Under the pieces are notes generated by a model. It worked only from the letters and a program-made list of their open reading frames with translations, was not told the DNA's origin and did no database searches. Shown here one piece after another: positions 1 to 33,930 of a stretch of DNA of 33,930 bases; positions within the stretch are counted from its first letter, which is position 1, and every line of letters starts with the position of its first letter. The stretch is from Cystobacterineae bacterium (GTDB lineage: Bacteria > Myxococcota > Myxococcia > Myxococcales > Myxococcaceae), in assembly GCA_009782175.1 (NCBI GenBank), contig WRKR01000035.1:1-33930 (forward strand), read 5' to 3'. The position numbers were made by a program, and so were the translations under genes.

Positions 1-186
1 TATTTGGCGGTTTTCAGCGACGAGCTGATGAGCTTTCTCAAAGCGCTTGAGGAAGCCAAAAAAAACAACACGGAAATACCCAAAGAGAAAATGGACGCCA
101 TGTGGGCCGAGCTCACAGAACGCTTAAGCAAATTTAAGCCGTGGGGAGTGGCAGAAGTTTTGAGGCGTTCCCCTCACTGGAGTTGA
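1..186 (+). CDS. Hypothetical protein, 5' truncated by window edge
   Basis: The reading frame is open from the first base and ends at TGA 184-186, so this is the C-terminal part of a longer gene. A TTG at 4-6 could act as a start, but no ribosome-binding site is visible because the window begins there. About 61 codons remain. They are rich in Lys, Glu and Leu and probably helical, with a Trp-containing tail ending in SPHWS. I recognise no family. It is followed 53 bases later by another small acidic/helical gene on the same strand. Confidence 0.55.
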   Translation, partial: YLAVFSDELMSFLKALEEAKKNNTEIPKEKMDAMWAELTERLSKFKPWGVAEVLRRSPHWS

Positions 187-239
187 AACTTTTTTTAGAG
201 GCAACGTGAGTTGTTTTTTCCTCTTGCGCCGAGGGCGTC
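187..239 (+). terminator. Weak terminator-like hairpin between the first two genes
   Basis: CAAC-GTGA-GTTG is followed directly by six T residues, inside a wider AGAGG/CCTCT pairing. The 4-bp core stem is short, so this is only a possible rho-independent terminator. The next gene starts at 240 with GAGGG just upstream of its ATG. Confidence 0.25.
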
Positions 240-698
240 ATGCACAAAACTGAGAATGAAAAAATGGAAGCCATCATAGGCATGTTAAGGCGCCTCCAAA
301 ACAGAGGCTTCGAGGGTGCTGCGTTGTTGAGAGAAAAGTTTGAAGCTTTGGCCGCAATATCCGGCGCGCACTATGCAGAAAAAATAGGGAGGAAGTTGGA
401 AGAAACAATACGCTTTGCAGACAGAGGACAACCTGAGGCAACGCTACACTTAATGGCTTTGGCTGAGTTTGTGGACAACGCCATTGTTGAAAAAACGCAA
501 TATGCCAAAGAGTTGGAGCAGCTCTTCCAAAACTTGTGGGAGCCAAAGGCAGCGCATGCTCAGGCTTCAATGGTGGTTTCAACCACGGCTTCAGTTGAGG
601 CCTCAGCTTTAGCTTCAACTTCCATTTCCCCCGCAAATACAGAAGAGCCCAGGCCTAAAAAAACAACCCTTTTATATGGGAAAAGTCCACTGGAGTGA
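240..698 (+). CDS. Hypothetical helical protein with Ala/Ser/Thr-rich tail
   Basis: The product is 152 aa. The ATG is preceded by GAGGG at a suitable distance, which supports the start. Residues 1-100 look all-helical and amphipathic. Residues 105-140 form a low-complexity Ala/Ser/Thr stretch (repeats such as VSTTAS, ASALAST), and the end is basic/proline containing (PRPKKTT). There is no signal peptide, membrane segment or family motif that I recognise. It lies 53 bases after the partial gene at the window start and may share a transcript with it. It converges on the DUF4190-like gene at 853-1281, with a long inverted repeat between them. Confidence 0.55.
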   Translation: MHKTENEKMEAIIGMLRRLQNRGFEGAALLREKFEALAAISGAHYAEKIGRKLEETIRFADRGQPEATLHLMALAEFVDNAIVEKTQYAKELEQLFQNLWEPKAAHAQASMVVSTTASVEASALASTSISPANTEEPRPKKTTLLYGKSPLE

Positions 699-761
699 GG
701 GGGGACGTTTTCCCTTAAGCTTGTGTAGAGGGCGTTGAGGTTGTTTAAGCTTGGGCATGGA

Positions 762-806
762 GGCCACGGGGGAGGGCGAAAAAATTATTTTTAGCCCTCT
801 GTGGCC
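762..806. terminator. Long inverted repeat between convergent genes (bidirectional terminator candidate)
   Basis: GGCCAC (762-767) pairs with GTGGCC (801-806), GAGGGC (772-777) with GCCCTC (794-799), and A5 with T5 (788-792) around an ATTA-type loop. The result is a 45-base hairpin with A and T tracts inside the stem. It sits in the gap between two genes that converge (ends at 698 and 853), where a shared terminator would be expected. The U-tract lies within the stem rather than after it, which is atypical, so a protein-binding palindrome is also possible. Confidence 0.45.
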
Positions 807-852
807 GATGGGGGGGGCTGGACAGAAGGAGGGGAGGCACAGCGGAAGGGGT

Positions 853-1281
853 TTAGGTTTCGTCTGTGTCAAAATGCTCCTCCACAGGCTCCCTAATTTC
901 TTTGTCCAGCTGCTGCACTTCTTTCTCGAGGGCCTGGAGGTGGGGAACTGTTTTGGTTGCGATGCCGGCAAACACGCTGACGGCGAATACAAACCACAGC
1001 ACATAGAGGATAAGAAAGGCTGTATGGATGCCCAGCATAACCAAGCTGAAGATGACACCAATTTTGGCACGGCTCCTCGCATCGGGGTTGTGGCCCCTTT
1101 TCATGACGGGCCAGCCTACAATGAGAGCGGGGACGGCGGATAGACAACTGCACGTGAGGGAGGCAATGCCCAGGCCCAGAGCCCAATTGGCTTTGTTAAA
1201 CTCATCCGCATCTCCCATGGACATGCCCGGGGGCATGCGAGGAGGAGAATAGTGAGGGGGAAGAGGGTTAGGTGAGTCCAT
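853..1281 (-). CDS. DUF4190-like small membrane protein, copy B
   Basis: The product is 142 aa when started at the ATG whose first base is 1281, which has GGAG 8-9 bases upstream. A GTG at 1296 in frame is an alternative. A proline-rich N-terminus (PNPLPPHYSPP, then MPPGMS) leads into ANWALGLGIASL, typical of DUF4190-type small membrane proteins. Two hydrophobic segments follow (about 37-60 and 75-105), separated by a conserved polar loop GHNPDARSRAKIG. It ends in a charged, probably coiled tail (residues 110-142) that copy A lacks. It is a tandem paralogue of 1315-1650, and over the membrane core the two genes differ at a single base in 110. Function is unknown; such proteins are usually inner-membrane proteins. 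Confidence 0.75.
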   Translation of the reverse strand: MDSPNPLPPHYSPPRMPPGMSMGDADEFNKANWALGLGIASLTCSCLSAVPALIVGWPVMKRGHNPDARSRAKIGVIFSLVMLGIHTAFLILYVLWFVFAVSVFAGIATKTVPHLQALEKEVQQLDKEIREPVEEHFDTDET

Positions 1282-1500
1282 AGGAAGCAGCTCCACGCAA
1301 AGAGGTTTTCAGGCTCAAGAGGCACTTGTTGCCAGGGCAATGCCGAATATAAGAACGGCGAGATAGAAAAGGATGAGGAGGAGGCTGATCCCCAGCATAA
1401 CCAAGCTGAAGATGACACCAATTTTGGCACGGCTCCTCGCATCGGGGTTGTGGCCCCTTTTCATAACGGGCCAGCCTACAATGAGAGCGGGGACGGCGGA
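1031..1500. repeat. Near-identical 110-bp direct repeat inside two tandem paralogues
   Basis: Bases 1031-1140 and 1391-1500 are identical except at one position (1105 g versus 1465 a). The offset is exactly 360 bases. Outside this block the paralogues are much more diverged, so the block suggests recent duplication or gene conversion of the loop and second membrane segment. Confidence 0.9.
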
Positions 1501-1650
1501 GACACAGAAGCACATGAGGGAGGCGATGCCCAGGCCCAGAGCCCAGTTGGCTCTGTTCAGCTCAGCTGCGTCCAGGGACATGCCGGGGGGCATGCCTGAT
1601 GGTGGTATAGAAGAAGGACGACGAGAGGGTACAGGGTTGTTTGGATCCAT
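1315..1650 (-). CDS. DUF4190-like small membrane protein, copy A
   Basis: The product is 111 aa from the ATG at 1650 (MDPNNPVPS). This start is chosen because it matches copy B (MDSPNPLPP), although no clear ribosome-binding site precedes it. The order is a proline-rich cytoplasmic-type N-terminus, MPPGMS, ANWALGLGIASL, a first hydrophobic segment, the GHNPDARSRAKIG loop, and a second hydrophobic segment ending the protein at LATSAS. There is no C-terminal charged tail, unlike copy B. The frame stays open upstream to 1776, and that extension would include the 15-bp tandem repeat at 1659-1688 (PLPLY/PLPLC), so a longer protein cannot be excluded. Confidence 0.7.
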   Translation of the reverse strand: MDPNNPVPSRRPSSIPPSGMPPGMSLDAAELNRANWALGLGIASLMCFCVSAVPALIVGWPVMKRGHNPDARSRAKIGVIFSLVMLGISLLLILFYLAVLIFGIALATSAS

Positions 1651-1658
1651 AGGAAGGC

Positions 1659-1688
1659 ACAGGGGCAAAGGGTACAGGGGCAAAGGGT
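1659..1688. repeat. 15-bp perfect tandem duplication
   Basis: ACAGGGGCAAAGGGT occurs twice head to tail, ending 9 bases upstream of the ATG of the minus-strand gene at 1315-1650. Read in that gene's frame it would code for a PLPLY/PLPLC pentapeptide pair. Confidence 0.9.
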
Positions 1689-1723
1689 GAAAAAGCTTGC
1701 GAGCCAAGCTATATATGCTTTGG

Positions 1724-1753
1724 CATTCCGCCCGCAACGGGGGAATGGTTTTT
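1724..1753 (+). terminator. Hairpin plus T tract (orphan terminator-like)
   Basis: CATTCC-G-CCCG-CAA-CGGG-GGAATG folds into a 10-bp stem with one bulge and is followed by GGTTTTTA. It would terminate plus-strand transcription, yet no plus-strand gene ends nearby. It may stop antisense or readthrough transcripts, or mark a small unannotated RNA. Confidence 0.35.
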
Positions 1754-1995
1754 ATGCCCACACTGCAGAGCCCCAAAGGCTATTTCGGGTATTTTGCTCT
1801 CAGAGAAACAAGACAGGGCAACCCTGGCCATGCTTGTGCATTTCCACATGGACATTGGAGGCTCAAAGGTTTATAAACCGCTCCACTTTTTGTGGTTTGA
1901 ACGTTTTTTCTGAAACGTTTTTGAGTCTAAAACGCCTTTTCCTTTGAAAGGTTGTTTTATGCCCAGCCGGGTTTAACATTTAAAAAATTTTCACT

Positions 1996-2412
1996 ATGAA
2001 ATACACATTTGCCCCCCTTGCCTTTTCCCTTTTTATGTTTGCACCGCTTGCGCACGCACAAGAAACCTCCATGCGTTGCCCCTCGGAAATTTCCAATAAG
2101 CTGCTGCAAGTGCAAAAGCTCTCCCCTGAGTGGCAAGGCTATATTAAAACACGCCTTCCGCTCACCACGGCGGGTTTTTCCAAGGGTTTTGCGGAGGGCC
2201 ACCGAAGCCCCACCCTCATTAATGAAATAAGAGGAAAACTCATCCACACCTGGAAGTTTGTAGGCCCCTATCCCCATGGGAAGTGGTTGATTTGTGACTA
2301 TGGCCCTCTCTCCCTCTCCAAGAGGGTGGATGACTTCTTCTCCGAGTGCTCCATTATTTTCAAAATGGACAAGAAGAGGCACTGGGTTATAGAAAGAGTC
2401 AGCTGCAAATAG
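1996..2412 (+). CDS. Small secreted protein, signal peptide, STY0300-like
   Basis: The product is 138 aa. Residues 1-22 form a classic Sec signal peptide (K3, hydrophobic core, then APLAHA before QE), so it is probably periplasmic or secreted. The mature part has four cysteines, near the start (MRCPSEI), in the middle (LICDYG), at SECSI and at the end (VSCK), which could make two disulfides. The pattern CPSEI...W..C.YG resembles small STY0300-type secreted proteins, which have no known function; the match is by eye and weak. The stop codon lies inside the first copy of a 15-bp tandem duplication. The gene faces the hox operon tail convergently. Confidence 0.7.
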   Translation: MKYTFAPLAFSLFMFAPLAHAQETSMRCPSEISNKLLQVQKLSPEWQGYIKTRLPLTTAGFSKGFAEGHRSPTLINEIRGKLIHTWKFVGPYPHGKWLICDYGPLSLSKRVDDFFSECSIIFKMDKKRHWVIERVSCK

Positions 2413-2427
2413 GTCAGCTGCAAACAG
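2398..2427. repeat. 15-bp tandem duplication containing the stop codon
   Basis: GTCAGCTGCAAATAG (2398-2412) is followed at once by GTCAGCTGCAAACAG, 14 of 15 bases identical. The first copy carries the TAG stop of the secreted protein gene; in the second copy the same position is CAG. The frame after the stop stays open for about 60 more codons, to a TAG just before 2604. Confidence 0.9.
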
Positions 2428-2503
2428 GGGTGCTACCCCTCCCCCTGCCCTCCCCTCTTTCTCTTTGAGGGGGGGCTGGATGGGTTTTCAGTTGACAAAG
2501 CCA

Positions 2504-2520
2504 GCATGTGCTCCACATGC
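2504..2520 (-). terminator. Perfect hairpin downstream of hoxW
   Basis: GCATGTG-CTC-CACATGC is a perfect 7-bp stem with a 3-base loop, about 80 bases after the hoxW stop in the direction of hox transcription. On the minus strand it is followed by TGGCTTTGTC, a poor T tract. It is a possible terminator for the hox operon or the convergent gene. Confidence 0.3.
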
Positions 2521-2600
2521 AGGGAGCAGCGTTATAGGCGAGCAAAGCGAGCTTCAAAGTTTGTATTCTACTGTTCTACGCACTTTAAAGCAAAAGTGGC

Positions 2601-3089
2601 CTAGGGGCTGGCGAGGGCATTCCAGGCTGTGGGGTTGGGGTTTTGCAGCAATGTTTTGGCGAAGGCCTGGGCTGCTTCGAGGTGGTTTTGGGCGGTGGCG
2701 GAAAGTCCTTCTTTTATGCCGAAAGTTTCGCCTTTGAGGCAGAGGGTGAAGGCGGGGCAGGGTGGTTTGTGGGCCATGCGCTCAAAAACGGCGAGGACGG
2801 ATTCTGGGGGCATGGCATGTGTTGTATGCCAAGCTTGTTTCAGGGGAAAAATGGGGGCAAAGGAGAAGGGGGCCGGGGTGTTTTGGCCTGCGTCCACATA
2901 GAGGGCCAGGGTTTTGCCTTCGAGGTTGAGGGCATGCTCTATTTGCAGTTGAAAGTCTTCCACCCATTCAAAGTGTTGTGCAAGGTGCACGGTGCGGGCC
3001 CAGGCCTGCAAATGCCTCAGCAAGAGGGGGCCCAATGCGTCGTCTCCCCGGCTGGTGTTGCCCCAGGCCGTCAGCAGAATGTCAGCCAA
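2601..3089 (-). CDS. hoxW: Hydrogenase maturation endopeptidase HoxW
   Basis: The product is 162 aa, typical for [NiFe]-hydrogenase maturation proteases (HyaD/HoxM/HoxW family). These cut the C-terminal tail from the large subunit once nickel is inserted. The N-terminus has the family signature in WGNTSRGDDALGP (residues 9-21). Likely nickel-sensing residues are D16, D66 (YVDAGQ) and H91 (TTHAMPPESVL), matching E. coli HyaD E16, D62 and H93. The start is TTG at 3089, overlapping the hoxH stop by 8 bases, which implies translational coupling. As last gene of hoxFUYHW its substrate is almost certainly HoxH, which carries a matching C-terminal extension. Confidence 0.88.
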   Translation of the reverse strand: MADILLTAWGNTSRGDDALGPLLLRHLQAWARTVHLAQHFEWVEDFQLQIEHALNLEGKTLALYVDAGQNTPAPFSFAPIFPLKQAWHTTHAMPPESVLAVFERMAHKPPCPAFTLCLKGETFGIKEGLSATAQNHLEAAQAFAKTLLQNPNPTAWNALASP

Positions 3090-4578
3090 GGCTGAAGTCC
3101 GCGCGGCATTCGCCGTTGGAGTTGCGTGCGAGGCTGCTTAAGCGCTGGCCTTCGGCGTCTATCAGTTCTACCAGCAGGGGCATTTTCCCCAGGGCGTGTG
3201 TTGCGCAGGAGAGGCATGGATCATAAGCCCGAATGGCACACTCAATGTGGTTGAGCAAGCCCTCGGAAATAACGCGTCTGTCCAGGTGTTGCATGGCCAC
3301 GGAGCGGATGGCGGAATTCATCGCCTGGTTGTTGTGCGTGGTGGACACAATCAAATTGCACATGCTCACTTGGTCATCCTCGTTCACTTTATAGTGGTGG
3401 ATGAGCACACCGCGAGGTGCCTCAATAACCCCTACGCCCTCTTCCTGGCGCTGCCCTGAAAGCACCAACTCCTTGCCCAGCAAATCCGGGTCCTCCAGGA
3501 GGCTTTGAATGAGCTCCAAGGCGTGAAGGGCCTCAATAAGCCTGGCCCAGTGGTAACTGAGCGTAGAGTGCACAGGTTGTCCATTGCCTATGGCCAACAG
3601 GGTTTTGCGTGCGGCCTCTGCCAGAGGAGAGGGGATGAAGTCACAGGTTTGCACGCGGGCGAGGGGGCCTACTTTATACCAGCCTTTTTCGGGGCCCAGC
3701 TCTGCAATATAGGGGAATTTCATATAACTCCAGGGCTTCACCTCTTCGCGCAGCACCTGTGTATAGTTTTCATAATTGAGGCGGTTAAAAATGGGTTTGC
3801 CCTGAGCATCCTTGGCACACAAATAACCATGGTAGAGATCCAAGGCCCCATCCTCGCGGACCATCCCCATCATATTGGAGTCAAACAGGCCAAAGCTGTT
3901 GTGGAAAGCCGTGTTGCTTTCATAAAAGCGCTGCATCACCTGAATGCCGCCTTGCATCCACTCTATCAGTTGCGGCAGGTTTTTCTGCAGCTCATCACGC
4001 TCTGCGGCGGTGAGGGCTTTGTTGACGCCGCCGGGGATAGCGCCTGTGCCGTGTATGCGCTTGCCGCTCACAAGGTGGATAACTTCCTGGCCATATTTGC
4101 GCAGGAGAATGCCTTGTTTGGCAATTTCAGGGTGTTGGGCGGCGACACCGACAATGTTGCGCTGTGCCACCTCAGAGTCAAAACCCAAAAGCAAATCCGG
4201 CGAAGCCAGGTGATAGAAGTGGACGGCGTGGGATTGCAATATTTGTCCATAATGCATGAGGCGGCGCAGTTTTTCAGCGGTTGGCGTCAGTTGTTTGGCG
4301 CCGACAATAATATCCATGGCCTTGCAGGCAGCAAGGCTATGGCTGACGGGGCAAATGCCACACAGGCGTTGCACGGTGACGGGGACTTCCCAAAAGGGGC
4401 GGCCCTTAATAAACACTTCAAAGCCTCGAAACTCCACAATGTGCAAGCGTACCTGGTGGATTTTGTTTTGCTCATCCAGCAACAAAGTCACTTTGCCATG
4501 TCCTTCGACGCGGGAGACGGGGTCGATGGCTATGCGGCGCAGGCCCTGGGTTGCTTTGGCGTTTTCAAGTTCAAACAT
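3082..4578 (-). CDS. hoxH: NAD-reducing [NiFe] hydrogenase large subunit HoxH
   Basis: This is the catalytic subunit carrying the Ni-Fe(CN)2CO site that splits or forms H2. The product is 498 aa from the ATG at 4578, which has GGGAG six bases upstream. The upstream in-frame extension would run into hoxY and is rejected. The L1 motif RVEGH is at residues 23-27 and the L2 motif RLCGICPVSH at 71-80, giving C73 and C76 as metal ligands. The L5 motif DPCLSCATH near the end gives C455 and C458. After H461 a 37-residue extension (starting ALGKMPLL) remains, the piece removed by the HoxW protease. The predicted mature length of 461 is close to that of Ralstonia HoxH. It lies 13 bases after hoxY and overlaps hoxW. 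Confidence 0.96.
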   Translation of the reverse strand: MFELENAKATQGLRRIAIDPVSRVEGHGKVTLLLDEQNKIHQVRLHIVEFRGFEVFIKGRPFWEVPVTVQRLCGICPVSHSLAACKAMDIIVGAKQLTPTAEKLRRLMHYGQILQSHAVHFYHLASPDLLLGFDSEVAQRNIVGVAAQHPEIAKQGILLRKYGQEVIHLVSGKRIHGTGAIPGGVNKALTAAERDELQKNLPQLIEWMQGGIQVMQRFYESNTAFHNSFGLFDSNMMGMVREDGALDLYHGYLCAKDAQGKPIFNRLNYENYTQVLREEVKPWSYMKFPYIAELGPEKGWYKVGPLARVQTCDFIPSPLAEAARKTLLAIGNGQPVHSTLSYHWARLIEALHALELIQSLLEDPDLLGKELVLSGQRQEEGVGVIEAPRGVLIHHYKVNEDDQVSMCNLIVSTTHNNQAMNSAIRSVAMQHLDRRVISEGLLNHIECAIRAYDPCLSCATHALGKMPLLVELIDAEGQRLSSLARNSNGECRADFSLG

Positions 4579-4591
4579 GAGTTTCTCCCAA

Positions 4592-5155
4592 CTAGTCAAA
4601 CCGCATTTGTGGATAGTCCAAGCGCGGGGTGCGGCCGGCAATCAGGTCTGCCAAAAATTTAAAAATGGCATCCCCTGAAGGTGGGCAGCCCGGAACAAAA
4701 TAGTCAATGCGCACCACCTCATTAATGGGGTGGACTTTGTCAAGCAGCAAAGGCAATTCAATGTCGTTTGGAATGGTGTTGCTGACGACGCCTGGCATTT
4801 CAAAATAAACCTCGCGCAACACTTCGCGCACGTCCAAGCCATTGCGCAACGTGGGCAGCCCTCCGTTGACGGCGCAGGCGCCCAGCGCAATGAGGGTGCG
4901 GCAGCTTTTGCGGAACTCCCGGAGGACGTGGACGTTTTCAGAGTTGCAGACGCCACCTTCAACAATGCCAATATCGCAAGCAGCGCTGCAGTGTTTCACA
5001 TCCGTAATGGGAGAGCGGTCAAACTCCACCAGCTCCACCAACTCAAGCAAATGCTCATCCATGTCCAAAAAGGACATGTGGCAGCCGAAGCAGCCGGACA
5101 AGGAGGTGGTGGCCACGCGCAGTTTTCGTTTGGGAGGTTCTTGTGGACTTAGCAT
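4592..5155 (-). CDS. hoxY: NAD-reducing hydrogenase small subunit HoxY
   Basis: The product is 187 aa, the usual length for the short HoxY-type small subunit, which carries only the proximal [4Fe-4S] cluster passing electrons from HoxH to HoxU. Ligands are visible as C22 and C25 in SGCFGCHMS, C94 in LGACAVNGG and C157 in VPGCPPSGD. Extra cysteines (C56, C60, C70, C85) may be structural. There is no twin-arginine signal, so the enzyme is cytoplasmic. The ATG lies one base after the hoxU stop, with GGAAGG inside the end of hoxU as ribosome-binding site. Confidence 0.96.
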   Translation of the reverse strand: MLSPQEPPKRKLRVATTSLSGCFGCHMSFLDMDEHLLELVELVEFDRSPITDVKHCSAACDIGIVEGGVCNSENVHVLREFRKSCRTLIALGACAVNGGLPTLRNGLDVREVLREVYFEMPGVVSNTIPNDIELPLLLDKVHPINEVVRIDYFVPGCPPSGDAIFKFLADLIAGRTPRLDYPQMRFD

Positions 5156-5156
5156 G

Positions 5157-5873
5157 TTAAGCCTTCCTCGTTGTCAGAAACTCAGTTTGTGTGCTGATGG
5201 GCAAGCTGTCATAGCGGCGTTGGCCAATGGGGGTGGCAAAGCCACGGCGTTTGGGCAAAATAGCTCCCACGGGGCAGACGTTGGCGGCTTTGTCGCTGGA
5301 GGAGAAGTTGCTCTCCTTCAGCCTTCCGGAGGGGGTATTAATAACAATGTGAGAAGCCATGCCTCGGCCTGAAATGGCGAAAATATTTTTCTTGTCCACA
5401 TCCCTGCTGGCTTGGACGCACAAGCCGCACATAATGCAGCGGTTCATATCCAAGAAGGCTTCAGGGTGAGAGGCGTCCACTTTGCGGCTTGGGAAGAAGT
5501 GGTTAAAGTGAGGCGTCATCATTTCCAACTCATAGGCGAGGGCTTGGAGTTGGCAGTTGCCGCTTTTTTCGCAGCCGGGGCAAAAGTGGTTGCCCTCCAC
5601 GAAGAGCATTTGCAGCATAAGCCTGCGTCTGTCGTTCAGCTCAGGCGTATTGTTTTCCACCTCAATGCCTGGGCGTGCGAGGAGGGTGCAAGCGGAGCCT
5701 GGGCGGCCATTCACCACAACGGTGCAGAGTTTGCAGCTGCCGTTGGGTTTTAACCCAGGGAAGAAGCAGAGGTGAGGAATAAAAACATCGGCTTTGAGGG
5801 CTGCCTGGAGTATGCTTTGGCCGGGCTCAAAGGGGATAGGGGTACCATCTATAACAAAAGTATTTTCATTCAT
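5157..5873 (-). CDS. hoxU: NAD-reducing hydrogenase diaphorase subunit HoxU
   Basis: The product is 238 aa, related to the N-terminal part of NuoG. Its Fe-S clusters link HoxF to the hydrogenase module. Residues 1-80 form a [2Fe-2S] ferredoxin fold with C36, C47, C50 and C62. H96, C98, C101 and C107 (GNHFCPGCEKSGNC) form the His/Cys-ligated [4Fe-4S] site. C146, C149 and C152 (RCIMCGLC) with C200 (VCPVGA) form a further [4Fe-4S] cluster. The start ATG overlaps the hoxF stop by 4 bases (ATGA), a standard translational-coupling arrangement. Confidence 0.96.
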   Translation of the reverse strand: MNENTFVIDGTPIPFEPGQSILQAALKADVFIPHLCFFPGLKPNGSCKLCTVVVNGRPGSACTLLARPGIEVENNTPELNDRRRLMLQMLFVEGNHFCPGCEKSGNCQLQALAYELEMMTPHFNHFFPSRKVDASHPEAFLDMNRCIMCGLCVQASRDVDKKNIFAISGRGMASHIVINTPSGRLKESNFSSSDKAANVCPVGAILPKRRGFATPIGQRRYDSLPISTQTEFLTTRKA

Positions 5874-7669
5874 AACTCATTCCCCAGGTGAGCATCGGCA
5901 TCATCTCTCTCCATAATTTCGCGTGCGGGGGCCAAGGCCGCATCCATAGCAAAGGCCGGCTCAAAGTCTTTTTGTTGAAGTCTTCTGTCATAAGAGGGGC
6001 GGAATTTCTGCATGGTGTCATAAACGGGGCGCCAAGCTGTTTGTCCGAGGCCGCAATGGCTGGAGGTTTTGAGGAGTTGGTGGAGGCGGGAGAGTTCATT
6101 CATCTCATAGCTGGTGGCTTTGCCGTCGGCAATTTTGTCCAGGAGGTTGCACAGCAAGGTGGTGCCCACGCGGCAAGGCGTGCAGAAGCCGCAGCTTTCG
6201 TGTTTGAAGAAGTGCGTAAAGTTTCTGGCCACCTCAAACATATCCCTGTTGTTGCCAAACACCATGAGGGCCCCCGAGGTAGAAACATCTTCAAACGCAA
6301 TTTTGCGTCCAAACTCATGCCGAGCGAGGCAAGTCCCCGCGGCGCCGCCGACTTGGACGGCCATGGCGTTGCGTGCGCCGCAATCCTCGAGTATTTTGGA
6401 AATGCGCACGCCAAAAGGGTACTCATAAATGCCGGGGGCGTCGCAGTCTCCGGAAATGGACAACAGTTTGGTTCCCGTAGAGAGTTTGGTGCCCAGGCCT
6501 TTATACCAGGCGCCGCCGTTTTGGGCGATGAGGGTTGCTTTGGCGAGGGTTTCGACATTGTTGACGACGGTGGGTTGGCCCAAATAGCCATGGGTAGCGG
6601 GGAAGGGGGGGCGGATACGGGGCCTGCCGGGTTTGCCCTCGAGGGACTCAATGAGGGCTGTCTCTTCACCGCAGACATAGGCGCCTGCGCCCATGTGTAT
6701 TTCAATGTCAAAGTCAAACCCCTTTTGCCCCAGAATGTTTTTGCCCAGCAACTGGGCTTTGCGTCTGGCCTCCAGTGTGGCTTGGAGTTTTTCCAGCATA
6801 TAGCGGTATTCAGCGCGCAAATAGAGGAGGCCCTTGGAGGCGCCGATGACGAAGCCGGCAATGCTCATCCCCTCAAAGAGGAGCTCTGCGTATGAGTTGA
6901 GGAGGACTCTGTCCTTAAAAGTCCCCGGCTCTCCCTCGTCGGCATTGCAAACCACATAGCGTGTTTCACCGGGTGCATTTCTGCAAGCCTCCCATTTAAC
7001 CCCCGTCGTAAAACCTGCACCGCCGCGTCCACGGAAGTTGGAGGTTTTCATTTCAGCCAGCATGCCCTGGGGGCCAAGCTCTATGGCGCGTTGGAGTGCC
7101 TGGCCGTTGGTGAGTTCTGCAGAAAGCAGCACATCCTTGCGGCGAATGTTGTCTTCCACGCTAAAAAACGCTGAAGGCCACTGCTCCAGGGGTGTTTGGT
7201 TTTTTATCAGCGTGCAAATGGCGTCAACGCGCTGGGAAGAAAGCCGGGGGATGGCATGGTTGTTGACGAGGAGGGCAGGGCCTTGGTCGCACATGCCTGT
7301 GCAGGAGGTGGTATCTATACTGACAAGCCCGTCCCCGGAAACCTGCCCTTGGGAGAGGCCCAGCCTGGAGAGCATGCGCGCAAGCAAAGCCGTGTTGCCT
7401 TGCATGCGGTCCGTCACATTGTCCGAGAAGAGAATGCGGTATTTGCCGCAGGGGCTGTCATAGAAGAAAGCATAAAACTCTATAACGGATTGAATTTGTG
7501 TGCGGGCCAAAGCGAGGGCTTCGGAAATATAATCCACCGCCCATTTGGGGATGAAGCCCAGGCGCTCCTGGGTTTCCCGGAGAATTTGCATGAGGTGGTG
7601 TGGGTTGCGTAAATAGCGCTCCAAAATAGGCTCCAACACACCTTCGACGGAAGAATTGACAAGACTCAA
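5870..7669 (-). CDS. hoxF: NAD-reducing hydrogenase diaphorase subunit HoxF (NuoE-NuoF fusion)
   Basis: This is the flavin subunit that exchanges electrons with NAD(H). The chosen start is TTG at 7669, with GGGAG six bases upstream, giving 599 aa, almost the length of Ralstonia HoxF; the frame is open to 7747 but without a better start. Residues 10-150 are a NuoE-like thioredoxin fold. Of its usual four cluster cysteines only C123 and C127 (SCTGMCDQGP) are in place; the first pair is replaced in LFSDNVTDRMQG. The NuoF part has the FMN/NAD motifs GRGGAGFTTGVKWE (214-227), EGEPGTFKDR (245-254) and GAGAYVCGEETALIESLEG (327-345). A [4Fe-4S] site is formed by C493, C496, C499 (SCGFCTPC) and C539. 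No separate hoxE is present. First gene of the operon. Confidence 0.95.
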   Translation of the reverse strand: MSLVNSSVEGVLEPILERYLRNPHHLMQILRETQERLGFIPKWAVDYISEALALARTQIQSVIEFYAFFYDSPCGKYRILFSDNVTDRMQGNTALLARMLSRLGLSQGQVSGDGLVSIDTTSCTGMCDQGPALLVNNHAIPRLSSQRVDAICTLIKNQTPLEQWPSAFFSVEDNIRRKDVLLSAELTNGQALQRAIELGPQGMLAEMKTSNFRGRGGAGFTTGVKWEACRNAPGETRYVVCNADEGEPGTFKDRVLLNSYAELLFEGMSIAGFVIGASKGLLYLRAEYRYMLEKLQATLEARRKAQLLGKNILGQKGFDFDIEIHMGAGAYVCGEETALIESLEGKPGRPRIRPPFPATHGYLGQPTVVNNVETLAKATLIAQNGGAWYKGLGTKLSTGTKLLSISGDCDAPGIYEYPFGVRISKILEDCGARNAMAVQVGGAAGTCLARHEFGRKIAFEDVSTSGALMVFGNNRDMFEVARNFTHFFKHESCGFCTPCRVGTTLLCNLLDKIADGKATSYEMNELSRLHQLLKTSSHCGLGQTAWRPVYDTMQKFRPSYDRRLQQKDFEPAFAMDAALAPAREIMERDDADAHLGNEL

Positions 7670-7687
7670 AATACGCTCCCTCTTTAA

Positions 7688-7715
7688 AAGTGACAGCCCA
7701 CCCAAGCGACAGCCC
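7688..7715. promoter_or_regulatory. Direct repeat in hox leader
   Basis: AAGTGACAGCCC (7688-7699) and AAGCGACAGCCC (7704-7715) form a direct repeat with one mismatch and a 16-base period. They lie between the candidate promoter and the hoxF start. Next to them CGGTG/CACCG can form a small hairpin. They could bind a regulator; this is inference only. Confidence 0.3.
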
Positions 7716-7737
7716 CGGTGAAAATATCCACCGAGGT

Positions 7738-7764
7738 AGAATAACAAACTCCACCAGCTGTCAA
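7738..7764 (-). promoter_or_regulatory. Candidate sigma-70 promoter of hoxFUYHW
   Basis: On the minus strand a perfect TTGACA -35 box (7764-7759) is followed after 15 bases by TATTCT (7743-7738), four of six matches to TATAAT. The spacer is shorter than the ideal 17. A start near 7731 would leave a leader of about 60 bases before the hoxF TTG. Confidence 0.45.
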
Positions 7765-7880
7765 GCTTTTAGGAGGGAGAGCCCCAGCTTATGTTGTTGT
7801 CGCCCCTGTTTTGGGCGGGTTTTAAAAAATGCCTGGAGCGCTTTTTTAAAAGCATTTGCTTTTTGCGCGCCGGGGAGGTT

Positions 7881-8810
7881 TTATGGTTGTTTCCGCCCAC
7901 AGCATGTACCTGGCTCTATGCGTTGGCCCCGCAAAAACTCCCGTGCCTCCAGCGGGGAGCGGCTCTGGGGTTGCAGCCTCAAAACCACCAAGGAGTTTTG
8001 AGCGCACGCAATTTCCAAGCCTTCAGAAGAGGGCAAAAGCGCTCCTGGCTTTCCCTGGCCTTGGCCTGTTTTGGCCTGCAATATAATGAGGCGTTGCCCT
8101 TTTAGCCAGGTATAGCAGCCGGGCCAAGGCCAGAAGGCGCGAATGCGGCGCTCCAATATGTATGCGGGTTGCTCAAAATCCAACTCCCCTTCTGCCTTTT
8201 GCAGCTTGGGTGCCAAAACCACCCCTTCCTCGGGCTGAGGCGAGGGCAAGAGGCGCCCCTCCACAATGGCTGGCAAATGCTCCACAAGCAGTTTTGCCCC
8301 CTCTTGAGAGAGTTTCTGGTGCAGGCTTTGTGCTGTCTCCTGTGCGCAAATGGGCAGAATGCTGCGGGCAAACAGGGGCCCTGTGTCCAAACCCTGCTCC
8401 ATGTGCATGAGGCAAACACCGGTGTGGCTGTCCCCCGCCTCAATGGCACGGGCAATGGGGGAGGCCCCTCTCCACCTGGGGAGCAAAGAGGCATGTATGT
8501 TAATACAGCCTCTGCGCGGTATATTTAAAACCTCCGGGGGCAAAAGCTGGCCATAGGCGGCCACCACAGCCACATCCACCTGAAATTCCTTAAGGATTTT
8601 AATGGTTTGGGTTTCTTTAAGTCCTTTGGGCTGCAGTGTGGCTATGGCTTTTTTCAAAGCCCATTGTTTGGCGGGTGGGGGGGAAATTTTTCTTCCTCGT
8701 CCTAAAGGCTTGTCCGGTTGCGTAACCACGGCTAAAATTTCTCCCAGAGAGGAACAAGCTTCAAGTGGAGCAATGGAAAATTCCGGGGTACCAAAAAACA
8801 AAATTCTCAT
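7881..8810 (-). CDS. fmt: Methionyl-tRNA formyltransferase
   Basis: This enzyme formylates Met-tRNA(fMet) with 10-formyl-tetrahydrofolate, making the initiator tRNA. The product is 309 aa, the normal length, from the ATG at 8810 (MRILFFGTPEFS, the classic Fmt N-terminus). The catalytic core is visible as INIHASLLPRWRGASPI (near residue 110) with the catalytic Asp in QGLDTGPL. The C-terminal tRNA-binding domain follows (FWPWPGCYTWLKGQRL). In many genomes fmt is next to def; here no def is present in the window. It is divergent from the HEAT lipoprotein gene, with only 63 bases between the two starts. Confidence 0.96.
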   Translation of the reverse strand: MRILFFGTPEFSIAPLEACSSLGEILAVVTQPDKPLGRGRKISPPPAKQWALKKAIATLQPKGLKETQTIKILKEFQVDVAVVAAYGQLLPPEVLNIPRRGCINIHASLLPRWRGASPIARAIEAGDSHTGVCLMHMEQGLDTGPLFARSILPICAQETAQSLHQKLSQEGAKLLVEHLPAIVEGRLLPSPQPEEGVVLAPKLQKAEGELDFEQPAYILERRIRAFWPWPGCYTWLKGQRLIILQAKTGQGQGKPGALLPSSEGLEIACAQNSLVVLRLQPQSRSPLEAREFLRGQRIEPGTCCGRKQP

Positions 8811-8873
8811 AACCCCTACCCTATGACGAAATGAGAGAAGAGTAATGTAGCTCTTTTGGAGGAGAACCTGGCT

Positions 8874-10478
8874 ATGCATCGTTTCTGGCTTCTGCTTATG
8901 GCTGTTTTAATGGCTGCGCTCAGCGCATGCCCCAGTGAGGCCCCAGACAAACCCGGCTATTGGAAACGTGCGCTTAACAAAGCCAGCAGCCACACGGAGA
9001 AAACCACCATCCTCAGCAACCTCCGCAAACAAAAACCTCAGGACGCGGCCTTCTTGCCGCTGCTGCATACCATCCTCACTGAGGAAAAGTCTGCTGACGT
9101 CAAAGTCGCCGCCGTCCGCATTCTCATGGACATGAAAAACCCTGCCTCGCTGGGGCCTTTGCAAAATACGCTCAACCTCAAAGCCAGCGGTGCTTATGCC
9201 AGAGATTTGAACAGAGCCATTGCTGAAGCCCTCGTCGCCTTCAAAGCCCCTGAAACGGAGCCTGCCTTCCTCGAAATGCTCAAACACAGGGACAGCTTTA
9301 CGCTTTTTCCTGCCATTGAAGGCCTGGGGCAGTTGCGCAGCAAACAAGCGGTGCCTTTTTTATTGGAAATGCTTGAGGAGAACACCGCACAACCCAATGA
9401 GCAGGCCCGGTATATTATGACGCTGGGACAAATTGCGGACCCCAGCGCCATCCCCGCGCTGGAGAAAAAACTCTTCACCTTCCCCTTTGAGCAGGATGCC
9501 GCCTTGGCCTTGTTCCGCATTGGCAAACCGGCTGCGGATGCCATGCTGCTTATTCTCCAGGAGAAAAACACCAGCCTGAAAGCCTGGGCTTTGAGCAACA
9601 AAACACCCATTCCTCCTGGCGCCTTAATGGCCCTTGCCACCCGCGTCCTGGGGGAAATGCAGGAGATGCGCGCAGAAAACATCCTCATTTCCAAGTTGAT
9701 GCCTGCAACGGAAAAAAACAAATGGCTGAGGCAACAGGCCATTAGCGCGCTGGGGCGCATGCGCTCCACCAAAGCCACAGAAACTTTAAGCCGCGTGGTT
9801 TTGGAGCCAGAGGTTGTGCTGCGGGGCCTGTGCGCTGTGGCCCTGGCACAAATAGGTGACAAAAGCGCCTTGGCCTCCTTGAAAAAAGCGACCTCCACGG
9901 GTGACTTTGACGCGCGGCTTGGCGCCATGCTGGGCATTGCCCTCTTGGGAGGCGAGGCTGAATTGGATTTTTTTAACAAACAAATGGACAATGAGCACAT
10001 CCTCTTCAGGAAAGACCAGGCTCAACTCAAAGAGCGCTGTGGCAACCACCCCTCCTGCAATGAGCGTATTAAACGCCTCGGGGAAGATCGCCGGCTTGCG
10101 CTCAACCAACTCAAGGACATTCTCGAAACCAGCAGCAAATGCGGAGAAAAAGAGCCCTGCTGGGCTGAAGTTTTGGCGGATAGCAACGCCCACAGCTTTA
10201 AACGCCAGCGCGCAGCCTTCTTCCTGGGGCGAAGCAAAAACCCGCAGCACATTGAAGCCCTGGGCAAACAACTGGCGGATGAGGACTTGGAGTTGAGGGT
10301 AAGCACCCTGTTGAGCATTTCCTGGCTTGTGCGCGATGAGCCTTTGGCCGCCAGCGAGGCCAAAAAGCTTGTGGAGCCCTTGCAACAACAATTGGAAGAG
10401 GAGCGCAGCAGCATACAAAAACGCGGCGCCCGGGATGAAATGTTGCGCGTGCTGTGGACGCTGCAAAACCTTCCTTAG
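8874..10478 (+). CDS. HEAT-repeat lipoprotein
   Basis: The product is 534 aa from the ATG at 8874, preceded by GGAGGAG. A short signal peptide ends in the lipobox LSAC, making C19 the lipidated residue. The rest is an alpha-solenoid of HEAT-like repeats across the whole protein (for example ADVKVAAVRILMDM, ASAIPALEKKL-type helices, LRGLCAVALAQIGDKSALA and RLGAMLGIALLGG). A four-cysteine insert lies around residues 390-430 (CGNHPSC, then SKCGEKEPC), possibly two disulfides. The role is probably a periplasmic binding scaffold. Its stop codon overlaps that of the convergent gene at 10475. Confidence 0.85.
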   Translation: MHRFWLLLMAVLMAALSACPSEAPDKPGYWKRALNKASSHTEKTTILSNLRKQKPQDAAFLPLLHTILTEEKSADVKVAAVRILMDMKNPASLGPLQNTLNLKASGAYARDLNRAIAEALVAFKAPETEPAFLEMLKHRDSFTLFPAIEGLGQLRSKQAVPFLLEMLEENTAQPNEQARYIMTLGQIADPSAIPALEKKLFTFPFEQDAALALFRIGKPAADAMLLILQEKNTSLKAWALSNKTPIPPGALMALATRVLGEMQEMRAENILISKLMPATEKNKWLRQQAISALGRMRSTKATETLSRVVLEPEVVLRGLCAVALAQIGDKSALASLKKATSTGDFDARLGAMLGIALLGGEAELDFFNKQMDNEHILFRKDQAQLKERCGNHPSCNERIKRLGEDRRLALNQLKDILETSSKCGEKEPCWAEVLADSNAHSFKRQRAAFFLGRSKNPQHIEALGKQLADEDLELRVSTLLSISWLVRDEPLAASEAKKLVEPLQQQLEEERSSIQKRGARDEMLRVLWTLQNLP

Positions 10479-11944
10479 ACCGGTTTCTTCCCCGGGCTTA
10501 AGCGTTTTTCTTTTTCCATGGCCTCCTGAAAGCCACTGGGCAACAAACTGAAAGGCAAAAGCTTCCCCAGGGCCAGCAGCAAAAACAGCCCTCCCGGTGC
10601 CGCAAAAATGGCCAGCGCGGGGACCACTTTTGCTAGGTTGATCAGCTCCTCCTTCAGCTTTCGCTTTTGAAGCTGGCTCAGCTTCTGCCCACTGACGGCC
10701 TTCGCCAACAAGAGGGAAGCTTCTCCTGTTTGCCTCAGCTGTATGCCCAAAGCCCTATAGGCTTTTCCAAACTGCCTTTGTATGTTGAAAAAAAATTCCT
10801 CCCCAAACCAACGCGCGCCTTCGCCTATAAAAAAAATGTCGACCTGTGTTTTGTTTTCTGCAAAAAACTCCATAACCTCCAGCTGGAGCTGGTTAACTTC
10901 CCCTGGCGAAAACTTCAGCTGAGCCCCCAAAGCCCATACCCAGTCCACAGGGGAAGCGTTTTCCACAACCGCCACCGCATGGGGCTGGGTATGCTCTGGC
11001 AACACCGTGCCCGCCACCACAGAGGCCAAGGGCGCCAAAGGCTCTTGGGGAAGCTCCCCTTCCAACAAAAGCTTGGTGCGCGAGGCCTCGCGCTCCTCTA
11101 ACAAAGAGGCCAAAAATACCTGAAACAAAACGAAGTGCCGTATGTTGTGCGTTTTTAACTCTGAAAGCAAAGCTTCCATAGGAAGGGGTTGGTGCATGCT
11201 TTGCCATACAAAACGCTGCACCAACGCGGCGGAGGTTGGAGGCAAACGCAGGCTTTTCAGCTGACGCAAAATGGAGCGGCGCGCATAGGGCTTGGGCAAA
11301 CGTTGGTGGCATAAAATGCCGCAAAACACCATGGCCAAAACAGCCTTCTGTCTTTGTATCAGCGCGCGTTGTCTGGCAATGCGTCGCGGCGCAAAGGTGC
11401 CCTTGGAAAAATAGTCATAGGAGAGGCGCGCAAAAAACTGTGCATTGGCCCATATGCCCACATTGTGCAGCAGCAAGGCAAAGCGGCCATCCTGGGAGAG
11501 TACAGGAAACAACGCCTGCAAAGCAGAGCGCAGTTGCTTGTGTATGGGCTTGGCCATGGGCTTGGCGCTTTTTAAAAGCCGCTCCACCTCCCGGGCCTCT
11601 TTCCATAAGTCACAATACACAAGCGCCAAAGCATAAAGCTCTCGCTTGTCGACCCGTGTCCTCCCCGCAAGCTCTGCAATGTCCAAAGCCATGAGGAAAA
11701 ACAATTTTATTTCTGCATAAGCCAAACGAAAAACAGGCGCCCCCCCTGCCAAGGCTTCCCCTCTGGGCGTGCCAAACAAAAGCCCTTGGTGGCGCAGCCC
11801 ACTCTTCACATAAACCCGCACCCGCGCAAAACCCGCAGGCAAAGCCTTCGCCTCCACCACAGCAGGGTTCCTCTCTTGGGTTTTGTGCTCATCCAACGCA
11901 CGCTGAATGCAGCTGTGCAACCAGTCTGCCGCTCTCTTTTCCAT
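10475..11944 (-). CDS. Protein with C-terminal LETM1-like domain
   Basis: The product is 489 aa from the ATG at 11944, two bases after the stop of the preceding gene. Residues 1-400 are mostly helical with no family I recognise. Residues 403-472 match the pattern of the LETM1 ribosome-binding-like domain by eye: LRQTGEASLLLAKAVSG, a basic LQKRKLKEELINLAK helix, then VPALAIFAAPGG, LLLALGKLLP and FSLLPSGF. In mitochondrial LETM1 this region follows a membrane helix; bacterial LETM1-related proteins are known but their role is unclear. The tail is basic (EKEKRLSPGKKPV). It is probably cotranscribed with the two lipoprotein genes upstream. It ends on the opposite strand of the HEAT gene with overlapping stop codons. 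Confidence 0.7.
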   Translation of the reverse strand: MEKRAADWLHSCIQRALDEHKTQERNPAVVEAKALPAGFARVRVYVKSGLRHQGLLFGTPRGEALAGGAPVFRLAYAEIKLFFLMALDIAELAGRTRVDKRELYALALVYCDLWKEAREVERLLKSAKPMAKPIHKQLRSALQALFPVLSQDGRFALLLHNVGIWANAQFFARLSYDYFSKGTFAPRRIARQRALIQRQKAVLAMVFCGILCHQRLPKPYARRSILRQLKSLRLPPTSAALVQRFVWQSMHQPLPMEALLSELKTHNIRHFVLFQVFLASLLEEREASRTKLLLEGELPQEPLAPLASVVAGTVLPEHTQPHAVAVVENASPVDWVWALGAQLKFSPGEVNQLQLEVMEFFAENKTQVDIFFIGEGARWFGEEFFFNIQRQFGKAYRALGIQLRQTGEASLLLAKAVSGQKLSQLQKRKLKEELINLAKVVPALAIFAAPGGLFLLLALGKLLPFSLLPSGFQEAMEKEKRLSPGKKPV

Positions 11945-11946
11945 GG

Positions 11947-13398
11947 CTAGGGTGGGCTGCAAACAAAGGGTTGCCCGGGCCCGTCCGCATATGCCTCTAC
12001 GCTTCTTGCGAGGTGCCCCCCATCCGTTGCGGGGCTCGTCTGGTCCCCCCTGCCGGGGCCAAAGGCCAAGGCAATGGCTTGGGTGGCGGCCACCTCATCC
12101 AAATGCTCAAAAAGGTAGTCCACGCGGTTGTCCTGCCATCGGCCGTCTGTGTTGCTCAACCCCATGTGCCCCATGGGTATTTGCCACCACACCAGAGGCA
12201 ATTTCACCGTGTCGGAAATGGTTTTTCCCCATAAAAAAGTGCGGTGGAAATTCGGAATGCTTTGGTTGTTGGTGTCATACCAGCGGTCTGCCTGCCCCTC
12301 TCGCACGGCATAATAACCGGAGTCTCTGTCTGAAAACTCCACCACCATAAAATCGGCCTCGTTGGCCCCCAGCCTGTTGAGGTATTCCCCTGTGCTTTGG
12401 CCCAGGCTTTCAGCATTCAACGGTTGGCCCCGGTTAATGTCGCCTAAACCCGTGGCCCAGCCCGAGGCCATCAACCCAATGCTTGCCTCTGGTGCATAAA
12501 GGCGTGCCATATGCACCATGCACCTTCCAAAACCTGCAAAATTGTTCTCCATCTCAGGGCAATCTTCCCTGCCTGCCGTGCGCACGTCCACAGACAAATG
12601 CTCCGGCCCGTTTCTTCCTGCACGGCTTTGTTGTGCATAGCCCCATAAATCAGGCTCAATGTGCAGCATGACTGCTTTGCCGCTTTGCTGTTGGTATTCG
12701 TTCACCACCCCCAGCATAAAACGCCAGTCATCCAAATAGTCGCGAATGTTGTTGGTGTTGGCCAACCTGCTTGCCAATTGCTCAGGCCCCTCATTGCGCT
12801 CAAATATGGTGGCATAGAAGACATAATACACCACCATGGGCACTTGGCCTGCCGCTTCACTTGAAGCAAACAACTGGCGCAAGTGGCCACCTGCTCTCCC
12901 GCCGCTCCAACAACCCCACCAGTTTACATTGTTTCGGGGGCAGTTGCTGCACTCGGTGCAAGGCCCTCCGGGGAGTGCGCGCTCTGCCAAATAGAGGTAT
13001 TTGAGGCCATAGGGAATGCCTTGTATATAGCGCTCAAAGTTTTCCCAGCCTCCTGAGGTTGAAATCCCCATCAACAGGCGGTCGGTACCCAACTTTTCTG
13101 TCAACGCCCTTTGGGCTTTGCATACGTCCGTGGAAGGCTGCGGTTGGAAGGGAGGGCCCCCCGTGGGAGGCGTGGGAGGCCAGGGGAGGGTGCTTTCGCA
13201 AATGGCCTCTACACAGCCCTCCTCTGCCTCTGCCTCTGCTGTGCACAACCTCTCCACGCAAACAGCCATGCCATTGCAAGAGGCCAACACACCTATGCCG
13301 CTCAGGCATAACCCTATGCCACTCCATAGGGCAGCAAACCCCCATGCCTTCCATGGGGGCCAGCTCACAAGCCCTGGGTGCTTTTCAAAACCCCTCAT
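11947..13398 (-). CDS. Secreted TIM-barrel-like lipoprotein, paralogue 2
   Basis: The product is 483 aa from the ATG at 13398 (MRGFEKHPG); an ATG at 13428 is also possible and neither has a strong ribosome-binding site. The hydrophobic segment ends in LASC, a good lipobox, followed by a Cys-rich spacer (NGMAVC, RLC, EEGC, AIC) and a Pro-rich linker. The main domain has the pattern of a (beta/alpha)8 glycoside-hydrolase-like fold: LLMGISTSGGW, VPMVVYYVFY, VMLHIEPDLWGY, IGLMASGWATG, MVVEFSDRDSGYY and LPLVWWQIPMGHMG. The acids in HIEPDLWG and VVEFSDRD sit at strand ends where catalytic residues are usual. Family assignment is inference. It is about 60% identical by eye to 13431-14825, its tandem copy. 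Confidence 0.75.
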   Translation of the reverse strand: MRGFEKHPGLVSWPPWKAWGFAALWSGIGLCLSGIGVLASCNGMAVCVERLCTAEAEAEEGCVEAICESTLPWPPTPPTGGPPFQPQPSTDVCKAQRALTEKLGTDRLLMGISTSGGWENFERYIQGIPYGLKYLYLAERALPGGPCTECSNCPRNNVNWWGCWSGGRAGGHLRQLFASSEAAGQVPMVVYYVFYATIFERNEGPEQLASRLANTNNIRDYLDDWRFMLGVVNEYQQQSGKAVMLHIEPDLWGYAQQSRAGRNGPEHLSVDVRTAGREDCPEMENNFAGFGRCMVHMARLYAPEASIGLMASGWATGLGDINRGQPLNAESLGQSTGEYLNRLGANEADFMVVEFSDRDSGYYAVREGQADRWYDTNNQSIPNFHRTFLWGKTISDTVKLPLVWWQIPMGHMGLSNTDGRWQDNRVDYLFEHLDEVAATQAIALAFGPGRGDQTSPATDGGHLARSVEAYADGPGQPFVCSPP

Positions 13399-13430
13399 AT
13401 TCTGCAACACTCTCTTCCGGGCCTTCATAT

Positions 13431-14825
13431 TTAGCGTTGGCAAACCCACGGCTGTCCGGAGGTTGCGGCATAGGTGCGTACTCTGTTGGCGAGGTTTCCG
13501 CCATCGGTTTCAGGGCTTGTCTGGTTGCAGGCACCCGGGCCAAAGGCCAGGGCAACGGCCTGGGTTGCGGCCACCTCGTCTAAGTGCTCCAGGAGGTAGT
13601 CCACGCGGTTGTCTTGCCACGCGCCTGTGCATCTGCCGTCATCCCTATTGCCCAAGCCCATGTGTCCCATGGGTATTTGCCACCACACCAAAGGCAATTT
13701 CACCGTGTCCGCCAGCGTCTTGCCCCACAAAAAAGTGCGGTGGAAATTCGGGAAGGTCCGGTTGTTCGGATCATACCAGCGGGTGGACTGTCCTTGGGCT
13801 GCATAATAACCCGCGTCGCGGTCTGAAAACTCTACAACCAAAAAGTCAGCCAGGTTGGCACCCAACTCATTCATATATTCGCCGGTGCTCCGCGCTATGC
13901 CTTCAACATCCAAACGGGGGTCCGTGCTCAGGTTAATATCTCCCATCCCTGTGGCCCAACCTGAGGCCATAAGTCCAATGGTCGCCTGGGGCGCATAGCG
14001 GCGGGCCATGCGGACCATGCACTCTCCGAAGCCTGCAAAGTTGTTTTCCTGCTCGGGACAATCCGGCTCTGCTGCCCACTGCACATTTGTCGGCAAATCC
14101 CTGGGGCTCCTCCTTCCGGGGCCACCTTGTTGGGCAAAACCCCACAAGTCCGGCTCTATATGAATCATCACCGGCTTGCCGCTTTGTTGCTGGTAGTCAT
14201 TCACCACCCCCAGGGTGAAGCGCCAGTCCCTCAAATAGTCGCGGACATTGCTGTCATTCAACAACCCCCCAGGCAAGTGTCCGGCGCCCTCGGCAATGGT
14301 GCGGAAAACGGTATAATAAACCACCATCGGAATTTGGCCCGCCGCTTCACTCGACTGCAGCAAATTGCGCAAATGACGGCCCGGCCTCTCGCCGGGCTGG
14401 TGGTTCCAACACCCCCACCAGCTCGCATCTTGCCTTCTGGGGCAGTTGTCACAAGAGGCGGTGCAGTTGCTAAAGTCTCCGGGCTCCAGGGCACGGCTGG
14501 CCAAATAGAGGTATTTGAGGCCATAGGGGACGCCGCGTATAGCATTCTCATAATTATGGGCTCCCCCTTCTGTCATAATGCCCATTAACACGCGGTTTGT
14601 GCCCAGCTTCGCTGCCAACCTCTCCTGGGCTTCGCATACATCCTCGGAAGGTTTAGGGTTAAATGGAGGCGGCGGCACATAGGCTGTTCCATTGCACGCT
14701 GCCCCAACGCAGGCAACAACGGTTGCAGCGACGCAGGTTGCGCCCGCGCAAACAGCTGTGCCGCTGCAAGCCGTTTTCAACAACAATGCCAAGCTACAAA
14801 GCCATGCTTTTGGTGTGTTCTGCAT
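13431..14825 (-). CDS. Secreted TIM-barrel-like lipoprotein, paralogue 1
   Basis: The product is 464 aa from the ATG at 14825, with a GGGGG stretch 5-6 bases upstream. The signal sequence ends LLLKTAC-SG; Lys at -3 makes a poor lipobox, but C20 aligns with the lipobox Cys of the paralogue. An unusual spacer (20-50) has Cys every few residues. Residues 77-464 form the TIM-barrel-like domain. Its key elements are HIEPDLWG (222-229), MASGWATG (286-293), VVEFSDRDAGYY (330-341) and PLVWWQIPMGHMG (378-390). Two cysteine pairs at 121-140 (CTASCDNCP, WWGCW) are shared with the paralogue. A polysaccharide or peptidoglycan target is plausible but not shown. Confidence 0.75.
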   Translation of the reverse strand: MQNTPKAWLCSLALLLKTACSGTAVCAGATCVAATVVACVGAACNGTAYVPPPPFNPKPSEDVCEAQERLAAKLGTNRVLMGIMTEGGAHNYENAIRGVPYGLKYLYLASRALEPGDFSNCTASCDNCPRRQDASWWGCWNHQPGERPGRHLRNLLQSSEAAGQIPMVVYYTVFRTIAEGAGHLPGGLLNDSNVRDYLRDWRFTLGVVNDYQQQSGKPVMIHIEPDLWGFAQQGGPGRRSPRDLPTNVQWAAEPDCPEQENNFAGFGECMVRMARRYAPQATIGLMASGWATGMGDINLSTDPRLDVEGIARSTGEYMNELGANLADFLVVEFSDRDAGYYAAQGQSTRWYDPNNRTFPNFHRTFLWGKTLADTVKLPLVWWQIPMGHMGLGNRDDGRCTGAWQDNRVDYLLEHLDEVAATQAVALAFGPGACNQTSPETDGGNLANRVRTYAATSGQPWVCQR

Positions 14826-14855
14826 AAAAACCCCCAATATGTTTGCCAGAGCGGT

Positions 14856-15920
14856 CTAGCGCTTGTGAGAGCGGCCCTTCTTCTCTTCTCCCGCCTGCAA
14901 CTCAGGCGGTGCTTGAGGGCGTATTATGCCATGTTTCTCCAAAAGTTGCTGCGTCAATTCCTTGGCCAACTCGGGGTGCTCAGCCAAATGGCTTTTGGCA
15001 TTGTCGCGGCCCTGGCCTATGCGCTCGTTTCGGCAGGAGTACCAGGCACCACTTTTTTCTATAAGCCCGGCCTCCACGGCCAAATCCAAAATGTCCCCCT
15101 CCCTGGAAATGCCCTGGCCATACATAATATCAAACTCCACCTCCTTAAAGGGAGGGGCTACTTTGTTTTTCACCACCTTCACGCGCGTCCTGTTGCCCAC
15201 CACCTGCTCGCCGTTTTTAATGGCGCCTATGCGGCGTATGTCCAGGCGCTGCGAGGCATAAAACTTCAACGCATTCCCTCCCGTGGTGGTTTCGGGGTTT
15301 CCAAACATAACGCCAATTTTCATGCGTATTTGGTTAATAAAAATGACGCAGGTCTGGCTTTTGGCAATGGTGCCTGTCAGCTTGCGCAAAGCCTGGCTCA
15401 TCAGGCGCGCCTGCACGCCCATGTGGGCATCCCCCATCTCCCCTTCCAGCTCTGCCTTGGGTACCAGGGCCGCCACCGAGTCCACCACCAGCACATCCAT
15501 GGCCCCGGAGCGTACCAATATGTCGGCAATTTCCAGGGCCTGCTCCCCCGTGTCGGGCTGGGAGAGCAAGAGGTCGTCCGTGCGTACCCCCAACTTGCGC
15601 GCATAGGCAATGTCCATGGCATGTTCCGCATCTACATAGCTGCATACACCGCCGAGTTTTTGCGCTTCTGCAACAATGTGCAGACACAAGGTGGTTTTGC
15701 CGGAGGACTCGGGGCCATAAATTTCAACAATGCGCCCCCGCGGTACACCTCCCACACCCAAAGCCATGTCCAAAGAGAGGGAGCCTGTGGGAATAACTTG
15801 TATATCCCTCGCCAATGGCTCATCATTCCCCAGGCGCATAATGGAGCCTTTGCCAAATTGTTTCTCAACCGAAGCCAACGCCAACTCAATGGCTTTTTCT
15901 TTTTCTGGGTTTAAGGCCAT
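14856..15920 (-). CDS. recA: Recombinase RecA
   Basis: RecA forms the ATP-dependent filament on single-stranded DNA for homologous recombination and SOS induction. The product is 354 aa from the ATG at 15920 with AAGGAGA upstream; the GTG six bases earlier touches the ribosome-binding site. Walker A is GPESSGKT (69-76). Other conserved blocks are [42 protein letters not shown], the L2-region [17 protein letters not shown] and KSGAWYS. The C-terminus is short and ends basic (KKGRSHKR) rather than strongly acidic. I see no canonical LexA box upstream. It is not next to cinA, which lies 13 kb away here. Confidence 0.97.
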
Positions 15921-15941
15921 AGCCACTCTCCTTTAACATAA

Positions 15942-15959
15942 GGGCCTTCCTCAAGGCCC
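15942..15959 (-). promoter_or_regulatory. Perfect hairpin in recA leader
   Basis: GGGCCTT-CCTC-AAGGCCC forms a perfect 7-bp stem about 20 bases upstream of the recA start. On the minus strand it is followed by TTATGTTAAAGG, not a T tract, so it is unlikely to be a terminator. It may affect recA mRNA stability or translation. Confidence 0.35.
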
Positions 15960-16069
15960 CCTTCTGGTTTGTCCGAGTCCACCTTATAAACCGGAAAGCT
16001 AGGAGGAGAGAGGGTTTTATTTTAAAGAAAAAGCACATCCACTTTCTTTCGTAACCATGAGGTGTTGTC

Positions 16070-17191
16070 TTGCAGGACATGGACGTTGAACGCCAAATTC
16101 TTTTGTGTATCCAAAGCCTCGCTTTGCCAGAGCGTTTTATGGGGGCCATGGAGGAGCTTCGCCAGCACCCTTCAGAGAGAGCGCAGTTGGCGGTGGCCTT
16201 GCTGGAGTTGGAGCATGCGCGCCGGGGCTCCATGGAGTCCAAAGCCAAAATTCCCGAGGTTGCCAAACTGCTTTTGCATGCATGGCGCCATGGAAACCCT
16301 GTGGCCTTGCTGAAGGGGGACCCTACCCTCACCAAGCTGTGGGAGGAGGCGGTTGTGCTGCTCAAATTGTTTGAGTCCAAGCGCCTCTCCAAGCAACTCA
16401 ATGACTGTTGGGATGCGCGCGAGGATGCGCCTCGCCTCAAAGCCGCTGTTGCCGCCTTGTCTCCGTCGGGCCACCAGCGCGTGGAATTTGCCATTTGCCT
16501 CTATTCCCTTCAGCTGGTGCGCCTTGGGTTTAAAGAGGCTGAAGGAGAATTCCACCGCCGCGTTTTGTTGCTGAAGGAAGCCTTCTTCTCTCCAGCCTTG
16601 GCCTCCCAACTCCAAGGCAGCAACAATGGCCTCGCCCAACTTTGGCAGGAGGTGCAGCCCATTTTGACGCACTATTTCAGCCATGCCGCCAGCAAGTCCG
16701 AAGAGTTTTTTGCCCCCTCCCTTCCCGCGACAAAAACAGCTTCTGCCCTCGTCAAAACACCGGATGAAGCCGCTTTCGCCGTGGAGTTTTGGCGGCACGC
16801 AGAAGAGCGGTTGAAGCTTTTTCCCACCCATGTGCTTGAGGCCCAAAGCTCCCGCGCCTTCGCTGCCCATTTGCCTGAAGGCAGGGAGCGGCTTAGCAAC
16901 TATGTGGCTGAAGCCAAAATTACTTTTTCCAGTTTGCCCATGGCCCGCGCCTTCTTCTCTACCTTGTATATTTTGTTGGCAGCCAACACGGAAGGAGAGG
17001 AGCGCCATGAGTTTCTGCAAAGCGCTTTGGAATATTTTCCTCACAAGGCAAGCCACCTCGAGTCCATTGTCCAACTGCTGACAGAGGGAGATGAGCAAAG
17101 CCAACAACAGCTTTTCGAGGGGGGGCTGCGTTTGGCCCACCACGTAGAAAAGCTGGTGTCTTCTTTCCTGCAACAACCCCCCTCACTTTGA
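16070..17191 (+). CDS. Hypothetical all-helical protein
   Basis: The product is 373 aa. The start is taken as TTG at 16070 because GAGGTG lies five bases upstream; the ATG at 16079 is an alternative without a well-placed site. The protein is Leu-, Ala- and Glu-rich and looks fully helical, with segments such as AQLAVALLELEHARRG and RVEFAICLYSLQLVRLG. It has no signal peptide and no motif that I recognise. It is divergent from recA and convergent with the DedA gene, overlapping it by 9 bases at the ends. Confidence 0.65.
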   Translation: MQDMDVERQILLCIQSLALPERFMGAMEELRQHPSERAQLAVALLELEHARRGSMESKAKIPEVAKLLLHAWRHGNPVALLKGDPTLTKLWEEAVVLLKLFESKRLSKQLNDCWDAREDAPRLKAAVAALSPSGHQRVEFAICLYSLQLVRLGFKEAEGEFHRRVLLLKEAFFSPALASQLQGSNNGLAQLWQEVQPILTHYFSHAASKSEEFFAPSLPATKTASALVKTPDEAAFAVEFWRHAEERLKLFPTHVLEAQSSRAFAAHLPEGRERLSNYVAEAKITFSSLPMARAFFSTLYILLAANTEGEERHEFLQSALEYFPHKASHLESIVQLLTEGDEQSQQQLFEGGLRLAHHVEKLVSSFLQQPPSL

Positions 17192-17863
17192 AGGGGGTTT
17201 TGGAGGAGAAAAGGCGGCTTTTCGTCTCTTCCACAGGGCATGGCCAAGCCAAAGCACAAGGGCTGTGCCCAACAGCCAGGCGGCCACCTCCTGGTAGCGC
17301 TCCAACCAGAGGAGTATTTCCTCCGCGTTGTCCCCTACTTTGCCTCCCAGCCAGGCGCCTAAACCCAAAAGAAAAGCACTCCAGGCCAGGCTCCCCAAAA
17401 TGCCCCACCCCAATGTCTTCTTCAGGGGCAAGCCCGAAGCACCTGCCGCCAAAAACACCAGCGCTCGCAGTGAAGGCAAAAAGCGGTTAAGCAAAAGCAA
17501 GGCCACGCTGTGCTTGCGGATGCGCTCCTGCATGGCAGAAACCCGCTCCTCTGTCAGCCCCCAGGCCATCAGCTTTTTGAGCACCCACCCGGGTTTTCTG
17601 CCTTGTGTCCTCTGGGCCAGGGCATAGCCCAGGCGGTGTTGCAGGCCTATGCCCACAGCATTGCCCACAGTGACGGCCAGCCATACGCCCAGCCAGGATT
17701 GGGAGGTGCCCCAAGCCCAGGCCCCACCCAGCGCCACCACACTGTCCCCAGGGAAGGGGGGGAATATATATTCGATGAGGGCCGCGGCAAGCAAGGCCGC
17801 ATAGCCCCAGGGGCCAAGGTTTTCTGCCCAGCTTTTTACGAAGTCTATCAACGCCTGTCCCAC
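17183..17863 (-). CDS. DedA family membrane protein
   Basis: The product is 226 aa from a GTG at 17863 with AGGGA seven bases upstream. DedA proteins are inner-membrane proteins of the undecaprenyl-phosphate/phospholipid translocase superfamily. The typical re-entrant motif FPPFPGDSVVALGGA lies at residues 34-48. The second conserved stretch is LLLLNRFLPSLRALVFLAAG with the conserved Arg, followed by a Gly-rich region (GWGILGSLAW). Four to five hydrophobic segments are visible, with a basic, Pro-rich tail. Its 3' end overlaps that of the convergent gene at 16070-17191. It lies 126 bases downstream of hemW. Confidence 0.88.
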   Translation of the reverse strand: MGQALIDFVKSWAENLGPWGYAALLAAALIEYIFPPFPGDSVVALGGAWAWGTSQSWLGVWLAVTVGNAVGIGLQHRLGYALAQRTQGRKPGWVLKKLMAWGLTEERVSAMQERIRKHSVALLLLNRFLPSLRALVFLAAGASGLPLKKTLGWGILGSLAWSAFLLGLGAWLGGKVGDNAEEILLWLERYQEVAAWLLGTALVLWLGHALWKRRKAAFSPPKPPSK

Positions 17864-17977
17864 TGCAATTTCCCTTCACTCACAACGTCTCGGGCAATGC
17901 ACGCCTGTGCAAAGGCCACCTGCCCAGTCCGCCTTGCCCCAGGGCAAAACATCCGGGTGAAAATGTCCAGAAAAGCT

Positions 17978-17994
17978 TCTAGGGGTGCCCTAGA
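17978..17994 (-). terminator. Perfect inverted repeat at the hemW stop
   Basis: TCTAGGG-GTG-CCCTAGA is a perfect 7-bp inverted repeat that includes the hemW stop codon (17990-17992). On the minus strand it is followed by AGCTTTTCTGG, a short T tract. It is a possible terminator. Confidence 0.35.
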
Positions 17995-19150
17995 GCAACT
18001 GCAAGCACAAAGCACTGTGTATATCCATGCCGCGCTCGCTCAGGCGCAGGCGTCCACATGCATAGGTGGCCCACCCGCCTGCTTCCCAGGCCTGGGCCAG
18101 GGCCTCCACCTCTTCAACATTTTTTCCACAGGCCCTGCACAAAGGCTGCAACTCTATGCCTTCAACAAGGCGCAACCCCAGCATGGCCCTCTCCACAAAT
18201 AGCGTTTGCATAGACAAAAACTCCCGCTGCTCTTCAGGCAGTTTCCCCTCGGAAAGGGCCCTCGCATAGTCCTCCCAGCGTTGAAAATTAAACCAGCGAA
18301 GGCCTGCCCCGTTGCGGGTGAAGGCGCCCACAGCACCGGCCCCAAGCCCCATATAGTCGCTCCCCTTCCAATAGCTCAGGTTGTGCACAGAGGCCCTGCC
18401 CTGGCGCGCATGGTTGGACAGCTCATAACGCTGCAGCCCTGCCTCAGCGGCCACGTGTGCCATGTGCCGGCGCATGGCCAAACTCAGCGCCTCTTTGGGC
18501 AACTGGGGCAGGGCTTTGGCCATGGGCACAGCCTGGGAGAGCAACTCTTCTTCCAGTGTCAACGCATAGAGGGACAGATGCTCTATGCCCAAGGCAACCG
18601 CGGTTTGTGCATCCGCACAGGCCTGCTGGAGGCTTTGTCCGGGCAAGGCATAAAGGAGATCCACCGAAAGGTTTTCAAAGCCCGCCTTCCTCGCCTCCAG
18701 GGCTGCCTGGCGTGCCTCCTTCGCGCTGTGCGTGCGCCCAAGGCACCTCAACATGGCCTCCTCAAAACTTTGCACCCCCAGAGAGAGGCGGTTAATTCCC
18801 GCATGGCGAAAGGCTGAAAGGCTGAATGCATCCACCGCATTGGGGTTGGCCTCGAGGGTGATTTCCACACCCTCTGCAAAACCCAGTTTTTTTTCCAGGC
18901 GCTCAAGCACTTTGGCCAAACAACGCGGCTCCCAGAGAGAGGGGGTGCCTCCACCAAAATACACACTGGTGGCTTGCATGTGGCCTTCTCTGAAGTCCGG
19001 CCAAACTTCACAGCGCCTGTCCAACTCGAGCAGCAGGGCCTTGGCATATGCCTCGTGGGGAGCCTCTCGTGTGGCTACAGAAGCAAAGTCACAATAGGGG
19101 CATTTCGAGCGGCAAAAGGGGAAATGTACATAGAGGGCAAGCGCTCGCAA
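17990..19150 (-). CDS. hemW: Heme chaperone HemW (radical SAM)
   Basis: The product is 386 aa, the normal length for HemW, formerly annotated as oxygen-independent coproporphyrinogen III oxidase-like. The radical-SAM cysteines are C13, C17 and C20 in CRSKCPYCDF near the N-terminus, as in HemW. The SAM motif GGGTPSLW and the strand LSLGVQSFEEAMLRCLGR follow. The C-terminal HemN-type domain is visible as YELSNHA and YMGLGAGAVGAF. The start is TTG at 19150, immediately after the TAG of the upstream coiled-coil gene, so the two are almost certainly translated from one message. HemW is thought to deliver heme to membrane proteins. Confidence 0.93.
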   Translation of the reverse strand: MRALALYVHFPFCRSKCPYCDFASVATREAPHEAYAKALLLELDRRCEVWPDFREGHMQATSVYFGGGTPSLWEPRCLAKVLERLEKKLGFAEGVEITLEANPNAVDAFSLSAFRHAGINRLSLGVQSFEEAMLRCLGRTHSAKEARQAALEARKAGFENLSVDLLYALPGQSLQQACADAQTAVALGIEHLSLYALTLEEELLSQAVPMAKALPQLPKEALSLAMRRHMAHVAAEAGLQRYELSNHARQGRASVHNLSYWKGSDYMGLGAGAVGAFTRNGAGLRWFNFQRWEDYARALSEGKLPEEQREFLSMQTLFVERAMLGLRLVEGIELQPLCRACGKNVEEVEALAQAWEAGGWATYACGRLRLSERGMDIHSALCLQLL

Positions 19151-20497
19151 CTAGCGGCTGCCTTGGCGCAGCATACCTTCAAGGCGTGCTATTTTGGATT
19201 TGAGGCCTGCGGCCGCTTCAGCGGCTGCTTCTGCAACCATGAGGCGTTTTTTCAGCAACACAACGGTTTCGCGCAGCCGCTCCAACTCGTCCATGGCGCT
19301 CGCGCTTTCTCCCGTGGAATAGGCCTGCTTTCCGATGTGCATCCGGGCTGCCGAAAGTTCCCCTTTGAGCGACTTCAGTTGTGCCTCTTGTGCCTCTTTC
19401 TCCTGGGAAAGCTGTGCCACCATGTCCAGGGAGCGACGGCGTTCCAACATCCACTTTTCTTTTATGTGCTCGGCTGAAGCCTCTCTCTCCTTGGAGTCCT
19501 GAAGCTCTGTTTCAAGCTCTTGCACGCGGGCTTCTGAGCGTTCCAGGTTTTGCTCAAGCCATGTTTGCTCGCCTTCGCTGGCCTCTATGCGCTCTTTGAG
19601 TCCTTTCAACTCCGAAGCCATCAAGTGAAGCTCATTGCTTTGGTGTTGGCTGAAGCTGGTTTTATAGGCTTCTATTTCTGAGCGGCAGGCATCTGCTTCT
19701 GCGCGGCAGGCTTCTGCTTCTGCGCGCAAGCTTTCATTCTCTTCCGCAAGCTGCTCGGCCTCTCTGACACAACTCTCATAACCTTCTGTGGCTGCCTCCA
19801 ACTGCCCCGCCATGTCCGCACGTTCTGCCGCCAACTGGGCAGCCTGGTCCTGCGTTTGCGCCAACTCCTCCTTGAGGTTTGTCAACTCCTCTGCCAGTTG
19901 TTTGCGGGACTCTAACTCTCCTTCCATGGATTGTTTAAATTGAGAGTATTGGCCTTCTACTTCAGCCAAAGCACGTGCCAAGTCCTTGCGCTCCTCCTCC
20001 ACCTCTTTCAATTGCGTTTTGAGTCCCTCCACCTTCGCTTCTGCTTCTTGCGTTTTGTGGGTTTCTCTCTCTATAAGCTCTTGCAAAACCTTCATCCGCC
20101 CCAAATCACCCGCGCCCGTTGGGCTTTGCGCGCCCTCTTGTTGCAAGTGCAAAAACTTGGCGCGCAGTGTCTGGTAGTCTTTCTCAAGGCTCACATAGAG
20201 TGCGCGTCCTCGCACCAATGCTTCGCTTTTTTGCCGGGCCAATATTTGCAGAAAGTGAAGCCTCTCTGCCGGGCTTGCATGGGGTGCAAGGGAGGGGTCC
20301 GGCACTTCCTGGAATGGATCCACACCCGTCAAGGCAGAAGCGGCGCCTGTCAAGCTCGGCAATGTAGAATAAGAGTCACCCGCTCGCTTGGGCAACGGAG
20401 GCGGCAACAATGCCGCAGATGAAGTATTCTCTTCTGTGCGAAAAAACGCACCTGAAGCCGTATTCCCTGGGTCCGTATCATCATTATCTGGGCACAT
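19151..20497 (-). CDS. Long coiled-coil protein
   Basis: The product is 448 aa from the ATG at 20497; an in-frame GTG at 20527 would reach further into the divergent promoter region. Residues 1-70 are polar and disordered (DNDDTDPGNTASG, then a Pro-rich stretch). Residues about 85-445 are an almost unbroken Glu/Leu/Lys/Ala coiled coil with heptads. A 21-base tandem duplication around 19682-19723 gives repeated EACRAEADACR-like heptads with cysteines. There is no membrane segment. A structural or cytoskeletal role is likely but the specific function is not recognisable. It is translationally coupled to hemW. Confidence 0.75.
   Translation of the reverse strand: MCPDNDDTDPGNTASGAFFRTEENTSSAALLPPPLPKRAGDSYSTLPSLTGAASALTGVDPFQEVPDPSLAPHASPAERLHFLQILARQKSEALVRGRALYVSLEKDYQTLRAKFLHLQQEGAQSPTGAGDLGRMKVLQELIERETHKTQEAEAKVEGLKTQLKEVEEERKDLARALAEVEGQYSQFKQSMEGELESRKQLAEELTNLKEELAQTQDQAAQLAAERADMAGQLEAATEGYESCVREAEQLAEENESLRAEAEACRAEADACRSEIEAYKTSFSQHQSNELHLMASELKGLKERIEASEGEQTWLEQNLERSEARVQELETELQDSKEREASAEHIKEKWMLERRRSLDMVAQLSQEKEAQEAQLKSLKGELSAARMHIGKQAYSTGESASAMDELERLRETVVLLKKRLMVAEAAAEAAAGLKSKIARLEGMLRQGSR
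19682..19723. repeat. 21-bp tandem duplication in coiled coil
   Basis: A 21-base unit containing GGCAGGC-TCTGCTTCTGCG occurs twice in tandem with one substitution and encodes one extra heptad of the coiled coil. It shows heptad expansion by slippage or unequal exchange. Confidence 0.75.
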
Positions 20498-20688
20498 AAA
20501 CGAATTTCTTGCTCTTGGAATTCCCACATGGCCACCAAGTCCTCAAAGGTTTACAAAATTTTGAGGAAGTTGTCGAATTTTGCTCCCTTTTGCCCACAAA
20601 ATACCCGCCCGCTAAACCTGCAGAGGCCCCATGGAGCCACTTCACATTCTGCTTAAGCTTCCTGCGGCAAACAGGCTATGCTCCCCAG

Positions 20689-21546
20689 GTGCCCTCCTTT
20701 CAGCTTAGTTTAGAAATAGATGAAACCCATGCAGAATTCCTCAGTGAGTCGCTTTATGAGCAGGGTTGTTTGGGAGAGGAGTGGCGCGAAACACAGCTGA
20801 TGGCCATGCCGGGAGTTTCTGCCCCTCCGCCCGGGAAAATATATATTGTTTCCTTTTTTGAGACGCTGAAGGCCGCCCAAGCTGCCCTGGAAGCGGCACA
20901 AAGCCAATGGAATGTTCGGCTTATTGAGTTGGTTGAAACAGAAGACAAAGCCTGGGATATGGCATGGAGGGAGCGGGTTTCATCCACGGAAACCCAGCAC
21001 CTCTGGGTGGGCCCCCCATGGCTCAAACCCTCTGCGGGCAAACAAGCCCTCTATATTGAGCCTAAAATGGCTTTTGGGACGGGAGAGCACCCCTCCACGC
21101 GGCTATGCCTTGAAGAGATAGAGGCCTTTTGCACCCACTTCCCCGGCTGCAGCCTCTTGGATGTGGGCACAGGCACCGGTATTTTGGGAATGGCGGCCTG
21201 CAAACTGGGCGCAGACCATGCCCTGGGCATAGACAATGACTTTTCGGTATTCCCTTATGTCCGGGAAAACCTCATGCTAAATGAAATTAGCAACATGCAA
21301 ATTTCCAATGCGCAGCTCCACCACATAGAAGGACAATTTGACATTGTTGTTGCCAACATTTTCGCTAATGCCCTGGAGGAGTTGGCCGAAGCCCTCTGCA
21401 AAAAAACGCGGAAATATCTTGTCCTTTCAGGTATTCTGCGGCCTCAATCGGCACAGTTGGAAATGCGGTTTTCGCAGCTTGGAATGCGCTTGAGTGCCAA
21501 GCGCGCGTTTGAAGAATGGGTTTGTTTGGGTTTTAAAACACAGTGA
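20689..21546 (+). CDS. prmA: Ribosomal protein L11 methyltransferase
   Basis: PrmA trimethylates ribosomal protein L11. The frame is open from 20509, but the chosen start is the GTG at 20689. From there VPSFQLSLEIDETHAEFLS lines up with the start of E. coli PrmA (MPWIQLKLNTTGANAEDLS) and gives 285 aa, the normal size. No good ribosome-binding site precedes either start. The substrate/SAM domain has IEPKMAFGTGEHPSTRLCL, motif I LDVGTGTGILGMAA, the acidic residue in GIDND and VVANIFANAL in place of the usual NIL. It overlaps rsmE by 4 bases (GTGA), a frequent rRNA/r-protein methylation pair. Divergent from the coiled-coil gene. Confidence 0.88.
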   Translation: MPSFQLSLEIDETHAEFLSESLYEQGCLGEEWRETQLMAMPGVSAPPPGKIYIVSFFETLKAAQAALEAAQSQWNVRLIELVETEDKAWDMAWRERVSSTETQHLWVGPPWLKPSAGKQALYIEPKMAFGTGEHPSTRLCLEEIEAFCTHFPGCSLLDVGTGTGILGMAACKLGADHALGIDNDFSVFPYVRENLMLNEISNMQISNAQLHHIEGQFDIVVANIFANALEELAEALCKKTRKYLVLSGILRPQSAQLEMRFSQLGMRLSAKRAFEEWVCLGFKTQ

Positions 21547-22271
21547 AACGGATTTATGTCCCTCATGCACAGCTTGGCGCCTCTCATTGCCTTCAGGGGA
21601 ATGCGCACCACCATTTGGTGAATGTACTTCGCTCTCGCCCAGGGGACTGTGTGGAAGTATTCGACGGAGGAGGGAAAAGTTTTTTGGCCCGCATCGAAAA
21701 ACTCACTTCCAAAGAGGTTTGCCTCGCCCTTGTTGAGGAGCGTGTGCATGCCGAGGCTGTGCCCATGTGCTTGCTGCATGCGCTGCTCCGGCAGCCCTCG
21801 CGCTTTGAGTGGCTGCTGCAGAAAGCCACCGAGTTGGGCGTTGCGGAGTTTTGGCCACTCCTCACAGAGCGTACACAACAAGCCCACGCTGCCTCTCCAA
21901 ACCGCCAAAGCCGGTGGCAAAAAATTATAGAGGAAGCCGCTCGCCAATCCGCGCGAAACCATGTGCCTCAACTGCAGCCCTGTCTCTCGCTCAGCGAGGC
22001 ATTGAGGCTGCAACCCAAGGGTACTCAACTCTTGCTGCTCAATGAGACAGAAACACAAATTCTTTTAAGAGAAGCTTTGGTCCTGGGGGAAGCTCAGGCT
22101 AAACTGGCCGTGTTGGTGGGGCCCGAAGGCGGTTGGACACCGGGTGAGGTGGCATTGGCCCAGCAACATGGCGCCATTTCTGTTGGGTTGGGGCCGTCTA
22201 TTTTAAAATCAGAAACGGCTGGGTTAGCCGTGTTAAGTATTCTCCAATTTGTGGCCGGACAACTGGGATAA
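21543..22271 (+). CDS. rsmE: 16S rRNA m3U1498 methyltransferase RsmE
   Basis: The product is 242 aa, typical for RsmE, a SPOUT-fold enzyme that methylates U1498 of 16S rRNA. The N-terminal PUA-like part has HHHLVNVLRSRPGD. The SPOUT part has QKATELGV, SRWQKIIEEAARQSAR, LVGPEGGWTPGE and the knot motif LGPSILKSETAGLAVL. The GTG start at 21543 overlaps the prmA TGA, so translation is coupled. It is followed after 51 bases by the RDD gene, probably on the same message. Confidence 0.96.
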   Translation: MKRIYVPHAQLGASHCLQGNAHHHLVNVLRSRPGDCVEVFDGGGKSFLARIEKLTSKEVCLALVEERVHAEAVPMCLLHALLRQPSRFEWLLQKATELGVAEFWPLLTERTQQAHAASPNRQSRWQKIIEEAARQSARNHVPQLQPCLSLSEALRLQPKGTQLLLLNETETQILLREALVLGEAQAKLAVLVGPEGGWTPGEVALAQQHGAISVGLGPSILKSETAGLAVLSILQFVAGQLG

Positions 22272-22322
22272 AAGAAAAATTAGAAAATTGGGATGAAATA
22301 GCCCTCTAACTGGGAAGGCGAA

Positions 22323-24116
22323 TTGAACGTGAGCAACACCGACGAAAAAGAAAAACAGTCGAGTCGCTTGGAGGATAGCTTGACAGAGCACCCCTCTGAG
22401 CTGCTGAAAAAAGAACTCGTACCCGAAGCAGCACCCCTCATGGAGGAGCTTCCTTCAAAGGAAGCCTCTCCTTTTTTGTCAGCCCTCTCACCCAAAGCCC
22501 CAGAGGTCGCTGCGCCACGCCCCACCCCCAACTATGCTACGCCTCAGCGCAAAACTGTTTTCTTCGGGACTTCTGAAATTGCTGCCCTCGAGGAAGAGTT
22601 TAAAGCCGTCAGCTCCCCCAAGCCCCCTACCATTCCTTCTCAACGCGTCGAGGCACGCCCTCTGTATTCCCCCCTTTCACCTCTTTCGCCTCCTTTGCCT
22701 CCTGCTCCTCCTGCCGCTGAAATTTTCATGAGGTCCGCCACAACCGAAAACACAAACCCAAACGTTTTGGGAATTCCCTCTGAAAACCTGTTGTCAACGG
22801 AAGACCATGGCGACATTGCAGACCCTTCTGAAACACTCAGCGCACTGCTGGACGAAGTTTTTTCAGAAGACGTTCCTGACTTTGAAGCCCTCTTCCACTC
22901 GCAAAGCCCTCTTGCACCCAGCTCTCTTGCACCTGCACCAGCAGCCCGGCTTGGCGCCCCACCTTCACCTGAAAAACCTCCCGCCCCCGCATTCCCTCAA
23001 GCACCCCCGTGGGACCCCATTGCAACATTGGTTGCTCAAAAAGCACAAGCCTCAACAACACCCGCTGATAAGCCGCCCATACAGCCGCCCGCACAGCCTC
23101 CTGCGCCCGAGTTTGTCATTCCCGGCATCCGCAATACACCCATGCCAGAGCCTTCCGTTGCGCTGTTTGATGAGCCTACGGAAATACATATGGAAGAGTT
23201 GCTGACCACCACACAAACAGAAATGCTGTCTGAAACCAGCTCCGCTCCTCCTGAGCCCCTCGTTGGGCCAGATGAAGCTCAGGCTGCTTCCCTCTTGCAA
23301 CAGGCCTTCGCCTCGTCCCTAGCAACACCTCAAGAGTCAGAAACAGCTCCTCTCTTTTCTGAAATGGACAGGCTTGAGCTCAACACAGACGAAATGGTTT
23401 CTGAGCTCCAAAGAACTTTAGAACAAGCCAGCCTGAGCGTTGAAACCACAGCAGAGCCCCCTGAGGCTGAGGCACTTCAAAAACTTTCCGCGCTCCTCGA
23501 AACCCACGCTCCTCCCCTCTCGCTGGCAGAAAAAGAAGAAGCCGCCATGCGGGCTGCTCAACCCATTTTCCAGCTGAGCTCCCCACCCAGCTTCGTAGAG
23601 CCTACAAGCCGGCCCGCACCGGCCATGGCGCCCATATTCCACCCCCTTGAGAAAACACATGAGGCTGTGCCGCCTCCATTATTCCGGCTGCTCGGAGCCT
23701 TCACAACGGATGTTGTGCTCCTGTGCCTGGCCGCGCTGGGCATGCTGTGGGCCGCCAATGCAACCGCAGATCCCAAGCAAAGCACGCTCTCTTGGCTCAG
23801 CAACGCCGCTTCCTGGAAAATATTGGGGCCCACAACACTCGCCTTGCTGGCTTTGCTCGTCGTCGCCTATGCAACTTTCTTCGCTATAGCCTGGAATGGC
23901 GCCTCACCAGGACGAAAACTCCTGGGCTTAAGGCTTGTGGACAAAGAGGGGCAACCCGTCGGCTTCCTCAAAGCTTTCTTCAGAGGCCTCTTCTCCCTCC
24001 TCTCTTTCGGCTTGGCACTCTCAGGCTTCTGGTGGGCCCTCATTGACAAACGCCGACAAACCTTCCATGACAAATGCACAGGTACATTTGTTGTCCACGT
24101 CCAACCCAAGCCGTAG
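22323..24116 (+). CDS. RDD-family membrane protein with very long disordered N-terminus
   Basis: The product is 597 aa. The start TTG at 22323 has GGAAGG a few bases upstream. Residues 1-450 are Pro-, Glu-, Ala- and Ser-rich with almost no predicted structure (PLSPPLPPAPPAAE, QPPAQPPAPE), plus several acidic short helices. Residues 451-597 are an RDD domain: RLLGAFTTD (R455, D463), TM about 463-482, TM about 503-522, GASPGRKLLGLRLVD, a TM around 552-575 and FHDKCTGTFVV at the end. RDD proteins are inner-membrane proteins, often small transporters or anchors; a 450-residue cytoplasmic-type arm is unusual. It is followed after 12 bases by the 899-aa protein gene. Confidence 0.8.
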   Translation: MNVSNTDEKEKQSSRLEDSLTEHPSELLKKELVPEAAPLMEELPSKEASPFLSALSPKAPEVAAPRPTPNYATPQRKTVFFGTSEIAALEEEFKAVSSPKPPTIPSQRVEARPLYSPLSPLSPPLPPAPPAAEIFMRSATTENTNPNVLGIPSENLLSTEDHGDIADPSETLSALLDEVFSEDVPDFEALFHSQSPLAPSSLAPAPAARLGAPPSPEKPPAPAFPQAPPWDPIATLVAQKAQASTTPADKPPIQPPAQPPAPEFVIPGIRNTPMPEPSVALFDEPTEIHMEELLTTTQTEMLSETSSAPPEPLVGPDEAQAASLLQQAFASSLATPQESETAPLFSEMDRLELNTDEMVSELQRTLEQASLSVETTAEPPEAEALQKLSALLETHAPPLSLAEKEEAAMRAAQPIFQLSSPPSFVEPTSRPAPAMAPIFHPLEKTHEAVPPPLFRLLGAFTTDVVLLCLAALGMLWAANATADPKQSTLSWLSNAASWKILGPTTLALLALLVVAYATFFAIAWNGASPGRKLLGLRLVDKEGQPVGFLKAFFRGLFSLLSFGLALSGFWWALIDKRRQTFHDKCTGTFVVHVQPKP

Positions 24117-24128
24117 ATGCAGTAGCCC

Positions 24129-26828
24129 ATGACTGACAAGCTCCTCCAAGCCCTCTCCCAGTTAGGAGTTCAAGACGCTTCATTGGCCACGCTGCCTTCC
24201 CAAGCCATACATGAGGGCTGGGGAATGGACTCCTCCCTCCTGGACAAAGGACTGCTGAATGAAGAAGAGATGTTGGAAGCCTTGTCCGCAGCAACACAAC
24301 TTAAACCTGTTAACCTCAACCACTTCTATCCTGACTTCTCCTTGGCAAAATTGCTCCTCCCTGAGTGGTGCCAACAAAACTGCTGCGTCCCCCTGTGCGA
24401 AGAAGACGAAGCCCTCCATGTCGCCGTCGGCTATCCACCCAAACTCGAAGCTCTGGAGGAATTCAGCCTGCGCGTCGGACGCAAACTGCTGCCGTGGATA
24501 GCCTTAGAATGCCGCATTCAACAATGGCTCGCCACACTCTATGAGGTGGCCATTTCCAAACATACCTTCGAGCTTTTAGAAAAACTCTCCCAAACAACAC
24601 CAACTCCTGAGAGCGCTCCCCCTCCTCCCGCAGAGCCTAAAACCTCTCCAACACAGCAGGCTGAAGAGCTTGAAAGCGCCACTGAAAGCAGCGCCCCGCA
24701 GGTTGCAGAGCTTGAAAGCGCCGCTGAAAACGGCGACTCGCAGGTTGAAGGGCTTGAAAGCGCCACTGAAAACGGCGACTCGCAGGCTGAAGAGCTTGAA
24801 AGCGCCGCTGAACATGGCGACTCGCAGGTTGCAGAGCTTGAAAGCACCACTGAAAACGGCGACCCGCAGGCTGAAGGGCTTGAAAGCGCCACTGAAAACG
24901 GCGACGCGCAGGTTGCAGAGCTTGAAAGCGCCACTGAAAACGGCGACCCGCAGGTTGCAAAGCTTGAAAGCGCCGCTGAAAACGGCGATCCGCAGGTTGC
25001 AGAGCTTGAAAGCGCCACTGAACATGGCGACGCGCAGGTTGCAGAGCTTGAAAGCGCCACTGAAAACGGCGACGCGCAGGTTGAAGGGCTTGAAAGCGCC
25101 GCTGAACATGGCGCCCCGCAGGTTGAAGGGCTTTCGCTCTCAGCAGCCTCGTTGCCCCACCACAAGTCCAAGCTTCCTTGGGCGCCCAGCGAAGCAATAC
25201 AAGCCCAGCTGGGCAAAACCTCCTTTATGGGCTCACGTGTCTTCAAAGACTTTTTTGTGAAAATGAAGCAACAACTCCTGCCCACACCTGAAAAACCTCC
25301 CGAGGACAACACAACCTTCTCGGCCATTGATGAGGAAATTCCTCTGGAAACCTTGTTTGAGGAGTGCCTTGCAAACTTAAGCCCCTCACAACGCCCTCAA
25401 GAAAGTGCTCCACCTCCTCTTCCTCCGCTTGAGGAAAAAAAGCTTCCACACACCCCTTTGCCTCAGGCCCCCAACAACGCTGCTCCTGTCTGGACACTTG
25501 GCGAGGCCACAGAGCAACTTCGGCGGGCGCAAACAAACCGAGACAAGTTGACGAGCGTCCTCCTGCATTTCGGGCTTTCTGTTTTTGAGTTTGTGGGGTT
25601 GTTTTCTGTTATCCACGGGAAAGCGCAGGGCTTCTCTTGTGCAGGGAAAGGCACGGTGCCAGGCTTCTTGCGCACACAAATAAACCTGGCCTCGCCAGGC
25701 CTCTTCCACTCCGTCGCACAAACCCTCTCCGCTTATTTCGGGCCCCCGCCCCAGGAGCCCAGGCTTCAACGCTTCCTCTTGGACATTCAACGCAAGCCTC
25801 GCTCCATTTTCGTCTATCCCATTGCCGTAGGCGATAAACTGGTCGCCCTCTTCTATGGAGACTCTGGGCTGCACTCCCTGCAACAAAAACAATTTACTGA
25901 GTTTACGCTGTTTTGCCAACAACTCCCCGCCGCCTTCCATGAGTTGTTGTGGGTGCGCCGCAAATATACCACCCCCCTCGCTGAGCTGGACGAAACAGCA
26001 CGGGAAGAGCGCCTCAGCTATAACCTGAAGCAGCTGCTGGAGGCCGATGCCGCCGCACAACAGTCCGCCCTGGAAATGCTCGAGCAAACACCAGAGGCTT
26101 CTGCCAAAGCCCTCATCCAACGCTTCCCCGGCCCCCCAGCTAGCCCACCTCATGCCTTGGGCCCCATTGAACGCGCCCTCCTCTACTTGGGGGAGGCCGG
26201 CGCTCAGGCCTTGCTGCCTCTGCTCTCCTCAGAAGACGAAAAGCTGCGCTGCGCCTCATTGCAACTCGCAGGGGCATTCGCCTCCCCTCTCCTCTTGGAG
26301 CCTGTGCTGATGGCTTTGTTGGATGCTAACCCCACCATTGCCTCAACAGCACGCGAAACCTTGCCCCACTTCAAAACCCTCAATGAGTGGCCTCATGCCC
26401 TTCGCCGCATTCAACACTCCCTCCACTTCAGAGACCCATTGCGGCGTACCCTGGCGGCCAAAGCCGTCGCCGCTGCCAAAGACAGAGGCAGCATAGAAAC
26501 CCTCATCCAATGGACGGGGGATGTGGATGCCTGGGTAGCCGAAACGGCCGCCTGGGCTTTGCAACAACTCTCCTGCATTCAACTCGGCCCTTCTCCTCAC
26601 CTGTGGAACAGGTGGTGGTCCCGCGCCCAATATAAGAGAAGAGCACAATGGCTCGTCCTGGCACTCGAGTCCGAAAACTTTGAGCAACGCCAACAAGCCA
26701 TAGCCGAGCTTTCTGCCGCCACCGGGGAGAGCTTCAACTTTATGGCGGATGCCCCAGAGGAAAAACGCCTGCTCCCCCTCCAACGCTGGCAACAATTCGT
26801 GGAACAAAACCCCCATTTTGAGCTTTAG
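24129..26828 (+). CDS. GspE-N-like / 14-residue repeat / GAF-like / HEAT protein
   Basis: The product is 899 aa. Residues 1-145 match the GspE/PilB N-terminal (MshEN-like) domain pattern: SLLDKGLLNEEEMLEAL, LPEWCQQNCCVPL, EEDEALHVAVGYP and WIALECRIQQWLATLYEV. No ATPase domain follows. Residues 177-330 are eleven exact 14-residue repeats of type QVAELESATENGDP. Residues 331-455 are a Pro-rich linker. Residues about 455-620 look GAF-like (LTSVLLHFGLSVFEFVGLF, SIFVYPIAVGDKLVALFYG). Residues about 650-890 are HEAT repeats. It may be a sensor or scaffold; MshEN domains can bind c-di-GMP in other proteins, but whether this one does is not known. It is cotranscribed with the RDD gene. Confidence 0.8.
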   Translation: MTDKLLQALSQLGVQDASLATLPSQAIHEGWGMDSSLLDKGLLNEEEMLEALSAATQLKPVNLNHFYPDFSLAKLLLPEWCQQNCCVPLCEEDEALHVAVGYPPKLEALEEFSLRVGRKLLPWIALECRIQQWLATLYEVAISKHTFELLEKLSQTTPTPESAPPPPAEPKTSPTQQAEELESATESSAPQVAELESAAENGDSQVEGLESATENGDSQAEELESAAEHGDSQVAELESTTENGDPQAEGLESATENGDAQVAELESATENGDPQVAKLESAAENGDPQVAELESATEHGDAQVAELESATENGDAQVEGLESAAEHGAPQVEGLSLSAASLPHHKSKLPWAPSEAIQAQLGKTSFMGSRVFKDFFVKMKQQLLPTPEKPPEDNTTFSAIDEEIPLETLFEECLANLSPSQRPQESAPPPLPPLEEKKLPHTPLPQAPNNAAPVWTLGEATEQLRRAQTNRDKLTSVLLHFGLSVFEFVGLFSVIHGKAQGFSCAGKGTVPGFLRTQINLASPGLFHSVAQTLSAYFGPPPQEPRLQRFLLDIQRKPRSIFVYPIAVGDKLVALFYGDSGLHSLQQKQFTEFTLFCQQLPAAFHELLWVRRKYTTPLAELDETAREERLSYNLKQLLEADAAAQQSALEMLEQTPEASAKALIQRFPGPPASPPHALGPIERALLYLGEAGAQALLPLLSSEDEKLRCASLQLAGAFASPLLLEPVLMALLDANPTIASTARETLPHFKTLNEWPHALRRIQHSLHFRDPLRRTLAAKAVAAAKDRGSIETLIQWTGDVDAWVAETAAWALQQLSCIQLGPSPHLWNRWWSRAQYKRRAQWLVLALESENFEQRQQAIAELSAATGESFNFMADAPEEKRLLPLQRWQQFVEQNPHFEL
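24657..25118. repeat. Eleven 42-bp tandem repeats
   Basis: Eleven units of 42 bases lie head to tail, each starting CAG-GTT or CAG-GCT and containing GAGCTTGAAAGCGCC. They encode 14-residue repeats differing mainly at positions 2-4, 8, 10-11 and 13-14. A partial twelfth copy (QVEGL) follows. As 42 is a multiple of 3, copy-number change alters length without breaking the frame. All three antisense frames stay open here too, which is an artefact of the repeat. Confidence 0.95.
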
Positions 26829-26829
26829 G

Positions 26830-26863
26830 CCTCAATGTTTTTCAAACCCTGAGGTTTTTCTTT
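26830..26863 (+). terminator. Hairpin with T tract after the repeat protein
   Basis: CCTCA (26830-26834) can pair with TGAGG (26850-26854), and AAACC-CTGA-GGTTT is an alternative inner stem; both lead into TTTTTC. It lies 2 bases after the stop codon in the 85-base gap before the response-regulator gene. The stem is short, so it may attenuate rather than stop transcription. Confidence 0.4.
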
Positions 26864-26913
26864 GCTAAGTTGTTATTGCTTTTTTTTCGCCTCTTCCTCG
26901 TTAGAGAAAGTTT

Positions 26914-27690
26914 ATGTCCCCCCATGCTCCCAGCACGCTACACCATATTCTCGTTGCGGAAGATGAAAGCGTTACCCGTATGCTGTTTATTACGCAACTG
27001 AGCAAGCTGGGCTTTTCGGTCGTCGCCGTGGAAAATGGAACCCAAGCTTGGAAAACCCTCCAAAAGGAAGACGCTCCCAGGTTGGTTATTTTGGACTGGA
27101 GCATGCCCGGCATTGACGGCCCCACCCTCTGCAGCCTCATCCGTAAACAAAAAATATACCGCTATATCCTCCTCGTGACGGCGCGCTCTCGCAAAGAGGA
27201 TGTTATTTCAGGCTTGGAAGCCGGCGCGGATGATTTTCTCACAAAGCCCGTGCACATCGGCGAGTTCCACGCACGCCTGCGCGTCGGTCAGCGCCTCCTG
27301 GAGCTTGAAGAAACTTTGGCTTCTAAAATTAACCAACTCAGCGCTGCCCTGGAGCATGTGCAACAGCTGCAAGGCATGCTGCCCATTTGCATGCATTGCA
27401 AACGCATTAGAAATAATCAGCAAATTTGGGAGCGCATTGAAACGTATATTGAGCAGCGCTCAGACGCTACGTTCAGCCATGCGCTGTGCAATGAGTGCCT
27501 GGAAACCCATTATCCCCCAGAAAACACCTACACGCCTGACAACAAAAAAACCGAAAATAAAAACCCCGAAAAAAAACCTCCTGAACTTAAAACAGCGGAA
27601 AACAAAAGCCTCGACAAAAAAACCTCAGCCCTGAAAACACCAGCCCCCATACAAATGCCGTCTATGCCTCGAAAGAGAAAACGCTCATGA
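26914..27690 (+). CDS. Response regulator with C-terminal Cys-motif module
   Basis: The product is 258 aa from ATG 26914. Residues 10-128 form a REC domain: acidic pair E16/D17, phosphoacceptor D61 (VILDWSMPG), T89 (LLVTARS) and K111 (FLTKPV). A coiled linker (128-153) leads to a C-terminal module with C159 and C162 (MLPICMHCKRIRNN) and C192 and C195 (FSHALCNECLETHYP). This arrangement matches the PICxxCKxIR...HGxCxxC module seen at the ends of many two-component proteins; it probably binds a metal. The tail (204-258) is Lys/Pro-rich and disordered. No DNA-binding output domain is present. It overlaps the next gene by 4 bases (ATGA). Confidence 0.9.
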   Translation: MSPHAPSTLHHILVAEDESVTRMLFITQLSKLGFSVVAVENGTQAWKTLQKEDAPRLVILDWSMPGIDGPTLCSLIRKQKIYRYILLVTARSRKEDVISGLEAGADDFLTKPVHIGEFHARLRVGQRLLELEETLASKINQLSAALEHVQQLQGMLPICMHCKRIRNNQQIWERIETYIEQRSDATFSHALCNECLETHYPPENTYTPDNKKTENKNPEKKPPELKTAENKSLDKKTSALKTPAPIQMPSMPRKRKRS

Positions 27691-28244
27691 GCCTATATGA
27701 TGATGACGACAACAGCGGATTTGTAGGAAAACGCAGAAAAACCTGGCGCGAAATTGATGCACACCGAAACAGAAGCCACCACACCTCCAGACAAGAGACG
27801 AAGGAAAGCTCAAAAATAGCCCGCAGCCCCTCCTATGAAAAATATAAAAAGGCCGCTGACGCTATTTTTAGCCAAGGGGAGCTGCCCCAAGCCCTGGCTG
27901 AGCAATGGGATGCCCAAGGTACACGCAAAGCCTTCAGAGAAAATATTAAAAAACTCATGCAGCCCAAGGACAGAGCCTCGTGGATAAAAGGCGTGCTCCA
28001 GTTTGTAGAGCAATATGACGCGTTGCCTGATGACATTTATTTTTTGGACTCCCTGTTGGACCACCCCAAAGAAAGCATTGTCTCCAAAGCCTTGTGCCAC
28101 TTGGAGCACTGGCTTGAAACAGGCAAAGCCTTCCCCAAATGCCCACCCAGCCTGGAGCAAAGGCTTAAATCCATTGAGTTGGGCTCCTTGGATGAGCAAC
28201 TCCAAGCACAAGCCAAACGCTTGCGCGAAAAATTGCGCCCTTAA
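27687..28244 (+). CDS. Hypothetical protein coupled to response regulator
   Basis: The product is 185 aa, starting with ATG in a 4-base overlap with the response-regulator stop. The N-terminus is acidic then basic (SLYDDDDNSGFVGKRRKTW), with WREIDAHRNRS, and the rest is helical, with a Cys-poor basic end (QAKRLREKLRP). The acidic-basic start followed by WREID looks like a conserved motif, but I cannot name a family. The tight coupling suggests it works with the REC protein. Confidence 0.7.
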   Translation: MSLYDDDDNSGFVGKRRKTWREIDAHRNRSHHTSRQETKESSKIARSPSYEKYKKAADAIFSQGELPQALAEQWDAQGTRKAFRENIKKLMQPKDRASWIKGVLQFVEQYDALPDDIYFLDSLLDHPKESIVSKALCHLEHWLETGKAFPKCPPSLEQRLKSIELGSLDEQLQAQAKRLREKLRP

Positions 28245-28253
28245 CCCCCTCTC

Positions 28254-28904
28254 ATGCTGATAACACGCCTCTCCATCCCCTCTGTACATGGACAGCTGCA
28301 GGCACTGCTGTCCTCACCCCTTATACCCCAGGCCCGGGCCTTGGTTTGCCACCTCCACCCTGGCTTCGGCGGCCATATGCACAACAATACCACCTACCGC
28401 ATGGCCAAAGCGTGGACTTTGGCCCATGTGGCTGCCTTGCGCTTTAACTTTAGCAGCGTCGGCAGCCAGGCCACAAACACTGAGGAGGGCACCGCAGAGT
28501 TGGAAGACGCTCAAAGCGCTTTGGCGTTTCTTCAAACACAACAGCCTGCACTCCCTTTGCTCTGCAGCGGCTTCTCCTTCGGCGCGAGAACGGCCCTCGC
28601 CTTGGCGCTGCGGGAGCCTCGCATAAAACGCGTGCTGGCCGTAGGCGTGGGCGTGGACTTTTTTGATATGCGCTTTGTTGCTCAACTGAAAACACCCGTC
28701 GCCTTCGTCCATGCGGAAAAGGATGAGTTTGGAAAACTCCAAAACCTTCAGGCCCTCGCAAAGCAAGTGCAAGCCCCCAACAAACTCTTCATCGTCCCCC
28801 AGGCCTCACACCTCTTCACCCACCACATGCAAAGCCTCGAGGAAAAGCTGGCCCAGGCCATTGCCTGGCTTATGGCTTGCCCGCCTCCCTTAGAAACGGC
28901 CTAG
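28254..28904 (+). CDS. Alpha/beta hydrolase (dienelactone-hydrolase-like)
   Basis: The product is 216 aa. The oxyanion/early motif HLHPGFGGHMHNNTTYRM is followed by ALRFNFSSVG, both typical of small esterase-like alpha/beta hydrolases. The predicted triad is S108 in the nucleophile elbow GFSFGA, D157 in HAEKDEFG and H186 in ASHLF. It lies nine bases after the preceding gene. The stop codon overlaps that of the convergent cinA (CTAG, read as TAG on both strands). The substrate is unknown; it is the last gene of the plus-strand cluster. Confidence 0.85.
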   Translation: MLITRLSIPSVHGQLQALLSSPLIPQARALVCHLHPGFGGHMHNNTTYRMAKAWTLAHVAALRFNFSSVGSQATNTEEGTAELEDAQSALAFLQTQQPALPLLCSGFSFGARTALALALREPRIKRVLAVGVGVDFFDMRFVAQLKTPVAFVHAEKDEFGKLQNLQALAKQVQAPNKLFIVPQASHLFTHHMQSLEEKLAQAIAWLMACPPPLETA

Positions 28905-30148
28905 CTTATAGGCAACTCCAACAAACAACGGCGCAACAACTCAAGGGCTCGCGCCGCCGCCAACACCTGTACCTCCTTGCGCGTGCCAGGCCAAAATATT
29001 TTTGCCTCCCGCAATAGCCCAGGGCCTGCACAAGCCAAAAAGAAAAGCCCCGCCTCCCCCGTGGGGCCTGCATAGCCCGTCACCGCCAAACCCCAGTCCG
29101 TCCCCAATTGCCCGCGTATGTTGTGGGCAAGCCAACGCGTTGTTTCCGCCGAAACCTCCCCGTGCGTTTTTAAAAACTCCTCTGAAAGCCCACCCCACAA
29201 ACGCTTGGCTTCCCCTGTGTATACAACAGCTCCACCTTTGAAGCATTGGCTTGCCCCCGCCACCGCCGTTAAGGCCGCCGCCAGCTGCCCCCCTGTGCAG
29301 CTTTCTGCCACGCCAAGCGTCTGCCCACGCTCCAACAATAACGCGGCTATGCACTCGCCTAAACTGGCCTCCCCCTCAGCAAAAACCGCCAACCCCAAGG
29401 CCTCTTTCGCCTTGGAAACCACCGCAGCCTCTAACTGAGCCAAAGCCTCGGCCGTCTGCCCCTCACACAACAGTTTGACTTCTACGGCGGGGGAATGCAC
29501 CCTAAACCCTATTTTGGCCTCGGGAAAAGCCGCTACCACCCCCGCCAAGGCCTCCTCCACCAAAGACTCGGGCAAACCCATGCATTGCAAACGCCTAAGC
29601 CTTCGAAAAACAGGCCCCCCTTCTTCCAAACAGCGCTCCTCCACATGCTTTAGCAACTCCTCCTCCACAAAAGCGCGAAACTCACAGGGCACCCCAGGCA
29701 GCAAAAAAACCTCACACGCGCCTATGCGCAGCTGCACCATGGGCGCAGAGCCGCGCTTGTTTAAAACATAGCGCGCACCCCGCGGAACCCAGGCCTGCTT
29801 CTTCGCAGCTTCCGTCAGGCGAAAGCCCAAGCTCTGGGCTCGCGCCTCTATGCTTTGAAAAATTTCTGCGGAAAACACCAAAGGCAGCTCGGCCGCCTTC
29901 GCCGCACACGCCACCGTTATGTCATCCGCCGTGGGCCCAAGCCCCCCGGAAACCACCAACAGCTTTGCACGCGCACTGGCCTCAACCAAGGCCTTCACCA
30001 TTTCTTCTTCCTCGTCTCCCACCACCGTGCTGCGCGAAACCCGAAGCCCTAAACACTCCAAGAGAGAGGCTTGCAAAAAAGCGCCATTGCTATCCAAAGT
30101 GAGCCCCGTCAACAACTCGTCCCCCGTGCACAGCGTCTCTATGCGCAT
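28901..30148 (-). CDS. cinA: CinA-like protein (MoaB-like + divergent PncC domain)
   Basis: The product is 415 aa from the ATG at 30148 with AAGG upstream. The N-terminal part is MoCF/MoaB-like with VVSGGLGPTADDIT. The C-terminal part is PncC-like, the NMN deamidase domain, with VAESCTGGQLAA and GAVVYTGEAK. Around the nucleotide loop the usual Gly-rich GxxGPxGGTxEKPVG is shortened to TGYAGPTGEAGLFFLA, about six residues missing, so NMN deamidase activity is doubtful. It lies 13 bases after pssA on the same strand. It is not next to recA in this window. Confidence 0.9.
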   Translation of the reverse strand: MRIETLCTGDELLTGLTLDSNGAFLQASLLECLGLRVSRSTVVGDEEEEMVKALVEASARAKLLVVSGGLGPTADDITVACAAKAAELPLVFSAEIFQSIEARAQSLGFRLTEAAKKQAWVPRGARYVLNKRGSAPMVQLRIGACEVFLLPGVPCEFRAFVEEELLKHVEERCLEEGGPVFRRLRRLQCMGLPESLVEEALAGVVAAFPEAKIGFRVHSPAVEVKLLCEGQTAEALAQLEAAVVSKAKEALGLAVFAEGEASLGECIAALLLERGQTLGVAESCTGGQLAAALTAVAGASQCFKGGAVVYTGEAKRLWGGLSEEFLKTHGEVSAETTRWLAHNIRGQLGTDWGLAVTGYAGPTGEAGLFFLACAGPGLLREAKIFWPGTRKEVQVLAAARALELLRRCLLELPIS

Positions 30149-30161
30149 GTAGCCTTGGCTT

Positions 30162-31013
30162 TCACTTTAAACCCTTTTCTTCCTCAGCCCCTTCTAACTT
30201 GCAGCGCTCAGCCATAAGCTTCTCCTCCAAAGGAGCAAGCCCCCCCGCCAATGCCGCCTTCTTCTCCGGGCCACCCATCCACAACACCAGGGACTCTAAT
30301 AAGCCAAACAACAAATAGGCCGAAAAATACACCACCAACACCCCCGCAGGGTGCCACAAAAAGCCTGTGCCCAAACCCACTATAAGCACCCCTAAAAAAT
30401 AAAGGGTGGATTTGCGGTTTATTCGTACATCCTTAAAGGTGCGGTAATGCACCGTGGAAACCATTAATAAAGCCAAAAAGAGAGTCCCCCCAGCCACCAC
30501 CACATGCGTGGATATGCCCCAAAAAGCCCACTCCTCTATCTCCTGGTAGGCCACAAATACCCAGGAAACCACCACCCCCGCCGCCAAGGGTATAGGCAAA
30601 CCAACAAAAAACATCGGGTTTTTGAGGGAGGCCGCACGTTGGGCCAACACGTTAAAGCGTGCCAGGCGCAAGGCTCCGCACAATAAAAAGAAAAAAGCAA
30701 TGAGTATGCCCCATAGGCCCAAGGGCTCCAAGGCCCACTTATAAAGCAAAAGTGCGGGGGCTACGCCGAAGGTAACCACGTCGGCCAGGCTGTCCAACTC
30801 CACGCCAAACTGGCTTTGGGTGCGCGTCAGGCGCGCGACGCGACCATCAAAGCCGTCGAAAAAAATGCCGAAAAAAATGGCAAGGGCCGCTTGGTAAAGG
30901 GCCGAGGGCGTTACATGGGCGGCCGAGCACAGGGTTATGGCATAAAACCCACACAAAATGGAGGAGGCCGTAAATAAATTCGGCAGAACAAACATGAGGT
31001 TATTCCACTTCAT
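30162..31013 (-). CDS. pssA: CDP-diacylglycerol-serine O-phosphatidyltransferase
   Basis: PssA makes phosphatidylserine from CDP-diacylglycerol and serine, on the way to phosphatidylethanolamine. The product is 283 aa from the ATG at 31013. The CDP-alcohol phosphatidyltransferase signature DG(x)2AR(x)8G(x)3D(x)3D is complete: FFDGFDGRVARLTRTQSQFG then VELDSLAD. Several hydrophobic membrane segments follow, with a charged C-terminal tail (EKKAALAGG, KLEGAEEEKGLK). The N-terminus FVLPNLFTASSILCGFYA fits PssA better than PgsA. It is probably cotranscribed with cinA 13 bases downstream. Confidence 0.92.
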   Translation of the reverse strand: MKWNNLMFVLPNLFTASSILCGFYAITLCSAAHVTPSALYQAALAIFFGIFFDGFDGRVARLTRTQSQFGVELDSLADVVTFGVAPALLLYKWALEPLGLWGILIAFFFLLCGALRLARFNVLAQRAASLKNPMFFVGLPIPLAAGVVVSWVFVAYQEIEEWAFWGISTHVVVAGGTLFLALLMVSTVHYRTFKDVRINRKSTLYFLGVLIVGLGTGFLWHPAGVLVVYFSAYLLFGLLESLVLWMGGPEKKAALAGGLAPLEEKLMAERCKLEGAEEEKGLK

Positions 31014-31337
31014 GGCTTAAACGCCCCTCGCCATAACCCCAGTGGGCAACATGAGGTTTTCATTTCCACAACATACATTCTCCACCCGGCTTTGCTGGGT
31101 CGCTTTTCACCGTGTTGCTGTACCGCCTGCTTCATTCACCCCCAGGCTAACTCTGTTAAGGCTTGTATAGCAACCTCAAATGCGGGCACTGCCTTCTGCA
31201 GGTGGTGGGGGCAGTGTTTTAAACTTAAGGAAGGCCTTTGCTTTTTATGAGGGCACCCTAAACCCTTTCCCTTCAAAAACCAAGCACAACCTGCTTTCTT
31301 CTTTGTTTTTAAAATACGACCTTCCCTCAAAACCCTC
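31014..31337. other. Gene-free region with two hairpins
   Basis: I find no credible gene in this 324-base gap. It holds hairpin ACCCGGC-TTT-GCTGGGT (31084-31100, one G:T pair) followed by CGCTTTT. It also holds stem CACTGCC (31187-31193)/GGCAGTG (31210-31216) followed by TTTT on the plus strand. Both could terminate plus-strand transcription, though only minus-strand genes flank them. The pssA promoter should lie near the lower end. Confidence 0.4.
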
Positions 31338-32174
31338 TCACCATGGCGTTTCTGTCCATGGCGTTTCTGTCCACGGCGTTTCTGTCCACGGCGTTTCTGT
31401 CCATGGCCTTTCCGGCAAGGGTGCTTCCGTCCACGGCGCTTCGGGCCAGGGCAGGTGTAGTATAGGGTCGGCGGGGAGGCCTTCTTTCCACAACTCAAAG
31501 TGCAGGTGTATGCCCGTGGCCATACCGCTGTCCCCGGCCAAACCCACCACGGTGCCAGCCTCTACTTTCTGGCCAACCTTCACCTTCACCTGGTATAAAT
31601 GCGCATAGCGCGAAAAACTCCTGCAGGGGTGTAATATTTCTACCATATGGCCATAGCCGCCTGCCCAACCTGCATGCAATACCCAGCCCTCTTGTATGCT
31701 GCGTATTTCCTCCCGGGCGGTGGTCCTCAAATCCACCCCCTGGTGAAAGCGCCTCTCCCCTGTCAGCGGGTGTATGCGGTAGCCAAAGGGGCTGCTTAAC
31801 TCTACGGGCCAGAGGGGCCACAGCCAGGCTTTGTCGGTATCCGGGGGGGAGAGTGTTTGCAGTTTTTCTAAAAAAGCCTGGGTACGCAAGTGGAGGGCTG
31901 TGGGCAGGCCCTCTTTGTTTTGCCTCTCCCAGGCCTGCCTCAGCTTCTCCTCAAGCCACATAAACTCTTCGCCGTCCATGTCCCCCACCTCAAGCTTTGT
32001 CTCCAGTTTGGTTAACAAAGCCTGCCACAAAGCCGCCTGTTGCCCAAGGCTAAGCGCTAAAGGGGAGCTTTTTCCCTCCCCATAGGCTTCTGGGGAATGG
32101 GTTTTTTCAGCGGCCAGCTGGGCGTGTCCGCATGCCAACAGCCCACCCATGGCTATAAAAAACACAAGGCGCAT
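31338..32174 (-). CDS. M23 (LytM-type) peptidase lipoprotein with PWTET repeat tail
   Basis: The product is 278 aa from the ATG at 32174. The lipobox LLAC gives C15. Residues 40-105 are a helical coiled-coil-like region. The M23 domain has the zinc-binding set H144 and D148 in FHQGVDL and H223/H225 in HLHFEL, so the metallopeptidase site looks intact. It is likely a cell-wall-acting endopeptidase, or an activator of one, in the periplasm. Residues 243-278 are Pro/Trp/Thr/Glu repeats of PWTET, running to the stop. The start lies 47 bases from the divergent nth start. Confidence 0.9.
   Translation of the reverse strand: MRLVFFIAMGGLLACGHAQLAAEKTHSPEAYGEGKSSPLALSLGQQAALWQALLTKLETKLEVGDMDGEEFMWLEEKLRQAWERQNKEGLPTALHLRTQAFLEKLQTLSPPDTDKAWLWPLWPVELSSPFGYRIHPLTGERRFHQGVDLRTTAREEIRSIQEGWVLHAGWAGGYGHMVEILHPCRSFSRYAHLYQVKVKVGQKVEAGTVVGLAGDSGMATGIHLHFELWKEGLPADPILHLPWPEAPWTEAPLPERPWTETPWTETPWTETPWTETPW
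31341..31445. repeat. 15-bp tandem repeats at the 3' end of the M23 gene
   Basis: Four close copies of CCAYGGCGTTTCTGT (31341-31400) are followed by three increasingly degenerate copies to 31445. On the minus strand they encode the PWTET pentapeptide tail. The cleanest copies lie next to the stop codon, suggesting expansion at the end of the gene. Confidence 0.9.
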
Positions 32175-32178
32175 ATTT

Positions 32179-32184
32179 TATAAT
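32179..32184 (+). promoter_or_regulatory. Candidate -10 box for nth
   Basis: A perfect TATAAT lies 38 bases upstream of the nth ATG, in the 47-base divergent gap and just after the start of the M23 gene. A matching -35 is not obvious in the upstream coding sequence. Confidence 0.3.
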
Positions 32185-32221
32185 AGTATTGTGGGGTGTC
32201 GGCTTTGGCTAAACATTGCGC

Positions 32222-32896
32222 ATGCCTGTTGCCCAAGCCTATGCCGCCGCCCCCGCTGCCTGGCGGGCCAAAAAAATTTCTGCCGCCCTCCAAAAGGAGT
32301 TTCCCAACCCTCAAACGGCGCTGCATTTTGAGACGCCTTTGCAGTTGCTGGTGGCGGTTTGTCTGTCGGCGCAGTGTACGGATGCTCGCGTCAACGCCAT
32401 AACGCCGCGGCTATTTGAGCGCTTTCCCCATGCGCAAAGCTATGCTGTGGCCCAAGAGGCCGAGGTGGCCTCCTATATCCACTCTCTGGGGTTGTTCCGC
32501 AACAAGGCCAAAAACCTTGTCGCCATGGCCAAGGTTTTGGTGGCTGAGTATGCGGCGCAGGTGCCCACCCAACGCGCCCAATTGGAAACCCTGCCGGGTG
32601 TGGGCAAAAAAACAGCCGGTGTTGTCAGCATGCACCTGGGGGGCAGTTTGGCCTTCCCTGTGGATACGCACATTGCGCGCGTTGCGGGCAGGCTGGGGTT
32701 GAGCCAGCACACCCACCCCTCTAAAATAGAAATGGATTTGCAAAAACTCTTTCCCCCCCAAGCCTGGAAGGAAAGCCACCTCCGCCTGCTCCTACATGGA
32801 AGGCATAGGTGCAAAGCACAAAAACCGCAATGCGAGGCCTGCCCCCTCTCCACGTGGTGCCCCCGGCAAGGCCTTCCCCGCAGCACCTCCCTTTGA
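32222..32896 (+). CDS. nth: Endonuclease III (base-excision repair)
   Basis: Nth is a DNA glycosylase/AP lyase for oxidised pyrimidines. The product is 224 aa from the ATG at 32222; a TTG two codons earlier is an alternative, and neither has a clear ribosome-binding site. The helix-hairpin-helix is LETLPGVGKKTAGVV, with catalytic K130. The conserved Asp is D148 in FPVDTHIARV. The [4Fe-4S] loop is complete: C197, C204, C207 and C213 with spacing C-x6-C-x2-C-x5-C (HGRHRCKAQKPQCEACP then LSTWC). The N-terminus has TPLQLLVAVCLSAQCTD, typical of Nth. Confidence 0.96.
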   Translation: MPVAQAYAAAPAAWRAKKISAALQKEFPNPQTALHFETPLQLLVAVCLSAQCTDARVNAITPRLFERFPHAQSYAVAQEAEVASYIHSLGLFRNKAKNLVAMAKVLVAEYAAQVPTQRAQLETLPGVGKKTAGVVSMHLGGSLAFPVDTHIARVAGRLGLSQHTHPSKIEMDLQKLFPPQAWKESHLRLLLHGRHRCKAQKPQCEACPLSTWCPRQGLPRSTSL

Positions 32897-32935
32897 GGAA
32901 AGCTTTAGCTTGCCCTCAACCATAATAATAATGCC

Positions 32936-33400
32936 TCAGCCTCGAGGGTGTTTTTCCAAAATGCGGTCGGACATTCTGGCAAGCACGCCCCACATTTTGT
33001 CAATGCTGAGCTGCTGCTCCATAACCACCTTGTTGAGTATTTCCATTTTGAGGTGTACCTCCCAATTGTTTTGCTCCCTTTTGCCCAACTCTATCCAAAA
33101 CTCTTCCAAGCGTTTCTCCAGGCGCCTTGGCGCCAAAAAAGGTTCCAGCAGTTTTTTAAAAAAACTTTGGCGTGGCAAAACCCTCACCTGTTTGAGAGGT
33201 GGCGGTGGGGGCAGTTTGGGCCACACTCTTTGAGGTGGGGGTGTTGTTTCAACTTCTTCTTCAGGAGGCTCCACCGCCTTGAGTATAATGGTGGTTTTTT
33301 CGTGTATACCCCTGCCTATTTTGTTGGGGTATTTGCCTTGCAGGTTTTGTCTGTTGTGCAAGGGCTGCTCAGCTTTTCTGTTTTCTCCATTGTCGGCCAT
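32936..33400 (-). CDS. Hypothetical small Pro-rich protein
   Basis: The product is 154 aa from the ATG at 33400, chosen because GGAAGG lies four bases upstream; the frame is open to 33454 with an earlier ATG lacking such a site. It starts polar and disordered (ADNGENRKAEQPLHNRQ), has a Pro-rich centre (TTPPPQRVWPKLPPPPP) and ends in a helical, basic C-terminus with FWIELGKREQNNW and RILEKHPRG. There is no signal peptide. No family is recognisable. It is convergent with nth, with 39 bases between the ends, and lies just downstream of the structured region at 33456-33690. Confidence 0.6.
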   Translation of the reverse strand: MADNGENRKAEQPLHNRQNLQGKYPNKIGRGIHEKTTIILKAVEPPEEEVETTPPPQRVWPKLPPPPPLKQVRVLPRQSFFKKLLEPFLAPRRLEKRLEEFWIELGKREQNNWEVHLKMEILNKVVMEQQLSIDKMWGVLARMSDRILEKHPRG

Positions 33401-33455
33401 GGTGCCTTCCTCTTCCTTATTGGGGGTTAAATTTTTCCACCCTGTGGTCGGCACC

Positions 33456-33690
33456 GTTTGGGCTCAAAAAGCAGCCCAAACCCTCGTTTGAGACGCACTT
33501 ATGGCGGCCCAAACGAGTTCGAAGACCGGCATCTACTGGGAACCGGCGAGCCTTTCGGCTCCTGCGCCTGCGCCGCCAGGGAACCCGGAGGCTCTAAAAG
33601 GGAGGAGCGAAGGCCCTTCTTTCGCTTCACCTCTCTTTCCTCAGTAGATAACGCGGACTTCGAAGCCCGGCCACACGATATTTCGTGCAG
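33456..33690 (-). ncRNA. Candidate structured RNA gene (6S-like rod, unassigned)
   Basis: There is no credible coding here, but strong base pairing. TTCGAAG (33518-33524) pairs with CTTCGAA (33658-33664), CCG (33526-33528) with CGG (33654-33656), and ATCTACTG (33531-33538) with CAGTAGAT (33642-33649), giving a long imperfect rod. Inside lie GAGCC/GGCTC (33548-33561) and GGAGCGAA/TTCGCTTC (33604-33628). Outside lie GTTTGGGC/GCCCAAAC (33456-33481), CTCGTTTG/CAAACGAG (33483-33517) and CACGA/TCGTG (33674-33687). On the minus strand the 33548 loop is GAAA, a GNRA tetraloop, which favours that strand. A rod enclosing hairpins resembles 6S RNA, but I cannot match its conserved bases. Confidence 0.5.
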
Positions 33691-33729
33691 CAAGAGGAAC
33701 ATAGCATTCTTTGTTTATTGGATGAAGCA

Positions 33730-33930
33730 AAATTGATTCAGAACTGTTTTTTCGCCTGGCGGCGGGCATTTTAAATAGGGGTTTTATTTGTCGCCTCCGG
33801 CGAAGGGGTTTTTCGCTTTTGGTTTTGTTTTTTTCCCTTCGGGGGGGGAGTGGGCCTGCGGCCCGGCTATTTTCAAAGGAAAAAGTTTTTTTGTGGGGGG
33901 TGCTTTTATTTTTTCCCTCCGGGGGGGGAG
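33730..33930. repeat. Array of G-rich hairpins and near-repeats at window end
   Basis: No gene is visible. Short GC hairpins alternate with T-rich stretches: TCGCC-TCC-GGCGA (33791-33803) then TTTTT, and GGGCC-TGC-GGCCC (33852-33864). A T-run/CCC-Y-C/G8 unit occurs at 33829-33850 and again at 33909-33930, 22 bases with one mismatch and an 80-base period. The first hairpin looks terminator-like on the plus strand. Confidence 0.5.

Follow-up and report, generated by a model that had tools for sequence, protein, structure and literature searches.

An RDD membrane protein gene and the gene directly downstream of it, which encodes an 899-residue MshEN-linker-GAF-HEAT protein, make up a conserved two-gene unit in the Myxococcales. 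The pair was examined in a 33,930-nucleotide stretch of DNA from a Cystobacterineae bacterium of the family Myxococcaceae (GCA_009782175.1, contig WRKR01000035.1), hereafter the window. There it is followed by a gene for a receiver protein with a C-terminal cysteine module (Cys-REC) and by a gene for a 185-residue protein (P185). The initial annotation had joined all four genes in one membrane/scaffold/REC cluster. The conserved unit is the pair and not a four-gene system. With moderate confidence, we read it as a scaffold/sensor pair tethered to the membrane, whose two-component neighbors differ by lineage and beside which P185 and its hydrolase stand as something separate.

The four ORFs are co-oriented and closely spaced, as had been claimed. 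The RDD gene is separated from the 899-aa gene by 12 bp and the latter from Cys-REC by 85 bp, while Cys-REC and P185 overlap by 4 bp. The edges of the cluster were drawn too narrowly, as the co-directional run extends over seven genes, prmA-rsmE-RDD-MshEN/HEAT-REC-P185-hydrolase (20509-28904), with the hydrolase start 9 bp past the P185 end. NCBIfam holds no specific family for the RDD, 899-aa, REC or P185 gene.

Table 1. Features of the co-directional run and its tandem array in the window.
Feature	Coordinates	Strand	Evidence and remarks
prmA (ribosomal protein L11 methyltransferase)	20509..21546	+	Pfam PrmA E 2.5e-48; first in run; conserved upstream landmark
rsmE-type 16S rRNA methyltransferase	21543..22271	+	Pfam Methyltrans_RNA E 2.3e-45, PUA_4; conserved upstream landmark
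RDD membrane protein, 597 aa	22323..24116	+	Pfam RDD E 6e-21 at residues 452-586; conserved partner 1
MshEN-disordered linker-GAF-HEAT protein, 899 aa	24129..26828	+	Conserved partner 2
42-bp (14-residue) in-frame tandem array, 11.4 copies, in linker of 899-aa protein	24656..25133	+	TRF score 704
Cys-REC, 258 aa: receiver with complete acceptor residues and C-terminal CxxC...CxxC module	26914..27690	+	Pfam Response_reg E 1.1e-25; lineage-specific neighbor
P185, 185 aa, with small helical (ARM/HEAT-like) C-terminal half	27687..28244	+	No Pfam family; single-copy Myxococcota core protein, no conserved cluster member
Alpha/beta-hydrolase	28254..28904	+	Pfam Abhydrolase_11, DLH; last in run; follows P185 in other genera too

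The source genome is a 2.70-Mb assembly of 65 contigs that is 99.95% complete. Its genus is represented by three genomes (G000, G001 and G002; G001 is WQTM01000037.1, isolate Co191P4bin16) of 2.1-2.7 Mb, compared with 3.9-13.8 Mb for the other family genomes searched, which looks like strong genome reduction within the Myxococcaceae. Genes in relatives were called with tblastn and a simple caller based on composition instead of a trained gene finder. Since many of the relatives are fragmented assemblies, a gene missing from a contig is not necessarily missing from the genome. Elsewhere in the window, minus-strand genes at 3082-7747 encode the large subunit of a nickel-dependent hydrogenase, an Fe-S subunit resembling HoxU and a fused diaphorase resembling HoxE/F. 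Together they have the appearance of an NAD-linked hydrogenase, here in a member of the Myxococcaceae. Another protein with HEAT/PBS-lyase repeats, 540 aa long (HEAT_2 E 6e-33), is encoded on the plus strand at 8856-10478, followed on the minus strand by three overlapping ORFs in a row, each of 468-500 aa and with no Pfam match (10475-14837).

The RDD gene lies directly upstream of the MshEN match, at a distance of at most 310 bp, in 46/48 loci with both ends readable. This adjacency spans the order and reaches Anaeromyxobacter-type and Vulgatibacter-type genomes. Homologues of the 899-aa protein were found in 52/60 genomes searched, and its C-terminal half was matched in 159/195 genomes of the phylum (E <= 1e-20). 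The window genus has retained the pair despite its small genomes. Adjacency across the order together with presence in a genus of strongly reduced genomes suggests that the pair probably does something basic. Literature searches for the MshEN/GAF/HEAT architecture and for the gene pair found nothing relevant, and the pair is apparently unstudied. The scaffold gene is present in Myxococcus xanthus (locus L114), so the function of the pair can be tested in that organism.

The RDD protein combines a C-terminal RDD domain (PF06271, 75.6 bits against a cut-off of 24.1) with a proline-rich, disordered-type segment. Residues 1-445 are 66% P/E/S/A/K/Q/T and contain no cysteine, in keeping with the roughly 450 disordered residues first described. 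The RDD proteins of five other loci (L065, L068, L069, L052 and L071) begin with a CxxC...CxxC segment resembling a zinc ribbon, which is absent from the window protein.

The GspE-N-like, GAF-like and HEAT parts first attributed to the 899-aa protein were all recovered. MshEN (GspE-N, PF05157) was matched at residues 58-139 (E 1e-10; 42 bits, cut-off 23.1) and in five relatives at 34.9-52.5 bits. The MshEN part, approximately residues 1-146, is followed by a low-complexity linker that is 67% P/E/S/A/K/Q/T. The repeat that was also noted does exist as the 42-bp array in this linker; it occurs in no relative of the alignment. Residues 437-899 were modeled with AlphaFold2 using 29 homologues (mean pLDDT 85.8). 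The predicted structure confirmed the GAF domain, as the first domain of the model has a GAF fold (VIA-align Z 16.3, rmsd 3.5 over 156 residues versus 3trc), with phytochrome and other GAF chains ranking close behind 3trc. The remainder is modeled as a solenoid of helical pairs. HEAT_2 falls just below threshold in the window protein (26.7 versus 27.7 bits) and exceeds it in 5/5 relatives scanned. Because of these matches in relatives, the sequence-profile matches of the region to HEAT-type proteins in the PDB and the helical pairs of the model, we count the 899-aa protein as a HEAT-repeat protein.

The MshEN region aligns with the N terminus of PilB (TIGR02538, E 1.8e-7). Pfam gave no match to the T2SSE ATPase domain in the 899-aa protein or in five relatives, indicating that it is not a PilB/GspE ATPase. 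A GspE-N domain orphaned from its ATPase had initially been considered unusual. We counted 4 MshEN matches in the window genome and 3-19 in relatives from other genera, and many of these lie in frames too short for an ATPase, so there was little cause for surprise. M. xanthus has been credited with up to 22 MshEN genes (PMC5013675) and with 17 MshEN proteins (PMC8844925). Within this order, MshEN domains without an ATPase are common.

What follows the pair varies with lineage. In Myxococcus, Corallococcus and Archangium relatives the genes behind it encode a histidine kinase whose N-terminal part has hydrophobic segments and, in most cases, an NtrC-type regulator. Among 70 non-duplicate loci, a kinase gene was found within 6 kb downstream in 36 and within 400 bp on the same strand in 27, and both the kinase and the NtrC-type gene are present in 32. 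In the window lineage the two-component neighbor is Cys-REC. The two kinds of neighbor are mutually exclusive, with the kinase and Cys-REC together at 0/70 loci. The presence of two-component genes behind the pair in two lineages suggests a signaling context. Map position had suggested that the Myxococcus kinase/NtrC pair might be Nla28S/Nla28. This identity was unsupported, as a search of L114 recovered neither the nla28 half-sites nor the sigma-54 site described in PMC9765219, although strain differences may play a part. A record titled Comamonas sp. KCTC 72670 (L128, BNCN01000002.1) has a myxobacterial prmA-rsmE-RDD-HEAT-kinase-NtrC locus and is probably mislabeled.

Two-component genes are not the only downstream neighbors. 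An acetyl-CoA carboxylase carboxyltransferase gene takes their place within 6 kb in nine loci, and a glycosyltransferase or PLP enzyme gene lies downstream of the pair in further loci, which suggests that the downstream gene may be incidental. Upstream, prmA and rsmE precede the pair in most loci where the sequence extends far enough, and large-genome relatives often encode an 88-aa Transgly_assoc protein between rsmE and RDD. The variable downstream gene and the conserved methyltransferase genes would both fit a housekeeping or envelope unit unrelated to signaling, next to which two-component genes lie by chance. We consider this possible, if on the unlikely side, because the close same-strand kinase genes and the 32 loci with both kinase and NtrC-type genes argue against it, and because GAF domains are usually sensory. 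A bolder extension of the signaling reading, in which the pair would be an undescribed, phylum-wide myxobacterial membrane signaling platform whose downstream effector genes were swapped in evolution between kinase/NtrC and a metal-module REC, is doubtful and is put forward tentatively.

The initial description of Cys-REC as a receiver with a cysteine module and no DNA-binding domain held up. The REC domain occupies residues 12-122 (E 1.1e-25) and is followed by the module, and Pfam found no DNA-binding domain in the protein. The acceptor D61, T89 and K111 are invariant in 12 REC sequences, as is the CxxC...FSH..CxxC module. Relatives carry the module at other places too, within open frames of 57-594 aa, so it is of wider use. 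Orthologues of Cys-REC (E <= 1e-35) are found in 15/96 family genomes, belonging to six genera. Nine genomes have REC and the 899-aa gene on one contig, and in 9/9 REC is downstream on the same strand, directly adjacent to the pair in four genomes (three genera) and at a distance of 5.3-16.3 kb in the five others. In several genera a large gene on the opposite strand (1716-1780 aa; for example L043:4001-9151 and L083:6450-11792) separates the HEAT gene from Cys-REC, with no Pfam match where scanned. A weak terminator-shaped hairpin between the 899-aa gene and REC folds no better than shuffled sequence (z -0.66) and was rejected as a terminator.

P185 is a core gene of the myxobacteria. It was found in 133/195 phylum genomes (E <= 1e-6), and almost all Myxococcaceae genomes gave a single match. 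Its distance from the 899-aa gene is bimodal among 38 genomes with both on one contig, 0.9-20 kb in nine and at least 465 kb in 29. By sequence profile it resembles designed armadillo repeats (E 3.6e-9), a match that points to a helical repeat and nothing more. Its model is weak (mean pLDDT 68.7), with confident helices in the C-terminal half only, and a fold search with it gave no significant match (best E 0.14).

An alpha/beta-hydrolase gene lies next to P185 in five genera from three families. The hydrolase follows P185 in the window genus and in G012, G022 and G037, where it belongs to the same hydrolase family as in the window, and in the Vulgatibacter-type genome G040, where it is a UPF0227 protein; the adjacency was observed at loci L086, L089, L092 and L039. 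P185 is thus more widely coupled to the hydrolase, and its position after REC is local. The best explanation is that P185 and the hydrolase are a separate unit, brought next to the pair here through gene loss or rearrangement. The locus thus illustrates how a small genome can show what looks like an operon made of genes that are distant from one another in relatives. Most Myxococcaceae examined have a co-directional gene of 244-282 aa without a Pfam match just upstream of P185 (for example L080:6602-7375, L085:7852-8643 and L089:8140-8877). One such protein gave no match in the window genome, in a search run without a positive control.

These distributions bear on whether all four genes encode one dedicated complex of membrane protein, scaffold, REC and partner. 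In the window the four stand side by side in one orientation, and HEAT, REC and P185 occur together in L039, which is of the same genus. REC keeps its orientation 0.1-16 kb downstream of HEAT in the nine genomes mentioned above, in three of which it adjoins P185 convergently. However, the four genes do not stay adjacent across relatives, the check proposed by the initial annotation itself: REC is missing from 81/96 family genomes and P185 is at least 465 kb from HEAT in 29/38. On these counts a conserved REC-P185 operon was also rejected. The two genes are adjacent and co-directional in the window genus only and convergent in one other genus. Even in the sister genome, where the REC and P185 matches are 72 bp apart, the 4-bp overlap is apparently not kept. 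A four-gene complex is therefore improbable. The overlap that made P185 look like a small partner of REC is real in the window, but such a partnership is not supported. Of the proposed membrane-anchored complex, the pairing of a membrane protein with a multi-domain scaffold is supported for RDD and MshEN/GAF/HEAT, found side by side across the order, and REC and P185 fail as members.

The MshEN domain raises the question of c-di-GMP binding. In MshE the nucleotide is contacted by an R, a Q and the glycine of RLG (PMC5013675). The MshEN of the 899-aa protein was scored in 24 aligned sequences against the two 24-residue c-di-GMP motifs defined for MshE (PMC5013675). The R, G and Q of the second motif are missing in 24/24, as is the G of the first motif; in the window protein the R of the first motif is gone as well. 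In large-genome relatives the R and L at the start of the first motif are mostly kept, and the final Q in some. With key contacts missing in every sequence, the protein is probably not a c-di-GMP receptor. That it binds c-di-GMP through MshEN and relays the signal to HEAT-bound partners, as the PF05157 match and the partly kept first motif might suggest, is highly improbable and was rejected on the loss of motif residues in all 24 sequences.

The reading as a membrane-tethered scaffold/sensor pair suggests the following mechanism. The RDD protein, located in the inner membrane and carrying a long disordered segment, would anchor the MshEN-linker-GAF-HEAT protein at the membrane through physical contact. 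The GAF domain may sense a small molecule or a conformational state. The HEAT solenoid, together with an MshEN fold that has lost its c-di-GMP contacts, would recruit other proteins. Output would be carried by the adjacent two-component genes, kinase and NtrC in Myxococcus, Corallococcus and Archangium relatives, while the window lineage would use Cys-REC. A point against this reading is that conserved neighbors can reflect shared ancestry instead of function.

Each part of the locus resembles a known system and departs from it. Like other RDD family membrane proteins (PF06271), the window protein has a C-terminal RDD domain, but about 445 disordered-type residues precede it. The 899-aa protein shares with orphan MshEN proteins outside the secretion and pilus ATPases (PMC5013675) an N-terminal PF05157 fold with no ATPase behind it. 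It differs from them in that a long linker joins its MshEN to GAF and HEAT, and in the loss of the second c-di-GMP motif from all aligned sequences. The N terminus of PilB aligns with its MshEN region, but it has no match to the ATPase domain of the PilB/GspE assembly ATPases. Finally, response regulators with the same REC and C-terminal CxxC...CxxC module occur in several relatives, whereas the one in the window sits beside the scaffold pair.
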